From IMG/VR virus record IMGVR_UViG_3300024258_001044, positions 62,001 to 126,000 of that record: 64,000 nucleotides of DNA. The stretch is one strand, 5' to 3'. This DNA comes from a virus. A program made the position numbers and the translations under genes. Each line of letters opens with the position of its first letter. Within the stretch, counting starts at the first letter, position 1. Positions 1 through 64,000 of this stretch are shown here, in pieces. Below the pieces are notes generated by a model that saw only the letters and a program-made list of their open reading frames with translations, was not told the DNA's origin and did not search any database.

Positions 1-448
1 CATCGCAGCGAGACTGGAAGGCTTCTTCCGCTTCCTTTGCGGCGGCCTTCTCTGCCGCACGGATGGGCGCGAGAGCCAGCCGCCAACCGAGCGTGAAGTC
101 ACGGATGAAGTTCTTCATCAAATCGACGGAGCGATACCTTGGGTTGTCCGTCCACAGGACGTACCGCGCCATCTTGTTGCCGTGGGTACTGTAGCTCTCC
201 CGAACCTCTTCGGAAGGCTCAGACACGAACACGCAGTTCCAGACGTGAAGGTCGCTACCCGCACCGAACATCCCTGCCAGGAAATCCAGATTGTCCGACG
301 ATGCGAGCGGACAAGCGTACTCGTCCTTCTCATTGGCCGAGGGAATCTCGAAGAAAACGGAGGACTCCCAGTAGGGGTCCGCGAAGTCAATGAGACCTCG
401 GAAGCTACGCGCCTGACTTGCCAGCTTCTTGAATCGTTCGATGTCCAT
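1..448 (-). CDS. hypothetical protein, partial (runs off left edge)
   Basis: An open frame starts at an ATG at 448 and stays open to base 1, so the C-terminus is missing. The start is supported by a GAGG ribosome site about nine bases upstream and by a TGATG overlap with the stop of the preceding small gene. The visible protein (about 149 residues) begins MDIERFKKLASQARSF and is acidic in its first half, with an Ala/Glu-rich helical stretch near the edge. I do not recognise the family. It is the second gene of the module driven by the promoter block at 628-650. Confidence 0.7.
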   Translation of the reverse strand, partial: MDIERFKKLASQARSFRGLIDFADPYWESSVFFEIPSANEKDEYACPLASSDNLDFLAGMFGAGSDLHVWNCVFVSEPSEEVRESYSTHGNKMARYVLWTDNPRYRSVDLMKNFIRDFTLGWRLALAPIRAAEKAAAKEAEEAFQSRCD

Positions 449-606
449 CAGTATTTACCTCGGGAGAACAGAAACGTCACGAACGGAATAAGCGGAAGGA
501 GATAGATGGTCGTTCTTGGGACAGCGAAGACTTCGAAGTCAATCAGCATTGCAACCGCGAAAAGCGGAAGCGATGCGAGGATTGAAGCTTCACTGTATGA
601 CCACAT
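448..606 (-). CDS. small hydrophobic protein (52 aa)
   Basis: A 52-residue frame begins MWSYSEASIL and has a GGAGAGG ribosome site just before its ATG. It lies about 20 bases downstream of the promoter block at 628-650. Two hydrophobic stretches (roughly residues 9-22 and 34-47) suggest a small inner-membrane protein with two membrane passes. Its stop overlaps the next start (TGATG), so the two genes are translationally coupled. The family is unknown. Confidence 0.6.
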   Translation of the reverse strand: MWSYSEASILASLPLFAVAMLIDFEVFAVPRTTIYLLPLIPFVTFLFSRGKY

Positions 607-627
607 TACCCTCTCCATGTGTCACTC

Positions 628-650
628 TATAACGTCTTATGAGTTTCCTG
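628..650 (-). promoter_or_regulatory. module promoter P1
   Basis: Copy 1 of the repeated promoter-like block. On the plus strand it reads TATAACGTCTTATGAG then TTTCCTG, so on the coding strand the conserved block ends in GTTATAG about 20 bases before the ATG of the 52-aa gene. It diverges from the majority (TTTCCTG replaces TTACTTAG), like P4, P5 and P9. Confidence 0.6.
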
Positions 651-686
651 TGTGTTAAGGTTTTCACCCCTTATCGATAATGCAAT

Positions 687-718
687 CTTTTTCTCCCCTG
701 AGGGAGGGCCGAAGCCCT
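687..718 (-). terminator. 3' hairpin plus GGGGAGAAAA box (end of module 2)
   Basis: On the minus strand an AGGGC-TTCG-GCCCT hairpin is followed by CCTCAGGGGAGAAAAAG. This is the recurring module end: a GC hairpin followed by an A-rich rather than U-rich tract, unlike a normal intrinsic terminator. The function as a transcript end or stabiliser is inferred from its constant position. Confidence 0.45.
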
Positions 719-724
719 GACTCC

Positions 725-1016
725 CTACTTCTTCTTCTTCTTCTTCTTCTTCTGGATCAGCTTCCCCAAGACGTAGGCGAAGACGAGTCCTCCCACGATG
801 TAGCTGACCCTGTACGTCATCGAATCCGTGTATGCCGGTTCGAAGGTACATGCACCGGGGTGCTTGAAGACCTCCGGCACGAGGGAACCCCTTCGCGACC
901 GTGCCGAGGCCGCTGGTCGTGATCTCGTTCAGGGTCGAAGGGTTGAACCCCGGAAGAACGACGAAAAGGGCGGCGGTGGCGGCCAGGAAGACGAAGACGC
1001 GAAAGAGGCGATTCAT
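725..1016 (-). CDS. small secreted or membrane protein, apparent frameshift
   Basis: The start at 1016 opens a frame with a signal-peptide-like N-terminus (MNRLFRVFVFLAATAALF). Protein-like sequence then continues in the +1 frame: from about 880 it reads VPEVFKHPGACTFEPAY, followed by a membrane segment (YIVGGLVFAYVLGKL) and a poly-lysine tail encoded by an AAG repeat, ending at 725. Either one gene is frameshifted near 880-890 (sequence error or programmed shift), or there are two genes, the second starting at GTG 880 with an AAGGGG ribosome site. I favour one frameshifted gene. The family is unknown. Confidence 0.5.
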
Positions 1017-1046
1017 TGAGACTCTCTATGATTGGAGGCGCCTCTC

Positions 1047-1068
1047 TATAACATCCTATGAGTTACTT
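1047..1068 (-). promoter_or_regulatory. module promoter P2
   Basis: Copy 2 of the block (plus strand TATAACATCCTATGAG then TTACTTG). It lies about 30 bases upstream of the start at 1016. A TTTTCACCCC box and a GGGGAGAAAA box follow on the plus strand. Confidence 0.65.
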
Positions 1069-1130
1069 GTGTGTATTTCTTTTCACCCCGCTCCTGGCTC
1101 GGGGAGAAAAACATTGCTTAATTTGTAATA

Positions 1131-1168
1131 GTTTTCTCCCCGGAGGGAGGGGACTATTCCCCCACCTC
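1131..1168 (-). terminator. 3' hairpin plus GGGGAGAAAA box (end of module 3)
   Basis: On the minus strand, GAGGTGGGGG-AATAGT-CCCCTCCCTCC is followed directly by GGGGAGAAAAC, just after the stop of the frameshifted gene at 1176. It is the same architecture as the other module ends. Confidence 0.4.
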
Positions 1169-1175
1169 GTAGACC

Positions 1176-1434
1176 TTACCCCGAATGGCTTTCGTCTTCT
1201 GGAATCAGAGCGTAGAAATAGATGGCGTCCTTTCCGTAGTTTCCTTCACTCCATTCACGCACATCTTCGTAGAAGAAATCGGTCATCAGGGAGAACATGG
1301 AAGCCCAACCGAACTCGATTTCCCGCTCCTTGCAGACATCGAGGATAACGGGCCATGTGTTCTTTTTTTTCCGCCGCAGCCTTGTAAGCCGCAGCGAGAA
1401 TGGCTTGGGCATCCTCTTCTTTCAGGGGCTTCAT
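1176..1434 (-). CDS. hypothetical acidic protein, frameshift in A8 tract
   Basis: The ATG at 1434 overlaps the stop of the upstream gene (ATGA). The frame begins MKPLKEEDAQAILAAAY and reaches a run of eight A (coding strand, about 1362-1369). Beyond it the protein-like frame is the other one: NTWPVILDVCKEREIEFG through to DAIYFYALIPEDESHSG and a TAA at 1176. Removing one A joins the two halves into a protein of about 86 residues. The cause could be a homopolymer error, a true mutation, or polymerase slippage on the A run. The family is unknown. Confidence 0.6.
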
Positions 1435-1961
1435 TCGGTACCTTCCTTCATGGTTTTCACAGCCGCCGCCACGAGCGGGATCGCTGCTCGGAGCATCTTG
1501 GCCACCTTCTGGATGTTGCAGGTTTCGACAAGGAAGGTTCCACGGGTGCCAATCGGACCATGCCACATGAGGCGGGTACGATCTTCGAACATCCCCTTTC
1601 CGTCGCGAAACTTGATGTACGCCGTTGCCAGCATCGCTTCGATGTACCAGTCCGTGGGCTTCAGGTCAGGGAATCCCACCACCTGAACGACCTTCCCGTC
1701 CTGCCATACGGCAACCTCATTCCCCTGAAGCTCACTGGGATCCATCGCCGCAAGCTTCTCGTATGCGTCCACGAACGCAGAGAAGTTTTCCGGAGCGATA
1801 TGGGCAGTTGCCATGCTCAGGTTCGCGGCGAAAGAAATCAGGACATTTCCGGAATCCATGTCAAGCATGAACTTCGAGATCAGGTCTTGGTTGTCCCAAT
1901 CGATTTCTGGGGCGCTCATGTCATTCCCCGATGGATGCGAGACGAAGGGGATCACTGTCAT
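1431..1961 (-). CDS. hypothetical protein (176 aa)
   Basis: This is the third gene of the P3 module. Its ATG at 1961 overlaps the upstream stop (ATGA), and an in-frame ATG at 1919 (MSAPEIDWDNQDL) preceded by GGGGAA is an alternative start. The protein is soluble and mixed alpha/beta, with the central stretch SELQGNEVAVWQDGKVVQVV and an alanine-rich C-terminal helix. No known domain was recognised. Confidence 0.7.
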   Translation of the reverse strand: MTVIPFVSHPSGNDMSAPEIDWDNQDLISKFMLDMDSGNVLISFAANLSMATAHIAPENFSAFVDAYEKLAAMDPSELQGNEVAVWQDGKVVQVVGFPDLKPTDWYIEAMLATAYIKFRDGKGMFEDRTRLMWHGPIGTRGTFLVETCNIQKVAKMLRAAIPLVAAAVKTMKEGTE

Positions 1962-2251
1962 TCTCCGATGCTGTCGAGGACACGCTTGAGCTTGAAAAGT
2001 GGATCGGAATCCACAACTGCGAGGTCAGGGGTACAGCCGGTGTGATCGGCACAGTCCACCAGGGCTCGGGCGGCCTCGATCAGATCGTAGATCGGGATCC
2101 TCTCCCCTTCCAGAACCGGAACAGGATTGCCCTCGGCTGACTCCGGGTAGTGGCTTTCGTCGGTGAACCGCCGGAAGGCGGCCTCCTCAGCCGCACCCCA
2201 GGCCGGATCGCTATTGTCGGGATCGAGGACGATTGCGAGACGGCGACTCAC
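1958..2251 (-). CDS. hypothetical protein (97 aa), GTG start
   Basis: The frame can be read further upstream, but only as an arginine-rich shadow of the preceding gene. The likely start is the GTG at 2251, whose GTGA overlaps the stop of the upstream gene. The product begins MSRRLAIVLDPDNSDPAW and is acidic. Its stop overlaps the next ATG. It is the second gene of a four-gene module. The family is unknown. Confidence 0.65.
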   Translation of the reverse strand: MSRRLAIVLDPDNSDPAWGAAEEAAFRRFTDESHYPESAEGNPVPVLEGERIPIYDLIEAARALVDCADHTGCTPDLAVVDSDPLFKLKRVLDSIGE

Positions 2252-2571
2252 CAGGACTTCTGGACGGCCTTGTCGGCCCACTCGCCCGCACCGACCGTGT
2301 TGTCGAAGTCGCCCCAGACTCCGCCCTGGTCGTCGTCGGCGTCGTCGCCGTCGTCGCACTGCGTTTCGGCACCGAAGCCCAGATCGTTGGTCAGGTTGTC
2401 ACCCTCCCGATTGATCTCAGCGATGCGGATCTCACAGTCCTCCTCGTCCGCCTCGATGGAGACGATGGCACCGTTCACCAGAACAGCCCAGTTGTCGAGA
2501 TCCTCCGCGTCCAGGGTCGTGTAGGTCTCCAGCGAATCGTCATCGATCAGGAAGTAGGTCGGTCGGGCCAT
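2248..2571 (-). CDS. hypothetical acidic protein (107 aa)
   Basis: This is the first gene of the P3 module. Its start at 2571 has a GGAGAG ribosome site, about 37 bases below the promoter block. The protein begins MARPTYFLIDDDSLETYT and is strongly acidic, with a run of Asp around residues 83-92. It looks like a small soluble phage accessory protein; no family was recognised. Confidence 0.7.
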   Translation of the reverse strand: MARPTYFLIDDDSLETYTTLDAEDLDNWAVLVNGAIVSIEADEEDCEIRIAEINREGDNLTNDLGFGAETQCDDGDDADDDQGGVWGDFDNTVGAGEWADKAVQKSW

Positions 2572-2607
2572 GCTGCACTCTCCGGGTAGGTTGCTCTCAC
2601 GGCCTGA

Positions 2608-2629
2608 TATAACACCCTATGAGTTACTT
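2608..2629 (-). promoter_or_regulatory. module promoter P3
   Basis: Copy 3 (plus strand TATAACACCCTATGAG then TTACTTA). It heads a four-gene module (2571 down to 1176), the longest run of coupled genes in region 1. Confidence 0.65.
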
Positions 2630-2674
2630 ACATGAATAGTTTTTCTCCCCGGTGGGCATAGGCAAAAGGCTATA

Positions 2675-2711
2675 TGGCATAGGTCTTGCAGTGTGTGCAA
2701 GAACCGTACCA
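2675..2711. promoter_or_regulatory. facing -24/-12-like palindrome S1
   Basis: The plus strand reads TGGCATAGGTCTTGCA and the minus strand TGGTACGGTTCTTGCA, converging on a five-base centre. Each half matches the spacing of a sigma-54 promoter (TGGYACR-N4-TTGCA). It could equally be a dimer-binding operator or an RNA hairpin. Confidence 0.5.
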
Positions 2712-2732
2712 ATCCTTATCAAGAATGTATAT

Positions 2733-2779
2733 CTTTTCTCCCCGACAGGGTGAATCCCCTCAGCCCGAAGGCATGAGGG
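2733..2779 (-). terminator. 3' hairpin plus GGGGAGAAAA box (end of module 4)
   Basis: The hairpin CCCTCA-TGCC-TTCG-GGC-TGAGGG overlaps the stop codon of the Cys-rich gene. It is followed on the minus strand by TGTCGGGGAGAAAAG. Confidence 0.45.
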
Positions 2780-2984
2780 TCCACTTTCTCTGGATCTTTC
2801 CGGTCGCGAATCGGTCATGCCTAAAGTAAAAGAAGTCCTTGCAGGGACCGCAGTACTTGTTGTTGTTCAGGCTGTTGATCCATGTGTCATCAGGACACAG
2901 CTTTTCTTCGCAGCTTCCCCGCGCACAGCAGCCTGCACGGTTCCGCTCGTCGTAGGTCTTGAACTTCGGTTCGTTCAGCCCCAA
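2760..2984 (-). CDS. Cys-rich zinc-binding-like protein (about 74 aa)
   Basis: The protein-like part begins LNEPKFKTYDERNRAGCC and carries seven cysteines in CC..C....C....C..C spacing (GCCARGSCEEKLC, then KYCGPCKDF), suggesting one or two zinc sites. No ATG fits. A TTG at 2984, or a CTG at 2978 overlapping the upstream stop, are the possible starts. It follows the 147-aa gene in the P4 module. The family is unknown. Confidence 0.55.
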   Translation of the reverse strand: MGLNEPKFKTYDERNRAGCCARGSCEEKLCPDDTWINSLNNNKYCGPCKDFFYFRHDRFATGKIQRKWTLMPSG

Positions 2985-3418
2985 TGGAATTTCCCCTTGA
3001 GGTCGTTGACCTTCCGCTTCTCGTCCGCGACCGTGATGGATCCCCACCGGATCTTCGCGATCTGAACGATGTTCCGAAATCCCGTCTTGAAATTCCGGTA
3101 CTGTCCGACAGGCTCGTTCCCGCCATTTGGCAGCTTAACGGTGCCCATGTTGTAGCCGCGACCGAGATACTGTCGCCAGTCCCAGCACGCTTCCGAAGCC
3201 GAGAAGACCCGGATCTTTCCGCGCTGAGGATGGTGAAGATCGAGGGCGACGAAGCTGTCGCTCACGGTCTCCTGCCAGACCCAGCCCTTCGGGCCACCGC
3301 CGTTGATCTGATCGGTGATCGATGCCTTGAGCAGCACAGCAGCATCGATCATCGTCTGGTTCTTCGATCCCATGATCGAAGGGAGAGACTTGTTCAGACT
3401 GTTGAGCAGAGACTTCAT
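2975..3418 (-). CDS. hypothetical protein (147 aa)
   Basis: I place the start at the ATG at 3418 (MKSLLNSLNKSLPSIMG), which has a GAGGA ribosome site six bases upstream. An in-frame ATG at 3445 lies almost on the promoter TATA and would be leaderless. The protein has a Trp-rich middle (GWVWQETVSDSFVALDLHH) and a basic C-terminus. No family was recognised. Confidence 0.7.
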   Translation of the reverse strand: MKSLLNSLNKSLPSIMGSKNQTMIDAAVLLKASITDQINGGGPKGWVWQETVSDSFVALDLHHPQRGKIRVFSASEACWDWRQYLGRGYNMGTVKLPNGGNEPVGQYRNFKTGFRNIVQIAKIRWGSITVADEKRKVNDLKGKFHWG

Positions 3419-3447
3419 GGTTTCCTCGATATCTTTTGGTGTCATTC

Positions 3448-3470
3448 TATAACATCTTATGAGTTTCTTG
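3448..3470 (-). promoter_or_regulatory. module promoter P4
   Basis: Copy 4 (plus strand TATAACATCTTATGAG then TTTCTTG), of the divergent subtype with TTTC in place of TTAC. It drives the 147-aa and Cys-rich genes. Confidence 0.6.
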
Positions 3471-3507
3471 GGGGTTAAGGTTTTCACTCCTTGACAAGGA
3501 TGCTTAT

Positions 3508-3539
3508 CTTTTCTCCCCAATCTCCGGCCGCAGCCGGAG
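3508..3539 (-). terminator. 3' hairpin plus GGGGAGAAAA box (end of module 5)
   Basis: The minus strand reads CTCCGGC-TGCG-GCCGGAG, then ATTGGGGAGAAAAG, just after the stop of the 103-aa gene. Confidence 0.45.
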
Positions 3540-3549
3540 CGGGAGAGGC

Positions 3550-3861
3550 TCAGTAGCCTCGCCATCCGCTGATATGAGAACTCGGCCGGTGGGCGAACCC
3601 ACTGTGACCGGACGCGACAGCGAACGCAGCACGCTCATTGACATCGACCGGATGGTCGTACTCGTAGCCGTTCAGGTAGACCGCGTCGATCGCAGCATCG
3701 AAAGTCCACAGGGCGAAGTGGATCGGCGCACCGATCAGCGTGATCACGGCCTCCGTGATGAACTTGGCAGCCTCAACGCCGAGGGCCCAGGCGATGATCA
3801 GACCGCAGACGCCGATGTGGAAGGGGATTGCGTAGGACGGGATGTTGCTGTTGGGAATCAC
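3550..3861 (-). CDS. membrane-associated hypothetical protein (103 aa), GTG start
   Basis: The frame extends upstream through the promoter, so the true start must lie inside. A GTG at 3861 with a CGGAG ribosome site fits and gives a protein starting at IPNSNIPSYAIPFHIG. Hydrophobic segments at about residues 12-30 and 37-55 suggest two membrane passes. It is the sole gene of the P5 module. The family is unknown. Confidence 0.6.
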   Translation of the reverse strand: MIPNSNIPSYAIPFHIGVCGLIIAWALGVEAAKFITEAVITLIGAPIHFALWTFDAAIDAVYLNGYEYDHPVDVNERAAFAVASGHSGFAHRPSSHISGWRGY

Positions 3862-3886
3862 ATTGTCTCCGGAGAATACAACCTCA

Positions 3887-3909
3887 TATAACATCTTATA
3901 AGTTTCCTG
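3887..3909 (-). promoter_or_regulatory. module promoter P5
   Basis: Copy 5 (plus strand TATAACATCTTATAAG then TTTCCTG). It is followed on the plus strand by a TTTTTCACCC box and a CTTTTCTCCCC box in the same orientation, with no inverted copy between them. Confidence 0.6.
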
Positions 3910-3950
3910 TGTGTTTTCTTTTTCACCCTCCAATCTTTTCTCCCCGTCCT

Positions 3951-4127
3951 TCAGCCCTTGAGCCGAAAGATAGCTGCATCGAAGTCATCCAGAGCCAAAC
4001 ACTCTTTCGAAGTGCATTCAGCCCAAGCACACCATTCCCTGGGGAAAATGTGCCAGCCGAAAGCTCTGACATCGATCATCCAACTGAAGATGCCCCATTT
4101 GACAAGGGCCCAAAGAAGCCTAAGCAT
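3951..4127 (-). CDS. small hypothetical protein (58 aa)
   Basis: An ATG at 4127 opens a 58-residue frame beginning MLRLLWALVKWGIFSW, Trp-rich and amphipathic, with three cysteines in the middle and an acidic end. It fills the gap between the 109-aa gene and the module end, and its stop sits next to the GGGGAGAAAA box. The ribosome site is weak. It may be a small membrane-associated protein. Confidence 0.45.
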   Translation of the reverse strand: MLRLLWALVKWGIFSWMIDVRAFGWHIFPREWCAWAECTSKECLALDDFDAAIFRLKG

Positions 4128-4151
4128 CAGTTACTCGCGGGTTTGAGAAGT

Positions 4152-4481
4152 TTACAGGGTTTCCAGAAGGAACTTGAGTTCACCCTCGCCTTCGAACGTG
4201 TACGTCTCCAGTTCTCCCTCGATGACGAGAGGGTAAGGGATACCGTTCACACGCAGGGACATGAGAGGCTCGGAATCCCCCAGCGAAGGGCTCACCGTTC
4301 CGTCTTCGAAGATCAGCCAGAGCGGACGCCCACCCCTGCGCACGGGCTGAAGGGGAGCCTTGATGATACAGTAGAACCCGAGCCCTCCATTCAGATCGTA
4401 TCCATTCGAGATAACCTTTCCGCCCCAAGGATTGCCATTCCAGTGGACGATGTTGCCAATGCGAAGCTTCGGTAGACTCAC
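4152..4481 (-). CDS. hypothetical protein (109 aa), GTG start
   Basis: The start is a GTG at 4481 that overlaps the stop of the preceding gene (GTGA). The protein begins MSLPKLRIGNIVHWNG and is glycine- and beta-rich (PWGGKVISNGYDLNGGLGF), suggesting a small barrel fold similar to its upstream neighbour, which has comparable 'GQ.W.V' repeats. The family is unknown. Confidence 0.65.
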   Translation of the reverse strand: MSLPKLRIGNIVHWNGNPWGGKVISNGYDLNGGLGFYCIIKAPLQPVRRGGRPLWLIFEDGTVSPSLGDSEPLMSLRVNGIPYPLVIEGELETYTFEGEGELKFLLETL

Positions 4482-4993
4482 TTGGCCTCCTTCTCTTTCT
4501 TGACGTTTCCGTAGTGGTAGAACAGTTCGAGATCCGTAGTCTCACTCGACTCATTTCTCCACGGATCCAGTTTGTAGCTGTAGCTAACGGAGTAGCCGTC
4601 GCAGTAAAGGACTCGCACATCACCGAAGCCGGCGACTTCCCAGATCTGACCCACCATCGGACGCCGATCCTTCTTCTCAGGAGCGGACTCGTGAGTCGTC
4701 ATCTTCTTGTTGACCCGAGAGTAGTTCATGAACTGCCCGAGAGTAGACTCAGTAGTCAGATCGTCCGACCATCCACCCTTGTGGTTCTTGGTCTTGTAGA
4801 CGATCCGATCTTCCGCAGGGTAGACTTCTGCGACCAGAACGGTCCCCTTTCCTTCCACCCACCAAGCCTGCCCCACCATCGGGAGCTTCTCGGGGACGGT
4901 TTTCCCATCGTAGAAGTGAGAGTAAGCAGAGTAGAGCGAAGCGCAAAGCGCAGTCACCCCAACCACCATGCCGACTTTCGAAAGAATATCCAT
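4478..4993 (-). CDS. membrane-anchored protein with two internal repeats (171 aa)
   Basis: The start at 4993 lies 27 bases below the P6 block. An N-terminal hydrophobic segment (residues 7-24) should anchor it in the membrane. The rest has two related units, LPMVGQAWWVEGKGTVLV and RPMVGQIWEVAGFGDVRV, each followed by a Tyr-rich strand, so it probably arose by duplication of a small beta domain. The C-terminus is Lys/Glu-rich. The family is unknown. Confidence 0.7.
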   Translation of the reverse strand: MDILSKVGMVVGVTALCASLYSAYSHFYDGKTVPEKLPMVGQAWWVEGKGTVLVAEVYPAEDRIVYKTKNHKGGWSDDLTTESTLGQFMNYSRVNKKMTTHESAPEKKDRRPMVGQIWEVAGFGDVRVLYCDGYSVSYSYKLDPWRNESSETTDLELFYHYGNVKKEKEAK

Positions 4994-5019
4994 TCTCTGC
5001 TCCCGATTCTGTGCCTCTC

Positions 5020-5041
5020 TATAACATCTTATGAGTTACTT
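5020..5041 (-). promoter_or_regulatory. module promoter P6
   Basis: Copy 6, majority subtype (TATAACATCTTATGAG then TTACTTAG). It is followed on the plus strand by TTTTTCACCCC, an inverted GGGGAGAA box and a CTTTTCTCCCC box. Confidence 0.7.
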
Positions 5042-5105
5042 AGTTGAATTGTTTTTCACCCCCTATCTGTGCTTCGGGGAGAATACCTTCACAAGAATGA
5101 TTATC

Positions 5106-5144
5106 TTTTCTCCCCGACCGAGCCTCCTTGATTGGAGGCTCGGC
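5106..5144 (-). terminator. 3' hairpin plus GGGGAGAAAA box (end of module 7)
   Basis: A perfect 10-bp hairpin (CCGAGCCTCC with a six-base loop) is followed on the minus strand by TCGGGGAGAAAAG. It is one of the clearest examples of the module-end structure. Confidence 0.5.
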
Positions 5145-5150
5145 GTAGGC

Positions 5151-5537
5151 TCAGGCCAGAAACTTCCAGAGTCCACCGTTTCGAATCATACCGATGGCGG
5201 GCTCGTTACCAGTTCCCTCCATCCAGTAGGCACAGTGCCGCGCCTCGATGAGCACCGGGAGCCGGTCATGCGCAACCTCCAACCAGATTCCCTTGGAGAT
5301 ATTGTGGTGCGGAAGACCGTACATGCGTGGCTGAATCACTCGGGGCCAGAGTTCCCGAAGGACCACCATCACATCATCTTCTGACGCCTCAGACCAGTAG
5401 CTCTTTCCGTACTGCTCGTACGCTTCCTCCGGCGACTCCATCTTTGTCGCAGAGATGATGCCAGCGATCTCGAAGAGAGTGATCTCGCGATCAATGATCG
5501 CACGCACACAGAAAGAGAGAGAAAGTCCGTACTTCAT
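5151..5537 (-). CDS. hypothetical protein (128 aa)
   Basis: This is the last gene of the P7 module. Its ATG overlaps the stop of the membrane protein upstream (ATGA). It begins MKYGLSLSFCVRAIID, has an acidic helical centre (SPEEAYEQYGKSYWSEASED) and a His/Trp-containing C-terminal half. No family was recognised. Confidence 0.65.
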   Translation of the reverse strand: MKYGLSLSFCVRAIIDREITLFEIAGIISATKMESPEEAYEQYGKSYWSEASEDDVMVVLRELWPRVIQPRMYGLPHHNISKGIWLEVAHDRLPVLIEARHCAYWMEGTGNEPAIGMIRNGGLWKFLA

Positions 5538-5719
5538 GCGAAAGACCCCAACAGAAAGAACATCGTGAAAACGAGGAACCCGATCATCACGATTTCGCCC
5601 AAGAAAGGCACCAGCGCGACGAGTCCTGCCCAGATCCAGATCTCGCTCTCGTAGTGGGCGTAGCCATAGGCCATCAGGCCAGCGAAGATGCCGCGAGACA
5701 TCAGGTAGTAGAACACCAT
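5534..5719 (-). CDS. small membrane protein (61 aa)
   Basis: Most of this 61-residue protein is hydrophobic, with segments at about residues 6-20 and 27-58, predicting two or three membrane helices. It starts at the base after the upstream stop (TGAATG) and overlaps the next gene by four bases. A role in the host envelope is an inference. Confidence 0.6.
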   Translation of the reverse strand: MVFYYLMSRGIFAGLMAYGYAHYESEIWIWAGLVALVPFLGEIVMIGFLVFTMFFLLGSFA

Positions 5720-5929
5720 TCAGTACTCCACCTCAAAGAGGTTCAGAAACTTGTCGAAGTCCATTCCGAAGATCAGAGACTCTCCGCACGAACATTCTTT
5801 CTTGATAGGCTTCCAAGAAACCCATCCGGGGACTACCACGTCAGGCTTTCCGAAATCCTCTGACGAACACGTTACAGTTTTACCGCACCAGCATTCCGCC
5901 GTCTCAATCAGGGGTTCTTTCTTGCCCAT
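5720..5929 (-). CDS. zinc-binding-like small protein (69 aa)
   Basis: It contains two Cys pairs, CWCGK (residues 13-15) and CSCGE (46-48), spaced as in a small zinc ribbon, between acidic stretches. It lies directly after the GGQ release-factor-like gene in the P7 module. The family is unknown. Confidence 0.6.
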   Translation of the reverse strand: MGKKEPLIETAECWCGKTVTCSSEDFGKPDVVVPGWVSWKPIKKECSCGESLIFGMDFDKFLNLFEVEY

Positions 5930-5931
5930 GA

Positions 5932-6273
5932 TCAGTCCTCCGATCGGACGGGCTTCCGTCCGGTCTTTCGTGCAGAAGTCCGACGCTTATCAGACAATCG
6001 TTTTTCCTTGACGGACTGCGGGATTCCCGTGGGCAACCGCTCCGCCTTGACCTCGTTTGCCTGAGCGATCTTCTTTGCCAGACGTTTGAGCGCTTCGCTC
6101 TTATTCCGTCCCTGCGTGGAATGGGAACGGGAACCGGCTTTGATTCCGGTGGGACGATGCGTCAGACGCACCGCCGTATCCCGTTTGTTGACGTTCTGTC
6201 CACCCGAACCGCGCGAAGCAGCGTAGGTTTCAACGTCACACTCCGAAAGGAGTTTGTTCAGGTCCGTTCCCAT
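5932..6273 (-). CDS. stand-alone GGQ-domain release-factor-like protein
   Basis: This 113-residue protein matches the catalytic domain of class I release factors and the ArfB/YaeJ, PrfH and MTRFR group: RGSGGQNVNKRDTAVRLTHR with the GGQ at residues 24-26, followed by SRSHSTQGRNKSEAL and a basic Lys/Arg tail. In that family the GGQ glutamine triggers hydrolysis of peptidyl-tRNA in the ribosome, and the basic tail can enter an empty mRNA channel to rescue stalled ribosomes. No codon-recognition domain is present, so ribosome rescue or late translation control is likelier than normal termination. It is the first gene of the P7 module, starting 30 bases below the promoter block. Confidence 0.85.
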   Translation of the reverse strand: MGTDLNKLLSECDVETYAASRGSGGQNVNKRDTAVRLTHRPTGIKAGSRSHSTQGRNKSEALKRLAKKIAQANEVKAERLPTGIPQSVKEKRLSDKRRTSARKTGRKPVRSED

Positions 6274-6302
6274 TCTTTCTTCATCCCTTTGTTACGCTTT
6301 GA

Positions 6303-6325
6303 TATAACATCTTGTGAGTTACTTA
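6303..6325 (-). promoter_or_regulatory. module promoter P7
   Basis: Copy 7, majority subtype (TATAACATCTTGTGAG then TTACTTAG). It heads a four-gene module starting with the GGQ protein. Confidence 0.7.
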
Positions 6326-6386
6326 GTTGAATTGTTTTTCACCCCGGCTTAGGCATCGGGGAGAATACCTTCACAAGAATAACAAT

Positions 6387-6422
6387 CTTTTCTCCCCGAC
6401 CTCAGCCCCGGTAAAGGGACTG
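6387..6422 (-). terminator. 3' hairpin plus GGGGAGAAAA box (end of module 8)
   Basis: A short hairpin (CAGTCCC...GGGGCTG) overlaps the end of the 104-aa gene and is followed on the minus strand by AGGTCGGGGAGAAAAG. The stem is weaker than in other modules. Confidence 0.35.
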
Positions 6423-6716
6423 ACGTGTGGGATGGGTTCGCAGTTCTTTCTCGATTTCCTCGGCCGTTTGGTGCCGAGCATCGAACTCCCTACGATTCCA
6501 CGGATTCACCCGCCTCGTACGCCATGCGAACACCACATTCTGCTTGGCGGAGCTTCGGATGCCAAGCACACGCAGATCTGCCATCAGACTCTGCGCAGCT
6601 TCGGTCGGAGCCGGACAGTCGGTTGTCCAGATTCCATGCGGGTCCCACCAATGCCCGCAGCGAACGCAGCGCTGAATCACCCAGCGTTTGCTATCAGACT
6701 TTTCGTGACTTTTCAT
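6402..6716 (-). CDS. putative zinc-finger protein (104 aa)
   Basis: The start at 6716 overlaps the stop of the 41-aa gene (ATGA), which decides it over an upstream ATG. The N-terminal third has RCVRCGHWWDPHGIWTTDC, a likely Cys/His zinc knuckle. The remainder is basic and Arg-rich, as expected for nucleic-acid binding. No named family was recognised. Confidence 0.6.
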   Translation of the reverse strand: MKSHEKSDSKRWVIQRCVRCGHWWDPHGIWTTDCPAPTEAAQSLMADLRVLGIRSSAKQNVVFAWRTRRVNPWNRREFDARHQTAEEIEKELRTHPTRQSLYRG

Positions 6717-6838
6717 GGAAGCTCCGTCCCGACGAAGGAAAGGCTGTCGCCACAATGGGAATCATCCCATCGGTAGAACCCCTCCACGGGAGTGTCTTCG
6801 CGTTCGTTCGCAGAGTACCAGACGATGACGATTTCCAC
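6713..6838 (-). CDS. small hypothetical protein (41 aa), GTG start
   Basis: A GTG at 6838 preceded by AAGGGGG opens a short frame (first residues EIVIVWYSANERED) that fills the gap between two genes and overlaps the next ATG by four bases. Packing and the strong ribosome site are the main support. The function is unknown. Confidence 0.5.
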   Translation of the reverse strand: MEIVIVWYSANEREDTPVEGFYRWDDSHCGDSLSFVGTELP

Positions 6839-6868
6839 TTTGCCCCCTTACATCTTCTATTGCTCTTT

Positions 6869-7498
6869 TCACCGCTCGCGGATGACCGCACGGATGAGCA
6901 TCATGTTGCCGCAGCCAAGGCGTGCCCGGCCGTAGTGGATCGGCTCTTCGAACTCCCACACACGAGAGTCTCCGAACACTCCGCCGATCCCATTGACGAT
7001 CTCCCGCCAAAGCTCCGACGTTTTCGCTTTGCCACCCGGCATCCGACGGGAAACCGTCAGAGCCATGCACCGAGTCCCCGGAGACTCAAAAGCGTCCCAC
7101 ACAGCATCTTCAAGACCATACTTGATGGCCTCACGAATCGAGCCGGTGATGTCCCAGTCGTAATACGCCCCATCGGCATCCGAAACTACGTCGGTCTTGA
7201 AGATGTTCCCCTGATGGATGGTCGTGTCGCTGATCTCGTCCCGTGTGAACGTGCGAGGGAGCCGCTTGAACTTCCGCCGCATCTTGCGAAGCTGGACAGG
7301 ATCCATCTCGAAGAAATGCCGACGATGGAAGGGCAAAAGCTCCTCCATGTGCGCCTGGACATAGTCCCCCGTGAGAGACACTACCTCGGGACGATTTACT
7401 TCGGCCCGCAGGATCTTCTGAGCCCAGAGAGACGCCGTCCAAGCGACCCAGGACTTCTGAGGGTTCCGCGTGTCGCGGCTATCACCGGCGATAGTCAT
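6869..7498 (-). CDS. hypothetical protein (209 aa)
   Basis: This is the first gene of the P8 module, starting about 33 bases below the block. The protein begins MTIAGDSRDTRNPQKSWVAW and is basic in the middle (LRKMRRKFKRLPRTFTRDE), with a Gly/Arg-rich C-terminus. No conserved catalytic motif was recognised. It is one of the larger products of region 1. Confidence 0.7.
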   Translation of the reverse strand: MTIAGDSRDTRNPQKSWVAWTASLWAQKILRAEVNRPEVVSLTGDYVQAHMEELLPFHRRHFFEMDPVQLRKMRRKFKRLPRTFTRDEISDTTIHQGNIFKTDVVSDADGAYYDWDITGSIREAIKYGLEDAVWDAFESPGTRCMALTVSRRMPGGKAKTSELWREIVNGIGGVFGDSRVWEFEEPIHYGRARLGCGNMMLIRAVIRER

Positions 7499-7530
7499 CT
7501 TGATTGCTCTTTGGTTTTGTTATACTTTGA

Positions 7531-7553
7531 TATAACACCCTATGAGTTACTTA
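7531..7553 (-). promoter_or_regulatory. module promoter P8
   Basis: Copy 8, majority subtype (TATAACACCCTATGAG then TTACTTAG). On the plus strand a TTTTTCACCCC box and an inverted GGGGAGAAAAG box follow, and then the intrinsic terminator of the large RNA, with no third box. Confidence 0.7.
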
Positions 7554-7610
7554 GTTGAATTGTTTTTCACCCCGACACGCACACGCAGGGGAGAAAAGCT
7601 TGACATACGG

Positions 7611-7671
7611 GGAAAACAAAAGGAGCCGCCCCCCACTCATGACCGGCCAAAGGCGCGTGAGTGGGGGGCGG
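7611..7671 (-). terminator. intrinsic terminator of large RNA
   Basis: On the minus strand CCGCCCCCCACTCA pairs perfectly with TGAGTGGGGGGCGG (14 bp) and is followed by CTCCTTTTGTTTTCCCC. This is a classical Rho-independent terminator. It is the only module end in region 1 with a U-rich tail, and this module lacks the usual hairpin plus GGGGAGAAAA end. Confidence 0.85.
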
Positions 7672-8300
7672 TAACTTTACAGGATTTGCCTTCGTAGGAG
7701 CTACCTCTTCGCGCAAATGTTATGGACATCTTGGTCTGCACCGGGCAGCCCATCTTTTCCGTGTCCATCCTCTATAGTTATCTATGTCGGCAGAGTCCCG
7801 CCGGAAGTCTTTAGTCTCAGGTTGCTTAACCGAGTAGCTTAGATTCCGTCGCCTGGATTGACCCCGCCATGGCGGTGGTGATCGCAGACTTTCGATCCTT
7901 TTTCGACCTCATTTCCTCAGTCCCGGATTTGCCTTTCGGTGTTCTCGGCTCCGGTTGCCTGCTACATCCCTTAAAGGACTGCACTTTGGTATCATGCACT
8001 TACGAGACAGACTGGTTAAGCTTTCCCCGAAGGGCGCGTATCACGTTACTGGGAGTCTGTACTATCGATTTCGCGTTTCCGGGTCGGCTATTCACGGTGC
8101 TGCCGCTTCCCTTCCCGGTATCCACCACTGCTGTTCTTCACGTCGGACTGGCAAACTGTCACCACCGGTACGCATTCGCCTGCGTGGTGACTGAGGTATT
8201 ACGAGCTACAAAGCGTTGCGTTTAGAAGAGAGACACGCACTTCTCGCAGACTCTATCGATTCTCCTTATCCATCTGTTTGCCGGGTCTTTCCGGCACCCT
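7611..8300 (-). ncRNA. large structured noncoding RNA (about 690 nt)
   Basis: No coding frame with a ribosome site fits here, yet the segment has its own module promoter (P9) and a strong terminator. On the minus strand it folds into nested helices with perfect arms: 8158-8165 with 8184-8191 (8 bp), 8007-8013 with 8054-8060 (7 bp), 7918-7923 with 7976-7981 (6 bp) and 7722-7728 with 7762-7768 (7 bp). It also has UUCG and GAAA-type loops. Size, phage context and structure resemble the large ornate RNA classes known from phages (GOLLD, ROOL), but I cannot assign it to one. It is not rRNA, RNase P or tmRNA as far as I can read. Confidence 0.75.
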
Positions 8301-8302
8301 TC

Positions 8303-8325
8303 TATAACACCCTACCAGTTTCCTG
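8303..8325 (-). promoter_or_regulatory. module promoter P9 (drives the large RNA)
   Basis: Copy 9, divergent subtype (TATAACACCCTACCAG then TTTCCTG). It stands directly upstream of a noncoding RNA, so the block is a transcription signal rather than a translation leader. Confidence 0.65.
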
Positions 8326-8377
8326 TGTGCTAAGGTTTTCACCCCAGCATATACATATGAATCTTTTCTCCCCTGGG

Positions 8378-8414
8378 TGGCACAACCCTTGCATTCTCTG
8401 CAAGATTCATACCA
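8378..8414. promoter_or_regulatory. facing -24/-12-like palindrome S2
   Basis: The plus strand reads TGGCACAACCCTTGCA and the minus strand TGGTATGAATCTTGCA, meeting at a five-base centre. The spacing is the same as in the other copies. Confidence 0.5.
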
Positions 8415-8436
8415 CCTCATCAAGATAAACGCAAAA

Positions 8437-8478
8437 GTTTTCTCCCCGGAGGTCCCGATCACTTGGTGATCGGGACCT
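8437..8478 (-). terminator. 3' hairpin plus GGGGAGAAAA box (end of module 10)
   Basis: A perfect 13-bp hairpin (AGGTCCCGATCAC with a three-base loop) is followed on the minus strand by CCGGGGAGAAAAC. On the plus strand it is followed by TTTT, so it could also stop antisense transcripts. Confidence 0.5.
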
Positions 8479-8486
8479 TTTGCCGT

Positions 8487-8789
8487 TCAGAGCCCCAGAT
8501 CCAGGGGCACGAAACCCTCCGGCATCCGAGCCTTCACCTTGCGAGGCTGACGAGGCTTGCGCGGAGCCTTGGGCGCACGCGGCTTCTTGACCTTGGGCTC
8601 CACGATTCCGAAGTCCGCGCTGGTCGCACCCTCGGCGCGAGCCTGAGCAGAGAGACTCCCGGCGTACGCATACGGCACGAGGACACGGGGAGCAAACTCC
8701 CGCCGTCCCTTCCGGGTCGTCTGGATACACAGCCAGCGACGGCAATCCGTCTGAAACTCGAACATGCCGTCGTCGTTCTGCACTCGCAT
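8487..8789 (-). CDS. basic C-terminal-tail protein (100 aa)
   Basis: The start at 8789 has a perfect AGGAGG ribosome site. The N-terminal half is a small folded-looking region (MRVQNDDGMFEFQTDCRRWL). The C-terminal half, from about residue 67, is a Lys/Arg/Pro/Ala-rich tail (KKPRAPKAPRKPRQPRK) typical of proteins that bind DNA or RNA non-specifically. It is a single-gene module. The family is unknown. Confidence 0.7.
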   Translation of the reverse strand: MRVQNDDGMFEFQTDCRRWLCIQTTRKGRREFAPRVLVPYAYAGSLSAQARAEGATSADFGIVEPKVKKPRAPKAPRKPRQPRKVKARMPEGFVPLDLGL

Positions 8790-8810
8790 CGGGAACCTCC
8801 TACACTTTAG

Positions 8811-8833
8811 AATAACATCCTATGAGTTACTTA
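8811..8833 (-). promoter_or_regulatory. module promoter P10
   Basis: Copy 10, with AATAAC in place of TATAAC and then ATCCTATGAG and TTACTTAG. It lies about 22 bases upstream of the ATG at 8789. Confidence 0.65.
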
Positions 8834-8914
8834 GTTGAATTGTTTTTCACCCCGACACGCACACGCAGGGGAGAAAAGTCTCATATCTTGATAAGGTGTT
8901 ATGTTTTTCTCCCC

Positions 8915-9005
8915 GTGGGGGGGAGGGAATCGAACCCTCCGGCAAGCTATCGCTTGCGACCGGCTGATGCGGGAATCGAACCCGCGTCCGCCTGCCCGGC
9001 CCCAC
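8915..9005 (-). ncRNA. tRNA-like cloverleaf in 3' UTR (class II, Ser-CGA-like)
   Basis: On the minus strand GTGGGG (9005-9000) pairs with CCCCAC (8920-8915). Inside are a short CCG/CGG arm, a GCGGG-TTCGATT-CCCGC arm with CGA at the anticodon position, a long arm (GCAAGC-GATA-GCTTGC), and a T-arm GGAGGG-TTCGATT-CCCTCC. The layout is that of a long-variable-arm tRNA such as tRNA-Ser. However, the D-arm is too short, the T-stem has six pairs, and the anticodon and T loops are identical. No CCA is encoded; GGGG follows. It begins just after the stop of the 60-aa gene and occupies the slot where other modules have their 3' hairpin. Confidence 0.4.
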
Positions 9006-9010
9006 ATGCG

Positions 9011-9193
9011 TCAACGCTTCTTCTTCGGACGCCGGGCCTTTACGGTCTTCCCCCGCGACTTGTGGTGTGTCGCGAACTCGGAAGCCTGTTCCTTCGCGGT
9101 CGCCTCGTCGTTGCTGTGGAACGTGATTCCCGTGCGGACGGGTCGCCCGTCCTTCCCGTAGAGATCCACGATGATGATGGTCGGCGTGTCCAT
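9011..9193 (-). CDS. small basic protein (60 aa)
   Basis: The frame allows a TTG start at 9199 or the ATG at 9193 (MDTPTIIIVDLYGKDGRPV). GGAG lies at four and ten bases respectively, so the choice is uncertain. The product is a small alpha/beta protein ending in a highly basic tail (ARRPKKKR). It is followed directly by the tRNA-like structure. The family is unknown. Confidence 0.6.
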   Translation of the reverse strand: MDTPTIIIVDLYGKDGRPVRTGITFHSNDEATAKEQASEFATHHKSRGKTVKARRPKKKR

Positions 9194-9229
9194 GTTCAAT
9201 GCTCCGCTTTTGGGTTCCTTACACCTTGT

Positions 9230-9251
9230 AATAACATCCTATGAGTTACTT
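9230..9251 (-). promoter_or_regulatory. module promoter P11
   Basis: Copy 11, with AATAAC in place of TATAAC and then ATCCTATGAG and TTACTTAG. A TTTTCACCCC box, CA-rich spacer, GGGGAGAAAAA and a TTTTTCTCCCC box follow on the plus strand. Confidence 0.65.
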
Positions 9252-9320
9252 AGTTGTTTTTCTTTTCACCCCGACACACACGCACAGGGGAGAAAAAGCA
9301 TACACATATGCTTCTGCAAT

Positions 9321-9353
9321 GTTTTTCTCCCCCTTCGGGGAGCCGAAGCTCCC
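9321..9353 (-). terminator. 3' hairpin plus GGGGAGAAAA box (end of module 12)
   Basis: The minus strand reads GGGAGC-TTCG-GCTCCC, then CGAAGGGGGAGAAAAAC, 14 bases after the stop of the 178-aa gene. Confidence 0.45.
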
Positions 9354-9366
9354 GTCAGGGTGCGGC

Positions 9367-9903
9367 TCAGCGCCGGCCACGCCCTCGGCCGTAGCCGTGG
9401 TCCGCCTGGACCTTCACCGGATCCAGGCCCGCCTTCTTGATCTTCGCGCGGAGGGTGTCCCGCAACTCGCGGTGGGTCTGGCCCCGGTGCTCGATGTCGT
9501 CGCCCTCGCCGAAGAACGCCATGTAGGTCTTTCCGCCCTTCCCGGTGTAGGGGTTGACGAACAGGCGGTCAGAGCAGGCCGCGACCTCCTCGTGCAGGCT
9601 CGTCAGGAAGTCGAGGCCGGCGGCCCGCGAGACCTTGACGCCGTCCAGCATCAGCCGGGCGTGCTTCACCTCCCCGTTGGCGACGGACAAGGCGCTGATC
9701 ACCTCGCGATTGTCCTCGGCGTCGGTCGGCCACTGCTCATCGTTGGGGAACCACACGGTCAGGCGCGTCCGCGCCCCATCCACAGCCTGCTCCGCCGACT
9801 TGAGGGCGATGAGCGCCTTGTCGCCGGAGATCATGACGGCGACGAGAAGCCGTCCGAGGCCAGCGACGGAGCGGGAGTGCGAGTGCGGAGGCGTGAAGGA
9901 CAT
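9367..9903 (-). CDS. hypothetical protein (178 aa)
   Basis: The ATG at 9903 (MSFTPPHSHSRSVAGLG) has a GGAGAAA ribosome site; the longer frame to 9930 would use a start without one. The protein is alanine-rich and probably helical, with a middle segment FVNPYTGKGGKTYMAFFG and a Gly/Arg tail (YGRGRGRR). The tail suggests RNA or DNA binding. It is the only gene of its module. The family is unknown. Confidence 0.7.
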   Translation of the reverse strand: MSFTPPHSHSRSVAGLGRLLVAVMISGDKALIALKSAEQAVDGARTRLTVWFPNDEQWPTDAEDNREVISALSVANGEVKHARLMLDGVKVSRAAGLDFLTSLHEEVAACSDRLFVNPYTGKGGKTYMAFFGEGDDIEHRGQTHRELRDTLRAKIKKAGLDPVKVQADHGYGRGRGRR

Positions 9904-9949
9904 GCGATTTCTCCAGAGTTTGGGTGCCACGGTCTGTCGGGCACCTCTC

Positions 9950-9971
9950 TATAACATCTTATAAGTTACTT
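9950..9971 (-). promoter_or_regulatory. module promoter P12
   Basis: Copy 12, majority subtype (TATAACATCTTATAAG then TTACTTAG), about 47 bases upstream of the chosen ATG. Confidence 0.7.
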
Positions 9972-10020
9972 AGTTGTTTTCTTTTTCACCCCCATACACA
10001 CACAGGGGAGAAAAGATTGA

Positions 10021-10056
10021 TGGAATGACTCTTGCATACATGCAATATCTGTGCCA
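10021..10056. promoter_or_regulatory. facing -24/-12-like palindrome S3
   Basis: The plus strand reads TGGAATGACTCTTGCA and the minus strand TGGCACAGATATTGCA, the minus half being the better match. It lies between the GGGGAGAAAAG box and the box that ends the next module. Confidence 0.5.
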
Positions 10057-10077
10057 GTTCCTTATCAAAAATGAAAA

Positions 10078-10116
10078 TCTTTTCTCCCCGGAACCCGGGG
10101 GCCGAAGCCTCCCGGG
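10078..10116 (-). terminator. 3' hairpin plus GGGGAGAAAA box (end of module 13)
   Basis: The minus strand reads CCCGGGAGGC-TTCG-GCCCCCGGG, then TTCCGGGGAGAAAAG, after the stop of the 150-aa gene. Confidence 0.45.
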
Positions 10117-10128
10117 GCGGGGCGGAGA

Positions 10129-10581
10129 TCACTCCCCGTCGGTCGCCTCCTCGCCGTCCGTCTCGGGACCCTGCGCCTTCTTCTCGCAGGCGGTGATCAT
10201 CCGCTCCACGAGCGTTGCGAACTCGATGGCCTCGGCGGACGACATCGTGATCGTCTGGGACCGGGGCATGTGGCTCAGCTTGAAGCTGATCTCCCCCTCT
10301 CCCGTGCGAGTCATAGTCTCCACGGCGACCTGGAGCGGGTCGGGACCCACACCATCGACGGCGTTGCGGATGGCCGTGCAGAAGTTCTGCATGTTCTCCG
10401 GCCGCAGCAGCATGGCCCCCCCCGCCCCGCAGCCACCGTAGCCGGGGATCCCGACCCCGACGACCGGGTTCCCGAGGTCGTCCGTGCCGAAGGACACGGG
10501 CGCCTTGCTCATCACCTTCTCGGTGAAGGTCTGCCGCTTGGGCGCGGCATCGGCGAAGAGGGGGGTGAACTTGTCGGACAT
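10129..10581 (-). CDS. hypothetical protein (150 aa)
   Basis: The start at 10581 has a GGAGC ribosome site about 11 bases away. The protein begins MSDKFTPLFADAAPKRQTF, has a glycine-rich middle (GIPGYGGCGAGGAM at about residues 48-61) and an acidic end (ETDGEEATDGE). The Gly-rich stretch could be a loop or a collagen-like segment; no enzyme family was recognised. Confidence 0.7.
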   Translation of the reverse strand: MSDKFTPLFADAAPKRQTFTEKVMSKAPVSFGTDDLGNPVVGVGIPGYGGCGAGGAMLLRPENMQNFCTAIRNAVDGVGPDPLQVAVETMTRTGEGEISFKLSHMPRSQTITMSSAEAIEFATLVERMITACEKKAQGPETDGEEATDGE

Positions 10582-10620
10582 GGTGGGATGCTCCGTTTGG
10601 GTGTTTCTCTCACGTCCTTC

Positions 10621-10643
10621 TATAACACCCTGTGAGTTACTTA
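10621..10643 (-). promoter_or_regulatory. module promoter P13
   Basis: Copy 13, majority subtype (TATAACACCCTGTGAG then TTACTTAG), about 40 bases upstream of the ATG at 10581. Confidence 0.7.
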
Positions 10644-10699
10644 GTTGTTTTCTTTTTCACCCCAGATTCTCAGCCAGGGGAGAAAAAGAACATATAAAC

Positions 10700-10736
10700 T
10701 GGCATGGCATTTGCAGTGTATGCAATAACCGTGCCA
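10700..10736. promoter_or_regulatory. facing -24/-12-like palindrome S4
   Basis: The plus strand reads TGGCATGGCATTTGCA and the minus strand TGGCACGGTTATTGCA. The minus half is a full match to the sigma-54 consensus, and the centre is GTGTA. Confidence 0.55.
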
Positions 10737-10757
10737 ACCTTTCGAGGCTTGAAATGT

Positions 10758-10802
10758 TTTTCTCCCCGGAGGTCCCGCTGGGCAACAGCATTTGCTGCCC
10801 AA
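10758..10802 (-). terminator. 3' hairpin plus GGGGAGAAAA box (end of RNA module 14)
   Basis: The minus strand has TGGGCAGCA-AA-TGCTGTTGCCCA with one mismatch, then GCGGGACCTCCGGGGAGAAAAAC. The second noncoding RNA ends here with the same structure as the protein modules. Confidence 0.45.
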
Positions 10803-11147
10803 CGGGGAATCGTTCTTTGCTTTCTCAGAACCGAGCCGTCGCCCGGTTAATGCTCAGAGTCACAAAGGAGGGTTTTAGGTGTCATGACCAGACCCGGCAG
10901 AGTCCTGTCTTCACGTTCCCTCACACCCGGTGCTTCATCGTTACGTTTAGTTTGCCCCAGGACTGCCGGCCCCAAGGTATCCACGCAAGCGACTACTCGC
11001 CGCCGTCCGTTTATGCCCCGGACGGTGGGCAGCGATGAACACGTCTGTGAGTCAACTTCAGCCTCTCGCTATTAGTTTCGTCGTTGTCGGTTCGCCGAAG
11101 TCGTCGGCGCCGACTCGCTGTCATGCTCAGTGCCGTCGCGGCACCCC
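10790..11147 (-). ncRNA. second structured noncoding RNA (about 360 nt)
   Basis: This segment lies below promoter P14 and lacks any minus-strand coding frame. It folds locally: GTGCC-GCGAC-GGCAC near its 5' end, the palindrome GTCGGCGCCGAC, a 7-bp CCGTCCG...CGGACGG stem, a GCGA-GTAG-TCGC hairpin, a long stem pairing CCGGCAGTCCTG with CAGGACTCTGCCGG (one bulge), and AACCG...CGGTT. One stretch (ACGACGAAACTA) resembles the tag region of tmRNA, but no tRNA-like end is present. The class is not recognised. Confidence 0.65.
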
Positions 11148-11149
11148 TC

Positions 11150-11171
11150 TATAACATCTTACGAGTTACTT
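11150..11171 (-). promoter_or_regulatory. module promoter P14 (drives second RNA)
   Basis: Copy 14 (TATAACATCTTACGAG then TTACTTAG). Like P9 it precedes a noncoding RNA, not a gene. Confidence 0.65.
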
Positions 11172-11216
11172 AGGTGTCTTTCTTTTCACCCCCTCACAAC
11201 AGGGAGAAAAGATTGA

Positions 11217-11253
11217 TGGCATGCCCCTTGCATACACTGCAAAGTCCGTGCCA
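11217..11253. promoter_or_regulatory. facing -24/-12-like palindrome S5
   Basis: The plus strand reads TGGCATGCCCCTTGCA and the minus strand TGGCACGGACTTTGCA, around the centre TACAC. Confidence 0.55.
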
Positions 11254-11290
11254 GTTCCTTATCAAGAATGAAAATCTTTTCTCCCCTTTC

Positions 11291-11371
11291 GGGCCCTCAA
11301 GAAAACACCGCTGACCTTGGAGGAACGAATGCCGACACAGGCGGCGGTCAGCGGTGTTTTCTTGAGGGCCC
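11291..11371. repeat. perfect 26-bp inverted repeat in 3' UTR
   Basis: Arms at 11291-11316 and 11346-11371 are exact reverse complements (starting GGGCCCTCAAGAAAACACCG) around a 29-base loop. The right arm's GGGCCC can instead pair with a third copy in GGGCCC-GAAA-GGGCCC, so two alternative folds compete. It lies between the stop of the 98-aa gene and a GGGGAGAAAA box, where other modules have a short hairpin. Confidence 0.75.
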
Positions 11372-11384
11372 GAAAGGGCCCGGC

Positions 11385-11681
11385 TCAGCCCTGGGTCACC
11401 TCGACTCCTTCGACCTCGGAGGCCAGCACGATGCAGCCCTTCATGAGCCGCTCGGTGTAGTCGTACCCTCCGAGCATGTTCAGCGTGGCCGGCGCGTGCT
11501 TCGCGTCGAACTGAAAGTCCTCAAGGACCTCCAACGCGAGCCAAACATCATCGAACCCCGTCCCCCGCATGGTTGCCCGTCTCATGGGCTCCACCGGCGC
11601 GACCTGCGGGTTCTCGGCCGGGCCATCGTAGTAGCACATGCGCCCGGGAAGCGCGGCGCTGGGCATCTGGATCAGAAACAT
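11385..11681 (-). CDS. hypothetical protein (98 aa)
   Basis: The start at 11681 has a GGAGG ribosome site and sits about 24 bases below P15. The protein begins MFLIQMPSAALPGRMCYYDG and has an alpha/beta pattern with an acidic C-terminus (VLASEVEGVEVTQG). It is a single-gene module whose 3' UTR holds the 26-bp inverted repeat. The family is unknown. Confidence 0.7.
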   Translation of the reverse strand: MFLIQMPSAALPGRMCYYDGPAENPQVAPVEPMRRATMRGTGFDDVWLALEVLEDFQFDAKHAPATLNMLGGYDYTERLMKGCIVLASEVEGVEVTQG

Positions 11682-11704
11682 TGGAAGAACCTCCGGTGTC
11701 TTGA

Positions 11705-11727
11705 TATAACATCCTGTGAGTTACTTA
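11705..11727 (-). promoter_or_regulatory. module promoter P15
   Basis: Copy 15, majority subtype (TATAACATCCTGTGAG then TTACTTAG). Confidence 0.7.
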
Positions 11728-11782
11728 GTTGTTTTCTTTTTCACCCCAGCCCCAGGGAGAAAAAAGGCACACGCTCACACGT

Positions 11783-11819
11783 TGGCACAGTTGTTGCATT
11801 CTCTGCAAAACCCGTGCCA
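11783..11819. promoter_or_regulatory. facing -24/-12-like palindrome S6
   Basis: The plus strand reads TGGCACAGTTGTTGCA and the minus strand TGGCACGGGTTTTGCA. Both halves are strong matches to the -24/-12 consensus with 16-base spacing, around the centre TTCTC. Confidence 0.6.
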
Positions 11820-11830
11820 GCATTTGAAAT

Positions 11831-11874
11831 GTTTTTCTCCCCGCTCCCCGGCAGGCTGGCAACCTGCCGGGGAG
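11831..11874 (-). terminator. 3' hairpin plus GGGGAGAAAA box (end of module 16)
   Basis: CTCCCCGGCAGG pairs with CCTGCCGGGGAG (12 bp, seven-base loop) and is followed on the minus strand by CGGGGAGAAAAAC. The hairpin arm itself repeats the GGGGAGAAAA box. Confidence 0.5.
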
Positions 11875-11878
11875 AAAA

Positions 11879-12109
11879 CTATCGCGTGCCCCACTTAGCC
11901 AGGATTCGCGCCTTGCCCGTAAGCTTATGCGCGACCGCACGGTGCCGACCGTCCCGAACCTTCCACCGGCCATCGGGCAACGCCTGGACCTTGATCGGAG
12001 GCATTTCGACCCCTTCAAGAATCGCGTTCGCACACGAGAGCGTAGCCGGGTTCAGGGGCATCCGGTCAATGACCAACTGCCCCACGGGGATCCATCCTTC
12101 ATGCCGCAT
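11879..12109 (-). CDS. ParB-like nuclease-domain small protein (76 aa)
   Basis: The start at 12109 shares bases with the upstream stop (TGATG). After MRHEGWIPVGQLVIDRM comes an alpha/beta region ending in WKVRDGRHRAVAHKLTG, which matches the GxHRxxAxxxxG signature of ParB/Srx-type domains. These act in DNA partition, as DNA-nicking enzymes, or in phage regulation. Only the core domain is present, with no helix-turn-helix, so a role in partition is not shown. It is the last gene of the P16 module. Confidence 0.65.
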   Translation of the reverse strand: MRHEGWIPVGQLVIDRMPLNPATLSCANAILEGVEMPPIKVQALPDGRWKVRDGRHRAVAHKLTGKARILAKWGTR

Positions 12110-12531
12110 CAACCCATCCTCTGGAGCTTGACGATCCTCGCTCCGAAAATCTCGTGAAGCAGATCGCGTGCCTGTGCGTTCGGCTGGCCCGACTTGGTGA
12201 ACAGTGAAGCCGGATCGATGTCCCGAACCCGCTCCACCGTCCTGCCATCTTCCGCGAACCAAATCACGCGGCGCGTGAGATCCTCGGGAGGCGTGTTCGC
12301 ACGCTTGATCTCATCAAAGGCCGCATCAAGCACCCACCCAATCAGATCCTCATCATCCGGGTTAGGGTTCAGCCGGTTCCAATTGAACCGCGAAAGCTGA
12401 TCGGCGGTCGTGCAAGCGTTCATCCGCTTGATCAAGAGCCGCCGTCGCCATCCCCGCCAGTCCAGCCGCCGGATGATCTCAGCCTTTGCGGCCGGAATAT
12501 CAATCAGATCCTCAATCTCGTGCGGCTCCAT
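12109..12531 (-). CDS. hypothetical helical protein (140 aa)
   Basis: An AGGAGA ribosome site precedes the ATG at 12531. The protein begins MEPHEIEDLIDIPAAKAEII, has a basic patch (WRGWRRRLLIKRMN) and is predicted helical. It is coupled to the ParB-like gene by a one-base stop/start overlap, so the two products may act together. The 80-base gap before it holds a GC hairpin but no promoter copy. The family is unknown. Confidence 0.65.
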   Translation of the reverse strand: MEPHEIEDLIDIPAAKAEIIRRLDWRGWRRRLLIKRMNACTTADQLSRFNWNRLNPNPDDEDLIGWVLDAAFDEIKRANTPPEDLTRRVIWFAEDGRTVERVRDIDPASLFTKSGQPNAQARDLLHEIFGARIVKLQRMG

Positions 12532-12612
12532 GCGCGTCTCCTTTCCTGCCCCTAATGCCCCGTCCGCCGAAGCGGTACGGGGCGGGGTTCGGGGGCCGGA
12601 GCCCCCTTTGTC

Positions 12613-13389
12613 TCAGCCGATCATCTCACCCTGCTCTCCGGTCCATTCCAACAGTTCGCCGTAGCTCTCCGGCAGGCGAGGGGCGTCCACGGGCGTCCAC
12701 CCGTGACCCGTTCGGGCGTGGCTGATCTTCGCCGACAGGTAGCAGTATTTCCCGCGCCCCCGCACGAGCGGCGAGATCGCGATCGCTCCGCCCTCGCCGA
12801 GCGCCACGATGGGCGGACGCTCGCCCGTGATCGCCTCCAGGCGATCAAGCTGACCGCACGCGGCCATGTTCGGGATCTCGGAGTGGAGCAGCTTATCCCA
12901 CCCCACCGTCAGGTTCGGGCGGCGCTCCCGCAGAATGCGGCCTGCGTCAAAAGCGCAGCGCCACCACTGCCCGCTGGCGTCCTGCCAGAACTGGATCACC
13001 GGGAGCAACGTCCCCCGCTGCGCCGCAAGATGCATCCCGAAGTAGTGCTCAGCCTTGGAACCTGAGATGATGGAGTTTCTCGGGGCGTGATCGTCGCCGA
13101 TGTAGTCTGACACCTTCAGACTAATCCCGATCTCCAGCCCATCGAAAATCCCGTGAACGTCAAAGAACACCTGACCGCGCCCGGCCTTCGACTCTTTCGC
13201 CGGAGTAATCAACAGCTTACCGCCGCCGTCCACCGGGTTCAGGTTCCCGTCCCGACCCATACGGTCGGGGAAAGTAGCGGAGACGAACCCATTGGGCACG
13301 TCCCGCGAGTAACTGACATTCTGTCCAGTCGCGGCGAGTGCCGCGTCGATCACCATATTGGTCAGTTCGACCCGTGAACCCTTACCCAT
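12613..13389 (-). CDS. hypothetical protein (258 aa)
   Basis: This is the first gene of the P16 module. The ATG at 13389 (MGKGSRVELTNMVIDAALAA) is preferred because the in-frame ATG at 13428 lies within a few bases of the promoter TATA. The protein has a central Trp-rich part (IQFWQDASGQWWRCAFDAG) and looks like a mixed alpha/beta enzyme or structural protein. No motif allowed a family call. It is the largest protein in region 1. Confidence 0.7.
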   Translation of the reverse strand: MGKGSRVELTNMVIDAALAATGQNVSYSRDVPNGFVSATFPDRMGRDGNLNPVDGGGKLLITPAKESKAGRGQVFFDVHGIFDGLEIGISLKVSDYIGDDHAPRNSIISGSKAEHYFGMHLAAQRGTLLPVIQFWQDASGQWWRCAFDAGRILRERRPNLTVGWDKLLHSEIPNMAACGQLDRLEAITGERPPIVALGEGGAIAISPLVRGRGKYCYLSAKISHARTGHGWTPVDAPRLPESYGELLEWTGEQGEMIG

Positions 13390-13429
13390 GCTGTCCGCCC
13401 GTTGTGTGTAGTTTTTCGCTCCACCCATC

Positions 13430-13452
13430 TATAACACCTTGTCAGTTACTTA
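13430..13452 (-). promoter_or_regulatory. module promoter P16
   Basis: Copy 16, the rightmost (TATAACACCTTGTCAG then TTACTTAG). The GC-rich region ends a few bases beyond it. Next to it is a modified box, TTTTGCACCCC instead of TTTTCACCCC. Confidence 0.6.
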
Positions 13453-13460
13453 GAAAGGTT

Positions 13461-13486
13461 TTGCACCCCATGCAAGATCCATGCCA
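13461..13486 (-). promoter_or_regulatory. -24/-12-like site S7
   Basis: The minus strand reads TGGCATGGATCTTGCA. The plus-facing half is reduced to a TTGCA, so it is half of the palindrome. Confidence 0.45.
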
Positions 13487-13517
13487 GGTTTCTGGGCTGC
13501 CGCTGCTCGCGCCACGT

Positions 13518-13554
13518 TGGCATGGTTCGTGCAGTGTATGCAAAACCTGTGCCA
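13518..13554. promoter_or_regulatory. facing -24/-12-like palindrome S8
   Basis: The plus strand reads TGGCATGGTTCGTGCA and the minus strand TGGCACAGGTTTTGCA. It is a complete palindromic copy outside the module array. Confidence 0.5.
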
Positions 13555-13567
13555 CCTTTTCTTTCTT

Positions 13568-13583
13568 TGCAATAACCGTACCA
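13568..13583 (-). promoter_or_regulatory. -24/-12-like site S9
   Basis: The minus strand reads TGGTACGGTTATTGCA with no facing partner. Confidence 0.45.
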
Positions 13584-13667
13584 ACACTTTTACTTTTAAT
13601 AAAGTGTTGACATAAACTTAACAAGTAAAGATCGTTTCATGTCTTGACAAAGTCTTTACAACTTATA

Positions 13668-13709
13668 TGGCACGATTCTTGCTGGGGCCGAGTTGGCACG
13701 GTTCTTGCA
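13668..13709 (+). promoter_or_regulatory. tandem -24/-12-like sites S10 and S11
   Basis: Two plus-strand matches, TGGCACGATTCTTGCT (13668-13683) and TGGCACGGTTCTTGCA (13694-13709), lie 26 bases apart, both pointing toward the plus-strand operon about 540 bases away. They are single-ended, so they look most like true sigma-54 promoters. No coding start follows closely. Confidence 0.5.
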
Positions 13710-13754
13710 GATATGCCGCACCGTGGTTTCCATTTTAAACAAATCTAAGCCATG

Positions 13755-13836
13755 TTTTATGTTTAAGCGATTCCCTAAACTGTTTTTTATGTTTAAGCCG
13801 TTCCCTAAGCCATTCCATCTTTAAGCTATTCCTTTA
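13755..13836. repeat. imperfect direct repeats in AT-rich spacer
   Basis: Two 26-base copies (TTTTATGTTTAAGC then TTCCCTAA) at 13755-13780 and 13785-13810 are spaced by 30 bases, with a decayed third at about 13815-13836. More degenerate TTCCTTA/TTATG elements run on to about 13,930. No gene is evident from 13,450 to 14,246. The stretch could be a leader, replication or protein-binding region. Confidence 0.6.
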
Positions 13837-14191
13837 CCTCTTATGTTCTTACGTATAAGTTATTCCTTATGGGTTTATGTTCATGTGGTTCTTATGTTCC
13901 CTATGGGATCTACATATTCCTTAGGGGATTTATGTTTCTTATTCGCCTATGTTATTTGCTCTTGGGTTCTTATCTTGTCTAGGACTAGTACGCATTCGGA
14001 TAGAGCTTGTTCTCTTCGACGTTTCCTTTTCAAGTTATAATATTCCGCCCGATTTGATTTGGATATTTGGATTTATAAGTTTGCTGTGGTAATGTGGATT
14101 AAAATGGTTATGATAATCAGGTAGTCTTTGGTTTGAAAAGAGTTCAAATTGTGGCATTAAGTATTTTAGGGGATTTTAATTAACATTAAAT

Positions 14192-14218
14192 TGATGTTCA
14201 AAGGGAATTGGTACAATA
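14192..14218 (+). promoter_or_regulatory. possible sigma-70-like promoter of the plus operon
   Basis: TTGATG and TACAAT are separated by 15 bases, 29 bases before the TTG start at 14247. The spacer is shorter than ideal, so this is tentative. Confidence 0.3.
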
Positions 14219-14246
14219 AATTGGAGAGAGATAAGAGAGGCAGAAA

Positions 14247-15269
14247 TTGATAAAAACTTATAAGGGGCTGATGATGTTATCGGAAGAGTTGGATTTGTGG
14301 TTGGGAGTGGATTTATGTTTTCGGGATCTTTTTAATGGAGTATATCCTGTGTGGTTTAGTACGGGGATTATTGATGAGCCTTATGCTTTGGCATTGGGTC
14401 CTGAGTCGGTTGCTTCTTTTGGTCCTGATGTTGAGTTATATCCTTCCTCTTATGTATCGGTTTACTCTATGGTATTTGAGAAGTATTTATCTCCATTGTT
14501 TTCTATGAAGCATGGTGGTTTGGGTGGTGGTTTGGATGGTGCTTATGAGTTCCGTTGTTTTGAGGTTGATGGTGAGTATCTATTTAAGAACATTGATGTT
14601 GATCCTATGCGTGATTCTTCATTGGACTTTATTGGTCGTGGTTCTTCGAAGATGGTTGCCACTTTGAATTGGGCATTTGAGGTTATAGCTGAGTGGAAGT
14701 TGGAGTTTATGCCTGGGCTTCAGGACTTATCTTTGGGGGATGCAGGTTCGGATTGTTTCATTGATTCTGAGGATCGTGCGAGCATTGGTGTTGAGAGCGT
14801 TTATCAGTTTCGCGAGAATGATTGGCTTCCATTCCTTAATTCTTCTGCCTATACCATGATTCACAAGGGTTCTTATTGGGGTCATAGCATGTCTGAGGGA
14901 TTGAACCATATTGGTGAGGTTGAGTTGCGTGAGGGTATTTACCAGCTTTATTTTAATTGGGTGGAGGTAAATGATTCTCCTCCGACCATGACTTGTTCTA
15001 ATGGTGCCTATTCAATTAAGTTATCTGAAGTTGGGAATCCTGTTCCTGTTGAGGTAAGTTATGAGAGCCATATCATCGGCAGCGGTGGGGATTTGTATGT
15101 TGGTTCTGTGGGTTATGATCCTTATTTATCTTCGAGCGGTGCTGTTGGGACTTCTTTGATGGATCTTATTGACAGTCCGATTCGCACTTTGAGTATGGGG
15201 TCGGTAGTTGCGGAGCCTTCATGTTCTATATGTGACAATAAAGAATCCGGTAAAAAGGATGTAGAGTGA
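14247..15269 (+). CDS. hypothetical protein (340 aa), first of plus-strand operon
   Basis: The frame starts at a TTG (14247) with AGAGAGG upstream; ATGs at 14271 and 14274 behind AAGGGG are alternatives. The protein has many Gly/Ser/Tyr-rich strands, the segment CFEVDGEYLFKNIDVDP, and a C-terminal CSICDNKESGKK with a CxxC. Codon use is strikingly T/G-rich compared with the minus-strand genes next door. The next gene overlaps its stop (GTGA). I do not recognise the family. Confidence 0.7.
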   Translation: MIKTYKGLMMLSEELDLWLGVDLCFRDLFNGVYPVWFSTGIIDEPYALALGPESVASFGPDVELYPSSYVSVYSMVFEKYLSPLFSMKHGGLGGGLDGAYEFRCFEVDGEYLFKNIDVDPMRDSSLDFIGRGSSKMVATLNWAFEVIAEWKLEFMPGLQDLSLGDAGSDCFIDSEDRASIGVESVYQFRENDWLPFLNSSAYTMIHKGSYWGHSMSEGLNHIGEVELREGIYQLYFNWVEVNDSPPTMTCSNGAYSIKLSEVGNPVPVEVSYESHIIGSGGDLYVGSVGYDPYLSSSGAVGTSLMDLIDSPIRTLSMGSVVAEPSCSICDNKESGKKDVE

Positions 15270-15616
15270 TTTCGATTTTAGATTTGCCGCCGCCTCATGA
15301 CGTATGGGAGGGTGACACCTATTGGGGAGTTCTTTACTATCATTATCCTGATGCCATTGGTTCAATGCATTTTTGTCGGGATAGTACGGAGGTAACTTAT
15401 CTACCTAACGAATTGTGTCACACGATTCTGGATATGGAGCGCGACAAATACATCGCCCCCATGTTTTCCTTTGAAGGGTTTGAGGGAGAGATTGTTATTT
15501 TTTATCTGAAAGCTATTAGGGATCCTGAGGATTCTGAATTATATGTTGATGCTCAAAAGGTTATTAGGAGAATAGAGGATGTTAAACGAGCAAGTATTGC
15601 CGGCTGTGCTGGCTGA
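15266..15616 (+). CDS. hypothetical protein (116 aa), GTG start
   Basis: The GTG at 15266 overlaps the upstream stop, implying coupled translation. It begins MISILDLPPPHDVWEGD and contains YYHYPDAIGSMHFCRD. It is an acidic alpha/beta protein of unknown family. Its last 38 bases overlap the following gene in another frame. Confidence 0.65.
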   Translation: MISILDLPPPHDVWEGDTYWGVLYYHYPDAIGSMHFCRDSTEVTYLPNELCHTILDMERDKYIAPMFSFEGFEGEIVIFYLKAIRDPEDSELYVDAQKVIRRIEDVKRASIAGCAG

Positions 15617-15854
15617 CCTTAAGGATATCAAGGATGTATGGGAGAATAATGATTCATCTCTTTCCATTCTATTCTGTGAGTCAGGGATGAAATCAAAAAT
15701 ATGCGAGAATGATATCCTGAACGAACACTTTGAATCCCGTCATGGGTTTCGTGAGTATTGTGGAGATACCATTGTGTATATAGGAGTTCTCACGTTGTTT
15801 GAGGGTTTAGCTCATTTATATGTCCCCGCGATTAGGATGGTTGAACATGGGTAG
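15579..15854 (+). CDS. hypothetical protein (91 aa)
   Basis: The ATG at 15579 lies inside the end of the upstream gene, preceded by a GAGGA. The product begins MLNEQVLPAVLADLKDIKD and is acidic. A hydrophobic C-terminal strand pattern resembles that of the 116-aa neighbour (both end in a 'GEIVIFYLKAI'/'GLAHLYVPAI'-like strand), so the two may be distant duplicates. The function is unknown. Confidence 0.55.
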   Translation: MLNEQVLPAVLADLKDIKDVWENNDSSLSILFCESGMKSKICENDILNEHFESRHGFREYCGDTIVYIGVLTLFEGLAHLYVPAIRMVEHG

Positions 15855-16719
15855 TAGAAAGAATCATGGTAGAGTTGTGAGAATAAAGACTGATAAGGAG
15901 CGCCTCAAGGATCGTGTCTTAGAAGAGAGGGAGGCTCAGCGTAGGCTTAGGGAGAGGCATGGTGTGCCTAACCTTTCTCTTATCGAAGAATTTTTATCCC
16001 TCCCTTATTGGGCGAGATATGATCTTGACAACACCAGCACAAATAGCGCATTCTATTCTTGGGTTCTTGATCATGATCTATTTGATAGAAAACCTCATAA
16101 GATTCATAAGTGTATTGAGGCAGATTTCTATACTCATCCTGCTTATGTAATGGAGTCCATGGTGACTAAGCCTATACACTGGTATGTCCGAGGGACTCCA
16201 GGGAGAACTGCGGCTACCTTAAGCATCCCATGCGACCATGAGTATGTTATTAAATCCATTTTCGATATGATTGCTCGTATTGATATGGATATCACATCTT
16301 TTGGTGTCGATTCTGAATCGAAGACTGTTCATATCTTATTGGATGGGACGCATCGCATGGAGGAATCGTTCAACGATGAGTATCAAGCCATTATGAAGCT
16401 CTACCGTTTCGTATGGGAGCTTCATAATGAGATTTTCTGCCCATCATTATCGGATCTTAAAGGGCAGTATGATATCACCTATGACGATGATGCTGGCGAG
16501 AACTACATCGAACTATTTGACGTAGTTGCTTTAGGTTCTTTCATGCAAGATTATAATAAGTTCGCAAGGCGGGGCGTACTCCTTCCCCTTAATCAGATTA
16601 GGTCTATTCAGAACTCATATCTTTATGACAATAGTAATTTGGGTGTAATTGAATTAGGAAAAGCCACCCTACTTGAGGGTGACTTTATCATTTGTTATGC
16701 TCTGAACAAACTGTCGTAG
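15847..16719 (+). CDS. hypothetical protein (290 aa)
   Basis: I start it at the ATG at 15847 (MGSRKNHGRVVRIKTDKERL), overlapping the previous stop by eight bases. The N-terminus is a long charged helix, followed by an alpha/beta body (SFGVDSESKTVHILLDG). Several regions end in the same 'EGDFIICYALNKLS'-type strand as its neighbours. It closes the plus-strand operon. The family is unknown. Confidence 0.7.
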   Translation: MGSRKNHGRVVRIKTDKERLKDRVLEEREAQRRLRERHGVPNLSLIEEFLSLPYWARYDLDNTSTNSAFYSWVLDHDLFDRKPHKIHKCIEADFYTHPAYVMESMVTKPIHWYVRGTPGRTAATLSIPCDHEYVIKSIFDMIARIDMDITSFGVDSESKTVHILLDGTHRMEESFNDEYQAIMKLYRFVWELHNEIFCPSLSDLKGQYDITYDDDAGENYIELFDVVALGSFMQDYNKFARRGVLLPLNQIRSIQNSYLYDNSNLGVIELGKATLLEGDFIICYALNKLS

Positions 16720-16727
16720 TTCATTTA

Positions 16728-16752
16728 ACAATGAAAAACATTGTTAAATCAG
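16728..16752. terminator. convergent hairpin between plus and minus operons
   Basis: TTTAACAATG and CATTGTTAAA pair perfectly (10 bp) around AAAAA, exactly between the stop of the 290-aa gene and that of the minus-strand gene. It is AT-rich with little U tail, so it is probably a modest bidirectional terminator. Confidence 0.5.
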
Positions 16753-17168
16753 AGTTCGGGGAACTCTAAGACGTTTCCTTCTAACTCGGGTCCTTCTGGA
16801 AGACCGACATCGTCAGTCATTGGCTCATCGCCACCAGTAAGGGCACCGTACTCATCTGAGAAATGCTTTGCAGCATCCTGTGCTTCCTCCAAGGTTTCGA
16901 ATGCTCCACCGAGTAGGGCTTCTACAAAACCAGAAAGAGCTTCAAGTTTCCCTTCCTCGCCGAACTCTCTAATGTCATCTGACAGGGGAGGAGAGAGATC
17001 GCTTAGACCAGAATCTTCCTGCGACATTCCTTCATCGAATGATGGGAAATTAATTAGTTCCCCTTCTTCTGCCAATCTTACCAAAGCTGCATCGATTGCC
17101 GATGCGGCTTTTGTTTTGCCCTCTGCATCCATTTTGGTTGCGAGGTCTGCTAACTTCTTTAAGCTCAT
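16749..17168 (-). CDS. acidic protein with N-terminal helical tag (139 aa)
   Basis: An AAGGAG ribosome site precedes the ATG at 17168. The first 30 residues (MSLKKLADLATKMDAEGK...) form the helical 'L..LA..LD..G....A..ID' motif found at the start of four other proteins here. The rest is acidic and low in complexity, apart from a 60-residue helical part. I infer that the tag marks virion or complex-associated proteins. Confidence 0.7.
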   Translation of the reverse strand: MSLKKLADLATKMDAEGKTKAASAIDAALVRLAEEGELINFPSFDEGMSQEDSGLSDLSPPLSDDIREFGEEGKLEALSGFVEALLGGAFETLEEAQDAAKHFSDEYGALTGGDEPMTDDVGLPEGPELEGNVLEFPEL

Positions 17169-17291
17169 TCTATTCTCCTTGCGAATGATGTGTTTGTGTA
17201 GCGCCCCTGAGGGCTATTGTGTGCCTTTCTTTATATTCGGTAGGTCAGGACATGTTTTAATGTCCGCAAATTATATAAAGGCCCCTACGGG

Positions 17292-17990
17292 TTAATTAAC
17301 CCTCTGATAATTCTTAAGCCTCTTGGCTACCTTACGCCAATCGACTCTTCCAAGAAACCAATCAACGTAGGCTTCTTTATCCAATCCAAAATCCGTGTAG
17401 TATGCGTGTTCCCACATATCTAAGGCAAGGACTGGTACACTATGAATAGATGCTCCAATCTCATGGAGATCGAATGCATCAAGGTATAGTTTCTTTTCTT
17501 TAAAGCAATAAGAGAGAACAACCCAACCATTTCTGGATACGTTAGCCATTCTTTTCAGATCGCCATCAAGATCTTTCCATTTGCCATCATAAGCAGCTTT
17601 GAATAGCTTATCTATGTTGGCATTTTTAGTTGTAGCATATGGCTTAGACTCGTAGGCATCGGTAAAGTAAAGTTCGTGAAGGAACTCAGCATTACCGTTA
17701 TGAGAGAGACCTTTTGCGATCTCTCTAAGCTCACCCATGTTGGGCGAGTCCTTGTTGTCTGTACCGTTGAATAATCTCTTGTGTTTTTTGGAGAAAGAAG
17801 AGTTAGCCTTTTTGTATGCGTCATACAGCTCTGTATGCTGCTGTACTGTTTCTTCTTTTAGTCCGCACTTATGATAACCTTTCTTGGCTTCTTTTGTAAT
17901 TTCCTTATCAAGAAAATCTCCAAGTTTATTCCAGCCTTTACGGTCTGCTTCATCTGCGAATTTAACAAGTTCTTCAAGCTTTTTGCTCAT
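17292..17990 (-). CDS. Fe/Mn-type superoxide dismutase with N-terminal tag
   Basis: It converts superoxide to oxygen and hydrogen peroxide. The start at 17990 (MSKKLEELVKFADEADR) has a GAGGA site, and the first ~35 residues are the shared phage tag. The dismutase follows: EETVQQH (ligand His52), NAEFLHELYF (His105), NGWVVLSYCF, and DMWEHAYY with Asp191 and His195, the last four-residue-spaced ligands of the family. All four metal ligands are present. The TELYDAYKK part is shorter than the usual HHxxYV, so activity needs testing. A phage copy could protect DNA or B12 enzymes from oxidants, or travel in the virion. Confidence 0.85.
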   Translation of the reverse strand: MSKKLEELVKFADEADRKGWNKLGDFLDKEITKEAKKGYHKCGLKEETVQQHTELYDAYKKANSSFSKKHKRLFNGTDNKDSPNMGELREIAKGLSHNGNAEFLHELYFTDAYESKPYATTKNANIDKLFKAAYDGKWKDLDGDLKRMANVSRNGWVVLSYCFKEKKLYLDAFDLHEIGASIHSVPVLALDMWEHAYYTDFGLDKEAYVDWFLGRVDWRKVAKRLKNYQRVN

Positions 17991-18079
17991 TTGATTCCTC
18001 ATTTCTGAATTTTTAAATCATCCATAATCTCAGATGTTCTTTCATGTTCAGAGATATATGCATTCTTTAGTAGTATTTG

Positions 18080-19549
18080 TTAATTCTTGGAGCTTAACTT
18101 CTCGTAAGATTCTCTCAATTCTCTTGCGAGTCCTTTATCGATATAATGTTCTCCAAAGTAATGTTCCACAAAGAGTTCGAAGTTAAGCTCATTAGCAGCA
18201 TCTACAGCTTTAGGGTTTTGTTTAAAAGAGAATGGAAGATAAAAATCAGCCTCCAACTCCGAGACACTAAGCACTGCCTTAAGGAATAAAGCAGGTACGC
18301 CAGCCTTAGCTGCCAATTCGCCAATGCCATCATCATTATGGAAGATGGGCTCCGAAGGCTCAGGGGTCGAAAGCGGAGTATCCCCCTGAACAGGGAGACT
18401 ATACTCCAACTCTAACTCCCTATGGACATTCGAAGCTTTTTTCTCTTTCTTACCACTCAGTAAATCATCAAAAGCTTGCTTGGAGTCTTTTCTTTTCTTT
18501 CTTTTCTTTAATTTCTTACGAAACTTATCGAGAAAATTGCTTTGATAATCATTGCTCTGTTTCATTTGAGCCTTACTGCTTAATTCTTCTTTTAGTTTAT
18601 CTGCATCAATTGGATCATACTTATATTCTTCATCAAAAGATGGTTGCAAGAATCTGTTACGAACATGTTCTTCTTCCTTGTAATTATGATTCCTATATGG
18701 GTCAAAAAAGATTGGCTGCTCATTATCTCTATATCCGAGATTGTCATAATGAGTGTCATTTTCTTTTCTTAAGAAAGAATAAATTATTGATCTTATCATT
18801 TTATGAAAGTCTTCTCTTGATATTGCTTCGCTCATTATGACCTCATAAGCGAAACTACCTCTTCCGATTTCTTTTTCTACAATATGGTTTGCGATATTAT
18901 CAACGGTATCGGTGTGTTTTCCAGAGAGAACTAAGTGAGCAATCTCTTTTAAAGTTGTCTTTATATCATTTCCATTATCGGAAATTGTAATTGGAGCTTC
19001 AAGATATTGGTTTATATCTGTCTGTCTAATGCTCTTGAATAATCTCTCGAACAATCTTGCATCTTCTTCTGAGTTATGTTCTTTTTTGTTTAATCGTTCT
19101 TGTATAACCCAAGCTCCTCTTCTTTTGCGAGAGACTGAGTAAGGAAGTTTTAATATTCCGAAGTCATATACTTTAGCATTATACTTTGCATAATCACTAT
19201 CTATCATATCTTCATTAAAGAGTCTTTCATAAAAATAAAGATCTCCTGGGTCTTCAGATAACTTCAGAACTTTGTCATCATCAGTTACGAATGCGACTCC
19301 GTAAGAGCCTGAACCAAGATATTCCTTGATAGGGTATTGCAAAAATAGTTCTGGGTTCTGCTCTACTATTTCAAGTATCTCTTCGCTTTTCGCGTGCTTA
19401 AAATCAGTGATGCTTTCTATTTTAGAAAAGGAATCTTCCAAAATTTTAAAGGTTCGGTCAAGCTGACCTTCGGGGTTTCCAAATAGAGCATCAAGTTCTT
19501 CCGCGAACTTTTTAAGAGCTTTGATTCGATTTAAAATTTTATAAGCCAT
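18080..19549 (-). CDS. protein-kinase-like protein with N-terminal tag (489 aa)
   Basis: The ATG at 19549 has an AAGGTG site five bases away; the frame upstream lacks one. Residues 1-25 form the shared helical tag. A kinase-like fold follows: glycine loop YLGSGSYGVAF (about 77-87), lysine in VLKL (96), and a later HYDNLGYR...IFFDPY that resembles the catalytic loop and the metal-binding DFG strand. A 60-residue basic linker (KKLKKRKKRKDSK) precedes a helical C-terminal domain of unknown type. It probably phosphorylates host or virion proteins, or is a pseudokinase. Confidence 0.65.
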   Translation of the reverse strand: MAYKILNRIKALKKFAEELDALFGNPEGQLDRTFKILEDSFSKIESITDFKHAKSEEILEIVEQNPELFLQYPIKEYLGSGSYGVAFVTDDDKVLKLSEDPGDLYFYERLFNEDMIDSDYAKYNAKVYDFGILKLPYSVSRKRRGAWVIQERLNKKEHNSEEDARLFERLFKSIRQTDINQYLEAPITISDNGNDIKTTLKEIAHLVLSGKHTDTVDNIANHIVEKEIGRGSFAYEVIMSEAISREDFHKMIRSIIYSFLRKENDTHYDNLGYRDNEQPIFFDPYRNHNYKEEEHVRNRFLQPSFDEEYKYDPIDADKLKEELSSKAQMKQSNDYQSNFLDKFRKKLKKRKKRKDSKQAFDDLLSGKKEKKASNVHRELELEYSLPVQGDTPLSTPEPSEPIFHNDDGIGELAAKAGVPALFLKAVLSVSELEADFYLPFSFKQNPKAVDAANELNFELFVEHYFGEHYIDKGLARELRESYEKLSSKN

Positions 19550-19691
19550 ATTACACCTTGATGATAAAAAATTTGTTAAAGCAGATAGGGGCACGGTACG
19601 AAGTAGTAGGAGGCCCGCCCAGGTGGGCTTTCATTTAATACTTGAATAATAGTTGTGTCTACGATACGCAAGTAGAAAAAAGGACTCAAAG

Positions 19692-20210
19692 ATGTTAAAA
19701 GATAATCAAATAAGGGGCTTATCCCAAAGAGAATACTCTTACGATGAATTAATACAAGAAATCAAAAGACTTGATAAGCTTGACGCAGAATTCTTCATCG
19801 GAACAGATTCTCAGGTAATCAAAAAGAAAATATCCATAGTTACTTGTGTTTGTGCAATCCTTCCGGGTGAGAACAGAGTATTCTATGTGAAACAAAAGAT
19901 TAGCAAGACAGATCTTAAGAATATGAGCATGCCTGAATTTATCATTGAAAAGACAAGAGATAATTCAGCATTAAGATTAAGAATGTTGCTCGAAGCATAT
20001 CGAAGCATTGAAGCTGCTATGGAAGTCGAGCCTTATATCAAAGGCAAGCTAAATGTCCATCTTGATGTTGGCTCAGACTCTAAAGTTAGCAAGTCTGCAA
20101 TTGCTCAAAAAGAATTGCAGTACCTTGTTCAGTCACAGGGATATGAATGTGCCGTGAAGCCTGATGCGTGGGCAGCTTCAGCAGTTGCAGATAGGGTTGC
20201 AAAATCTTAA
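19692..20210 (+). CDS. RNase H-like protein, YkuK/DUF458 family
   Basis: The start at 19692 (MLKDNQIRGLSQREYSYDEL) has an AAGGA site. The protein shows FFIGTDSQV near residue 36, a strand-helix middle, and the family-typical end NVHLDVGSDS...GYECAVKPDAWAASAVAD. The conserved Asp residues suggest a ribonuclease-H-type fold. The molecular role of the family is not well defined. It is a lone plus-strand gene between minus-strand operons, with a terminator behind it. Confidence 0.8.
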   Translation: MLKDNQIRGLSQREYSYDELIQEIKRLDKLDAEFFIGTDSQVIKKKISIVTCVCAILPGENRVFYVKQKISKTDLKNMSMPEFIIEKTRDNSALRLRMLLEAYRSIEAAMEVEPYIKGKLNVHLDVGSDSKVSKSAIAQKELQYLVQSQGYECAVKPDAWAASAVADRVAKS

Positions 20211-20237
20211 TCAATAATTAGCGTACAGTAGACACAC

Positions 20238-20273
20238 GAAAGGCCAGGGGAGAAATCCTCTGGCCTTTTTCTA
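20238..20273. terminator. bidirectional intrinsic terminator
   Basis: GGCCAGGGGA-GAAA-TCCTCTGGCC (10 bp, one G-U) is followed by TTTTT on the plus strand and preceded by A residues, giving a U tail on the minus strand too. It separates the YkuK-like gene from the radical SAM gene. Confidence 0.85.
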
Positions 20274-20284
20274 TTTGTGTAATA

Positions 20285-21241
20285 TCAGTTGTAAACTACG
20301 CACTTCTCACATACCGTTCCGCAAAGATCCTTCTTCAAATGAGCCGCCCTTAAGTCTTGGAACTTCTGGCTATTCCATGCGTCCATGAATGATACTTCTT
20401 TCAGATCGCCCATGTGGAACTTGCCATCATGATCGAAACAACATGCGGACAGGTGACCGTCCCATGTAATGTGTCCTTCAGTGAATGCTGCCCAGCAAGG
20501 GACAGGTACGGTGAGGTTATCAAGCCGCCCTCTGTTTCCTGCGGTTACCGTCCAGCCTTTCTCTTCTTCAGCTTTACCAACAAAGTCGGCCTGACTGTAA
20601 AGGGGTAACGCATAAATCTCATCAAGGAAAGGCGTCAAATCATCTACCACCGTCTTCATCTTCTCGCCTTGGCTACCATCATACTGAATGTAGCTTGCGT
20701 AAAGTCCGCAACGATGTCCTGTTGCCTCTTCAACATCATCTCTGATGTCCTGTGAGTTTTTCATGTTCTGGATCATCTTTTTGTAGATTGTCTTTTTTAC
20801 CTGAGCAATCTCCACAAACTGATCTTCATCAGCATAATTCAAAGAAAACTTAAGACTGTCAAGTCCTGCCTCTAAACATGCTCTGACTTTCTTCTTAGTC
20901 GCCAAGCTTGCGTTGGTTGTCAGGAACACGTAATCATATCCGCATTCTTCTTTTGCGTATCTAATTGCATCCGGAAGCCACTTGAGAAGCATCGACTCCC
21001 CAAGGTAAAATAGCCCGAGTTCTTCAACTCCGGCTTCTTTCATCTCCATTGCAAGGCGTTTGAACATGTCGAAATCCATGTCCTGCTGCTCTCTAAGCCG
21101 CATAGAGCGAGCACAGAAGAAGCAATTAAAGTTGCATCTTCCCGTTAGCTCAATCTTAACGGATTTAGGAGCAGGAAGGAATTTCGCACTATACTCTTCA
21201 GTCATATGAGTAATTCGGTCAATTCTGTCTGTAATAGTCAT
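20285..21241 (-). CDS. radical SAM/SPASM-domain protein
   Basis: It uses a [4Fe-4S] cluster to cleave S-adenosylmethionine and start radical chemistry. LTGRCNFNCFFCARSM (residues ~31-46) gives the CxxxCxxC cluster site, followed by a TIM-barrel-like body. The C-terminus has CC near 'GHLSACCFDHDGKFHMGDL' and CGTVCEKCVVY, a SPASM-type auxiliary cluster. Such proteins modify peptides or cofactors; the substrate is unknown, and no obvious small precursor peptide lies beside it. Downstream genes for A-type and NifU-type Fe-S carriers fit a need for cluster supply. Confidence 0.9.
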   Translation of the reverse strand: MTITDRIDRITHMTEEYSAKFLPAPKSVKIELTGRCNFNCFFCARSMRLREQQDMDFDMFKRLAMEMKEAGVEELGLFYLGESMLLKWLPDAIRYAKEECGYDYVFLTTNASLATKKKVRACLEAGLDSLKFSLNYADEDQFVEIAQVKKTIYKKMIQNMKNSQDIRDDVEEATGHRCGLYASYIQYDGSQGEKMKTVVDDLTPFLDEIYALPLYSQADFVGKAEEEKGWTVTAGNRGRLDNLTVPVPCWAAFTEGHITWDGHLSACCFDHDGKFHMGDLKEVSFMDAWNSQKFQDLRAAHLKKDLCGTVCEKCVVYN

Positions 21242-21318
21242 TTATACTCCAATGTTTGTTACGGAGCTTATGGTTAGCTCCTGCTATACTGGAATTTAAT
21301 AATAGACCCTTTTGTCTG

Positions 21319-21639
21319 TTATGCAGTGAAACTTTCTCCGCAGCCACATTTTCTTTTGTCCGACATGTTGTATTTAAACCCTGATCTCATCAGCGTATCT
21401 TCATAATCTATTTCCAATCCAACTAAAAATAGGTATGACTTTTTATCGATGGCGATAACGATATCATCAAATGTAAAAAGCCTATCGGTGGCGTCAGGTG
21501 TCTCAACCATCTCGGTCACAAACATTAAACCGGAGCAACCTCCGCTTCGCACACCTATCCTCATAGCCCCCTCCTCAATCTGGAGTTGCTTGGATATCTT
21601 GCGAATCTTTTCTTTGGCTGCCTCGGTTACTGTTATCAC
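21319..21639 (-). CDS. A-type iron-sulfur carrier (IscA/ErpA-like)
   Basis: The 106-residue protein has the family length and the three cluster cysteines, RSGGCSG and CGCGESF near the end. In bacteria these proteins bind Fe-S clusters and pass them to client enzymes. It overlaps the upstream gene by one base. A phage copy probably supplies radical SAM or other clustered proteins during infection. Confidence 0.9.
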   Translation of the reverse strand: MITVTEAAKEKIRKISKQLQIEEGAMRIGVRSGGCSGLMFVTEMVETPDATDRLFTFDDIVIAIDKKSYLFLVGLEIDYEDTLMRSGFKYNMSDKRKCGCGESFTA

Positions 21640-22001
21640 TATTCCTCTCCGTAAAGTCTCTGAGCTACTTTCAATAGAATAAGATATCCCATAAGGTCAC
21701 TACATGTATCCTCGTGAATCTCTTTTTCCCCTCGTGTCGATAAGCGCGAAAGCTTGTCGTCAATCCTGACCTTGATTTGCTCAATTGGATTCGAGTTTGA
21801 AAAGATTCTCTTTGGTTGCAATGCAGAGTTTCCATACTCTTTGTTCTTCATTATCAGAAGGTCTCTTATCGCATTGCATTCTTCCGCTATCATATGCTGA
21901 ACATTGGCTAATGCAAATGGATCTTCTATGTACTCAACCTTTTCAAAAATCTCAGTTACTTTGTTTTCAAAGTCCAATATCTCTTTCATTCTTTCACTCA
22001 T
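21639..22001 (-). CDS. DUF1599-like (nucleotide-modification-associated) helical protein
   Basis: The 120-residue helical protein has the segment KNKEYGNSALQPKRIFSNS...IRVDDKL-type spacing and a late EDTCSDLMGYLILL. These resemble DUF1599, an all-alpha family related to MazG/dUTPase-like folds and often found in phages. A role in nucleotide hydrolysis or DNA-base modification is inferred from the family. Its start overlaps the Nudix gene's stop. Confidence 0.7.
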   Translation of the reverse strand: MSERMKEILDFENKVTEIFEKVEYIEDPFALANVQHMIAEECNAIRDLLIMKNKEYGNSALQPKRIFSNSNPIEQIKVRIDDKLSRLSTRGEKEIHEDTCSDLMGYLILLKVAQRLYGEE

Positions 22002-22401
22002 TGTTATCTCCAGCTAAGTTCACAATGGCATCATAGATGTGCCAATTAATTATCCCATTCATAGGGAATTCGTATTCCGATAATTCGTTGGCTTTGACCC
22101 ACTTGAAGTCATCGCTTTCATCGTTAATCTTCACCTCACCTTCATAGGTTCTTGTGGAGTAGATGTACATATCGAAACTTTTATATCTTACTTTGCCCAT
22201 AAACTCTAAATCAGAAACGGTTATCCCCGCTTCTTCCTGAGTCTCTCTCTTGGCTGCGCTCATCAAATCCTTATCGGTAGAGTCGTACTTTCCACCAGGG
22301 AAATTCCAACGTCCTCCCCATGATTTTCCTGAGGCCCTTTGGAGCAATAGTATCTCGTCGTTCTTATTTAGAACAACTGTCGCAACTACAATCTTCTTCA
22401 T
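21994..22401 (-). CDS. Nudix hydrolase (MutT-like)
   Basis: A Nudix box is visible in GGKYDSTDKDLMSAAKRETQ followed by EEAGI, with the REx2EE core. Such enzymes hydrolyse nucleoside diphosphates linked to another group, for example oxidised dNTPs or NAD-like caps. The protein is 135 aa, a usual family size. Its start overlaps the DUF6356-like gene. The substrate is not predictable. Confidence 0.9.
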   Translation of the reverse strand: MKKIVVATVVLNKNDEILLLQRASGKSWGGRWNFPGGKYDSTDKDLMSAAKRETQEEAGITVSDLEFMGKVRYKSFDMYIYSTRTYEGEVKINDESDDFKWVKANELSEYEFPMNGIINWHIYDAIVNLAGDNNE

Positions 22402-22615
22402 GGCTCGCTCCGGCTTTTCTTTTTTCTAATTCACTGCAAAGCGATTCAATTCGCTCCGATCCTTCATATTTATACCAGAAGGGAAAGACCCCATGAACAA
22501 ATAGAATTAACGCGATCTTAAACACGCACCAAGATTTTCCGCAGGCATATGCCAAATGCTCGGCATACGTCTCCCCTATACTATTTGGATGTTCAGAAAA
22601 TAACTTCATCCTCAT
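22364..22615 (-). CDS. DUF6356-like small membrane protein
   Basis: The N-terminal SEHPNSIGETYAEHLAYA, followed by a hydrophobic segment (IALILFVHGVFPFWY), matches what I know of the DUF6356 family, a small membrane protein of Proteobacteria without known function. The C-terminus carries EEDCSCDSCSK, a possible metal site. It overlaps both neighbours. Confidence 0.65.
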   Translation of the reverse strand: MRMKLFSEHPNSIGETYAEHLAYACGKSWCVFKIALILFVHGVFPFWYKYEGSERIESLCSELEKRKAGASHEEDCSCDSCSK

Positions 22616-23159
22616 TGACTCCTTTTGTCAAGAAGCCACGCCTTGCAAGCTTCCTCTCTAAAGCTACGCTTTTAGTAGAGAGCCACTCCGCATAGAGGCC
22701 GAGCATTTCGTCGTCGCTGTAGTGCCTCCCGGCGTCCGCCACCTCGTTAAGAATATTTACAAGGTCGCGGTAGGTCTTGGCCATTTCCAAATATACAGGA
22801 TTGTCAAGAATATAATAGGCTTGAGTATACCCCTTCTGTCCCATCTGGACATAGAAGTCAATGCTCGATCTCTTCTCGACAGATTCGGGAAAGTACCCAG
22901 AAAAAATTAAAGCCTTGTCCCCGATTTCTTTAAGCAGAACAAGTTGCTCTGCCTTATCGGTTTCAAGGCTTTTACCATATAGCTCGGTCAATGTAGGATC
23001 CCAAGATGGAGGACGAGTAACTGTCCTCATCATCAGGGATGATAAGTGCAGAACAACGGGCTGCGGGACTTTGAATTTGTAGACCCGAATCACTTCATTT
23101 AGTTCTGCATCAAAATATTTCTTTAGTTCATTGACCGTACAGGTTTGTAATTTACTCAT
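22593..23159 (-). CDS. hypothetical helical protein (188 aa)
   Basis: The start at 23159 (MSKLQTCTVNELKKYFDAEL) overlaps the end of the HAD gene. The protein is mostly helical, with a YYILDNPVYLEMAKTYRDL segment. No family was recognised. Its place between HAD and DUF6356 genes suggests an accessory role in the same operon. Confidence 0.65.
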   Translation of the reverse strand: MSKLQTCTVNELKKYFDAELNEVIRVYKFKVPQPVVLHLSSLMMRTVTRPPSWDPTLTELYGKSLETDKAEQLVLLKEIGDKALIFSGYFPESVEKRSSIDFYVQMGQKGYTQAYYILDNPVYLEMAKTYRDLVNILNEVADAGRHYSDDEMLGLYAEWLSTKSVALERKLARRGFLTKGVNEDEVIF

Positions 23160-24036
23160 CATATAGCTCGTTAATATATTTATCTGCGAAGCCATTCTTT
23201 CTCAAATAATGATCACGACCCAAGATGGAACTGTAGGCATGAGCAAGCTTTAACTTGTTCATAGGCTTACCCTCTGTTGAGACAACATTAATGTCTACCT
23301 TCGCTCTTAGATTTGTACCGTGCTCTTCGTCATAAGCACTCAGAACTTCATCAACTCTTTTAATATATTTTGAGTTATCATCGTAGAAGTATACCTGAGT
23401 TACCTCAGGTTGCATCGCTACACTGAGAATGTAGTTGCCCTTATATCTTCCTGAGTTAGGACTATCCAAAGGCTGAGTTACAATCTCCATCGGAGGATGA
23501 TCGCTTAGAATTTCAGCAATTCTTTCTTGCATTCCAGGCCCACTCTTCCTTGCAGTAAGGATGATGGCGTTTTGATGATTGGCTTCATAAAGCTCAAGCA
23601 TTTCGGAGTTTGGGCCATGCCTTCCGATTGTATTTGGATTGAGATAATATTGATCATCATTGGTGATGATAGCAAATGGAGAGAAGTTTCTATTAACCCT
23701 AATCCCTGCCGCACTAAGCTGCTCAGGTGTTATGTGAGCCTGTAGCTCCTCAAGAGGCACAGGCGCCCCCGCTTTGTCAGTTACCTCAAAGTAAATATCT
23801 CTACCATCAAGCTGATGTTTCTTCTGTGTCTTAAGCTGAAGAGTCATTAACCTCTCAGGAATATCCTCTCTGGCATTGAGCTGAGTAAATAGTTCCAATG
23901 CGTTTTTTAGATTTCCACTTTCTCCAGGCTGATAGATGTATCCATCTCTATTTAACCTTGCAGTTTCATACCAGTCAGATGTCCAGTAGAGTGTGTCGTC
24001 AAGATCAAATATGTATACTGTCCCTTTGAAGTTCAT
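23152..24036 (-). CDS. HAD-superfamily phosphatase-like protein
   Basis: VYIFDLDDTLYWTSDW (residues 7-22) is HAD motif I with the nucleophile Asp; IILTARKSG is motif II and YFYDDNSKYIKRV is the acidic motif III. The family hydrolyses phosphate esters; 294 residues allow for a cap domain. Candidate substrates are nucleotides or polynucleotide 3' ends, as in phage polynucleotide kinase/phosphatases. Its start overlaps the NifU-like gene. Confidence 0.8.
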   Translation of the reverse strand: MNFKGTVYIFDLDDTLYWTSDWYETARLNRDGYIYQPGESGNLKNALELFTQLNAREDIPERLMTLQLKTQKKHQLDGRDIYFEVTDKAGAPVPLEELQAHITPEQLSAAGIRVNRNFSPFAIITNDDQYYLNPNTIGRHGPNSEMLELYEANHQNAIILTARKSGPGMQERIAEILSDHPPMEIVTQPLDSPNSGRYKGNYILSVAMQPEVTQVYFYDDNSKYIKRVDEVLSAYDEEHGTNLRAKVDINVVSTEGKPMNKLKLAHAYSSILGRDHYLRKNGFADKYINELYDE

Positions 24037-24299
24037 GTGGTCTCCGTGTTGATAACCTCTAAGGTTTCAATTTCTAATTCTGCCCTCAATAGATTCTGAA
24101 TCTGAGCAAGTGTGCTCGTAAAGGCACTTGGACAACCATCACAGCCGCCAAAGAAAGAAAGAAAAACCTTTGGCGGCTCTCCGTCTTTTTCATCTTCAAC
24201 AGCATCAAGAACACAGAATCCGCTGTGCATCGCCAATGCGGGATTGATATCTTCTTCGATAAGCTCTTGCAGCTTATCTATTGAAATTATTTGACTCAT
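24033..24299 (-). CDS. NifU-like C-terminal-domain Fe-S scaffold
   Basis: The start at 24299 (MSQIISIDKLQELIEED) has an AGAAGGA site. The 88-residue protein carries GGCDGCPSAFTSTLAQIQNL, the CxxC loop of NifU/Nfu proteins, which bind and deliver iron-sulfur clusters. With the A-type carrier and radical SAM gene it forms a small phage Fe-S set. Confidence 0.85.
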   Translation of the reverse strand: MSQIISIDKLQELIEEDINPALAMHSGFCVLDAVEDEKDGEPPKVFLSFFGGCDGCPSAFTSTLAQIQNLLRAELEIETLEVINTETT

Positions 24300-24309
24300 C
24301 TTTTTCCTT

Positions 24310-24609
24310 CTATAAAAAATCAACTGTTCCCGAATATATTTCCGGAGCATATCGCCCTATCAATAATCTTTCCCAAACGACGGTGCCAAAATAGAATCCC
24401 TTAATTCGCCATTGACCATCAAAATGATTTTGGGTCTGATTAGTATATGACTCATCTGCGCTCTGCCAACCAAGCTCTCCTTCGAGATAGATACACCCTG
24501 AAGCCTCATTATAAGCTTTGGTAATTTTGTTTTGATCAACGTGACTATCCGGCCTATCGTTTATACTATTAGTTTCTCTGTATTCCCAGTAAATTGCTTT
24601 ATCGTCCAT
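24310..24609 (-). CDS. hypothetical protein (99 aa)
   Basis: The protein begins MDDKAIYWEYRETNSINDR and is rich in Trp and Tyr with beta character (GYFYGT-like FYFGTVVWERLLIG). No family was recognised. It lies upstream of the NifU-like gene in the same operon, ten bases apart. Confidence 0.6.
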   Translation of the reverse strand: MDDKAIYWEYRETNSINDRPDSHVDQNKITKAYNEASGCIYLEGELGWQSADESYTNQTQNHFDGQWRIKGFYFGTVVWERLLIGRYAPEIYSGTVDFL

Positions 24610-24636
24610 CTTCGCTCTCTAAGGTTTTAGGAATTT

Positions 24637-25017
24637 TTATTCAGCTTCTTGATTGGGTATGTTTTTCCAATCGCGAAGGCAAACCTGCTCAAGGGCTCCC
24701 TGAGCAAATTCGGCCGCATCTTCTGGCTTAATCATACCAGACGCAAGCACCTCCAGACTTTTGTGCATCACAGTTTGTTTAAACCTGAGATGCTTGATAT
24801 AGGCAGAGACAAGCAACTGCACCTGTCCAGGCCAACTTCCAGTATCGGCTGCTACCGCTGCTCTGTCCTCATCGGACAAGCCATAAATCTCCACCTGTTT
24901 AAGGGTGGCTTTGAATTCTTTAATGGGATCAGTGACCTGCTTAGCCCACTGAGCATCAAGCTTCTTCTCTCTAATCTTGGCCTTCTCTTTTGCTGTTAAC
25001 TTTTTCTCTTCAGACAT
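24637..25017 (-). CDS. hypothetical helical protein (126 aa)
   Basis: The N-terminus is a charged helix (KKLTAKEKAKIREKKLDAQW), followed by an Ala-rich helical body. It lies just downstream of topoisomerase I. There is no recognised domain; coiled-coil or scaffold character is an inference. Confidence 0.6.
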   Translation of the reverse strand: MSEEKKLTAKEKAKIREKKLDAQWAKQVTDPIKEFKATLKQVEIYGLSDEDRAAVAADTGSWPGQVQLLVSAYIKHLRFKQTVMHKSLEVLASGMIKPEDAAEFAQGALEQVCLRDWKNIPNQEAE

Positions 25018-25026
25018 ATTATCTCC

Positions 25027-27258
25027 TTACTTCTTGATAAACTTACAACGTGGATAACCACTGCACGCAACGAATGCTCCGTAACGCCCTTCGCGCTCAA
25101 CAAGGTTATTCTTTTTGCATTTCGGGCACTTCTCGCCAGTGTCTTTCACTGCCTTCTTCTTGCCCCACTGCTTCTTCTTCTTAACGACAATCTTACCGTC
25201 GTCATCAAGCTGTGCAGTAAAGTTACAAGTCGGATAGCCTTTGCATCCAAGGAAATCGCCGAATTTGCCGCTTCTCTTTACAAGCATATTGGTCTTACAT
25301 TCCGGGCACTCTTGGTCCGTTGTTTGTGCTCCACCTGACATAACAGGTTCGCCTTTTGCGTTGAGCTTACCTTTCCAATTGCATGTAGGATAAGATGAAC
25401 ATGACCAAAATTCTCCGAACTTTCCATTTCTCTTGATTAACACATTGCCACAGTCAGGACAAGGAATACCTGTCTCAACCTCTTTGGCAATGAACTTTCC
25501 ATCGTCTCCGATACTGAATGTGTGCCCACATTTCGGCCAGTTCTGACAACCTAAGAATACTTCCTTATTCGCAATCTTCCTGACCATTTGGGAGCCGTCA
25601 TCACATTTGGGACATTTCTCATCAGTTTCGAATGCCTTACGTGACTCGCTTTTCTTAGCCTTAAAGATATCCCTATCAAGCTCTGCATTGAACGGAGTTA
25701 AGATATCCTTGATAGTCTTGGAGCCTGCTTCGATTTCATCAAGGTGTGCCTCCATCGTGGCAGTCATCTGAGTGTCAGTAAGGTTTTCGAAATGCTCTTC
25801 AAGATAGTCGCAGGCTAAGATACCGATCTCTGTGCCAAACATGGTTGTGCTTTTACGAGTGACGTAGCCTCTGTTGAGCAAAGTTTCAACAAGCGCCGCA
25901 TAGGTAGATGGTCTTCCGATACCTTCCGACTCCATCTTCTTAACGAACGCTGCTTCAGTGTATCTTGATGGTGGCTTGGTGAAATGCTGCTTTGGCTTGT
26001 ACTTCTTTACTTTAACTTCCTGTCCAACCTTAAGCGCGGGGATTGACACATCGTTACTTGATGAGCCATATACCTTAAGGAAACCATCAAACTGCATAAC
26101 GGAACCTGTAGCTTTAAATCCAAGTGGTCCGCTTTTAAGCTCAATCTTTGCGGCATCGAATTTGGCATGAGCCATCTGAGATGCCATGAAACGATTCCTA
26201 ATCAAAGATAATAGTTTGTCTCCATCAGGAGTCATAGCCGCAGGTGTCGCTTCAAAGGTTGGGCGGATAGCTTCGTGAGCATCCTGTGCTGCCTCCTTCG
26301 GACCATACAGCTTTGGAGTCTCGGAGAGATACTGCTCCCCAAGCTTCTCAATAATTTTCTTCCGAATCGCTTCGACTTTCTCAGGATCAGATCTTGTACT
26401 ATCAGTTCTATGATAGGTGATGAGCCCCTGAGAGAATAGGGACTGCGCAGTATCCATTGTTCTCTTGGCGGTCCATTTGAACTTTGCACCAGCAGTCTGC
26501 TGCATAGATGCAGTTACAAATGGTGGCGGAGGACTTTTGGTTCTTGTTTTCTTTTCATATACAGAGACAACAAGTGGTCCATCGATTTGATCGAGAGCCG
26601 CCTTTGTTTCTGCCTTGCTTTTAGGGACATATTTTTTGCCGTTAAGAGTGACGAACTCTGCATCGAACTTGTGGTCAGTGTTGGCTGTGACGCTCCAGTA
26701 TTCTTCTTTGATGAATGCCCGGATATCCTTCTCTCTGTCCACAACGAATTTAAGAGCGGCCGATTGTACTCGTCCAGCGCTCGTTCCTTTGAGGCCCTTT
26801 GCCCACATGACAGGGCTTACTTTAAATCCAACGAAGCGGTCAGTGATACGCCTTGCCTGCTGTGCATGAAAGGTAGTCTCTCTGAATCCAAGAGGATTCT
26901 TGATACCTGCAAGGATGGATTTCTTATTGATTTCCTTGAAGATTACTCGATGAATGTTCTTTCCACGCTTCGGCAGAATATCCAGAATGTTGTAAGCAAT
27001 CGCCTCACCTTCACGGTCGGCGTCTGTTGCGACGTAGATGTCATCGTGTCGCTTGGCAGCAGCTTTAATGTTCGCGACCACATCCTTCTTGTCAGGATTG
27101 GTGACATACACCGGTGTGAAATCTGGTAACTCAACGCCGAGCTTCTTTTTGCTGAGGTCCATGATATGACCTACAGAAGCGATTACTTCGTAGGAAGAAT
27201 CGAGCGATTTCTTAATTTTCGGAATCTTGTTAGGACTCTCAACTATGATCAGGGCCAT
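25027..27258 (-). CDS. topA: DNA topoisomerase I (type IA)
   Basis: It relaxes negative supercoils by cutting one strand through a tyrosine. The ATG at 27258 (MALIIVESPNKIPKIKK) has a GGAGGA site; the frame upstream is not needed. The Toprim domain has IVESPNK and TDADREGEA; the catalytic segment is GLITYHRTDSTR. Four C-terminal C4 zinc ribbons follow, each CPxC...CxxYPxC-like, so the length (743 aa) is that of bacterial TopA. A full topoisomerase with all zinc ribbons is uncommon in phages and suits a large genome. Confidence 0.97.
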   Translation of the reverse strand: MALIIVESPNKIPKIKKSLDSSYEVIASVGHIMDLSKKKLGVELPDFTPVYVTNPDKKDVVANIKAAAKRHDDIYVATDADREGEAIAYNILDILPKRGKNIHRVIFKEINKKSILAGIKNPLGFRETTFHAQQARRITDRFVGFKVSPVMWAKGLKGTSAGRVQSAALKFVVDREKDIRAFIKEEYWSVTANTDHKFDAEFVTLNGKKYVPKSKAETKAALDQIDGPLVVSVYEKKTRTKSPPPPFVTASMQQTAGAKFKWTAKRTMDTAQSLFSQGLITYHRTDSTRSDPEKVEAIRKKIIEKLGEQYLSETPKLYGPKEAAQDAHEAIRPTFEATPAAMTPDGDKLLSLIRNRFMASQMAHAKFDAAKIELKSGPLGFKATGSVMQFDGFLKVYGSSSNDVSIPALKVGQEVKVKKYKPKQHFTKPPSRYTEAAFVKKMESEGIGRPSTYAALVETLLNRGYVTRKSTTMFGTEIGILACDYLEEHFENLTDTQMTATMEAHLDEIEAGSKTIKDILTPFNAELDRDIFKAKKSESRKAFETDEKCPKCDDGSQMVRKIANKEVFLGCQNWPKCGHTFSIGDDGKFIAKEVETGIPCPDCGNVLIKRNGKFGEFWSCSSYPTCNWKGKLNAKGEPVMSGGAQTTDQECPECKTNMLVKRSGKFGDFLGCKGYPTCNFTAQLDDDGKIVVKKKKQWGKKKAVKDTGEKCPKCKKNNLVEREGRYGAFVACSGYPRCKFIKK

Positions 27259-27269
27259 GGGCCGTCCTC

Positions 27270-27306
27270 CAATAAAAATAGCAGAAGCCCAGATGGAGCC
27301 TCTGCT
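27270..27306 (-). terminator. intrinsic terminator before topA
   Basis: GCAGAGGCTCCATCTGGGCTTCTGC-like arms (9 bp with internal mismatch) are followed on the minus strand by TATTTTTATT. A second hairpin, CTATATCGT...ACGATATAG, lies just upstream. It ends the fibre transcript and isolates topA. Confidence 0.75.
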
Positions 27307-27343
27307 ATATCGTACCGACAACGATATAGTTGTCTCAATTAAA

Positions 27344-29635
27344 TTATCTCCAAAATTTTCCAGTCATCCTTGTTCTGACAATTGCGATGTTGGCAGAGAA
27401 GGTGTCTGCTGGGTTTGAGCCGGTTGCGTCACGACTATATCTGTAGGCAATTTTATCGCCCGGAAAAGAGCCGTTAATGTTTAAAGTAAAAATAGATATA
27501 AATGGTTTGTACTGATTATTGTTTACTGAGGTTAATACAGTAGATGTTGTGCCTGATTTTGCTCCATCAAGAAGATCATCGGGATTAAGCACAGCGAACT
27601 CAAAATCAATCTCAATGTCTCCAACGGCAGTAGAGAGCGGAATCCATTCTACCTCAAATGTAATTGGGAAAGAGGTATCTATACCTTCCGGAACTAACAC
27701 GAGGAACCCATTGCCATCTAAAGCGTTATTATTGAATTTATTATCTTTCGGAGTAATGGTGATATTGGAGGCAAGATTTAATGCCTGATTTCCTGGACTT
27801 GATCCGGATAAATCTTCTGCCAATTTAAAATGCACATTTATATCGCGAACAGGTCTTGCATTCCCAAAAAATTCAACAAAGCCATCTGCGTTAATCTCAG
27901 TTCTATTTGTATGCATTTTGAATTGCTCAATGATGGGAGATGTAGTAATGGTGCCAGTAATTCTGATGCGGATCCAATATTTTTCTGAACCGTTTAATGT
28001 AGATTTTGCCCATAATGTCATATCGCCAAACCTTATCTGCTGAGTTTCTGCATTTCCAAAATGGTCTGCTCCATACTGAGTATATGGAGGAGATGATAAG
28101 GTGGACATTGCATCAAAGATTTGCCAAGCACTTCCATCCCAATATTCTGCGATGATACCACCTGAGCCTATGTTAATAGCTCCAGTTATTAAAGCTTTTA
28201 AGCCATTAAAAGCTGTATTCCCTCCAATATAAATTGATGCATCAGTTGTAAGTGCAGGAAGCATTGTAAAGGTAGATGATGTATTACTAATCGCAGTGTC
28301 TGTTACATCAACCCAAGTGCCAACTGTTCCATTTGTGTTTGTGAATACCTTCATTCCAAACGTATGACTGTCTCCTTCTCCAAATGTAGATTCAGATCCT
28401 TTATCATATCTTCCAACATGTAGTTCGCCAAGAATGATGTGGCCTTCGTCGCCTCCTGTATCTGAGAAGAAAGACGCCTGAGATATAACGCCTGTAACTA
28501 AAGAGACTCTATCATTTCTAATTCTACAACCGGAGGACCGAATTGTGCTGCCCGAACTTTCGACTAAGAGGTCAAAAGTTGATGTTCCAGATATGTCAAC
28601 GCCAACAATACTTATTGTGCTCGTATTTGTTGGGCCGACTCTTATCATATTAGTTACAGAGCCAGCTAAGTGAATTCCATTTGCCCGGATCGTTCCGCCA
28701 TCATCTACAAACAAGCCATTGATTCCTACTGAAGGTTCAGAGTCTGAACTGTTAATGCCGATTGTAGAACCCGTTCCTGTTGCGAAACAGAAAGTTTCTA
28801 CAGTTGTTCCATTTCCAACAGCTATATCTGAAAGTAATGCTTTGCCTCCAGTTTGAGCTAAAATTCCAGTGCCAATAGTCCCATTAAGAATGCACTCTCT
28901 AACCCTAACTTCATTTCGTCCTGTAGCTTCAGATATAATTCCAATCTCACAATCTGAAACCTCGATGTCGTGGAGATCTATATTTTGAATAGATGAAGAA
29001 ATGTAAAAACCTGCAAATCCTGAACCAGAAACATTTGAAATATCAAGTCCCACAATATCACTGTCGCTCCCCATAATCATTCCGTGAGCATTTGGATTAG
29101 AGCAATACATCTGAACTGTCTCGTGTCTACCAATTGCATTTATTGATACATAATTAGGGACAGTTACTGGATTTAGTTCAGAGTATCTACCTGGGTATAT
29201 AATTAGAATATACCTATTTGATGTTGACGCATCAGTTATAGAATCTAAAGCATCTTTTATTGATGTAAAATTTCCACCAGTTTTAGCCACAGTTATAACA
29301 TTCTGTTTTTCAGTCTCAACTGTGCCATCTGATAATAAATCATTTAGTTCTGTTATTGTGCCACCAACCAGATTCGCCAAAGATGTTGCATGGGGATTGC
29401 TCTCATCTGTCAGGTGATAATCATAATCTAAAATAAGAGTTTCAAATGTAGAAAGCCGAGAAGAGACTGTCCCATAGTCCCCGCTCGGCGCAGTGCCAAG
29501 CTCACTTTCAATATTAACAATAGCGGAACGCAACCGGTTGACACTTGCCGCATCAACTTCGGTTGTTCCGTCTACTGCTAATGGTAATTGTAAGTAACCA
29601 TCAAGCGCGCTTGGATATATACTGTAGTCTGACAT
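27344..29635 (-). CDS. tail-fibre or appendage protein with beta-helix region (763 aa)
   Basis: I start it at 29635 (MSDYSIYPSALDGYLQLP), with GAGGG upstream. The N-terminal ~55 residues, including SVNRLRSAIVNIESELG, are shared with the fibre-like protein at 31448-32608 and probably attach it to the virion. Residues ~115-400 begin with a pectate-lyase-like signature (GNFTSIKDALDSI) and continue as Ser/Thr/Gly-rich strands, as in right-handed beta-helices that bind or cut sugars. The C-terminal part is beta-rich. It is likely a host-recognition appendage. Confidence 0.8.
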   Translation of the reverse strand: MSDYSIYPSALDGYLQLPLAVDGTTEVDAASVNRLRSAIVNIESELGTAPSGDYGTVSSRLSTFETLILDYDYHLTDESNPHATSLANLVGGTITELNDLLSDGTVETEKQNVITVAKTGGNFTSIKDALDSITDASTSNRYILIIYPGRYSELNPVTVPNYVSINAIGRHETVQMYCSNPNAHGMIMGSDSDIVGLDISNVSGSGFAGFYISSSIQNIDLHDIEVSDCEIGIISEATGRNEVRVRECILNGTIGTGILAQTGGKALLSDIAVGNGTTVETFCFATGTGSTIGINSSDSEPSVGINGLFVDDGGTIRANGIHLAGSVTNMIRVGPTNTSTISIVGVDISGTSTFDLLVESSGSTIRSSGCRIRNDRVSLVTGVISQASFFSDTGGDEGHIILGELHVGRYDKGSESTFGEGDSHTFGMKVFTNTNGTVGTWVDVTDTAISNTSSTFTMLPALTTDASIYIGGNTAFNGLKALITGAINIGSGGIIAEYWDGSAWQIFDAMSTLSSPPYTQYGADHFGNAETQQIRFGDMTLWAKSTLNGSEKYWIRIRITGTITTSPIIEQFKMHTNRTEINADGFVEFFGNARPVRDINVHFKLAEDLSGSSPGNQALNLASNITITPKDNKFNNNALDGNGFLVLVPEGIDTSFPITFEVEWIPLSTAVGDIEIDFEFAVLNPDDLLDGAKSGTTSTVLTSVNNNQYKPFISIFTLNINGSFPGDKIAYRYSRDATGSNPADTFSANIAIVRTRMTGKFWR

Positions 29636-29678
29636 CATCACCCTCTAAATAGGGTCAGCTTATTAGTAAGTAAGTTTT

Positions 29679-30287
29679 TCAGGCGTCAGAAGATCTTCTT
29701 ACTAATCCTTTGCGAGTGCTCGCCTTGGTAACAGTCTGAGTTGGTCTAGCTGCCCTCGTAGACTTAACTACAGGCTTGCCATCAGTGCTGCCAAATCCGC
29801 CATCGCCTCTTTCTGTTTTTTCAAGCTCAGCTACTTCTTCAAAATCAGTGCTTAATCTTTCTTTGAGAATAAGCTGAGTCAGCACAGGCTTCTGAGAAAG
29901 AATAAGGTTAGCTACGTCATAGAGCGAGCGAGGCTTCTTATCAAAAATGGTAATTATGCCTCCAGGGAATGCCTGTCGGCCAAGGTTTTTTCCAAGCTCC
30001 GAGTGCAACACTTTGATTGCAACAAGAATCTCTCCACGGTAATGCTCATCAACAATCCCTACAGAATTTGCAAGAGCGAGCGGGAGTTTAGAAAGCGAAC
30101 TCCTGGGCACAATCTCAAAATAGTGACCCTCTGGCGGTTGGACTGCAATGCCAGTTCTGAAATAAATTGTATCTCCAGTGATTGTTTTTACATCAATCAT
30201 GCGAAGATCATATCCGGTGTCGGACTCATGAGCGCGGGTAGGCACCTCTGCTCTGTCATCAAGTAATTTAATTTTAGTCATTCCCAT
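29679..30287 (-). CDS. dut: dUTP diphosphatase (dUTPase)
   Basis: It hydrolyses dUTP to dUMP, keeping uracil out of DNA and feeding dTMP synthesis. Trimeric dUTPase motifs are visible in order: ESDTGYDLR, PRSSLSKLP, GIVDEHYRGEI, and the flexible arm ERGDGGFGSTDG. At 202 aa it is longer than most, with about 35 extra basic residues after the last motif. It is followed downstream by the fibre gene. Confidence 0.95.
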   Translation of the reverse strand: MGMTKIKLLDDRAEVPTRAHESDTGYDLRMIDVKTITGDTIYFRTGIAVQPPEGHYFEIVPRSSLSKLPLALANSVGIVDEHYRGEILVAIKVLHSELGKNLGRQAFPGGIITIFDKKPRSLYDVANLILSQKPVLTQLILKERLSTDFEEVAELEKTERGDGGFGSTDGKPVVKSTRAARPTQTVTKASTRKGLVRRSSDA

Positions 30288-30305
30288 ATTCGGCTCTCCT
30301 CAGTT

Positions 30306-30752
30306 TTATGGCTTAGGTCCATCAATTGATTCGTACCCTTCCGGGTTGATGGACCATGTTATATATTTCCCGATGGCGGATGCCATCTCCTCCTCCCATT
30401 TTACCACATCCACTGGGATGTTAAGTCTCTTGGCAAGAGATAATCCTCTCTTCCACGCTTCTATTTCCTCTATAACCGTAAAAGTTCTTTCTTTAAAAGT
30501 TGCGGCCTTATGTCTGCTTGCTTTCTTTTCAAGGCTTAAGAACATTCCATTTTCCCATGTAAGGATATGTCCACACTCATGCAGCAATACATAGGTCTGA
30601 AGTTCATAAGAAAGTCTTTCATCAATGACAATTTCATTAAAATCACTGTCAATGATATTTAGTTCGCCTTCTGTTGCGAAGTGAACTATATAACCTTTTT
30701 TATTCTCAATCCAATTAACAAGATAATTTCTTAGACTATTCCAATCAGACAT
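30306..30752 (-). CDS. putative zinc metallopeptidase-like protein (148 aa)
   Basis: A LLHECGHILTWENG segment (about residues 76-89) gives the HExxH zinc-peptidase motif, in a protein of the size of ImmA/IrrE or SprT-type domains. The substrate and a third ligand are not clear. It sits between dUTPase and structural genes. Confidence 0.6.
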   Translation of the reverse strand: MSDWNSLRNYLVNWIENKKGYIVHFATEGELNIIDSDFNEIVIDERLSYELQTYVLLHECGHILTWENGMFLSLEKKASRHKAATFKERTFTVIEEIEAWKRGLSLAKRLNIPVDVVKWEEEMASAIGKYITWSINPEGYESIDGPKP

Positions 30753-30758
30753 ATCATT

Positions 30759-31448
30759 TTAACTATTTATGAGCGCAGTTTCAACTGTGAATCCAGTAAT
30801 GCCTACTGCACTGGCCCATGAACCTGTATTACCAATTGATATAACTAAGTTCAAATCGCTTACCGAAACCGGATTTGTATTATTCCTTCCAGCCGCAGTT
30901 GTTGAGCTATCCAGATAAACTGTTGGCTGAGCACCAAGTGGCCCCGAACTTCCAAACGGAATCCATACTGTGGTAGTTACAGAGGAGCTTGTTGAAAAGT
31001 TAGCACTGCTCGTAGCCAAAGAACCTCCTGGCGAGATCGTAGCTGCCCTTCTAATTGAGGTAGCCGATGGAGATGAATTTATTCCAGCCAAAGAGCCTAC
31101 ACCTGTTGACTGTAATAATGTGTCAGAATAGCCAACCAGAACATGAGTATCTACTCCGGTTCCTGCTCTCCACTCTGTAGCTGTCATCCTTACCAAGATG
31201 CCATTATAATCTGCCCAGGTTATTCCGCTTTCTACAGCTTTTGCTAACCATATGCCATCACGTCCAGCATCTATTGCTCCCTGAGTTCCTGTAACTGGAG
31301 TCATACTGCTTGTAGTGCTCCAAGTTGCCGAGCTTATTAAACCTGCCGGATCATTTAGAGCAAAAGTATTTAGGTCTTGAGTTGTCCAGCTTATACCGCT
31401 TGAGGATGAAGCGGAGCGTGCATGCTCTGGAGAATTATAAGTAGCCAT
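30759..31448 (-). CDS. Ser/Thr-rich structural protein (229 aa)
   Basis: The protein begins MATYNSPEHARSASSSSGIS and is low in charge, rich in Ser, Thr and Gly, and beta-predicted throughout, like tail fibre tips or tail-surface proteins. Its start overlaps the stop of the upstream fibre-like gene by one base, so the two are probably co-expressed parts of one appendage. Confidence 0.65.
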   Translation of the reverse strand: MATYNSPEHARSASSSSGISWTTQDLNTFALNDPAGLISSATWSTTSSMTPVTGTQGAIDAGRDGIWLAKAVESGITWADYNGILVRMTATEWRAGTGVDTHVLVGYSDTLLQSTGVGSLAGINSSPSATSIRRAATISPGGSLATSSANFSTSSSVTTTVWIPFGSSGPLGAQPTVYLDSSTTAAGRNNTNPVSVSDLNLVISIGNTGSWASAVGITGFTVETALINS

Positions 31449-32608
31449 CAGATCTCCTCAAAATGTAACTGGATGTATATTCCGCTTCCATCGAAGTTGG
31501 CATCATTGCTTACAAGGCTTAACTGCCATCCACCATTTTCGGCGAGAGCAAGATTTGCATCAGTTCCTGACAACGGAATCGATGTTACGGTAGCCGCAGA
31601 TAACCCATTCATATTATAACTTGAACCAGATAACATTGAGGCTACTGTAGCTTGATTATTTAAAGAAAGAGTAAATGTTCCTTGAGTATTCAGGCTGACC
31701 ATAACAACTGTTAGCTTATCAAGCCTGCACCCAAATGGTGCCCATCCAAAATAATTAATCGTATTATTTGCTTGAGCAGTTCCTTCTGGCCAATCCATAT
31801 GATGAGTCCACGTCCTGTTTCTTCCCCATACAACACCTTCAGAGTCTGAACTGTCAGCAATTAGTGTTTGACCATTAGTACCTACTGACAATGCCAATAA
31901 GTCAGAGCCATCAGATACCAAGACTTGTCCCTTAACAAGAGTTAAATCTGAAACGTCCTGAAGGTTGACACTCTGTGCCTGGACATCTGTACCAATTTGC
32001 AAACCCAACGTCACTCTTTGAGCGGCAGAGTTTGCATCGTCCAAGATAGCCCTTCCTGCTGAGGTCACTGAGGTTTCGGCCCATGTATCTATTGCGGTGG
32101 TGTAAAGCATTTTATCTGCTGCGGTACCCAAAGATGTAAGACTTGTAAGTGTAGCATCATAAGCCTGAACATCTGAGCCTATTTGTAAACCTAATGTCAC
32201 TCTTTGTGCGGCTGAATTTGTGTCATCTAAGATTGCTCTTCCTGCTGAAGTCACTGAGGTCTCAGCCCATGTATCTGCTGCGGTGGTGTAAAGCATTTTA
32301 TCTGCTGCGGTACCCAAAGATGCAATGCCGGTAAGTGTGGCGTCATAAGCCTGAACATCGACCCCGACGACTAAGTCATCCGATTCTTCAGACTCCAATA
32401 CACCTATGCTTTCTTCGATGCTTTCAAGTCTGCCAACTACGTCTGCAAAATTTCCACTTGGCTCAACACCAAGCTCAGCCTCAATGTTCACAATTGCACT
32501 ACGCAATCTGTTGACACTCTTTGCTTCAACAGGCGTGACCAAGTCTACAGCAAGAGGTAACTGAGAGTACCCATCTAATGCTTCTGGATAAATGCTATAA
32601 TCTGACAT
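31448..32608 (-). CDS. tail-fibre-like protein with internal repeats (386 aa)
   Basis: Residues 1-55 match the N-terminus of the 763-aa fibre (SVNRLRSAIVNIEAELG). A tandem repeat follows: VQAYDATLTSLTSLGTAADK, then an AETSVTSAGRAILDD...QRVTLGLQIG unit, occurring in two near-identical copies and one partial copy. Such repeats are typical of phage fibre shafts. The C-terminal 130 residues are beta-rich (probable tip). Confidence 0.8.
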   Translation of the reverse strand: MSDYSIYPEALDGYSQLPLAVDLVTPVEAKSVNRLRSAIVNIEAELGVEPSGNFADVVGRLESIEESIGVLESEESDDLVVGVDVQAYDATLTGIASLGTAADKMLYTTAADTWAETSVTSAGRAILDDTNSAAQRVTLGLQIGSDVQAYDATLTSLTSLGTAADKMLYTTAIDTWAETSVTSAGRAILDDANSAAQRVTLGLQIGTDVQAQSVNLQDVSDLTLVKGQVLVSDGSDLLALSVGTNGQTLIADSSDSEGVVWGRNRTWTHHMDWPEGTAQANNTINYFGWAPFGCRLDKLTVVMVSLNTQGTFTLSLNNQATVASMLSGSSYNMNGLSAATVTSIPLSGTDANLALAENGGWQLSLVSNDANFDGSGIYIQLHFEEI

Positions 32609-32617
32609 TCAGACCTC

Positions 32618-32758
32618 TTACTTACTCTTTTTGGTTACAATTTTCTTATTGCGTTTGATTGTAATGATAGGCAAACCTTTTGCCCTTGACTTCGAAGACG
32701 GGTTTCGAACTCTTGTTTTCTGGTTTGCTTTCTTTCTTTTGGCACAGCCACATCCCAT
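32618..32758 (-). CDS. small basic protein (46 aa)
   Basis: A short frame begins MGCGCAKRKKANQKTRVRNP, preceded by GGAGG about nine bases before the ATG. It is strongly basic with CGC near the N-terminus; the sequence may bind DNA or a metal. It is missed by length filters. It lies just upstream of the fibre-like gene. Confidence 0.6.
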   Translation of the reverse strand: MGCGCAKRKKANQKTRVRNPSSKSRAKGLPIITIKRNKKIVTKKSK

Positions 32759-32858
32759 GATTAAAACCTCCAATCAAATGTACACCAAATATTAGCAGTT
32801 GTACTTTTTATTAATAATCATCCTACTTTGGGGAGCCTGTATTTACAAGTAACCCCCT

Positions 32859-33713
32859 TTGAACATACCGAATAAGAAAACGTGGAAAAAATATAAAGGA
32901 ATCAAATTGAAAAACGCAAAATTCCTCGCTCTGTTTTTGGCACTGACACTACTATGTTACTTCGTAGCAAGTCCCCAAAACATGATCATGGTGAACGATA
33001 GGCCAATAGCCGAACTTTACTCCTCAGATAGCAAAACTGAAGAAGTGTCTGTTAAGAAAAACTACAAAAGAATGGTGGAGCCTGTTGTGGTCATCTATAC
33101 ATTGAGCGGCTCACAGGTGCAGAGTAGTGGCACTGCCTTTGGCATCGCTTATGATAAAAAAGCAGATGAAACTTACTTTTTATCAAATGACCATATTTGT
33201 AGCATGCCTATTTTGGGTATTACTTTTGTAGGGGAAAAGTTAAATGACTCTCAGGCTTCGTTCAGATATGATGGAAAACCAGACATGCAGATGACTGTCG
33301 TGGATAAAGATCCTGCTAACGATTTGTGTCTATTAAAAGCAGATGGCTCGCACCCAATAGTTAAAATCGATAAAGACACAAAATTAGATGTTGCTGAAAA
33401 ACTGTACATCGTTGGAGCACCTAATTCTAATGCACCAATCATTTTGGAAACATTCTTTTCGGGATATGTTCCTCGTTCTCAGTTAGGCAGTTTAGGTGAA
33501 GGAGAACAGGGTGCCCTTATGGTATCCGAAATGTTACAACCGGGACATAGTGGTAGTCCCATCTACAACAAAAGAGGAGAACTTGTTGGTATTTCCTTTG
33601 CTTCTTCGGTGAGAGATAGAGTTGGTCAAAACTCTGTCATGTTCTCATACGGAGGGTTAGGAATCGGAATGCCTGACATTTTGATATTTCTTGAGCGAAA
33701 CAACATAAAATGA
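32859..33713 (+). CDS. membrane-anchored trypsin-like serine protease
   Basis: The frame starts at a TTG at 32859; ATG alternatives are further in. A hydrophobic segment (FLALFLALTLLCYFVAS) should act as signal or anchor. The S1/HtrA-type triad is visible: His in FLSNDHICS, Asp in DPANDLCLLKAD, and Ser in PGHSGSPIYNKRGELVGISF. It would act in the periplasm or outer face of the inner membrane. A phage-coded exported protease is unusual; it may trim host envelope or virion proteins. Confidence 0.8.
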   Translation: MNIPNKKTWKKYKGIKLKNAKFLALFLALTLLCYFVASPQNMIMVNDRPIAELYSSDSKTEEVSVKKNYKRMVEPVVVIYTLSGSQVQSSGTAFGIAYDKKADETYFLSNDHICSMPILGITFVGEKLNDSQASFRYDGKPDMQMTVVDKDPANDLCLLKADGSHPIVKIDKDTKLDVAEKLYIVGAPNSNAPIILETFFSGYVPRSQLGSLGEGEQGALMVSEMLQPGHSGSPIYNKRGELVGISFASSVRDRVGQNSVMFSYGGLGIGMPDILIFLERNNIK

Positions 33714-33725
33714 TACGGAGTTAAT

Positions 33726-34637
33726 ATGTTCGGCAAACTAAAGCTATATGGATTAGCACTATGTGCAGCAATGACACTAACCTCTTGCTCTTCAGACATT
33801 GGCGTTGTAGCCAATTACACTGAAGACGTAAGCATCTACGGAGAACCTATTGTTCAAACTGGTGTGGTCTATGATCAAGCAGTAGATATTCTATTCATCG
33901 TTGACGAATCAGGTTCAATGAGTGATGACTGGGAAACCTTAGCTGCAACTATGCCAGAGATATATAGTATCCTTATTGGTCCCGAATTCACTGACCTCAA
34001 GTGGAGAGTAGGAATCAAATCTACCGACTCCGCTGGAGAAATCTATGGCTGGGTTGATTACAACGATCCTGATGCTCTCCTGAAGCTTATGTCTTTGACC
34101 TCTCTTCTTGAAAATCATTACAGAGAGGCAGGGCTCGACAGTGCTCTTGAGACTGTAGCGTGGGATAACTCTGGTTTTGAAAGAGAAGAAGCTGATCTCC
34201 TTATTGTATACATCAGCGATGAACCCGACCAGTCCTCTGTCTCTCCAACAGAATACAACACCCTAATGGACCTTGTAAAATCAGGCCCCTTTGAGGTTAC
34301 CGAGTCGGCAATCGTTGCTACCTATGAAGGTAATCGTTGTGACTCTGCTCAGTTGGGCGTAGGATACCTTGATGTATCAGAAACTGTCGTAGATCTTTGT
34401 GATGAAGATTGGTCTGCCGTTCTTGATAGACCTAAGGAGCACTTGCCAACCCTTAATGAGGTATGGCACCTTGATCACCTTCCTCTTCAGATTGATAAGC
34501 TTAAAGTGTTCTTAAGCGAAGATGGAAGCAACTCTACTGAATATGATCACTGGAGATACGACGAAAATAGAAACGCTGTCGTTCTTACGGACATTCCAGA
34601 TTCAGGAGGAGTCCTTACTATCGTTTACACGATTTGA
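33726..34637 (+). CDS. VWA-domain lipoprotein
   Basis: The N-terminus has a lipoprotein signal with lipobox LTSC (Cys at about residue 21), so it should be lipid-anchored in the envelope. Residues ~54-70 (VDILFIVDESGSMSDDW) form a von Willebrand A domain with a DxSxS metal-ion site, used for protein binding. It follows the exported protease by 12 bases and is likely co-transcribed. It could block superinfection or remodel the envelope; that is inference. Confidence 0.8.
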   Translation: MFGKLKLYGLALCAAMTLTSCSSDIGVVANYTEDVSIYGEPIVQTGVVYDQAVDILFIVDESGSMSDDWETLAATMPEIYSILIGPEFTDLKWRVGIKSTDSAGEIYGWVDYNDPDALLKLMSLTSLLENHYREAGLDSALETVAWDNSGFEREEADLLIVYISDEPDQSSVSPTEYNTLMDLVKSGPFEVTESAIVATYEGNRCDSAQLGVGYLDVSETVVDLCDEDWSAVLDRPKEHLPTLNEVWHLDHLPLQIDKLKVFLSEDGSNSTEYDHWRYDENRNAVVLTDIPDSGGVLTIVYTI

Positions 34638-34916
34638 ACGCTTCCTTCTAAGAGATTTGCGGCCCTCGTTGGCCGCTTTTTTCTTGCCTGACATTTTACC
34701 CAACCTGTCATTCGTGCTATTCATGTAAACCTTGAAGAAACTAACATCAGGTTGGTTTCTTTTCATGATGGTTCCCACTATCATGTTCGCCACATCAATA
34801 GCCTTCATGCCCTCTTCCGTTAAGGGATGCACCTTTTTGCCGGAGGTCTTTCTTTCATTGATCTCCTCTACAGCTTCGGTGATTGTCTTCTCATATTTGA
34901 TATCATGCTCGGCCAT
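34602..34916 (-). CDS. hypothetical basic protein (104 aa)
   Basis: It begins MAEHDIKYEKTITEAVEEIN and ends in a Lys/Arg/Ser-rich tail. Its last 36 bases overlap the end of the plus-strand lipoprotein gene and include that gene's terminator. The family is unknown. Confidence 0.5.
   Translation of the reverse strand: MAEHDIKYEKTITEAVEEINERKTSGKKVHPLTEEGMKAIDVANMIVGTIMKRNQPDVSFFKVYMNSTNDRLGKMSGKKKAANEGRKSLRRKRSNRVNDSKDSS
34659..34684 (+). terminator. intrinsic terminator of the protease/lipoprotein operon
   Basis: GCGGCC-CTCGTT-GGCCGC is followed by TTTTTT, about 20 bases after the lipoprotein stop. It lies inside the C-terminal codons of the convergent gene. Confidence 0.85.
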
Positions 34917-35097
34917 ATAGTCCCGCCTTAATAGATATAAGCTCCGCTATCAACTTAACTACCTGCTCTTCTTCAAGCTCAGCAGTCACGATGATAGACT
35001 TCTTATCAGATTTAGTCTTGATAGAAATGCGTGCCTTGTTCTTTAGTTTATCTTCTTTTATCTCGATGTAACTTTTATCATCCAGTTTTAATTTCAT
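34903..35097 (-). CDS. small charged protein (64 aa)
   Basis: It begins MKLKLDDKSYIEIKEDKLKN and has alternating strands and Lys/Glu residues. It overlaps the downstream gene's start. The family is unknown. Confidence 0.55.
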   Translation of the reverse strand: MKLKLDDKSYIEIKEDKLKNKARISIKTKSDKKSIIVTAELEEEQVVKLIAELISIKAGLYGRA

Positions 35098-35098
35098 T

Positions 35099-35785
35099 TT
35101 AGCTCACAAATAGGGCGGCCTCGGTTTTTCTTCTTCCTGTCAAATGAGCATTCTCTTTTCCGCCAGCATTGTTGAAAGATACAAACTCTCTTGCAGCTCC
35201 CTGAAAATCTCCAGAGTTAAGCTTCTTAAGCATAGATGATCTTGCAAAGTTCCCTCTTCCTATATTGAAGATCAAACTGGTAAGTCCATCAAATTGATTC
35301 TGATTTAACTTTGAAGTGACAAGCTGCTGAATAGCTTTGGCAGCAGCGGTAGCATCGCTGACAAGCAACTGCTTCGCTTTAGGCTCTGAGATAGAAGAGA
35401 ATGATTCCCCTTTCTTAATTACATGACCATACCCAATAGTCATATTACCGAATCCGTCATTGTAAGCTCTAAGCTTCAGCTTTTCATGAGACTTAATGAT
35501 GTCATAAGCTGACCGGGACGGCTGCATGCCCTTGTTCGGATAGCTTGGCTTCGCTGGCAAAGTGATCTCTTGACCAATCTGTAGCTTATTCCAATTAACC
35601 TTAGGGTTGGCGTCCATAATCATCTGATGATATTTTGCATCTCCACCAGACAACGACCACGGATTATCACCTGACTGAATCTTATAAACCTCTTGTGCCA
35701 ACGCAAAGAAGCCCACCTCAGCCGCCTCTTTCGAGTGGCCAAGATGAGCTAATAGCTTTGCAAGTTTTTGAATCTTCTGGTTCAT
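35099..35785 (-). CDS. LysM-GH24 phage lysozyme with N-terminal tag
   Basis: This is an endolysin-type muramidase. The first ~30 residues (NQKIQKLAKLLAHLGHSKEA) are the shared helical tag. A LysM-like unit follows (YKIQSGDNPWSLSGGDA...IGQEITLPA, about 33-78), then the GH24 domain with catalytic Glu in SHEKLKLRAYNDGFGNMTIG. It cleaves the glycan of peptidoglycan. Order tag-LysM-lysozyme, with no signal peptide, suggests either a virion lysin or an endolysin needing a holin. Confidence 0.88.
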   Translation of the reverse strand: MNQKIQKLAKLLAHLGHSKEAAEVGFFALAQEVYKIQSGDNPWSLSGGDAKYHQMIMDANPKVNWNKLQIGQEITLPAKPSYPNKGMQPSRSAYDIIKSHEKLKLRAYNDGFGNMTIGYGHVIKKGESFSSISEPKAKQLLVSDATAAAKAIQQLVTSKLNQNQFDGLTSLIFNIGRGNFARSSMLKKLNSGDFQGAAREFVSFNNAGGKENAHLTGRRKTEAALFVS

Positions 35786-35827
35786 GTCGCAGACTCCTAC
35801 GACAAACCTGCTTTATTAGTAAGGATT

Positions 35828-36022
35828 CTAATTCAAAGTAAAATCGACATTTCCATCATTAAAATCAATGGTAAGGTCAACAACAAGTGGGTCATCAGTA
35901 TTTGACCTGTATCGACTAACCGGGACTTCTTTCTTTAATTTCTGCTCTTCTTCCCATCGCCTTTGTAGCTCTGGGTCGAAGTCATCATGAATGTAAAGTG
36001 GAACTCTCTTCTCTTCGCTCAT
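35828..36022 (-). CDS. small acidic protein (64 aa)
   Basis: It begins MSEEKRVPLYIHDDFDPELQ and ends with an acidic strand (IDFNDGNVDFTLN). It is the only gene between PhoH and the lysozyme. The family is unknown. Confidence 0.55.
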   Translation of the reverse strand: MSEEKRVPLYIHDDFDPELQRRWEEEQKLKKEVPVSRYRSNTDDPLVVDLTIDFNDGNVDFTLN

Positions 36023-36031
36023 AGAATCTCC

Positions 36032-37333
36032 TTAAAGTACTGTCGCTGCGTAAGTAGCAAGTGCGCTACGTTCTCCCTTGAGTAATTTGACGTGACCTGC
36101 AAGCTCTGTATCCTTGAATGCCTCAATGATAACGCTTAAGCCAGAATTTTTATGACTGAGCTTAGGTGAGTCAATTTGATCAAGATCGCCAATAAGAACG
36201 ATTTTGGATCTCTCACCCATTCTTGTCAAGAGGGCCTTCGCCTCATGCCTCGTAATGTTCTGTGCCTCGTCAACAATAAAGATGGTGTCGGGTAGGCTTC
36301 GTCCTCTAATGTGAGAGATTGCCTCAATCTCAAGGTGGCCTTTCTGCATCATCAATTCGATGTAATGAAGACCCTTCTTTCTGTACAACACTTCAAGGTT
36401 GTCAAAAATCGGCTGAACCCAAGGCGCCATCTTCTCTTCTTTCGTACCGGGCAGGAAACCAATATCGTTACTCGTACTTTCAATCGGTCTGGAAATGATA
36501 ATCTTCTTATACAATCCCTGCTTATGCTGCGACATGGCAGACGCAATTGCAAGCAAGGTTTTACCACAGCCAGCAATACCGTTCAGAGTTACCAAAGGAA
36601 TATCTGGGTCAAGAAGCAATTCGAGGGCGATAGTCTGCTCTTTGTTGCGAGGAGTAACTCCTTCAACATTAAACTTGCGCCCTTTCGTGTATTCTAATTT
36701 GTCAAGAGTATTGCAGCCGTTAGCAACGCACAGAGCGGTGGACCCCGGAGCAACTAACAGAACTCCCTGGTTAGGAAAGAATTCTACATCTTCAAAATCG
36801 AGGTAACCATCTTCATAGAATGCTTCGATTATCTCATTTGAAACTTCAAGCTCAGTAAAGCCTGTGTAACCAGAATCTGTAACCTTTACAGCATCAGCGT
36901 CTACTGATTCGGCTTTTAAACCGATTGCATCACATTTCACTCGGAATGCGATATCATTTGAGAGGCATACAACATCAATCTTTTCAGAGAGGTGAAACGC
37001 TGTTGAAATAATTCTATTATCTACAGTGTCCTCAAAGATTGGGAGCAGAGCATCGTGCTTAGAAACGACCTTTACGGTCACTCCTTCGTCTACGATGACG
37101 CCTTCAAACAGACTACCTTGCTGTCGAAGCTGATCAAGGAATCTATTCACGTAACGTGCATTTTTTCCAACATGATCAGATCGTGTTTTTAGGTTGTCAA
37201 GTTCTTGTAGCACTTCCATCGGAATGAGGTGTGTGCAAGATTCAAACTGTTCTAATAGCTTGGGGTTTGAGATTAACGCAGATGTATCAAGAACGTAGTT
37301 AATTCTTTTCTCTAAAGGATGATTTTCTAGCAT
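36032..37333 (-). CDS. PhoH-like ATPase with N-terminal PIN domain
   Basis: Residues ~12-150 form a PIN nuclease domain (NYVLDTSALISNPK, with acidic residues later). PhoH ATPase follows, with Walker A GIAGCGKTLLAI and Walker B FIVDEAQNIT. The PIN-PhoH fusion (YlaK-type) is known in bacteria and common in phages, where an RNA unwinding and cleaving role is suggested. Length 433 aa is full. Confidence 0.92.
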   Translation of the reverse strand: MLENHPLEKRINYVLDTSALISNPKLLEQFESCTHLIPMEVLQELDNLKTRSDHVGKNARYVNRFLDQLRQQGSLFEGVIVDEGVTVKVVSKHDALLPIFEDTVDNRIISTAFHLSEKIDVVCLSNDIAFRVKCDAIGLKAESVDADAVKVTDSGYTGFTELEVSNEIIEAFYEDGYLDFEDVEFFPNQGVLLVAPGSTALCVANGCNTLDKLEYTKGRKFNVEGVTPRNKEQTIALELLLDPDIPLVTLNGIAGCGKTLLAIASAMSQHKQGLYKKIIISRPIESTSNDIGFLPGTKEEKMAPWVQPIFDNLEVLYRKKGLHYIELMMQKGHLEIEAISHIRGRSLPDTIFIVDEAQNITRHEAKALLTRMGERSKIVLIGDLDQIDSPKLSHKNSGLSVIIEAFKDTELAGHVKLLKGERSALATYAATVL

Positions 37334-37372
37334 TAAAGCTTATCCTGTTTTTTATATGTTGTTGTTATTCGG

Positions 37373-37714
37373 TTAGCTCATGTCGATTTCTTCATCCAAA
37401 ATAGACCATTGTTGGATTAGAACCTCATAATATAGCTCACCTGTTTCTTTATCTTTCTTTAACGTGAGTTCTGGGCCAGCCCACTCACCTATTAGGTCTC
37501 CTTCGTACACAACCGCCATTGCCCCCAGACTCGGGTAGTCAACAATATCTAAGTTCATACTATACAACAAATCTACAAAAACATGAGGCAACATCTCTTT
37601 TAGTTCAACAGGGTTCAATTCAAGATACATAAGAATATCTTCAAGCCAAGAATCTCTAAGCTCATCTATATCTTCTTGATAATTAAACCTGTTCACTAAA
37701 AGAGTAATTTCCAT
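37373..37714 (-). CDS. hypothetical acidic protein (113 aa)
   Basis: It begins MEITLLVNRFNYQEDIDELR and is strongly acidic. Its ATG overlaps the region directly after NrdJb, and it ends before PhoH. No family was recognised. Confidence 0.6.
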   Translation of the reverse strand: MEITLLVNRFNYQEDIDELRDSWLEDILMYLELNPVELKEMLPHVFVDLLYSMNLDIVDYPSLGAMAVVYEGDLIGEWAGPELTLKKDKETGELYYEVLIQQWSILDEEIDMS

Positions 37715-38332
37715 TTATCCACACTTACTATAGCCGCAATCTTGACAGACCGGGCATCCACCTGCATAAATTAGGTTTGGTGATTGACAATCATCACACT
37801 TGCCGCCGCCGTCCGCGCCGTCTTCGATATACTTCTTTAATACCCGAGAAACTACAGCCGAAAAGGAAAACATATCAGAATACTTATCTTTCTTTAATTG
37901 TTCGGCCATGTATTGAATAGGAACACCGTGCCTTAAGCACATCGATACCATCCTTGTCAAAGACCCATTATTTGGATTGTCGAATACCGAAACCACATCT
38001 TTGATTAAGATTTCGCTGCCCTCCTCTCCAAATCTAAGGTCGTATCTTGCATTAACGCTTTTTCTCGGGTTTTTTAGCAAAGTACCAAATTTATATTTCT
38101 TGGGGATCTCAATATTACTTGAGAGTCCACCAATTACTTCATAAGGTCTCTCATGAAGTAGTCCAATCAAGATGGTCCAGTCTTCACCCTTGATTGTCGC
38201 CCTATGTATTTCACACTTTAAACCTAACGGTCTCTTAGGAGCCTGACTATCCCTGATCTTCTCTTGATCAGACTCACTTAGACCTTTAACTCTCCAACCT
38301 ACAATTTTCTTTTCAATCTTAACTGTCTGCAT
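37715..38332 (-). CDS. nrdJb: class II ribonucleotide reductase C-terminal subunit (NrdJb-like)
   Basis: It corresponds to the C-terminal part of B12-dependent reductases: a central region around TRMVSMCLRHGVPIQYM, then a zinc ribbon CDDCQ...CPVCQDCGYSKCG (residues ~180-204). In one-chain enzymes this tail carries the redox-active cysteines that regenerate the active site. Its start overlaps the stop of the large subunit by one base, as in the split NrdJa/NrdJb enzyme of Pseudomonas. Confidence 0.85.
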   Translation of the reverse strand: MQTVKIEKKIVGWRVKGLSESDQEKIRDSQAPKRPLGLKCEIHRATIKGEDWTILIGLLHERPYEVIGGLSSNIEIPKKYKFGTLLKNPRKSVNARYDLRFGEEGSEILIKDVVSVFDNPNNGSLTRMVSMCLRHGVPIQYMAEQLKKDKYSDMFSFSAVVSRVLKKYIEDGADGGGKCDDCQSPNLIYAGGCPVCQDCGYSKCG

Positions 38333-41300
38333 TACATATCCCCATACATGCCTTCTTTCAGCGCATCAAACAAATTGGCCGCATTGTGAAGCTCACCATC
38401 GTACTCAATTGTATCACTTCCGGATACTGTTATTTCTTCATTATCTGCGAGGATGAAAACGTATTTCGTATTTTCGAGATCCTCTTTGCGAACAAGGACA
38501 CCTGAAAACGCCTCAGGATTATACCTGAAGGTGGTGATGCCCTTAAGCCCCTTCTCCCATCCCATCATGTAGATCTTTTTGAAATCCTCGAATGGGTAAT
38601 CAGTAGGAACATTTGCCGTCTTAGATACGGCAGAGTCAACCCACTTCTGAATCTTTGCCTGGATGTTGATATGATCTTCGACAGATAGGTCATTGGAAAC
38701 CCTCCAATGACTTGGTAGCTCTCTGTCACCATACATCTCTATCCATAGATGGTATTCAAGACTTCTTACGATTTCCTGAACCTTCGTCTTCTTTCCATGC
38801 TGCCTGAAGTTTCTTGCGTACTCATCAGTGAAGCTCGGCTCAACACCATTGCTACAGTTGTTACCCCAAGTTAAACTCATGGTTCCTGTTGGTGCAATGC
38901 TGGTAGCGTGAGAGAATCTGAGACCATGCTCAAGAATCTCCTGCTCTAATCCATGCCTTAAATCGTCATCAAAGGTTGATAACAACCTCTTCATATATCC
39001 TGAATCAATAGCGTTCTGTCTGGACACTATCGTGTCGAAAATGGGAGCATGTCCTTTCTCTTGCGCAAGCTCCATGTTCATAAATAGAGATACTTTTGCA
39101 ATCGTGTATGCAATCTTATCTGCGAACGCCTGAGAAGCATCATCACCATAAGACATGCCGAGCATGTTAAATACAGTGCCAAGACCTGTGAAGCCTAAGC
39201 CATGCCTTCTCTTCTGGAGAATCTGCTCTCTCATTTCAGGCAGAGGCAGGTTGTTGATCTCAACAACGTTGTCCATCATCCTTGTAGCGACAGCAATATC
39301 TACTTCGAAAGCCTCCCAATCAAAAAAGGAATCATCCGCAAATTTATTCATCACATATGGAGCTAAAATCATTGAAGCCAATAGGCAACTTGCATTGGCA
39401 GGTAAAGGCTGTTCGCCACAATTATGAACATAAATGCCGTTTGCATCAAAAGCGTTTATACCTGGAACCTGTACGTCATAAACGTCGCAAATGCCTCCGT
39501 CACTAATTGATGATATCGTTACTGCGTAACTTTCTTTGTTTAATTCTCTTTTGTAGTCACTTAATAAGTTTACTAATTTAGAATGCTTAGTGTCATCAGC
39601 AAAGCCAATCAATCTCTCAAAAGTTTTTAAATTACTTTTGCTAATAACTAATTCGTGCTGAGCTTTTGTCTTATAAAGTTTCTTTCCACCTTTCCCGTTA
39701 GGCAAAAGTGACTCTCCACTTTCTCGCCTGAATTTGTAAATCTTAGATACGATTCCAAATCTAAGAAGCATTCTTTGCACAGCTTCCAAGGTCTCTAAGT
39801 TACTTTGAGCAAGCCTTACAGAAACTCCTTTGCTTTGATCGCCTTGGACCGAGCCATCTGCATCAAAAAGCCCCCTTAAGAACCCGGCAGAAAAGGCATG
39901 AGATGCTTTCTCCATTTTAGGAGTAATAAACTTGTTTTGATTGCTCATTCCAAATTCATGCGCCAAATCTCTTATTCCAGACAACTTAAGCCTATACTCA
40001 TTTCGGCCAGCTATTTTGTGCCAACCCTTAAAATCTGCTCTTTTCTTAAGGTGTCTTATCGACATATTTACACGAGACATAATAGACTCATAACCATTTT
40101 CATTGTCAGAACTCCAAACGGACAGGATAGCAGAATCTTTCTTCAGCGTTCCGTCCCCAACGAGTAGCCCCATCAGGTATCCCTGATCTACAGAGTAGAC
40201 TCCATTCATTTTGTCTGTTCCTAACCAGTAAGCAGAATCACTATGATCATGAAGAATAACTTTATCACCAATCTCAATTTCGCCTGCTTCTTTCCAATTG
40301 GAAATAATTTTATCACCATTATTGGAGCTTACTACCATAACTTTATGATTAGGAGTTAATCTTAATTTGAAGCCTTCTTTGGTTTCTAAATTCAAAACCG
40401 ATTTATATCCGGTTTTAAAAAATCCTTCTGATTGATATGGCTTTCCGTTCACCATCAAGGTGCATTCTTGACCTATAAGATCGGAAACCTGCTTCGGGCC
40501 TTCTTCTGTATGAACCCAGGTATCAGAAGGTACACATGGATTCGTAGCTCTAATAACTTCACAGAACCAAAGGATATTATCTCTGTTCACCCTATCGATA
40601 AGAATGAATCCAGGCTCGGCGAAATTGTATGTTGATGTCATAATCTTATCAAAGAGTTCAACGGCTCTAAGCACCTTGAATACTCTCTTCTTAAAGATAG
40701 TTCCTACTTCGCAGTTACCGCTAAGGACTTCAGTGTGATCTGCTGCATAACTGAAGTAATCGTATTCAGGATATCTGAAAGGGATATCTCCAGCTTTCAT
40801 CACTGCAACCTCATCTGCACCAATTTCCTCTATGTCACATTTCTCGCAACGCTCCCAGAACCATAGCTTCCACATGGCATCATCTCTAACAGCCGTCATG
40901 AAAGCATCTGTGATTAAAACAGATAAGTTAAAATATCTAAGAACGCCATCTTCTCTTTTACAAGTGATGAAATTCTCAATCTCTGGATGCTGAATGTCGA
41001 GGCAACCCATTTGGGCTCCACGTCTGCCACCGCCGCTCATAACTGTGCTGCACGTTGCATCGAAGATTTTCATAAAAGAAATGACGCCAGAAGTCTCTGC
41101 TCCTGCGCCAAATACATACGCGCCGCTTGGCCTAATTGGGCTGAAATCATAGCCCACACCAGCGCCTGTGCGCAGTGTCATCGCAGATTCTTTGGCGGTC
41201 TGCATGATGCCATCCATCGAGTCAGGGATCTGCCTGAGCACCGTACAGTTAATCGGGCTGGCGTCTCGCTTGAGGTCGCCAGCGCCGACATTGGCCATAA

Positions 41301-41514
41301 TACGTCCGCCACCTGCGAACTTACCTTCTAATAGAATTCTGGAAAACTCAACTTCCCATTCTTCTGGTTTTGGCTCAAGTGATGCTAACCCTTTTGCGAC
41401 TCTCAAACAGGTGTCTTCAGGTGTTAGATCGATGGGTTGTCCTTCGGAATCACGAAGCCTATACTTACCAGCTTCTCCGCCCCATACTTCTTGAGAGATA
41501 TTTTGAATAAACAT
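38332..41514 (-). CDS. nrdJa: class II (B12-dependent) ribonucleotide reductase with intein
   Basis: It reduces ribonucleotides to deoxyribonucleotides using adenosylcobalamin. The 1060-residue frame is 688 residues of reductase plus a 372-residue intein. The exteins join as ATNP|CGEQPLPANASCLL, the active-site motif, and later have the IAPTGTMSLTWGNNCSNG loop. The class II enzyme works with or without oxygen and depends on host cobalamin. It is paired with the NrdJb tail gene. Upstream 250 bases hold a terminator and presumably the promoter. Confidence 0.93.
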   Translation of the reverse strand: MFIQNISQEVWGGEAGKYRLRDSEGQPIDLTPEDTCLRVAKGLASLEPKPEEWEVEFSRILLEGKFAGGGRIMANVGAGDLKRDASPINCTVLRQIPDSMDGIMQTAKESAMTLRTGAGVGYDFSPIRPSGAYVFGAGAETSGVISFMKIFDATCSTVMSGGGRRGAQMGCLDIQHPEIENFITCKREDGVLRYFNLSVLITDAFMTAVRDDAMWKLWFWERCEKCDIEEIGADEVAVMKAGDIPFRYPEYDYFSYAADHTEVLSGNCEVGTIFKKRVFKVLRAVELFDKIMTSTYNFAEPGFILIDRVNRDNILWFCEVIRATNPCVPSDTWVHTEEGPKQVSDLIGQECTLMVNGKPYQSEGFFKTGYKSVLNLETKEGFKLRLTPNHKVMVVSSNNGDKIISNWKEAGEIEIGDKVILHDHSDSAYWLGTDKMNGVYSVDQGYLMGLLVGDGTLKKDSAILSVWSSDNENGYESIMSRVNMSIRHLKKRADFKGWHKIAGRNEYRLKLSGIRDLAHEFGMSNQNKFITPKMEKASHAFSAGFLRGLFDADGSVQGDQSKGVSVRLAQSNLETLEAVQRMLLRFGIVSKIYKFRRESGESLLPNGKGGKKLYKTKAQHELVISKSNLKTFERLIGFADDTKHSKLVNLLSDYKRELNKESYAVTISSISDGGICDVYDVQVPGINAFDANGIYVHNCGEQPLPANASCLLASMILAPYVMNKFADDSFFDWEAFEVDIAVATRMMDNVVEINNLPLPEMREQILQKRRHGLGFTGLGTVFNMLGMSYGDDASQAFADKIAYTIAKVSLFMNMELAQEKGHAPIFDTIVSRQNAIDSGYMKRLLSTFDDDLRHGLEQEILEHGLRFSHATSIAPTGTMSLTWGNNCSNGVEPSFTDEYARNFRQHGKKTKVQEIVRSLEYHLWIEMYGDRELPSHWRVSNDLSVEDHINIQAKIQKWVDSAVSKTANVPTDYPFEDFKKIYMMGWEKGLKGITTFRYNPEAFSGVLVRKEDLENTKYVFILADNEEITVSGSDTIEYDGELHNAANLFDALKEGMYGDM
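39421..40536 (-). other. intein in NrdJ (residues 327-698)
   Basis: It begins with Cys (CVPSDTWVHTEEG), has a block-B-like TPNHKVMVV, two LAGLIDADG motifs (YLMGLLVGDGT and GFLRGLFDADGS) and ends with IYVHN followed by Cys of the extein. It is thus a full splicing domain with a homing endonuclease, inserted at the invariant NP/CGEQ site. Confidence 0.93.
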
Positions 41515-41737
41515 TAAAACAGTACTCCTACATCATAAAATTCTCATTGGTATCGTGCTCATTGTAGCACTTACACTGCCAAGATTAATAGAGTTTGGGT
41601 ATATGAAAAGCTGGTTGCAAGGCCCTTTAAGGAATCTGTTTTCATATATTCAAATCCAAATCTTTTTGCGAATCAAACAATTTGGATATGTTTTTGTCTC
41701 TACAAATCTGACTATTCTTCTCTAATAAAAGTTGAAA

Positions 41738-41767
41738 AAGCCACCCAACTTGGGCGGCCCTTTCCTT
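41738..41767 (-). terminator. terminator after diadenylate cyclase gene
   Basis: The minus strand reads GGGCCGCCCAAGTTGGGTGGCTTTTTC, a hairpin (GCCGCCCAA with TTGGGTGGC, one mismatch) with a U tail. It closes the PrkA-to-DAC operon. The rest of 41,515-41,737 shows no gene and probably carries the NrdJ promoter. Confidence 0.8.
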
Positions 41768-41781
41768 AAAAATAAGGTCAA

Positions 41782-42285
41782 CTACTCTTGATCGTCTGAA
41801 GGATCGAACTGTTCGTTCACAGCACCGTCTTTCCATTTTCGCACGATGCGCGTCTCTTCGGACAATGTAAAGGTAGCTAATATATCATCCCGCTTGGAGA
41901 ATGAGGCAGCAGAGATATGTCTGGTGCCTGCCCCCTCGGGGATGTCTAAGGTGGGATCGTCCACGGTTAAATATATACCAGATCCTAGTATCTGCCCACT
42001 ATCGCTGATAACAATTGCTCCATCATCACCACTCCGCACCATGTTAATGAACTCCTCTTCGTGAGCACCAACAACATTGATGTATTTTTCAAGCTTGCTT
42101 CCTCCGAATTGTCTCATCCCGTCGACTTGGGTTTTAAAAACTCCAAATACAATAAGGGATCCTACGAATTCATCCTTCATCAATAGCTCTTCTGAGATAT
42201 TGCGGAGGTTCTGAAAAACTCTTTTCTCAATTCGTTCACGCGATACGGATAATTGATATGCAAAATCTACAACAGGTTCAGTCAT
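41782..42285 (-). CDS. diadenylate cyclase (DisA_N/DAC domain)
   Basis: It is predicted to make cyclic di-AMP from two ATP. DGAIVISDSGQIL (DGA at 88-90), GAGTRHISAASFS (GTRH at 120-123) and TLSEETRI (141-144) match the DAC core, aligning with the DGA, GTRHRAA and SEETG motifs of DisA/CdaA. The RHR signature is RHI here, which could alter ATP handling. At 167 aa it is a lone catalytic domain with a helical lead and acidic tail, no membrane or DNA-binding part. It is the last gene of the PrkA/YeaH/SpoVR operon, overlapping SpoVR's stop. Confidence 0.85.
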   Translation of the reverse strand: MTEPVVDFAYQLSVSRERIEKRVFQNLRNISEELLMKDEFVGSLIVFGVFKTQVDGMRQFGGSKLEKYINVVGAHEEEFINMVRSGDDGAIVISDSGQILGSGIYLTVDDPTLDIPEGAGTRHISAASFSKRDDILATFTLSEETRIVRKWKDGAVNEQFDPSDDQE

Positions 42286-44858
42286 TACTTTTGTTTCCTT
42301 CTAATAATTGTGAGACCTTTTTCTGGATCGACATCACTGAAACCTTCCTCATCGAAAGTGAAGTGGAATGGATTGCCTGACGTGTCCCACGTCTTCAGGT
42401 CAATCACATTGCCCCATGCCTCATATAGATACTCCATAACCTTTGGAAGATGCTTATAAGCAATCGTTCCAATCTCTGGGCTTCCATGCTCAAGCTCAAG
42501 ACTCATAGATGTTACGTTAGTAATCGCAATCATAGGAACTCTGTAGTTATGAAGCTTGCTGGTCATTGACTCAACAATGTCCTTAACCTTATTGCTCTGA
42601 ACCTGAACGTATTGGTTTTTACTTCTCGGGTCCCTTCTCTGAACATAGGTGAACATCTTAAGCTCATCAACAATCTCCTGAGTGAGGTAGATGTTCAAGA
42701 ATGATACATCATCTTCTTCCTCGCATACCTCAAGAATCTTCTGAAAACCTGTAATGGTTGACTCACCTTTCTCGTATAGCTCATCCCATCTTTTCTTAAT
42801 GTCGTTGAAAATCGTAAAGCCTAAGAAGTATGGGTTCATATTGAATGGATCACGTCCTGGCTGAACAACTCTCTCATGAATCTTAACGAAATCAATATAC
42901 TCTGCTGCGGAAAGCATCTCCTCGCCCATGACATACATGAGTTCTGCATGAATATAGCTTGCAAAGCCTTCGTTCATAATCTTTGTGATGTACTGAGGGT
43001 AGAAGTAAAAGGATTCTTCTCGGATAATAGAGAGGACATCACGCTCCCAATCTTCAAGCTTAGAAGAGTAAGTCATCAAGAACCAGTTGATATCAATCTC
43101 TTTTGCAGGTGGGAACTTCGTGTTAACCGTTACCTCTTTTCTCTCTGGACTTTTGATTCCAAGTACATCTTCGAATTCACCAATCTTACGACTCTTGACC
43201 ACCTTTCTTCTGCCAGGGTATTTCTCACGGAATAAACCTTTATGCCAATCAATATTCTTCTCAACGGAGAGACCAATATCCATGATGCGTTCAACTCTTT
43301 CTAAACCATACCTCTCAATATAGCCTTCGATTCTTGCAGCACGTTCAGCAGCATGGTAAACCATCTTCCTGTCTGTCTGCTTGAATAGGTAGTTATTCTT
43401 GAAGAATGCGCTGTGTCCGTAACAGTTATGAGCTACAATTCCGCCATATAGCGCAAAGCTATGATCTCCTTCCACTTCCATGTCCCAAAAACTTTGAATC
43501 TTTTCTGTAGAGAATGAGCGAACCCATTCGATTTGTCCAGCTATATATTCATCTTTCTTTGCAGAGAAAGACCAAGTTCTGGTCGGAGCATATTCAGTCT
43601 CATATCCAACTATGTTATATAACTCCAAGTTGTCTTCGCCACTTAAAACCAATTCATAAGAAGTTTTTCTTTCCCCCTTTATATCAAAAGATTTCCTGTT
43701 TCTTGAAGAAATAGATGAAAAAATTCCAAATGAATTCAGAAGAAATTTTAACTGATTTGCAAGCAGATCGCTTGTGGTAGAAAAAGAAGAGCTTCTATTT
43801 TCATTATCAAAATAACCATCACCTTCGAAAAGCCCTCTTACAATTCCCTTTTTAAACTCAAGAGGAACATTGTTTGCAAATACAAAATCAGGTATCTTCT
43901 TGTTCTCACAACCTTTCCCACAGCTTTCTTCAAGCCATTTTCCAATCCATTTGTCAGAAAAATGAACAATGCCAGAATTATCACGCTCTCTTTTGGATAC
44001 ATGTACAGGAAGTTTCGGAGATAACTGATTAATTGCATTTGAAATTGCTGCATGATAATCGTCTTCATCCTTGTGCATCGCAAAATGAACTTGTGTTCCG
44101 CTAAGATAGCCTTCAGCAATATATAGCCCGATCATCCTTCCGGATTCTTCATTTAATTTTAAAGTATATCCATTGCTTTCATGGAAAGCTTTTTTCCTAA
44201 ACAGCCTATCATTACTCTGAATATTTTCGATTTCAATTAAAATCTCTTCGAGAGCAGACTCCTCGTTCTGAGAAGCCTTAGGGTAAATGATTCTATCATC
44301 TTCCCTTATTTCAGAAACTTTTACCCAAGATGGGCCAACATCAGTTTCTACATAAATCTTATGATCAGATGTAAACCTATAAACCTCATCGGAACCCCTT
44401 ACTTTCAATTCAGTAATTTCTTTTTTTCTTGCAGTCTCTTTACACCAGTTAACAGTAGAAATTCTACCTTTATGTGTAAATACTTTATCGCCCTTTTTTA
44501 CTTCAGAGATGGGCTTTACTCCATCCAAAGTAATAATTTTAGCATCCTCATGGACACAGTGAGCGATGACCATAATCTGTGCAATGTCAGGGTTGGTATC
44601 AAGAAGGAAAGCATAAGATGGATTGTTGTTAAGGATTAGCTCGTAAACCTTTGACATACCCATTTCACCATTAAGCTTCTGGTATTTGTAACTCTGACCG
44701 TATGTCCAGTGTCGTGCTCTGGTCGGAAGACCATAGCTCATTACCTCAAGCATGACCTCTTCAGGCACAACTTCCCAATTGATTGGAAAATAATCTACGC
44801 CCATCTCATCACACTTCTTCTGACACCATTTGTCTACTTCGATTAATCTTTTTTTCAT
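42285..44858 (-). CDS. SpoVR family protein with intein
   Basis: It is the phage form of SpoVR/YcgB, a protein linked to spore cortex in Bacillus and to stress or starvation in Enterobacteria; its biochemical role is unknown. The 857-residue frame is 479 residues of SpoVR plus a 378-residue intein. The N-part has KWCQKKCDEMGVDYFPI and the C-part GFASYIHAELMYVMG, AAEYIDFVKIHERVVQPGRD and NPYFLG, all typical. It overlaps YeaH upstream and DAC downstream by four or fewer bases, so the operon is tightly coupled. Confidence 0.93.
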   Translation of the reverse strand: MKKRLIEVDKWCQKKCDEMGVDYFPINWEVVPEEVMLEVMSYGLPTRARHWTYGQSYKYQKLNGEMGMSKVYELILNNNPSYAFLLDTNPDIAQIMVIAHCVHEDAKIITLDGVKPISEVKKGDKVFTHKGRISTVNWCKETARKKEITELKVRGSDEVYRFTSDHKIYVETDVGPSWVKVSEIREDDRIIYPKASQNEESALEEILIEIENIQSNDRLFRKKAFHESNGYTLKLNEESGRMIGLYIAEGYLSGTQVHFAMHKDEDDYHAAISNAINQLSPKLPVHVSKRERDNSGIVHFSDKWIGKWLEESCGKGCENKKIPDFVFANNVPLEFKKGIVRGLFEGDGYFDNENRSSSFSTTSDLLANQLKFLLNSFGIFSSISSRNRKSFDIKGERKTSYELVLSGEDNLELYNIVGYETEYAPTRTWSFSAKKDEYIAGQIEWVRSFSTEKIQSFWDMEVEGDHSFALYGGIVAHNCYGHSAFFKNNYLFKQTDRKMVYHAAERAARIEGYIERYGLERVERIMDIGLSVEKNIDWHKGLFREKYPGRRKVVKSRKIGEFEDVLGIKSPERKEVTVNTKFPPAKEIDINWFLMTYSSKLEDWERDVLSIIREESFYFYPQYITKIMNEGFASYIHAELMYVMGEEMLSAAEYIDFVKIHERVVQPGRDPFNMNPYFLGFTIFNDIKKRWDELYEKGESTITGFQKILEVCEEEDDVSFLNIYLTQEIVDELKMFTYVQRRDPRSKNQYVQVQSNKVKDIVESMTSKLHNYRVPMIAITNVTSMSLELEHGSPEIGTIAYKHLPKVMEYLYEAWGNVIDLKTWDTSGNPFHFTFDEEGFSDVDPEKGLTIIRRKQK
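43425..44558 (-). other. intein in SpoVR (residues 101-478)
   Basis: It starts with CVHEDAKIITLDG, has TSDHKIYVETD and the endonuclease motifs MIGLYIAEGYLSG and IVRGLFEGDGYFDN, and ends ALYGGIVAHN before a Cys. The insertion interrupts VIAH|CYGHSAFFKNN, the most conserved stretch of the family. Its sequence is distinct from the NrdJ intein. Confidence 0.92.
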
Positions 44859-46024
44859 TTCTTTTCAGCCTTTTTTGACACACCATTAACGTTAAAGAAT
44901 TGCTTTAGAGCATCGAAAACGCCATCTTTAGAGTTAACTCTTAAGGATACAAATCGCGTTCTTGAAATCTCATTATTGAACACGTTGTAAAGCTTATCTT
45001 CTTCCTTGAACCAAGGTAGCTCCGCTTGCTCGTCCGGCACAATTTCACCATACCCGATTGCAGTGCATAAAGGCAATAGCTCCCTTACAAGACCTACGCA
45101 CTCTCTGTTATCCTGCATCCAGTTGTCGCCATCGCTGAACTCAAAAACGTAATTGTTCCAATCATCTGGCGGATGGTTATTCTTGATATGATCAAGAGCG
45201 AACTTGAATGCAGAACTGCACTTAGTTCCACCGCTTGCCGAAATCGTAAAGAACTCTTCTTCTGTAGTTTCAAATGCAGTTGTATCATGAGCAATGAAGA
45301 TTAACTCAACATTTTGATAACGTCTTTTTAGAAACTGAACCATCCAGAAGTAGAAGCTCTTAGCAATATAGGTCTTCTTGTCATCCATAGAGCCAGATCT
45401 ATCCATCATGATATAGACCGCAGCATTTGAGACGTACTCAGTCTCCTCTTCCCACACCTTATATCTGAGGTCTTCGTTATGAAAATCTCCAACGTGTGGA
45501 TTTCCAAGCGCAGCATTCCTTTTGATGTTCTGAAGGAGAGTTCTTTTGATGTCAAGATTTGGGAAGATTCCCTTTCTATCGATTGACGAAACTTCTTCAT
45601 GAACTACTTCAATCTGACTGGACTTGTTTGGCTCCATCCATGGAAGATTTAACTCTTCCATTAGCATGTTGACCAACTCATCTACAGAGATTTCAGCTTC
45701 AAAAATTCTCTCGCCCTCTTGGTCTCCTGGGCCGCCAGGAGCAGCTTGTCCCTTCTTAACTTCATAGTTTTTTCCGGGGACTACGTCCTGACCTTGACCA
45801 ACCTGAGAGTCATCTTTCCATTTTCCATATTTGAACGTATGCTTATCAAGAAACCTTACAGGAATCTTAACTTTCTTGGAGCCTGAAGAACGAATGATGT
45901 TATACTCTGTGATTACGTCTCGCCCATGCTTTCTGATTGCTCTTTTGACAAGCTCTTCATGTCGATCAGAATCTCTTTTACCACGTTTCTTCAGTTTCCA
46001 AATATCAGAAAGACTATCAGACAT
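44855..46024 (-). CDS. YeaH/DUF444 VWA-domain protein
   Basis: It is a homologue of E. coli YeaH, which is encoded beside the PrkA kinase YeaG. An N-terminal basic part is followed by the von Willebrand A domain: VYIMMDRSGSMDDKK (DxSxS metal site), a middle ASGGTKCSS and a late FSDGDNWM. 389 residues compares with 427 in E. coli. The family is thought to work with PrkA and SpoVR in adaptation to stress; the mechanism is not known. Confidence 0.93.
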   Translation of the reverse strand: MSDSLSDIWKLKKRGKRDSDRHEELVKRAIRKHGRDVITEYNIIRSSGSKKVKIPVRFLDKHTFKYGKWKDDSQVGQGQDVVPGKNYEVKKGQAAPGGPGDQEGERIFEAEISVDELVNMLMEELNLPWMEPNKSSQIEVVHEEVSSIDRKGIFPNLDIKRTLLQNIKRNAALGNPHVGDFHNEDLRYKVWEEETEYVSNAAVYIMMDRSGSMDDKKTYIAKSFYFWMVQFLKRRYQNVELIFIAHDTTAFETTEEEFFTISASGGTKCSSAFKFALDHIKNNHPPDDWNNYVFEFSDGDNWMQDNRECVGLVRELLPLCTAIGYGEIVPDEQAELPWFKEEDKLYNVFNNEISRTRFVSLRVNSKDGVFDALKQFFNVNGVSKKAEKK

Positions 46025-46025
46025 T

Positions 46026-46136
46026 TTACTCCTCCATACCAGACACTATTCTTATTGTATCATGGTTTTGATTTTCATCTTCATAAGCATCAGACTCTAT
46101 AAATGTACTTTTTCCATAATTAATTATAATAGTCAT
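46026..46136 (-). CDS. very small acidic protein (36 aa)
   Basis: An ATG at 46136 with AGGAGA five bases upstream gives MTIIINYGKSTFIESDAYED and a short acidic end. It fills the gap between the 116-aa gene and YeaH, and its stop overlaps the ribosome site of YeaH. It may serve translation coupling or be a small regulator. Confidence 0.5.
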   Translation of the reverse strand: MTIIINYGKSTFIESDAYEDENQNHDTIRIVSGMEE

Positions 46137-46149
46137 TACTTCTCCTGGT

Positions 46150-46500
46150 TTAATGTACAGCTAAGATTCCGTAACAATCTTTCGTATCTTTAACAGATAT
46201 AACCAACTGAAACGGGTCTTGCCCAAGTTCTGCACGGTACTCTTTGAGAAAAGATACCAAACGATTCACAGTCTCCTCTTCGGTTTCATCTGTACTAAAT
46301 GGTTGCCCAAGTTCTATGATATCAATGAAGCTATTTTGGAAAGAAAAGCTTCCATCCTCATTACTATATCCATTGAAACTTTGCCCTAGATATATAGGGA
46401 GCGCCTCCAAAGGAACATTATCAAGCGTAAAGAAATCCTCGGAAAGTTTTAAATTCTCCAGCCTTTGTTTTATCATAGCATATATTTTCAATATATTCAT
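46150..46500 (-). CDS. hypothetical protein (116 aa)
   Basis: It begins MNILKIYAMIKQRLENLKLS (start may be the second Met) and is acidic, alpha/beta. It lies within the PrkA-YeaH operon and has no counterpart that I know of in the bacterial cluster. The function is unknown. Confidence 0.65.
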   Translation of the reverse strand: MNILKIYAMIKQRLENLKLSEDFFTLDNVPLEALPIYLGQSFNGYSNEDGSFSFQNSFIDIIELGQPFSTDETEEETVNRLVSFLKEYRAELGQDPFQLVISVKDTKDCYGILAVH

Positions 46501-46512
46501 AATCTTCCCATG

Positions 46513-46866
46513 TTACTTACAACATCCATTAACCCAAAGTACGAATCCAATCGAAAGGGAATCTGCCTCTTCACACGGCAAACAAGAAAGCGAGAATTCA
46601 TAATCAGAAAGATCTGTCTCTGAGCTTTTCACTTCAAACATAATCCGCTCAACAGCCTCTTTAACCATCGCGTCAAACTCACCATCAGGATCTTTTGCAT
46701 ACACGATTCTGGTCCTCATGGGATTCGCCGCAAACTCTAATGAGCAAGCAACAAGCAGAACACCTTGAGAAAATCTAATGTCGTCACCAAACTCATCGGT
46801 AAGGGCTTCCCTCAGCGCCTCTACTGGCGCCGAGGTAACCTCATTCTTCATGATGCCGAAGAACAT
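46513..46866 (-). CDS. hypothetical protein (117 aa)
   Basis: Its start overlaps the stop of PrkA (TAATG). The sequence begins MFFGIMKNEVTSAPVEALRE, with a Cys-rich end (LSCLPCEEADSLS...NGCCK). No family was recognised. It is a second phage-specific insertion between the kinase and YeaH. Confidence 0.65.
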   Translation of the reverse strand: MFFGIMKNEVTSAPVEALREALTDEFGDDIRFSQGVLLVACSLEFAANPMRTRIVYAKDPDGEFDAMVKEAVERIMFEVKSSETDLSDYEFSLSCLPCEEADSLSIGFVLWVNGCCK

Positions 46867-48797
46867 TAGTTTCTTGCCATAAGTGAGCTAACGTATCTAA
46901 GCAATTCGTTGGCACTTCCGACAGTGTAACCGTGATGGTCCGCAAGGGTCTCGATGACAACATTGATCTTCTTAAGCTCTTCCTCATCTGGGTTTCTGGA
47001 ACTAACAGTGATTCTGATAACGTCACGTCTCTCGTCAAAAAGCTGCTTCTCAAGCGCTTCCTTGAGTCTTGGGTGCTCCTTGTAGGAAAGGGTACCATCG
47101 TTATCTCTTGCCGAACGAAGCATCTTACGATACACTTCCTGCCTGAAAGATCTCTTGCCAGAGTCGGAGATTCTAATCTTCTCTTCGACGCTTCTCATGA
47201 GTCTCTCATCTGGCTGAACATCATTGCCCCACTCATCCTCAAGCATATGACCGTCAAGGTATGCCTCAACATGGTCAAGGTAGTTCTTGAGAAGGTTTTC
47301 GATCTCGCTCTCGAAGTTAACGAAGAATGCCTTCTGAACATCGTTCATTGCCATCTTGGTGTATTCTTCAATTACAGCAGTAAGGATACCCTCTAATCTG
47401 TTCTGTTCTTTCTCGTCAACCTTAGGGTTAGATTCAAGCCCATCTCTAAGGGATCTTACGATATCAACCGGAGTGATGTAACCCTTCTTGCCAGAAGCAA
47501 GGATGGAAGAGATTCTGTTGATAACGTATCGTGGAGATACTCCAACCATTCCTTCATCTTTGAATTCTCCCTTGAACTTAGGTACTTCGTGCTTAGAGAA
47601 TCCATCAACCTCATCACCGTTGTATAGTCTCATCTTGTTCAGAGTGCTAAGCCCCTGGTGGTCAGATTCAATTAGTCTCGAAAGGATAGAGAACATTGCT
47701 GCGCACCTTAACGTATGTGGTGCAATGTGAACACCCTTGAAATTCGCCTGACGAATGAGCTTCTCGTAAATCCTTACTTCCTCATTGACACTGAGGTTGT
47801 ATGGGAATCGTAGAACAATAGTTCTATCATGGAGTGCCTCCATCTCATCTTTCCCAAGGAATCTCTTGTACTCAGTCTCGTTAGTGTGAGCGAGAACAAA
47901 TTCGTCCGCATAGATAAGCGGGAACCTTCCGGTCTTGATGTTCTTTTCCTGAGCAAGGGTGAGAAGAACGTAAAGGAACTTCTGATCAACCTTGAGCATC
48001 TCAACAAATTCCATCATGCCACGGTTAGCAACCATGAGTTCGCCATCGAACTTGTAAGCTCTTGGGTCAGACTCTGTGCCGTACTTACCAATCTTACTAA
48101 GATCAATGGAGCCAACAAGCTCAGAGATATCCTGACTCTTCTTATCGGAAGGTACGAAAGTACCAATGCAGTTTCTTGCCCTTTCGGAGATGAAAATCCT
48201 ACGAACCGGTAGCTCCATGATGTTTCCACCATACTTCTCTTTAAGAATAGCCTCCATGTAGGGAGATAGTTCTCCCTGGACGCGAATACCATACTCCTCA
48301 CGCAGCCTACCTCTAAGCTCCATAGGGATTGCCGTCATTGGATCTTCGTTCATCGGCGAATCGGAGAATGCGTATAATGCACCGTCCTCTGTCTTGGAGA
48401 AAGCCTCAAGCCCTCTCTTCAAAAGGATGGCCAGTTGGGACTTGCCGGATGATGTTGGTCCGTATACAAGAAGGATTCTACGACCGACTTCACTGCCTGC
48501 TGCGGCAGCCCTAAGGTACTTCATAAACTCTTCGATCTGATCCTGCACACCGAATAGGTCATCTTTGAAGAAATTATACTGAGTTACCTCATCTTCTTCG
48601 TCCGTCTCAAAACCATGGCTCTCAATCATTCTAAGAACTCGTTCGTGTGCTCCCATGTGAATAGATGGGTCATCGACCACCATCTTTAAGTACTCTCCAA
48701 GGGTACCTTCCCATGCTTCCTGCTTACTCTGCTCCATGTGGGAACTTACAAGCTCAAGTAATGAATCTGCTGATGTCATCTGTTCTCCGTTAGTCAT
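46866..48797 (-). CDS. prkA: PrkA serine protein kinase
   Basis: At 643 aa it is the same length as E. coli YeaG (644). An AAA-type part has LLVYGPTSSGKSQLAILLK (Walker A, ~108-126) and the C-terminal PrkA domain follows. Bacterial PrkA is a serine kinase or AAA protease-like enzyme active in sporulation or starvation, acting with YeaH and SpoVR. It heads the operon that ends with DAC; its start overlaps the FmdB-like gene. Confidence 0.95.
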   Translation of the reverse strand: MTNGEQMTSADSLLELVSSHMEQSKQEAWEGTLGEYLKMVVDDPSIHMGAHERVLRMIESHGFETDEEDEVTQYNFFKDDLFGVQDQIEEFMKYLRAAAAGSEVGRRILLVYGPTSSGKSQLAILLKRGLEAFSKTEDGALYAFSDSPMNEDPMTAIPMELRGRLREEYGIRVQGELSPYMEAILKEKYGGNIMELPVRRIFISERARNCIGTFVPSDKKSQDISELVGSIDLSKIGKYGTESDPRAYKFDGELMVANRGMMEFVEMLKVDQKFLYVLLTLAQEKNIKTGRFPLIYADEFVLAHTNETEYKRFLGKDEMEALHDRTIVLRFPYNLSVNEEVRIYEKLIRQANFKGVHIAPHTLRCAAMFSILSRLIESDHQGLSTLNKMRLYNGDEVDGFSKHEVPKFKGEFKDEGMVGVSPRYVINRISSILASGKKGYITPVDIVRSLRDGLESNPKVDEKEQNRLEGILTAVIEEYTKMAMNDVQKAFFVNFESEIENLLKNYLDHVEAYLDGHMLEDEWGNDVQPDERLMRSVEEKIRISDSGKRSFRQEVYRKMLRSARDNDGTLSYKEHPRLKEALEKQLFDERRDVIRITVSSRNPDEEELKKINVVIETLADHHGYTVGSANELLRYVSSLMARN

Positions 48798-49081
48798 TTT
48801 TTGTATGGGTTCTCGCGGTGTCCGTACACATCCTCGATGGCTGCTTCGTCACCCTCACGTACCTTTTTTACGATTTCTCGTACTTCGTCCTCTATCTCTT
48901 GTATAATATCTTCTTTCCTTTTCTCTATCCTGCCCGTAGGAGGGGATAAGGAAACCAAGACTTTTCCTTCGGAACACTCACAACACTCCTCAGGATTGCT
49001 CCGCTGTTTCATGAAGCTTGATATGCTCATAACTTCAGTGGATACTGCTTCACACTTGTCACATACGAAATTATATACCGG
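48794..49081 (-). CDS. FmdB-type zinc-ribbon protein (95 aa)
   Basis: The start at 49081 (MPVYNFVCDKCEAVSTEVM) has a GAGGAGA site. CxxC at residues 8-11 and CCECSEGK later make a zinc ribbon like that of FmdB-family regulators. A charged helix follows (IIQEIEDEVREIVKKV). It could be a transcription factor or a chaperone. It overlaps PrkA's start, so it may regulate or partner the cluster. Confidence 0.7.
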   Translation of the reverse strand, partial: PVYNFVCDKCEAVSTEVMSISSFMKQRSNPEECCECSEGKVLVSLSPPTGRIEKRKEDIIQEIEDEVREIVKKVREGDEAAIEDVYGHRENPYKK

Positions 49082-49274
49082 CATCTTTCTCCTCATTCTC
49101 ATCGCCTATATAGACAATTTTGTCACCCTCAAGCTTAATCTTACCGGCAAGAGATAGATCTCTAAGTAACTTCTTCTTAAACTTGGGGTCAGTCACTCTT
49201 ATTGTGAAGTCGAGAACATCCTCTTCTTCACAATATGTGACGCTCCTGATTCTTCCTACAACTTTTTCACTCAT
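49071..49274 (-). CDS. hypothetical protein (67 aa)
   Basis: Starts at 49274 (MSEKVVGRIRSVTYCEEEDV) overlapping the upstream stop. A small alpha/beta protein of unknown family within a chain of overlapping genes. Confidence 0.6.
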   Translation of the reverse strand: MSEKVVGRIRSVTYCEEEDVLDFTIRVTDPKFKKKLLRDLSLAGKIKLEGDKIVYIGDENEEKDAGI

Positions 49275-49560
49275 TGTCCAATATCCTATATTGCATGCTG
49301 AGGATACGATCATCAGTTTTTCCGAGCAACATGAAAATGTCTTCTACTTCCTTGAAGAAAAAGCCTTCGAGGTCTTCATATTTGTCTATCATTGTGAAAT
49401 ATCTGAAATCCATAACATCAGAGTCCTCGTAAGGCTCAGTTGCTAAAAATGTAATTTTTTTTCGACTGTTTTTTATCACAACACAATCGATTGCTCCCCA
49501 GTTCTTCGAACGTAGGTGAATAAAATCAAAAGCTTTTAAAGCTTTGTAATTAAACTTCAT
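49267..49560 (-). CDS. hypothetical protein (97 aa)
   Basis: The start at 49560 (MKFNYKALKAFDFIHLRSKN) overlaps the helicase stop; the longer frame is a shadow of the helicase end. It has mixed beta character (DCVVIKNSRKKITFLATE). The family is unknown. Confidence 0.6.
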   Translation of the reverse strand: MKFNYKALKAFDFIHLRSKNWGAIDCVVIKNSRKKITFLATEPYEDSDVMDFRYFTMIDKYEDLEGFFFKEVEDIFMLLGKTDDRILSMQYRILDNE

Positions 49561-50911
49561 TTTCTTCGCCGTCATCTTTAACCCAGTCTTCGGGATAATT
49601 GTTAATTCTCGATTTTTCAAATTCCTTTTCGAGGTAGACAACTCCCTTTGCACCATCCCTGTTCTTTGCAATATGTACCGGCATATCCTCATGAAGATGC
49701 TCTTCATCTCTTGATTCGATGATCAACACAATATTGGAGTTATCTCCAATCATTTTACTGCGTCCGATTTCCTCAACATCATTAAACGATTTCTTGGCCT
49801 TTTTATCCTTAGCTTTCTTCTGTGCAGCAGAAATGACAGGTAAGTCCTTCTTTCTACACAATTCATGAACATCTGCCGCAACATGACCAACCTCAAGCCA
49901 ATCTTGACCGAAATCTGTGTTTGGCTTCATGATACCAAGGTAGTCAATGCATAATAGATCAATCGTGAATTCTGCGGATACAGATTCTAGTCTTGCCTCA
50001 ATATCCATTGTCCTTGAGCCTCTCGGCATATCAATGATGTAGAAGTTTTTATGGTAAATCTTCTGGAAATCAAGAGAGCGCTCCCAACGACCCACTTCGT
50101 TTTCAGATAAATAACCTCGACTAAGCGCCTTATGTCTAATCTGTGCCAAATTGGCATCGACTCTTGCCTCAAGCTGAGACTTACTCATTTCAAGAGAAAC
50201 GTATACAACATTTTTCCCGTCATCAATAAGGTCTTGCCCAAGATACTGGTCTGGCTTATTTGATCCAAGCCACGAATTGATTGCCATGTTCAGCATGAGC
50301 ATGCTCTTACCAGATGACGATGCGCCTACGACAACCAGGAACTCTGAGTTTCTAATACCAAAAGTATAATCATCAATCTCTCTGTATCCAGAAAGAACAC
50401 CTGCCACCATATTCGGATTCTCTTTCGTGTACTCATATGTATCAACACGATCCTGCACAGTTTCAGAAAGTCTACCTTCAGAAAAAACAGAACCCTTCTT
50501 GAGCCTCTCAACCTTAGATACAATCCTTCTGAAGTTATCATTGATATCATCAAGCTCTGCGTCTTCACTTGCGAGCTGTGTGTCCTCAATTACCTTCTTG
50601 ATCAGAAAAGCGTTATATCGATCTTTAATCTTATCAACATAATACTCTACTTCGCCTTCTGGGCAATCTGTCTCCTGTAGGATCTTAATTACCGGAAGCT
50701 CCTCAATATCCGTGGAAGTCTCGATAAGGATATCATAAGTTGGCGGAGCTTTATACCTTGAGTAATATTCTAAAACCCTCTCAAAGGTGGGCTTGTATTG
50801 TGGAAGCATAGCCTCTTTCAGCAGCTTTAGATCAACAACTCTTGAAACTCGGTTAAGTTCTGCGGAACCTTTAAGCATCCAGCTAAGAACTTTCTTATCA
50901 GCTATATCCAT
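49550..50911 (-). CDS. replicative DNA helicase (DnaB-like)
   Basis: It unwinds DNA at the phage replication fork. The N-terminal helical domain (to ~150) is followed by the RecA-type motor: Walker A GASSSGKSMLML (~195-206), a later LLCIDYLGIMK (Walker B), and the loop AKNRDGAKG near the end, typical of DnaB. It is 453 aa. Just upstream is a DnaC-like loader, making a helicase-loader pair. Confidence 0.92.
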   Translation of the reverse strand: MDIADKKVLSWMLKGSAELNRVSRVVDLKLLKEAMLPQYKPTFERVLEYYSRYKAPPTYDILIETSTDIEELPVIKILQETDCPEGEVEYYVDKIKDRYNAFLIKKVIEDTQLASEDAELDDINDNFRRIVSKVERLKKGSVFSEGRLSETVQDRVDTYEYTKENPNMVAGVLSGYREIDDYTFGIRNSEFLVVVGASSSGKSMLMLNMAINSWLGSNKPDQYLGQDLIDDGKNVVYVSLEMSKSQLEARVDANLAQIRHKALSRGYLSENEVGRWERSLDFQKIYHKNFYIIDMPRGSRTMDIEARLESVSAEFTIDLLCIDYLGIMKPNTDFGQDWLEVGHVAADVHELCRKKDLPVISAAQKKAKDKKAKKSFNDVEEIGRSKMIGDNSNIVLIIESRDEEHLHEDMPVHIAKNRDGAKGVVYLEKEFEKSRINNYPEDWVKDDGEENEV

Positions 50912-50914
50912 TTA

Positions 50915-51580
50915 TCACCTTTTTCTAAAATCTTTTCCTGTGACGACATATACCGTCATGTACATATTTCTAAGAGAAGCGAATGCCTTCGCGAAATCAT
51001 TTGAAAGAACCTCATCAATGTCGGCCGCATTCGAACAAACAATTGTCGGCATGCCATTTTGAAATCTTGTCCTCAGAATGTACTCTAAATTTGAGCCGAA
51101 AATCCTTTCGACCTTCTCCGAAGGAAATACCCAACGAGGATCAAACTCATCAATAACCAAAACATCATATTCTAATAGGTCCGTTAAGTAACCCTTCGTA
51201 TCTCGTCCAGACAACAAATTGTTTACAATTTCTGCCATCTGAGAGTAGTGACAATCGTAACCTGCAACAACAGCAGACTTCAAGATACAGCATGCTGCAT
51301 AACTCTTACCTGTGCCGAGGTTTCCAATGAATGCATATGATTTGCCTTCATCGTAGAAGTTGTCCATGTCTTTCAAAATAACCCTAACGCTATCCCCAAA
51401 TCTCGGATCGCCTTCAAAGTTCTTGAATGGAAGTTTCCAATATACAACCGGGATTCCGGCCTTTGCATAGCCTCTCATTCTGCTGACCTTGCCTGCACAC
51501 TTACTACATCCCGTCCCGCTGCACTCACAACTTTTTCTAACGTTGTTCGCCAGCCTCTCCATTTTCTTGGTAGGTACCAT
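50915..51580 (-). CDS. DnaC-like helicase loader ATPase
   Basis: An N-terminal Cys cluster (CECSGTGCSKC, ~17-27) resembles the zinc part of loader proteins. The AAA part has GNLGTGKSYAACCIL (~105-119) and VLVIDEFDPRW. It should load the DnaB-like helicase onto DNA. It ends three bases before the helicase gene. Confidence 0.88.
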   Translation of the reverse strand: MVPTKKMERLANNVRKSCECSGTGCSKCAGKVSRMRGYAKAGIPVVYWKLPFKNFEGDPRFGDSVRVILKDMDNFYDEGKSYAFIGNLGTGKSYAACCILKSAVVAGYDCHYSQMAEIVNNLLSGRDTKGYLTDLLEYDVLVIDEFDPRWVFPSEKVERIFGSNLEYILRTRFQNGMPTIVCSNAADIDEVLSNDFAKAFASLRNMYMTVYVVTGKDFRKR

Positions 51581-51582
51581 AT

Positions 51583-52209
51583 TTATCCTTCGTCAAATTG
51601 ACCTCTTATATTTTTTCGAAAATCAACTCCAAAGCTTGCCGAGAGATCGCCTATGCTTATTTCTTTAGAAGACTCCAAGTCTTCAGTTTCGAATTCTGGC
51701 TGCTCAGCCTCTTCTCCATCTTCTGGTAAAAGCATGTGCTCAGGAATAATCGAACCAGAGGTTTTTCTCTCTCTGGTTCTTGCCTGCTTTCTTTCGTCAG
51801 AAAGAGTCTCTGTAATCCCAAGCTCCTCTCTTAACTCTACAGCTTCCACCGTTGCTTCTCCGAGCCTCTCCTGCAAATCGGTGGCTGCGGGTCCCGGGCC
51901 GAGCTTGGCCTTGGCGACTGCCGGCAGCGGCATCGCAGCCGCCTCCCTTATATCGTACCTCGGCGCAGAGGCCGGGACTAATGGCTGAAGCTGTGCATTT
52001 GCAAGGCCCATCGCGGTCTCACCAATAATCTTTGAACGATCCAGCTTAATCACTCTGCCTTCCGTCTCAATCAAAATACTTGCGTCACTGAACTCTATAA
52101 TTCTTCCGGACACTTCCCATCCACCATCAGTAATGAATATGTATGTTCTGCCGATGTAGTGCATCCTGTCCCTTGAGGTTAAGAGCTTTCTGATAAGTCT
52201 TTTTAACAT
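51583..52209 (-). CDS. hypothetical protein with LSM/SH3-like N-terminus (208 aa)
   Basis: Residues ~15-65 (YIFITDGGWEVSGRIIEFSD...IETEGRVIKLDRSKI) look like a small beta-barrel of the LSM/SH3 type. The rest is Ala/Glu-rich and probably disordered, with a late acidic stretch. It may bind RNA or single-stranded DNA in the replication operon; this is inference. Confidence 0.6.
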   Translation of the reverse strand: MLKRLIRKLLTSRDRMHYIGRTYIFITDGGWEVSGRIIEFSDASILIETEGRVIKLDRSKIIGETAMGLANAQLQPLVPASAPRYDIREAAAMPLPAVAKAKLGPGPAATDLQERLGEATVEAVELREELGITETLSDERKQARTRERKTSGSIIPEHMLLPEDGEEAEQPEFETEDLESSKEISIGDLSASFGVDFRKNIRGQFDEG

Positions 52210-52811
52210 TAGAATTCTATCCCTATTTCTCTTGCTTTGGCAATCACTCTGCCCTCCGGCTCTCCACCAAGGATAGCATAGGACTCCATGTACGCTTTAA
52301 GCATTGATAAATCTTTCGGCTCAGCCATCTGATGCATATCTAAAACTTGCGGATGGTTCTCCATGCACCAAGTGATGAGTTGCGCCATTTTGTCCGTTGC
52401 CTTCTTTCTGTTCTGATGAACATTGTACATCCTCTCGAACTCTACGATCAAAGAGGATATGTGAAATAACCTTGTGCCGTTAACAGAACCCATTTTCATT
52501 CGGAACTTGTAGTCGAATACCCAATTGATATAATTGTATACCTTCCAATTAATCTCCGAACGAGCCGCCTTCTTAGCTTTCGCACCCAAATCTTTATAGT
52601 TCTCTGGGGCAAGTATCCTGAATAGCTTAGCGAAATCTCCAGCCTCCTTACCCATAGTTGGACCTTTACGTCCTCTTACAAGTCGGAACTTAACTCCGTT
52701 AACCTTTTCGTACTTATGACAAAAGTATGCAAGGTATGTGATATGATTCCAGGTCTCCTTATCTTTAGAGATCCACTCTGGAATGTTTTCATGAAATTCA
52801 GCTTCGTTCAT
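52209..52811 (-). CDS. hypothetical protein (200 aa)
   Basis: The start at 52811 (MNEAEFHENIPEWISKDKET) has a GGAG site; it overlaps the stop of the upstream gene's end region. It is helical and basic (PTMGKEAGDFAKLFR). No family was recognised; it lies in the replication cluster. Confidence 0.65.
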   Translation of the reverse strand: MNEAEFHENIPEWISKDKETWNHITYLAYFCHKYEKVNGVKFRLVRGRKGPTMGKEAGDFAKLFRILAPENYKDLGAKAKKAARSEINWKVYNYINWVFDYKFRMKMGSVNGTRLFHISSLIVEFERMYNVHQNRKKATDKMAQLITWCMENHPQVLDMHQMAEPKDLSMLKAYMESYAILGGEPEGRVIAKAREIGIEF

Positions 52812-52821
52812 CACTACTCCG

Positions 52822-53148
52822 TTACAGCATTGCAATCAGCAAAAGAAACCCATATTGCTCGTCTTCAGTTAAACCTTCTGATTCAAAAAGGTTTCCCTCA
52901 ATGAAACCCTTCGGATCGGAGGTGGCCATCCATGAGCCCTCATGGCGATAATACCAAATGCCGGCCTCAATCTCGGATGCCCTCCTGGGTATATCTACGC
53001 TGACCCTTTCTGCAAAAACTATGCGCTGGTAACCTCTATTATAGCGGCACCTCTCTGTGCGAGAATAGGCAGGATTCTTTTGCAGTTCTTTGATCAAATC
53101 GGAGGTGCCGAATAAGCTTCTCGATGCCACTTTCTTTTCATTGCTCAA
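52822..53148 (-). CDS. hypothetical protein (108 aa)
   Basis: It begins MSNEKKVASRSLFGTSDLIK and has a Trp/Tyr-rich centre (AGIWYYRHEGSWMATSDPK). No family was recognised. Confidence 0.6.
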   Translation of the reverse strand: MSNEKKVASRSLFGTSDLIKELQKNPAYSRTERCRYNRGYQRIVFAERVSVDIPRRASEIEAGIWYYRHEGSWMATSDPKGFIEGNLFESEGLTEDEQYGFLLLIAML

Positions 53149-53186
53149 TATTTCTCCAACAATTTCATATATAGAGTTACAGAACT

Positions 53187-53633
53187 CTACTCATCCTCGA
53201 TAAGGTCAGGAGAGAAAATGTGCATATTGCAAACAAATCCTTCTTGCATGTAATCCGGAACGTCATCAAATATGTCCATAAACATCTGACGAAATTCAAT
53301 CGGGTGAATGTCAATGAAGTTAGTTCGCTTCGGCTCAACCGCTGCTCTCGGATTCGATCTTTTAACTCTAAAAGGCTTCCTCAGAATAATCTTTCCAGAG
53401 TTCTTAATCATCAGCTTGGCCTGCTTAGAACTATCATCAATTTGCCAAGACAAATCTGCATAGGATTTCGCGTTTCCTTTTACCAATAACCTAAATGGTG
53501 TTCCAACTAACCTATAACAACGATTACCACCATGGTCTGTTACCTGACGAAACATCTCCGTTGATACAAGCTCGGAATGAATTCTCAATATGAATGGCCT
53601 CTGGCCACGTTTCTTTCTTCCGTAAACTTCCAT
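53187..53633 (-). CDS. hypothetical protein (148 aa)
   Basis: Start at 53633 (MEVYGRKKRGQRPFILRI), behind AGGA. Basic beta-rich body; the end has IDIHPIEFRQMFMDIFDDV and an acidic tail. It lies next to the methyltransferase. The family is unknown. Confidence 0.6.
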   Translation of the reverse strand: MEVYGRKKRGQRPFILRIHSELVSTEMFRQVTDHGGNRCYRLVGTPFRLLVKGNAKSYADLSWQIDDSSKQAKLMIKNSGKIILRKPFRVKRSNPRAAVEPKRTNFIDIHPIEFRQMFMDIFDDVPDYMQEGFVCNMHIFSPDLIEDE

Positions 53634-53649
53634 GGTTAATCCTGCATTA

Positions 53650-54411
53650 TTAGCAGCCGATAGCCTCGATCCGTTTGCGTGCTTCCTCTGCATAATCTTC
53701 TGAGATTTCTACGCCTATGTAATCTCGACCGAGCTTCTTTGCAGCCACGCAAGTAGTTCCTACGCCAACGAATGGATCAAGAACTAATGCCCCTTTCCAA
53801 GAAAGCATCTTTATTAATCTCTTCGGTAGCTCCTCGGGGAACATCGCGTTATGTCCGTACCGTTTCATTTTCTTCTCAGGAGCAAAGGTCCAAATAGAGT
53901 TAGCCCATTTAATAAACTCATCTCTTTCCAAATCTGTCTCACCCTTGTAAGATAATTTCTTTGACTCCTTGGCAAATACCAGAATCCTTTCAAAGGTAGT
54001 AGGAAAGGAAGGGCAAGAAGGAGACAGCCAACTGCCCCATGCTGCCCTATTGGAGGTTGTGTTTTTATTCCAGATAATATGAGCCATCGGAGTCCACCCA
54101 ATGTCTTTCGTCATAAACTGAATTATGTCTGAAGAAGTTGGGATAGCGCCATTTTTACCATCATTAACATTGATAGCAATTCGCCCTCCTGCTTTAGTCT
54201 TCTTATAAACTAACTCAAATATCCCGCTAAGCCATTCCAAATATTCATTGTGCTCCTTGTTATCTTTGTAGATATCATAGCCGGCCTTTCGGTATTTGTT
54301 ATTACCTAAGTCTACATTGTAAGGTGGAGATGTCACCGTAATATCTATGGTGCCATCTTCAATCCTTTTCATTACCTCGAAACAATCTCCCCTAATTATC
54401 GAATTGATCAT
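53650..54411 (-). CDS. DNA methyltransferase (N4/N6 type)
   Basis: TSPPYNVDLGNNKYR (motif IV, SPPY, ~27-41) and DPFVGVGTTCVAAKKLG (motif I, near the C-terminus) show a beta-class N4-cytosine or N6-adenine enzyme, circularly ordered IV before I. It probably protects phage DNA against host restriction. No nuclease partner is adjacent, so it acts as an orphan. Its start overlaps the helicase. Confidence 0.92.
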   Translation of the reverse strand: MINSIIRGDCFEVMKRIEDGTIDITVTSPPYNVDLGNNKYRKAGYDIYKDNKEHNEYLEWLSGIFELVYKKTKAGGRIAINVNDGKNGAIPTSSDIIQFMTKDIGWTPMAHIIWNKNTTSNRAAWGSWLSPSCPSFPTTFERILVFAKESKKLSYKGETDLERDEFIKWANSIWTFAPEKKMKRYGHNAMFPEELPKRLIKMLSWKGALVLDPFVGVGTTCVAAKKLGRDYIGVEISEDYAEEARKRIEAIGC

Positions 54412-55859
54412 TTCTTTCTCGGCATCTTAATCTGAAATCCTGGTTCGGTTTTGTAAACCTTAAGCCTTGCTTTAGAATGCTCCCTAAGGAATTTGCAGTT
54501 ATCGTAGAAATCAACCACGATAGCCTTCTCTTTCCCAGGATAATTTCTAATGACTCGCCCAATCCTCTGTAATGCTCTTGCGCTTGACTTACCAGAGCCA
54601 GCGAGAATCAATGCATCAAGCTGAGGAATATCAATACCCTGATCGAAAATCTTTGATGCTACAAGCACATCAAGATCACCATCTTGCATACTCTTGATTG
54701 CTGCTAATCTATCTACAGTTTTATTGCTTCCGTCCAGAGATGCTACTCTAAGGTCTTGCTCTAACATTCCTAAAAGCTTTTTGCCATGACTAAGCTTAGT
54801 TACAAGAATCAAACATTTCTTTCCACTTGCGACAAGCTTCTTAGTTGCAGCTATAATCCTACCATTCCTATCTTCATTTTCTACAATGAAGTTCTCATAG
54901 ACCTCATGGTACTTTTTCCCGATGCCTCTTTTCAAAGGCACATTGATAAAGTGAATCTCTGGCTTTACCAGCCAACCTGCATTAATAAGCTTTGTAGCAG
55001 ACATATCAAAAAACTTTGGGCCACCTACTGCTTCGATAAGAAGATCGTCACCAGACTCCCTCCATGGAGTTCCTGACAAAAGGAACCTGTGTCTTGCATT
55101 CACAGATACTCTGTCCAAAAATTGCACAGTCTGAGATGCTGCGTACTGACACTCATCAAGAATGAATAGCTCCGCATCTTTAACTGCCTTCTGAACTAAT
55201 GCTTTGTTCAGGTTTTTATTCTTACGAGCCGAGTCGTTAGTTAGATCAGAATCGGTCAACTTGACTTTCTGATTGAAAGCTGCCGCTGCACTCCAGATTG
55301 TCATAATCGTAATATCGCCGATGTCACAATTTCCATCACCAACCATACCCACATTCAAATGAGGATATGCTTTCATAAAAGTTCCCTTCATCTGATACAG
55401 TAGTTCGATGCCAATTACATATACAATTGTCTTAACTCCGAACTTAGCTGCTATGCTGGCAATGCAAAAGGTTTTTCCCGCTCCGGTAGCCGCACGAACG
55501 ATGCCACCTTTGTGTTTCCATGCAGCATCAATAAGCTCTACCTGATAGTCTCTATGTTCAAAACCAGATTTCGGATTGATAACCATTTTGTTTTGATAAT
55601 TTAATGGTGGTCTGTTGTCTACTATCTGATACGGATGACCATTTTTCCTCAAGATAGACTCAACTGTAGGCAACATCCCGACAGGAAAGAATCCCTTCCT
55701 ATCGAGAAGCCTATGCCGCCCATCCCAATTGTTGCGGACATTCATAAACTGAAAACCTTGCACCATGTAAGAAAGACGAGTATCAAGCTCTCGCAGAATC
55801 TCATCATCTTGCAATGACATCAGTTTGCATCTGTTATTTCCTACAATAATTTTCGTCAT
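54408..55859 (-). CDS. SF2 DNA helicase (UvsW-like)
   Basis: Walker A RAATGAGKTFCIAS (~123-136), FILDECQYAASQ (DEAH-type II), LSGTPWR (III), and QRIGRVIRNYPG (VI) are all present, in the T4 UvsW order. Such helicases process branched DNA and R-loops during recombination-dependent replication. 483 aa. Confidence 0.92.
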   Translation of the reverse strand: MTKIIVGNNRCKLMSLQDDEILRELDTRLSYMVQGFQFMNVRNNWDGRHRLLDRKGFFPVGMLPTVESILRKNGHPYQIVDNRPPLNYQNKMVINPKSGFEHRDYQVELIDAAWKHKGGIVRAATGAGKTFCIASIAAKFGVKTIVYVIGIELLYQMKGTFMKAYPHLNVGMVGDGNCDIGDITIMTIWSAAAAFNQKVKLTDSDLTNDSARKNKNLNKALVQKAVKDAELFILDECQYAASQTVQFLDRVSVNARHRFLLSGTPWRESGDDLLIEAVGGPKFFDMSATKLINAGWLVKPEIHFINVPLKRGIGKKYHEVYENFIVENEDRNGRIIAATKKLVASGKKCLILVTKLSHGKKLLGMLEQDLRVASLDGSNKTVDRLAAIKSMQDGDLDVLVASKIFDQGIDIPQLDALILAGSGKSSARALQRIGRVIRNYPGKEKAIVVDFYDNCKFLREHSKARLKVYKTEPGFQIKMPRKK

Positions 55860-55898
55860 AATAAACCGTACCTTTCAGTTTATTATACGAAATTAGCA

Positions 55899-56405
55899 TT
55901 ACTCGTTAGATTCTTCTTCCAGATACTTTTTTCTTGTTCCGAAGAGTCTATCAAACATATCTGACCTAACTCCCCAGTTCAAATGCTGATTCTTTCCCAT
56001 GTGATGATCGTGGTGCCATGGCAAATGCTTTTTGCCCCATTCGACATCAACATGACTTTTTCTGTGAATGTAGTAATAATGTAGAGCTGAAGCCCAAACA
56101 GTAAGAACAAACCACGGGGCAAATGCCAGAAGCGGAGCATGAACTACCACAAGAAGAAGTAAAGCGGTAACCTCTTTTCCTATCCTGTTCCATCTAACAG
56201 TATTCTTACAAGACTTATATCCTGGGTCTGCGTTTTCGTTTCTTCGACAGATAGCATGATGCTCTCTGAAATGAAAAGAAAATAAGCTCTTTTTTTTGGT
56301 TCCATGTTCGTGTAAAAATTGGTGAAGTGCCCATTCTGCAAAGTGTCCATAATACCACGCTATCACTACTTGAATCATTACCCAAATCATTTTACCAACC
56401 TCCAT
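55899..56405 (-). CDS. fatty-acid-hydroxylase-superfamily-like membrane protein
   Basis: The His-rich di-iron motifs are visible: HQFLHEH (~29-35), HFREHHAIC (~45-53), YYIHRKSH and HLPWHHDHHMGKN. Hydrophobic helices separate them. The family (sterol desaturase, carotenoid or fatty acid hydroxylase) oxidises lipids in membranes. 168 aa is short but complete. Phage copies are rare to my knowledge; it may alter host lipids. Confidence 0.82.
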   Translation of the reverse strand: MEVGKMIWVMIQVVIAWYYGHFAEWALHQFLHEHGTKKKSLFSFHFREHHAICRRNENADPGYKSCKNTVRWNRIGKEVTALLLLVVVHAPLLAFAPWFVLTVWASALHYYYIHRKSHVDVEWGKKHLPWHHDHHMGKNQHLNWGVRSDMFDRLFGTRKKYLEEESNE

Positions 56406-56514
56406 ATTTGCCGAAGAATTTTCTATCGCCTACTAAATTCATACGCAAAAATCAAATTAGCTCGCAACTTCAAACTTACTATTACTTCTATTATATTTGT
56501 AAAGGAGTAATGTT
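56406..56514. promoter_or_regulatory. divergent promoter region
   Basis: The gap between the divergent hydroxylase-like and adhesin genes is AT-rich. On the plus strand an AAGGAG ribosome site precedes ATG 56515, with TATTATATT further up as a possible -10 region. A clear pair of -35/-10 elements cannot be fixed. Confidence 0.35.
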
Positions 56515-58467
56515 ATGGCTAAACTAAGAGGAATCTCTTCAACAGGTGGTGGAGGTGGCGCTGTTGTTGTCGCGCCATCCCCAACGAATGAGGATGTATC
56601 CACAGGCGGTACTCCAAGCGGAAAAACATTCTCTGCTTTCACAGATACCGACAGTCTAATTGACAACTATAATGCTGTAATTTCAAATCTGGTAGGCTCC
56701 TCTGGAGTATCAGGTTCAGGGCTAGGCCCTTATAGCTTCAGTAGCTATTCTGACGGTGACTCGTTTGTATTATTCTTACAAGCAAGGAACTCTTCGAATG
56801 AGGTTTTGGCATCTGCTGCGCATACTGTTAGCGTTGATCCTGCTGATGCAATTGTAAGCTCTGCTGCTCCAACGAATGAAGATGTTAGCTCTGGAGGCTC
56901 ACCATCCTCAAAGACATTCTCTGCATTTACAGACTCAGATAACAGAATAGATAATTATAACGCGATAATATTAAACCTTGTGGGTTCAACGGCAATTGCT
57001 GGTGGCTCCGGATTAGGAGCTTATACTTTCAGCGGACATGCTGATGGCGATTCATTCGCCTTAGTACTGCAAGCAAGGAATACCGGAAATGAAGTATTAT
57101 CTGTATCCGTTCACACTGTTAGCATTGCAGCAGCAAGTGGCGGAGGAGCTTTGGATCCCGATGATGACACGCAGTCAATAAATACTACGAATGTGTCTAA
57201 TGCAACAAGCGGATGGGGTGCTGGCTCAATAGACTTTAGAGGCCCTACAGACTCAAGTGGAGCGACACTTGGAGGTTCAGATGCCGCAAGCTTCTCCCTA
57301 AGCGGAGGATCAGATGGAACTGTTTCGATAGCCGCAGCTACAAATCTCAGCGCAGGTGGTGGTTCTGGCGCTGGAGGAGAGTACGAGTTCACTCTATCTG
57401 TTGATAACGAAGGCGGATTAGGATATACAACGAGCACAGTTCAGGTTGTAATTACTCCTGACACGAGCACGCTGCTCATGATTGTCAGCGATGATGGATA
57501 CGTTTACTATCGTCACGCTGGTGGTTCATGGGAAGTGGATCTTGTTTGGAGTGGGCAAAACCTTCTGGATATTGATATCAGTGAGGACACAGACAATTTC
57601 TTGGTAATGTTGTGCAGATTTGATCAGACTACTAATGCAGACACGCTCCAGTCAACGGATATTGTGACTCCGACGTGGAACGGCAATACAAACATTGGCG
57701 GCACCAGTTACGCTGCACAAACCACTTATGTTGATGATGTAAATGGATATGTGTTGTTTGGCCACAACAACGGCAGAGGCACTTACAAAGCTATTGCTGA
57801 CGTACTAACTGATGGCAACTTCAGCAGCTTCTCTACTATGCGATTCAACAGCGGTGGGGATTGGAGTGGTAACAACTATTCAATACCAGATGATTATATC
57901 TCTTTTGCAAGTGGCCGGATAGTTGTTTGCGGATGGCACTGGAACAGCGGTAACGGACAGCCACATTTGTCTACTTGTGATGGTGCCCCAAGCGGAACTT
58001 GGACCGAACGTGTCCTGGGGGGATGGACGCAGGGTTTCCCACGAAAGATGTGTACGGATGGCACTACGCTGGTTTGCGTTGGTTCGTCTTCAACCTGGGG
58101 AGTCATGGGTTTCTCATCTAATGAGGGCACTACCTGGGATACAACTGTCGCTTATGCTTCTACCAATTTCTATGGTGTAGCGTGCAAGCCTGACGGGAGT
58201 TTATGGGTCGCAGTTGGTGTTAGTGGAGTCATTTACACCACTACCGATCCGACCAGTGTAGCGTGGACCTCACGAACTTCAGGAACATCAGAAACTCTAA
58301 ACCAAGTTCAGTGGGATGCTGGAGCTGGTGAATTTGTAGCAGTAGGTACAAATACTGAATGCATTGCCTCTACAGATGGTATTACCTGGGCGGCGGAAAC
58401 TCTACCTGCCGGATCCTCAGGTGCTTTGCAAAACATTAGGGCGCGGACTACCGCAGCACCAGCATAA
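56515..58467 (+). CDS. adhesin or tail-appendage protein with repeats and beta-propeller-like end (650 aa)
   Basis: Two ~105-residue units repeat (residues ~20-125 and ~125-230), each with PTNEDVS.GG.PS.KTFSAF and SLGPYSF/GLGAYTF, resembling Ig-like modules. Then a Ser/Thr/Gly-rich cadherin-like segment, and residues ~320-650 have repeated Trp/Gly strands (GTTWDTTVAYAS, TSVAWTSRTSG, DGITWAAETLP) as in BNR/propeller proteins. It is probably a surface or fibre protein that binds a host receptor. Confidence 0.72.
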   Translation: MAKLRGISSTGGGGGAVVVAPSPTNEDVSTGGTPSGKTFSAFTDTDSLIDNYNAVISNLVGSSGVSGSGLGPYSFSSYSDGDSFVLFLQARNSSNEVLASAAHTVSVDPADAIVSSAAPTNEDVSSGGSPSSKTFSAFTDSDNRIDNYNAIILNLVGSTAIAGGSGLGAYTFSGHADGDSFALVLQARNTGNEVLSVSVHTVSIAAASGGGALDPDDDTQSINTTNVSNATSGWGAGSIDFRGPTDSSGATLGGSDAASFSLSGGSDGTVSIAAATNLSAGGGSGAGGEYEFTLSVDNEGGLGYTTSTVQVVITPDTSTLLMIVSDDGYVYYRHAGGSWEVDLVWSGQNLLDIDISEDTDNFLVMLCRFDQTTNADTLQSTDIVTPTWNGNTNIGGTSYAAQTTYVDDVNGYVLFGHNNGRGTYKAIADVLTDGNFSSFSTMRFNSGGDWSGNNYSIPDDYISFASGRIVVCGWHWNSGNGQPHLSTCDGAPSGTWTERVLGGWTQGFPRKMCTDGTTLVCVGSSSTWGVMGFSSNEGTTWDTTVAYASTNFYGVACKPDGSLWVAVGVSGVIYTTTDPTSVAWTSRTSGTSETLNQVQWDAGAGEFVAVGTNTECIASTDGITWAAETLPAGSSGALQNIRARTTAAPA

Positions 58468-58473
58468 GGATAG

Positions 58474-58941
58474 ATGATGAATATAGAAAAATTAATCAAA
58501 GATCATAAAAAAGCTCTTCTTGGCGCCGGAAGGCCACCGGACCCCGTCGATCCTCAGAATCCCATAGCAAAGGACTCTATTGTTTTTAAAAAATGGTGCC
58601 TGAGTGCTCCCAAGAAAATAAACCTTCTTGAAAAAGATTTATCTGATTCTGACTTTTCGAATGCTGACCTCAGAATGGCCGGATTGAAAAAGTGTGATCT
58701 GAGTAATTCAGATTTTAGAAAAACAGATTTAAGAGGTGCAGACCTTAGGTGCTGCAATTTGGAAAACGTAAATTTTGCTGGTGCAAAAATTGATGCAACA
58801 ACTCGCCTTTCATGTGCAATTATCGGCAAAGGACTTGCAAATAAAGAAAGTTTAGAGCTGCTTCTTTTGGCTATCGGTGGAGACCCTGAAGAAGAACAAA
58901 CCAAAGCACTTATACTTGCGGCAAAATCAAAACTCAAGTAA
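58474..58941 (+). CDS. pentapeptide-repeat protein (155 aa)
   Basis: From residue ~50 it has at least seven A(D/N)LxX repeats (DLSDSDFSNADLRMAGL, then DLSNSDFRKTDLRGADL), forming a right-handed beta-helix. Some such proteins mimic DNA and inhibit gyrase; others have unknown roles. It follows the adhesin by six bases and shares its transcript, so it may be an accessory or a chaperone. Confidence 0.88.
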   Translation: MMNIEKLIKDHKKALLGAGRPPDPVDPQNPIAKDSIVFKKWCLSAPKKINLLEKDLSDSDFSNADLRMAGLKKCDLSNSDFRKTDLRGADLRCCNLENVNFAGAKIDATTRLSCAIIGKGLANKESLELLLLAIGGDPEEEQTKALILAAKSKLK

Positions 58942-58947
58942 CAAAAA

Positions 58948-58972
58948 AGGCCCCGAAAGGGGCCTTTTCATT
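58948..58972. terminator. bidirectional intrinsic terminator
   Basis: AAGGCCCC-GAAA-GGGGCCTT flanked by A and T runs separates the convergent pentapeptide and tubulin-like genes. Confidence 0.85.
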
Positions 58973-58978
58973 TGAAGA

Positions 58979-60421
58979 TTATCTCTTTCTTCTTCGGTCA
59001 ATCAAAGAACGCCTTGTGCCACCTTGTAGCTTACCAAAGCCAGACTTCTTGCCTCGAATCTTTCTGTGAATCTCATCCTTAACGGAAGATACCTTGTTCT
59101 CTTCAAGGTCAAGAGTCATTGCGGAAGCTCTCTTTCCTTCCTTAGCTGCCGCAGCAGCAGTCGCGTCCTTGCTTTCCTTCTTAAGATTCTCGATTCTATC
59201 CTGAGGAAGACCAAGTCCTGCAAACCAAGTATATACCCTTACATTCTCAACACCCTCCTGCGCATAAACGCCTCGATAGATGTTGGCATCCTCAGTCTGC
59301 TCAGAGATAACGTGGAACGCATAATCAATGTTGATTGCCGGAAGGTTCTCTAATGCTTCCTCAGAACCTACGATGATAACGCCACCGGTTCTGGTCTGTG
59401 CAAGATCGAATCCTTCTGCGAGCATGTTGCTATTAAGAGAGTCCATCATTGCTTCTGCAATGCCAACCTCATCCATGTAATCTTCAACTTCAACCATTCC
59501 ATACACCGAGCAGTCACCGCAAGAAATTACCTTACCAAAGTCGGACGGGTCCATAGAGGTGTACTTGGATGCCTGAGAAGTAAGGCTGTTGAACAAGTGG
59601 ATAGGCTCAACGATTGCGTTGTTAGCCGTGCTCCAGAACTGAGACTGACCAAGCCCGCCATAGATCTGCTCGATACGTGCGTTATCTGCTACGACCAAAC
59701 AAGACACCTTATCGTCTGCTGTCATTCTTGCAAGCTTTGCAAGAGTCTCAATGGAGTTCTTCTTAGACTGAGCATCTTCAGTCGCTTTTGGAAGCACGAA
59801 GATAAGCCCAAGAGGCATGCCGGTCGAATAGCAAAGCTCAACCATTGTATCAACGGAGCTTGAGCCAGTACCTCCTCCACCAGACATTGCAAGGAAAAGC
59901 ATGTCATTTCCTTCTGCAATCCTATCAATGAACTGAGCACATACCTCTGTGTTATCAGAGAAGATTTCTCGGCCGAGATCGAGGTCCTTACCTGTACCAC
60001 CAAGGCTTCCCTCAAGCAATAGCTTCTGGGTTGGAAGCACGTCAACGAACCTAAGATCCTGTGCGGATGTATTGATGACGCCTACGTCATACCCTAACTT
60101 GTGAAACTGCTCAGCAAGACGGGAACCAGCCTGTCCAACTCCTACAACTCCAATATTAATGCTAACCTCTTGCTCTTCAACTAATTCAGGCACAGGTTCC
60201 TCCTTTTTTACTTTTGTTTTCTTCGCCTTAAGCCTCGCCAGAATGTCCGGATCGAGCTTACGCTCCGGCTCTGGTGCCACCTCAGCCGGTGTTTCGGCCG
60301 GTGTTTCGGCCGGTGTTTCGAATGCGTCCATAAGTGCTGCGTTTTCATTTGCGACATCTTGTTCGGACTTTGGTTTTACTGCTGCGTCTTTTTCACTTAC
60401 GCTTACTTTGTATTTAGCCAT
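58979..60421 (-). CDS. FtsZ/CetZ-like tubulin-family GTPase (480 aa)
   Basis: The start at 60421 (MAKYKVSVSEKDAAVKPKSE) has a GAGGA site and overlaps the upstream gene. After an acidic, repetitive N-terminus (PAETPAETPAE) comes the GTPase: GVVGVGQAGSRLAEQF (with GQAG as in CetZ/tubulin), SGGGGTGSSSVDTM tubulin signature (~205), and a domain with N-terminal Asp contacts. The tail is Lys-rich. It could form filaments that move DNA or virions, as in phages with PhuZ-like tubulins; polymer formation is inferred. Confidence 0.88.
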   Translation of the reverse strand: MAKYKVSVSEKDAAVKPKSEQDVANENAALMDAFETPAETPAETPAEVAPEPERKLDPDILARLKAKKTKVKKEEPVPELVEEQEVSINIGVVGVGQAGSRLAEQFHKLGYDVGVINTSAQDLRFVDVLPTQKLLLEGSLGGTGKDLDLGREIFSDNTEVCAQFIDRIAEGNDMLFLAMSGGGGTGSSSVDTMVELCYSTGMPLGLIFVLPKATEDAQSKKNSIETLAKLARMTADDKVSCLVVADNARIEQIYGGLGQSQFWSTANNAIVEPIHLFNSLTSQASKYTSMDPSDFGKVISCGDCSVYGMVEVEDYMDEVGIAEAMMDSLNSNMLAEGFDLAQTRTGGVIIVGSEEALENLPAINIDYAFHVISEQTEDANIYRGVYAQEGVENVRVYTWFAGLGLPQDRIENLKKESKDATAAAAAKEGKRASAMTLDLEENKVSSVKDEIHRKIRGKKSGFGKLQGGTRRSLIDRRRKR

Positions 60422-61412
60422 TGATGATATCCTCATACGCTTGTTTGATTTGATTATATATTTCGTCTTCGTTAACAAAGGCCAATGGGATAAATCCCCT
60501 GTCCCTTTTTAGCTTATCTACTCTGCATAGGTAGTCTGCTTCAACTTCGTTCATCGGTGCAGCATCTGTGGTAATGATTTTGCAACCGCAAGCTTGGGCC
60601 TCATATAAACTCAAACCCAGCCCCTCCTTTTGAGAAGGTGCCAATACGACATCAGCTTCTCTATATATTTTACCGATTTCGTTCCTATTAAGTACCCTAT
60701 CTATATGTAAAATATTAGTATGGTTATCAATAGCAATACGCTCTGTTGAGCCAGTGAATATAAGCTTTGCCTTGGGATTATTTACCCTAAGAAACCTGTT
60801 AAAAGCAGCCACAACCAAGTCCGTATTCTTTGTGCTATGGTCTGGATTCAGACTTCCTGCATGATAGAATGTGACTATATCGTTCTGCTTGGATTCCGGC
60901 GGATAAAAAATGCTCCGGTCTACAAGGTCAAAGTTTACCCGTTTGGCTTTGGGCATGTCAAATACCTGCTTAGTTAAATCAGTTAGGCACCAAATCTCAT
61001 CGAACACATCGTAAGACCCGTTCTTGACATATGAAGGAGTTACCCATTCAACCATCGGAACATCAATCATCTTAACCTTGTCTCGTGCTTTAATCTTTGC
61101 CACCCATTGCCCTTTCTCCATAAGAGTCTCAAAAGAAATGACTGTATCAATCTTATATTTAATGATTGCGTTGTGCATCAGGTAGCTAACAGGACGCTTT
61201 GCCGTGAATGGCAGGATGATATCGCGCTTAAACTCATCTGGGTTCTTCTGGCTGGGATAAACTCTCCTATAGACTCTTCCATCCAAAATATACTTAGCCT
61301 TAGGAGCGTAGACTACAACGTGCCCTTCGGACAGTAGCTTATCTCCAAGATTTTTAGACAAATAGAAAAGTCCGGATTCGTAGCAGTAGGTCTTGATAAG
61401 GTATCGTCTCAT
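60414..61412 (-). CDS. glycosyltransferase (GT4/GT-B-like)
   Basis: The C-terminal half carries the GT-B donor-binding pattern: VVLAPSQKEGLGLSLYEAQA and CGCKIITTDAAPMNEV. It transfers a sugar from a nucleotide donor. The 332-aa protein overlaps the GT2 gene upstream and the tubulin gene downstream. The acceptor could be phage DNA, a virion protein or host envelope. Confidence 0.88.
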   Translation of the reverse strand: MRRYLIKTYCYESGLFYLSKNLGDKLLSEGHVVVYAPKAKYILDGRVYRRVYPSQKNPDEFKRDIILPFTAKRPVSYLMHNAIIKYKIDTVISFETLMEKGQWVAKIKARDKVKMIDVPMVEWVTPSYVKNGSYDVFDEIWCLTDLTKQVFDMPKAKRVNFDLVDRSIFYPPESKQNDIVTFYHAGSLNPDHSTKNTDLVVAAFNRFLRVNNPKAKLIFTGSTERIAIDNHTNILHIDRVLNRNEIGKIYREADVVLAPSQKEGLGLSLYEAQACGCKIITTDAAPMNEVEADYLCRVDKLKRDRGFIPLAFVNEDEIYNQIKQAYEDIING

Positions 61413-62071
61413 TTAAAATCCTTTATGTTGAAAACCTTGTCGCCTATATCTTTTCTCACAGATAGAGATTCTGCTCCGTCATTTCTCCTGTAGGTATAGA
61501 GTTCTTTGTTGATGAATTTGACAGGATATTTTCTTGCAATTCTTAACCACAGTTCGTAGTCCTCCCCTACCCAATACTTCTCATTAAACATTCCTACGTC
61601 ATCAAGCACATCTCTGCGTACAGTTACCGAACCTGAGGCGACATAGTTAATCTTCTTTAAAGTCTCAAAGGTGATCCTTGGTGCGGTCCGATAGAACAAA
61701 CGACCGGACAATTTGTTATTTATCATCCATCTGTAGTTGCCACAGGTCATTCCAATGTCGGGACTCTTTTCGAATTCTTTGACGGAAAGCTCAAGCTTCT
61801 TGGGCAGCCAAAAGTCATCGGCGTCAAGAAAGCTAATTAGCTGCCCTGTAGATTTTTTTATTCCAGCATTTCTCGCAGCAGAAGGGCCCATATTCTCATC
61901 AAGCTTGACCAGTTTCATATCTCTACCAAAAGTATAGTCGATCTTCGTTGAGCCATCGTCAATCAGAATAATCTCATGAGCCTTAAGAGTTTGGCTTCTT
62001 ACTGAACGAATTGCTTTATGAAGCTGATTAGGACTCGGATCTTTAAATGGAATGATTACGCTAACTTGCAT
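61409..62071 (-). CDS. family 2 glycosyltransferase
   Basis: Canonical GT2 features: VSVIIPFKDPSPN, LIDDGST, and FLDADDFWLPKKLE (DxD). 220 aa, a single GT-A domain. It overlaps both neighbours by a few bases, forming a three-gene sugar operon. Confidence 0.93.
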   Translation of the reverse strand: MQVSVIIPFKDPSPNQLHKAIRSVRSQTLKAHEIILIDDGSTKIDYTFGRDMKLVKLDENMGPSAARNAGIKKSTGQLISFLDADDFWLPKKLELSVKEFEKSPDIGMTCGNYRWMINNKLSGRLFYRTAPRITFETLKKINYVASGSVTVRRDVLDDVGMFNEKYWVGEDYELWLRIARKYPVKFINKELYTYRRNDGAESLSVRKDIGDKVFNIKDFK

Positions 62072-63017
62072 TTATAACTCCATACATAATTATGTTATAT
62101 TCCTGTACAATTTCCACATCGGAGAATGCCTTGTGTGCGAGCCGACTTGCTCCATAAGATAACTTTTTATGCAGAACATCATCTGACATAATCTCATCAA
62201 TAGCCTGCACATAGTCCTCAATGGTTCTATTAGTTATGATGCCTGTTGTATAATTGATTCCAGGCATATATATCTTTGGATGAACAACAGATGGGACTCC
62301 AGCCATATGTTGTTCCCACAGAGCAAGACCCATCGTTTCACTTAGTGAAGTGCATATGAAGAGCTTAGCTTTTTTGGCCTTTTCAATGTGAGCCTCATAA
62401 ACATAAGGCTTTGGATGCCCCATAAACTCAAACTTATATTTTCCCTTTAACCTTTTAGCTATCTCAATTCCGAACTTCACATCTTTAACATACTGCTTTC
62501 CGTTACCTTTCCATAGTATGAATTCTTCCCTTTCTTCATCCAGAACTGGTTTCCATAATTCAGCATCTGGACCCACAACGAACTTTTCTATTTTATTCAA
62601 AGGGATGCCATGCTCTTTTGCAACTTTGTATTTCAGTCTATAATTAGGTACCAAGATTTTATCATATTTGGTTCTGGATAAGTACTCTTGCTCATTTTTA
62701 AAATCAACAGTGTCTATAAGGTTGGGGCCGATAAGCACCGCTTTATTCTTTTTCTTTGCGTATGCACAAAGAGATGAAAAACTCTTATTGAGTCCGCTCC
62801 AATGATGGACGATGTCTGACCTATCAATTGCTTTCTTAACTCTATTTATAGATGATACCCCTGCAACTCCTTCGTAAGGAGAGTCTAAAACAGAAAAGAC
62901 ATTAACTGTGTAAGCTGAGTCTCTAAGGTAGGTTACTAAATTATGTAAACACATGCCGGGACCGTTTACGTATCGTCCCGCTGTGCCGTAATTAAATGTC
63001 AAAAATGTAACTTCCAT
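62061..63017 (-). CDS. glycosyltransferase (GT4-like)
   Basis: Start MEVTFLTFNYGTAGRYVNG is a GT-B opening. The donor site is visible in LFICTSLSETMGLALWEQ and GVPSVVHPKIYMPG. 318 aa. First of three glycosyltransferases, so the phage probably glycosylates its DNA or virion. Confidence 0.88.
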   Translation of the reverse strand: MEVTFLTFNYGTAGRYVNGPGMCLHNLVTYLRDSAYTVNVFSVLDSPYEGVAGVSSINRVKKAIDRSDIVHHWSGLNKSFSSLCAYAKKKNKAVLIGPNLIDTVDFKNEQEYLSRTKYDKILVPNYRLKYKVAKEHGIPLNKIEKFVVGPDAELWKPVLDEEREEFILWKGNGKQYVKDVKFGIEIAKRLKGKYKFEFMGHPKPYVYEAHIEKAKKAKLFICTSLSETMGLALWEQHMAGVPSVVHPKIYMPGINYTTGIITNRTIEDYVQAIDEIMSDDVLHKKLSYGASRLAHKAFSDVEIVQEYNIIMYGVINAS

Positions 63018-63035
63018 CTGCCTTCCATTATCAGG

Positions 63036-63851
63036 TTATTTGACCCTCTTCCATGCTACGCTTACTGATGGTAGATAACGAGAACCGGATCGTCTTCCTC
63101 GATAATCGTCAATTACGTCTACCCTTCCATTGGTGGTAGCAAAATATGGCATACCAATCCATACCTCTTCAATTAAGGATGCATCTACGGGGCCACGAAC
63201 TCCAACCTCATGTTCACCCACTCCTGCGACGGGCTCACCTTCTTGCCTTGGTACACCAATGACGTAGGCTGGTTTATCCGGCGTTGCCTTGTATTCGGAT
63301 GGTGCAAACCCATGAGCATAATGAGCTGCTGAGTCTGGCTCCGTTGAAAAATAAGTCAATCCTATCTGCTCATCGCCAAGGTTATAATCGCCAAGAGATT
63401 CTATCCTGCCTGTCTCCTGAATGAACATCCATTCCTCATAAGACATGCCCCTATACATTAATGGTCCTTCTTCGGGCAGCTTCTCGATCCAACCGTCCTT
63501 AAGCCTTGTCCTTGAAGTTATACCAAATTCGTCTTCCTCTTCGTATACCTCGGACATATCAGAGTTGTATCGAAAAGAGCGCCTCGGGATCATCTCGCCT
63601 GAGTCCGGATGTCTCATGTATTGAAACTGCTCAGGCCAACCAGAGACACCTGATGGAGAAACCCTATAAGATTCTATATCGTCATCATCTTCTCGGGTTA
63701 TCTCATATCTACCAGAATCCCTTAATCTTTTCATCTCAGGGGAGATCGTGAAGATGTCATCTTCTTCGCTAAGCTTTAAAATCTGCTCAGCTTCTTTCTT
63801 GAAACCTATCTTCTTCAATGCTTTGTACAGGCTCGCTATTCGTTTGTCCAT
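63036..63851 (-). CDS. ADP-ribosyltransferase-like protein with N-terminal tag
   Basis: The start at 63851 (MDKRIASLYKALKKIGFKK) behind GAGGG has the shared helical tag (residues ~1-30). The C-terminal half has LMYRGMSYEEWMFIQETG, LTYFSTEPDSAAHYAHGF and IEEVWIGMPYF, matching the R, STS and E elements of ADP-ribosyltransferases, though the fit is not complete. If active it would modify host proteins early. The tag suggests it may be delivered with the virion. Confidence 0.65.
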   Translation of the reverse strand: MDKRIASLYKALKKIGFKKEAEQILKLSEEDDIFTISPEMKRLRDSGRYEITREDDDDIESYRVSPSGVSGWPEQFQYMRHPDSGEMIPRRSFRYNSDMSEVYEEEDEFGITSRTRLKDGWIEKLPEEGPLMYRGMSYEEWMFIQETGRIESLGDYNLGDEQIGLTYFSTEPDSAAHYAHGFAPSEYKATPDKPAYVIGVPRQEGEPVAGVGEHEVGVRGPVDASLIEEVWIGMPYFATTNGRVDVIDDYRGRRSGSRYLPSVSVAWKRVK

Positions 63852-64000
63852 CAGAGACCCTCTTGAATTCATCTTGAATTAAGGCCGCCAACACAAAGGC
63901 GTGCCCCATAGGTCTACTCGGATTATTAATAACATCTTTCAGTGTCATATCCAGGGCAAGATGGTTGTAACCATCATAATCCCATAAGGTAATCTGTCTT
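63787..64000 (-). CDS. hypothetical protein, partial (runs off right edge)
   Basis: A frame stays open from the right edge (codons from 63999) to a TGA at 63787. The visible 70 residues include DVINNPSRPMGHAFVLAALI and an acidic end, and overlap the start of the ADP-ribosyltransferase-like gene by about 65 bases. The overlap is long, so confidence is modest. Confidence 0.5.
   Translation of the reverse strand, partial: RQITLWDYDGYNHLALDMTLKDVINNPSRPMGHAFVLAALIQDEFKRVSDGQTNSEPVQSIEEDRFQERS

Follow-up and report, generated by a model that had tools for sequence, protein, structure and literature searches.

The minus strand of the window (that is, the whole 64,000-nucleotide stretch of viral DNA analyzed here, part of a 236-kb virus record in IMG/VR) encodes, at positions 41782..42285, a stand-alone protein of 167 aa with a diadenylate cyclase (DAC) domain (ATG start, TAG stop), and we regard it as reasonably probable that this is a soluble giant-phage diadenylate cyclase that makes c-di-AMP and acts together with a stress cassette of PrkA, YhbH and SpoVR. 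Its membership in the DAC-domain family is well supported, as the ORF scores 44.2 bits against Pfam PF02457 (E 1.7e-11, residues 37-155), the sole Pfam domain that it holds, at a curated cut-off of 27 bits, so that the DAC motifs within it are no chance match; eight phage homologues reach 46-66 bits against the same model. Both the sequence and the alignments place a DGA motif at residues 88-90 (42016..42024, minus strand), GTRHI, for which the canonical form is GTRHR, at residues 120-124 (41914..41928, minus strand) and SEE at residues 142-144 (41854..41862, minus strand), and the residues by which GTRH and SEE of the DAC family are recognized (G120, T121, R122, H123, S142, E143 and E144) are all in place, albeit as LSEE and not (V/I)SEE. 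An earlier note on this DNA had read from the letters a phage-encoded protein with the DGA, GTRH and SEE motifs of c-di-AMP synthases and with RHR changed to RHI, all of which stands: the three motifs are present, the Pfam DAC-domain (DisA_N) HMM search proposed there ends above the cut-off, the gene belongs to a virus record and has homologues in viral contigs, and the triplet does read RHI.

The structure prediction against CdaA/DisA, likewise proposed there, points the same way, in that the AlphaFold2 model (pLDDT 77, pTM 0.76), built from an alignment including seven added CdaA rows, yielded 50 listed Foldseek matches in the PDB that were all DACs (CdaA/DacA, DisA, DacM; TM about 0.6). Because of those CdaA rows, the fold match supports the assignment but is not fully independent of it, and a model made from three sequences without them was poor; a PDB profile search from the sequence alone, however, likewise puts DACs on top, the best solved structures being CdaA/DacA. 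A PDB match named “Panoptoo PanS synthase” was set aside as being at chance level (E 0.72).

As for the characterized enzymes, the window protein resembles bacterial CdaA/DacA and CdaS in its DAC fold and its DGA, GTRH and SEE motifs (the phage homologue L079 also matches annotated CdaA and CdaS genes in tblastn), yet it is only 19-25% identical to the Firmicute CdaA rows, has RHI for RHR, is set apart by its PrkA/YhbH/SpoVR neighbors and, unlike CdaA, has no N-terminal transmembrane helices; a charged helix at its N-terminus leads straight into the DAC domain, and 167 aa leave no room for a membrane domain. With DisA, it shares the DAC domain, as seen in both the Foldseek and the profile matches, but not the C-terminal linker and the HhH DNA-binding domain. 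Archaeal DacZ (Haloferax volcanii type) is its best NCBIfam match, at 52.9 bits against an equivalog cut-off of 430 bits for model NF041371 and over profile positions 121-268 only, the N-terminal region of about 120 aa being absent from the window protein; DacZ of Haladaptatus, furthermore, carries RHH and not RHI. The best profile match of the phage DAC is to the small haloarchaeal plasmid diadenylate cyclases (hhalign E 3.7e-15 vs 5.4e-11 for CdaA), which are likewise single-domain proteins (of about 185 aa) with the pattern G[TS][RK]H[LM]SA, six of them showing GTRHM, GTKHL or GSRHM. Their branch in the tree, however, is very long, their genes mostly adjoin Trk, antiporter, magnesium-transport or MscS genes, whereas the window DAC adjoins PrkA/SpoVR, and the N-terminal half is diverged between the two. 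As the complete RHR motif of DisA, CdaA and CdaS is absent, the window protein is filed here by domain and not under any of these characterized enzyme classes. A 3-sequence phage profile run against 299 genomes (the phylum of one Clostridia bacterium) gave two weak matches only, and thus no recent donor is evident in that phylum.

What the earlier note missed, while being right on the DAC family, is the genomic context, namely an operon with PrkA, YhbH and SpoVR and a linkage that holds across the family. All on the minus strand, a PrkA family AAA+/kinase-like protein (46866..48797), which is likely the first cassette gene, is followed by two small ORFs of no family (46513..46866 and 46150..46500), a YhbH/DUF444 protein with a VWA-like domain (44855..46024), which overlaps the start of the next gene by 4 nt, a SpoVR family protein split by an intein with a LAGLIDADG-like domain (42285..44858) and, finally, the DAC. 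The SpoVR stop codon and the DAC start codon share one base (TAATG), a Shine-Dalgarno-like AGAAGG lies 5' of the DAC start codon (42297..42302, minus strand), and a strong intrinsic terminator (41734..41764, minus strand; a 14-pair stem and then a T run, z = -3.9), the hairpin of which begins about 17 bases past the DAC stop, marks the DAC as the last gene of the operon. From this arrangement, translation of the DAC is probably coupled to that of SpoVR. The PrkA-YhbH-SpoVR run as such is shared with E. coli (yeaGH/ycgB) and with the Thermus phages YS40, TMA, MN1 and phiLo, the latter being devoid of a DAC.

Step-wise scans of IMG/VR gathered a DAC family of 17 contigs and 13 distinct sequences (pairwise identity 34-79%), in which SpoVR is found upstream of the DAC in every contig and directly adjacent to it in 16; in L079/L174, a SLOG (YpsA) gene stands between the two. 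Phage DAC copies differ by a dN of about 0.21-0.33, well below their dS of about 0.9-1.5 (in pairs for which both could be estimated, with dS near saturation). A sigma-70-like gene (Pfam regions 2 and 4) directly follows or overlaps the DAC in 9 of the 17 contigs; the window has no sigma-like gene after its DAC, and a 395,127-base viral contig, to part of which the 20.5 kb around the DAC are 100% identical (the phage genome thus probably being at least 395 kb), holds elsewhere a single region-4 match only. Scanning for PrkA yielded 123 loci; 80 of these were retained, and in most of them YhbH and SpoVR lie alongside; among these PrkA-cassette loci, the DAC is confined to the contigs nearest to the window phage, the cassette alone being common in large phages, and eight other cassette-bearing phage records that were checked (the Thermus phages and four long uncultured ones) showed no DAC, from which it follows that the cassette does not need one. 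The DAC is missing from L073 and L117, which contain the cassette together with a SLOG gene and a sigma-like gene. The SLOG (YpsA) genes (L079 14172-14675, L073 14733-15353 and L117 15740-16327) lie 3' of SpoVR, with or instead of the DAC, and stand between SpoVR and the sigma-like gene. The most canonical-looking phage DAC is that of L079 (66 bits to Pfam, RHK, HDGA kept). The tree puts it on the branch that leads to CdaA and separates it from the remaining eight phage sequences, which is why the phage DACs are not claimed here as one clade.

In Listeria CdaA, the ATP site is made up of ten residues, i.e., L31 (of GALI), D71 (of DGA), L88, G101, T102, R103, H104, S122, E123 and E124 (PMC7288161), eight of which are invariant across the 13 distinct phage DAC sequences (P about 8e-5 for at least eight, given the proportion of invariant columns in the family itself), the D of DGA included; the G of DGA, which is not one of the ten, is invariant as well. 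Of the two variable positions, one has L replaced by I or M in four phage DACs and the other has the last E replaced by Q in one, which turns SEE into SEQ. RHI is seen in 12 of the 13 sequences and RHK in the remaining one (L079/L174). Replacing the whole RHR by AAA abolishes the activity of M. tuberculosis DacA/DisA (PMC3328451) and of B. thuringiensis CdaS (PMC4568413); the third residue of the triplet, however, is not in the list of CdaA ATP-site residues given in the PMC7288161 review, where its R and H are, and RHI therefore does not predict a dead enzyme. The suggestion of the earlier note that RHI might alter the product or the activity is weakened by this, and also by RHI being kept across the phage family while the haloarchaeal relatives have RHM or KHL. 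Catalysis by the window DAC is likely.

A DAC without cyclase activity could nonetheless serve as a nucleotide sensor, binding ATP or c-di-AMP and, through direct contact, regulating PrkA, SpoVR or the sigma-like protein. We hold this to be rather unlikely: it would fit the prevalence of RHI when the most canonical-looking L079/L174 retains a basic residue, the SEQ of one sequence, the absence from most phage DACs of the “PLH” that precedes DGA in CdaA, and the SLOG-family protein that occupies the DAC's place between SpoVR and the sigma-like gene in L073 and L117, yet D, G, T, R, H, S and the first E of the ATP site are all kept, a full set of which a pure sensor has no need, and the haloarchaeal RHM/KHL relatives are annotated as cyclases (an annotation likewise made by homology). 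The SLOG fold is often linked with nucleotide binding. That the altered motif makes an active enzyme release something else, be it linear pppApA, a mixed or deoxy dinucleotide, or a molecule with a different linkage, is improbable, even though most of the phage DACs have the change of RHR fixed, so that it may matter, as the third residue falls outside the published CdaA site (PMC7288161) and the ribose-contacting D and most of the adenine-contacting positions are kept.

Less probable still is a role of phage c-di-AMP in defeating or misleading cyclic-nucleotide defence (CBASS or Panoptes-like systems), e.g., as a competing ligand. Phages do target cyclic-nucleotide signals, and the decoy in Panoptes is 2',3'-c-di-AMP (PMC12657218), but the OptE of Panoptes shifts only with 2',3'-c-di-AMP (PMC12657218), whereas the known DACs make the 3',3' form (PMC7288161), and the window DAC, which is linked to a stress cassette, has no PADLOC match, leaving the interference with such defence raised in the earlier note with no positive evidence. 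Canonical DACs do occur in unannotated fragments filed as phages, which are most likely host DNA; for the window gene to be a host contaminant or an assembly artefact is, however, hardly credible, given the phage-type replication, RNR and PhoH genes that flank it and the gene order conserved in several independent large viral contigs.

Returning to a soluble, c-di-AMP-making cyclase as the favored reading, two DAC subunits would form a face-to-face dimer that condenses two ATP into c-di-AMP, like known DAC domains, the protein being produced together with PrkA, YhbH and SpoVR and, in related phages, also with the sigma-70-like protein. In bacteria, PrkA, YhbH and SpoVR make up a gene set for stress and sporulation, and c-di-AMP controls potassium, osmotic pressure and the cell wall in many bacteria, in which it is often essential. 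As the most likely role, the second messenger and the cassette would then jointly keep the infected cell stress-tolerant and osmotically adjusted through a long infection, with host receptors (e.g., those of potassium transport) as possible targets or, alternatively, the cassette proteins themselves; no Rfam riboswitch was found in the 395-kb genome. Bacillus anthracis without PrkA sporulates less well and survives osmotic stress less well, and the same study saw hardly any protease or kinase activity of PrkA in vitro (PMC13001217), E. coli yeaGH responds to stresses that include starvation and hyperosmotic conditions (PMC6299236), and osmotic control by c-di-AMP is known (PMC8573169, PMC6741144), so that placing phage c-di-AMP and the cassette on one stress/osmotic axis is the simplest reading that we infer, and one which suggests that giant phages adjust the stress or salt balance of their host during infection. 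As an account of the biological role it is tentative, and falls somewhat short of being probable. More doubtful is a phage second-messenger circuit, in which c-di-AMP from a PrkA-YhbH-SpoVR-DAC-sigma operon would steer the phage's own stress machinery and transcription, and not only host ions. A candidate for degrading c-di-AMP in such a circuit is a DHH-DHHA1 protein that four of six such phage genomes encode elsewhere; DHH is below the cut-off in these proteins and DHHA1 above it in two of the three scanned, and the protein could equally be a RecJ- or NrnA-like enzyme. The DHH-DHHA1 gene is adjoined by that of a short adenylosuccinate synthetase (PurA-like, more weakly matching PurZ; L156 404-2295, i.e., about 340-341 kb of the 395-kb contig), and the pair also occurs in two relatives. 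Enzymes of the PurZ type are associated with modified DNA.

If true, a phage synthase of c-di-AMP would be a direct viral handle on the turgor or stress state of the host, and the linkage of the DAC is a clue to PrkA/YhbH/SpoVR, a set of genes that is widespread in bacteria, yet poorly understood, and that may be functionally tied to nucleotide signaling and an alternative sigma factor. PHROGs has no family for the DAC, tblastn of a phage collection with the window DAC gave no match, and no annotated phage gene in that collection was a DAC by CdaA, DisA (a possibly inexact query) or L079 queries, the matches of which were essentially only to unannotated records, most likely host DNA, and were not used; CdaA-pattern scans of IMG/VR likewise gave no canonical DAC. 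A 2026 jumbo-phage review makes no mention of diadenylate cyclase or c-di-AMP (PMC13282480), and no report of a phage DAC was met in the literature searched, outside of which lie subscription papers and most preprints, so that this absence is no proof.

Several further features of the carrier genome deserve a record. Besides SpoVR, NrdJ (window 38332-41514) is also interrupted by an intein with a LAGLIDADG-like domain, and an insert of more than 100 aa is present in 18 of 86 phage SpoVR ORFs, a set in which some loci overlap, at several sites (around residues 80-105, 260 and 285), which suggests repeated invasion of SpoVR. The half of the 395-kb contig at about 159-325 kb (L042-L051) is rich in tRNA genes (more than 40 over about 160 kb, one of them with the anticodon CTA and thus a possible amber suppressor) and contains a tmRNA encoding the long tag DDYSFVYANAGRGFGAPVVAYA and a group I intron (L045 8170-8630); the coding pattern does not clearly point to stop-codon recoding there. 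Positions 1-13000 of the window are GC-rich (55-59%) and carry 15 scattered 59-nt repeats containing TATAAC...TTTTTCACCCC, which, lying between small genes, are possibly a phage promoter or processing element. Lastly, an FtsZ/tubulin-like protein (window 58979-60478; TIGR00065 at 46.7 bits, with a weak PhuZ match) is a possible phage cytoskeleton component.

Follow-up and report, generated by a model that had tools for sequence, protein, structure and literature searches.

In bacteria, prkA, yhbH/yeaH, and spoVR (ycgB) form a stress and sporulation operon. In E. coli, yeaGH is induced by hyperosmotic and starvation stress, and YeaG, which affects rpoS, is needed for adaptation to sustained nitrogen starvation (PMC4664914). 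In B. anthracis, the prkA mutant is sensitive to osmotic stress (PMC13001217), and spoVR is required for the spore cortex according to Beall and Moran (1994), as cited in PMC4605624. The same families also occur in viruses: the Thermus phages phiYS40, TMA, and MN1, the jumbo phage RsoM2USA (in which PrkA and SpoVR have been reported, PMC8504454), and huge uncultured phages all have PrkA and SpoVR along with a YeaH-like gene. A separate line of work concerns the diadenylate cyclases (DACs) and c-di-AMP, which controls K+ and osmotic balance (PMC13022847).

The locus described here has the three families of the bacterial operon in the same order, with PrkAs that are at most 56% identical to those of bacteria, but it also has a DAC gene directly after SpoVR, whereas no DAC was found near the trio in any of the 80 cellular loci examined. 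It differs too from phiYS40 and MN1, where the order is YeaH-SpoVR-PrkA and where, as in LR756511, no DAC was found, and the PrkAs of the previously known phages branch elsewhere in the tree. Phages that carry the trio have been recorded before (phiYS40); the linkage of the trio to a DAC and a sigma factor appears to be new, and no report of a phage-encoded diadenylate cyclase with PrkA/SpoVR was found in a literature search that left subscription journals mostly outside.

The window (the whole 64-kb stretch of DNA that was analysed) is part of a 236-kb IMG/VR record, and the cassette occupies positions 48797 to 41782 on its minus strand, as do all the features given below. PrkA, a YeaG-type AAA+ protein of 643 aa (46866..48797), matches Pfam AAA_PrkA (1.1e-110) and the PrkA C-terminal domain (2.7e-70). 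Three small ORFs follow: S1 (117 aa, 46513..46866), which matches no family above the cut-off, S2 (116 aa, 46150..46500), and the tiny S3 (36 aa, 46026..46136), read from the sequence alone between S2 and YeaH. Next come the YeaH/YhbH (DUF444) VWA protein of 389 aa (44855..46024; Pfam DUF444 1e-88, NCBIfam YhbH 2e-114), SpoVR as an ORF of 857 aa with an in-frame intein (42285..44858; Pfam SpoVR 2.8e-94), and a DAC-domain protein of 167 aa (41782..42285; PF02457 1.7e-11, NCBIfam DacZ 3e-14, and a CdaA/DisA fold match). The cassette is closed by a rho-independent terminator (41734..41764), with a 14-bp stem, a T-rich tail, and a folding z-score of -4.77. An earlier note on this DNA had named these four families in this order with a shared terminator; profile matches and ORF coordinates confirm the genes and their order, and the terminator is real. 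The note also had all the genes overlapping. This is true of the PrkA stop and the S1 start (1 nt), of YeaH and the SpoVR start (4 nt), and of SpoVR and DAC (1 nt), but between the small genes there are gaps of 1–13 nt. Similarly, the cassette that it called “fused” is one of adjacent genes, not of a protein fusion. Apart from a very weak counterpart of S2, the small genes occur in no lineage but that of the window: a homology search of the relatives returned no homologue of S1, and a candidate for S2 lies between PrkA and YeaH in one lineage, L048 (3637-4077; tblastn E 0.08).

Although the order of the four genes holds, they are not a self-contained unit, as had been supposed; they follow, and sit within, a conserved co-directional block that starts at DnaB. 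Directly upstream of PrkA, and overlapping its start by 4 nt, is an FmdB-type zinc-ribbon protein (48794..49102) whose position is kept in relatives; upstream of this are a small conserved protein of 80 aa (49071..49313), found in most relatives, and a DnaB-type replicative helicase (49550..50911; Pfam DnaB_C 4.6e-33), which is conserved upstream in relatives. The DnaB-helicase genes ahead of the cassette had been missed by the earlier note, as had the intein in SpoVR. Downstream lies a ribonucleotide reductase (RNR) gene that also has an intein. No Rfam RNA, c-di-AMP riboswitch included, was found in the window.

A shift in GC content at 14 kb in the window might be taken as a sign of host DNA or of a misassembly. 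However, a second IMG/VR record, of 395 kb, is collinear with the window over all 64 kb at 99.9-100% identity, the GC-rich first 14 kb included. Moreover, the cassette sits amid phage-type genes: those of the window include DnaB, a DnaC-like loader, PhoH, a topoisomerase-like protein, and a PhuZ-tubulin-like protein, and there are weak terminase matches in the 395-kb record and in some relatives. In 12 further divergent phage lineages, the cassette recurs with DnaB upstream and, usually, RNR downstream. The probability of host DNA or a misassembly is therefore negligible, this explanation being rejected on the second assembly and on the recurrence, which also speaks against a chance arrangement, and the claim that the module is virus-borne stands.

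The recurrence was established by a scan with five phage DACs, which gave 16 further DAC loci and, after the removal of copies, a main clade comprising the window and 11 lineages, whose DACs are 42-83% identical among themselves. The order PrkA-YeaH-SpoVR-DAC is present in all 12 wherever the contig reaches (the L048 stretch ends before DnaB and PrkA, both of which are present in L175 of the same contig), and the DAC start lies between -8 and +77 nt from the SpoVR stop in every one. A wider scan with PrkA added three members of the clade. In L188 (57% in PrkA), the trio is followed by a YpsA/SLOG gene, a DAC, and a sigma factor; in L190 (57%), a YpsA/SLOG-like gene and a sigma factor accompany the trio, but there is no DAC; and L180 (66%) has a cupin at the position expected for the DAC. 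The linkage of DAC to the trio, on which the earlier note had made its proposal depend, is thus found in 13 of 15 lineages, the DACs of the 12 further lineages being 41-54% identical to that of the window. In the PrkA tree (which does not include L190), L180 is nested among the DAC-bearing phages and L188 branches off below them, which makes a loss of DAC in L180 probable. Since L180 and the deeper L190 both lack DAC, the trio can work without it.

DAC distances correlate with those of PrkA (r 0.92) and of DnaB (r 0.90). The pN/pS value of DAC is 0.12, with synonymous sites saturated, and that of DnaB is 0.11, which indicates purifying selection and led to the rejection of DAC as a pseudogene. 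The cassette is ancient and vertically inherited in a clade of jumbo phages. The check that the earlier note had proposed, a search of phage databases for co-occurrence of the four families, bore out the linkage in the 12 further lineages, and a tblastn search of INPHARED (50,697 phage records) with the phage DAC gave no match, so the idea of DAC as a common phage gene was rejected. A search of INPHARED with DacZ yielded short unannotated contigs only, several of which are probably bacterial DNA.

Seven lineages (L004, L008, L048, L054, L056/L062, L060, and L188) have, next to DAC on its downstream side, a gene with sigma-70 region 2, region 4, or both, which in L008 and L060 overlaps the DAC stop; in L190, the sigma gene comes after the SLOG-like gene. 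The window lineage has the terminator and RNR where the others have sigma, and in the 395-kb record the only sigma region-4 match is at 384 kb, far from the cassette. The YpsA/SLOG-family gene of the deep branches L188 and L190 lies between SpoVR and the sigma side. SLOG domains probably bind ligands derived from nucleotides.

This arrangement could be explained if c-di-AMP were a dedicated ligand that switches PrkA-YeaH-SpoVR or the linked sigma/SLOG proteins, so that the whole would be a self-contained viral circuit. The adjacency of DAC to SpoVR throughout the main clade, the SLOG-family gene at the same place in L188 and L190, and the co-evolution of DAC with PrkA are in its favour, but in all 80 cellular loci examined the trio manages with no DAC linked to it, and L180 and L190 retain the trio without one; we consider this explanation a possible but minor one. 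Another, for which we see a comparably small chance, is that DAC is an independent passenger, serving osmotic/K+ control or ATP/nucleotide signalling and merely sharing a transcript with the trio. The trio occurs without DAC in the Thermus phages and in other viral contigs, DnaB and the entire region form one long run of genes in the same direction, and the distances of DAC follow those of DnaB nearly as closely as those of PrkA. Against a passenger, DAC keeps its place next to SpoVR in L048, L057, and L063 despite kilobase insertions elsewhere in the cassette, and the start/stop overlap or near-overlap recurs.

The DAC protein consists of the DAC domain alone plus one N-terminal helix, with no transmembrane segment seen. 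Its PF02457 score in the window is 44.2 bits against a cut-off of 27 (44-66 bits in the relatives), and its best NCBIfam model is that of the haloarchaeal DacZ (3e-14). The top Foldseek match of the predicted model (mean pLDDT 79) is CdaA 6hvm (E 3e-7, probability 1.0, TM 0.65-0.70), and DisA is matched as well with probability 1.0. Phage DAC shares with CdaA and DisA this predicted fold, the DGA motif, the first Arg of RHR, and SE(E/Q), but it lacks the membrane helices of CdaA and the DNA-binding domain of DisA, and the identity is about 20%. In the window, the motifs lie at 42024-42016 (DGA), 41928-41914 (GTRHI), and 41862-41854 (SEE). D88, R122, H123, S142, and E143 are invariant in 12 of 12 phage DACs; D88 and G89 of the DGA motif are likewise invariant, and A90 is present in 11 of 12 (Ser in L005/L053). 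The GxRHRxA motif is incomplete: it reads GTRHI(S/T)A throughout the main clade, with the first Arg, the His, and the Ala kept and Ile at the third RHR position (12 of 12), and it reads GTRHK in the deep relative L188.

The Ile raises the possibility of a DAC that has no catalytic activity and acts as a regulatory subunit by binding nucleotides, since RHR-to-AAA mutants of characterised enzymes are inactive (PMC3328451, PMC13022847). In those mutants, however, all three residues were changed. Furthermore, annotated haloarchaeal DacZ reads RHH at this motif, which is RHV or RHF in related soluble DACs of bacteria, and the DacZ of H. volcanii is active (PMC6741144); a third position other than that of RHR is thus shared by the soluble DacZ-type cyclases of haloarchaea and of bacteria (Nitrospinota, Tectomicrobia, and Pyrinomonas), from which the phage DAC differs in its make-up of a lone DAC domain with one N-terminal helix, in its Ile, and in its operon context. 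In the Leptospira CdaA, D172 and the first Arg, R203, which match the phage Asp and first Arg, are essential, and mutation of the matching Ser lowers activity (PMC12974146). With the Asp, the first Arg, the His, and the Ser invariant and with RHK in L188, a dead DAC is quite unlikely, and phage DAC is, to judge from its residues, probably an active enzyme. Signalling through c-di-AMP, which the earlier note had proposed, is plausible because the catalytic residues are kept.

Phages encode counters to nucleotide signalling, and c-di-AMP, or the consumption of ATP in its synthesis, might in principle disturb a nucleotide-based host immunity of the CBASS-like kind. Against this, PADLOC models gave no match for the cassette genes besides the homing endonuclease within the intein, and no counter-defence gene was noticed nearby; we regard such a role as very improbable.

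A DHH-DHHA1 protein of about 280 aa, encoded beside a PurA-like gene, is present in five of the seven DAC-bearing records above 200 kb that were searched and in none of the 10 DAC-free viral records searched. It is absent from the 236-kb record of the window and from the 223-kb G037, both of which may be partial. It is weakly similar to NrnA/RecJ models, and its gene is far from the cassette. As a lead, it is a candidate for the breakdown of c-di-AMP or pApA, its association with DAC being confounded by phylogeny.

As for the other proteins, the earlier note had called PrkA a serine kinase. This label is doubtful and not supported as it stands: recent biochemistry detected no kinase activity and negligible protease activity in B. 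anthracis PrkA, whose kinase-like domain lacks a P-loop, and whether PrkA is a kinase or a protease is disputed for the cellular proteins too (PMC13001217). Phage PrkA has the AAA_PrkA and PrkA C-terminal domains and, by profile and alignment, an intact Walker A (GPTSSGKS, ~48461-48438); on these sequence features, it is best described as an AAA+ ATPase. The same results bear on the proposal that a starvation or dormancy programme is imposed on the host through serine phosphorylation by PrkA and through c-di-AMP. The part played by YeaG in E. coli and the sigma factor linked in seven lineages would favour such control, but with no kinase activity in the B. anthracis protein and with the sigma factor, the sole tie to host transcription, absent from the window lineage, it is unlikely. 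The “starvation-like” host state, as it had been stated, is an analogy with YeaG (PMC4664914), and nothing in the sequence shows such a state.

In YeaH, the MIDAS-type motifs DRSGS, GGT, and SDGD are intact in the alignment. The SpoVR ORF owes its length to an in-frame LAGLIDADG intein of 378 aa (residues C101-N478, 43425..44558; Intein_splicing 6e-10, LAGLIDADG_3 2.5e-15, and intein_Cterm), and the spliced protein would be ~479 aa, compared with 460-480 aa in intein-free relatives. The element has a splicing domain, an endonuclease, a Cys start, an HN/Cys end (slashes here mark splice junctions), and intein-free homologues, and comparison with the latter places its junctions, AH/C...HN/CYGH, directly after the first His of an H-x-x-G-H motif. 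The intein of L052 SpoVR is in the same place (H/x-x-G-H), while those of L048, L057, and L063 are in a second motif, E-G-F-A/S-x-x-H. PrkA too has inteins: in L052, between A-D-E-F-x-x-A-H and T-N-E-T-E, and in L190, where the intein ends at the same HN/TNETEY junction. Inteins usually occupy the active sites of conserved proteins. Hence the H-x-x-G-H and E-G-x-A-x-x-x-H motifs, which are invariant in 48 phage and bacterial SpoVR sequences, intein insertion aside, may be the functional core of SpoVR. However, the SpoVR model (pLDDT 88) had no significant match to the solved structures of the PDB, so an enzymatic role for SpoVR is a guess.

The closest cellular PrkAs, which are 51-56% identical, are those of Chloroflexota, Tectomicrobia, Nitrospinota, Acidobacteriota, and one Clostridia MAG, and most of their loci share the PrkA-YeaH-SpoVR order. 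Nine of 13 of these bacterial genomes have DACs of their own, mostly CdaA-like, at other loci. In the PrkA tree, the PrkAs of the phages described here form one clade (100/100) beside the closest cellular PrkAs and separate from the PrkAs of the Thermus phages and from Pseudomonadota-type viral contigs. On this separation, viruses captured the trio more than once, though the number of captures is uncertain, the Thermus-phage branches being long. The kinship to Chloroflexota-like bacteria points to the source of the operon, not to the present host. As to the source of the phage DAC, a contig scan with DAC alignment patterns found no cellular relative.

How, then, might the cassette work? The reading we favour, tentatively and at somewhat less than an even chance, is that of a stress and envelope-homeostasis module with its own c-di-AMP output, in which PrkA and YeaH act on SpoVR. 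PrkA, as an AAA+ protein, and YeaH, as a VWA protein with an intact metal-site motif, would be an ATP-driven remodelling pair, and SpoVR, whose invariant motifs resemble an active site, would be its client or effector. DAC would convert the ATP of the cell to c-di-AMP, which would restrain K+/osmolyte uptake and turgor, while the target of the PrkA-SpoVR arm would be envelope or stress physiology. c-di-AMP might feed back on PrkA-YeaH-SpoVR or might act on host targets alone. The net effect would be an infected cell that is stress-adapted and stable, osmotically and in its envelope, through a long jumbo-phage infection, and the linked sigma factor, where present, would couple this state to a phase in the transcription of the virus. 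In support of a stress module are the linkage in 13 of 15 lineages, the co-variation of DAC with PrkA and DnaB, the purifying selection on DAC, its catalytic residues and fold, the intact Walker A and MIDAS motifs, the inteins in invariant motifs, the linked sigma factor, the osmotic, starvation, and cortex physiology of the cellular homologues, the part of c-di-AMP in K+ and osmotic balance, and the co-occurrence of DHH-DHHA1. Against it are the Ile at the third RHR position, the DAC-less L180 and L190, the window lineage with no linked sigma factor, the lack of a riboswitch in the window, the weak and distant DHH protein, and a SpoVR with no fold match. A more doubtful variant is that c-di-AMP gates the AAA+/VWA/SpoVR system together with a linked sigma-70 factor or SLOG receptor, whereby the phage would time its transcription and the state of the host.

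The PrkA-YeaH-SpoVR trio is widespread in cells, and the viral version, with its DAC and often a sigma factor, offers a guilt-by-association lead that is absent from cellular genomes. The inteins give a testable hint as to where the functional core of SpoVR probably lies, namely in H-x-x-G-H and E-G-x-A-x-x-x-H. The viral cassette suggests that the trio works with c-di-AMP physiology, that is, osmotic and envelope homeostasis, and with a transcription switch. It would also be one of the earlier examples of a tailed phage whose genome stably includes a conserved diadenylate cyclase.

The first 14 kb of the window (1-14000) is GC-rich, at 55-59%, and no convincing genes were noticed there. A 59-nt element with the pattern TATAACATC..TATGAGTTACTTAG..TTTTTCACCCC is scattered through it in some 15 copies spaced 419-1561 nt apart. 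The motifs TTTTCTCCCC/GGGGAGAAAA also recur in this stretch, and around 11284-11378 there is a 33-nt hairpin with perfect pairing. The repeat stretch has no match in Rfam, and the GC-rich region is found in both of the collinear IMG/VR records; it is possibly an array of non-coding units of unknown type.

Elsewhere in the window, Fe-S proteins (radical SAM/SPASM, IscA-type and NifU-type) are clustered at 20285-24350, and the gene for the large subunit of ribonucleotide reductase (38332-41514) is split by a LAGLIDADG intein. The SpoVR gene of Ktedonobacteria (L081:13325-15919; L082 and L083) is likewise interrupted by a large intein-like insertion. The gene at 58979-60478 weakly matches the phage tubulin PhuZ (phrog_4733, 1.5e-4), a marker for cell organisation by jumbo phages.

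In the stretches L070, L071, L072 (G001:341.5 kb) and L073, a gene for a phage PurA-like adenylosuccinate synthetase adjoins one for a DHH-DHHA1 phosphoesterase. The phage protein (270 aa in L072) is shorter than cellular PurA, and its match to PurZ is weak.

A sigma-70-type factor gene immediately follows that of the diadenylate cyclase domain protein, DAC, in seven lineages (L004, L008, L048, L054, L056, L060 and L188). In the deep-branching phage relatives L188 and L190, SpoVR is followed by a YpsA/SLOG-family protein, which lies before DAC in the former (L188:15172-15675) and before sigma in the latter (L190:14264-14824), and which could possibly be a nucleotide-ligand sensor.
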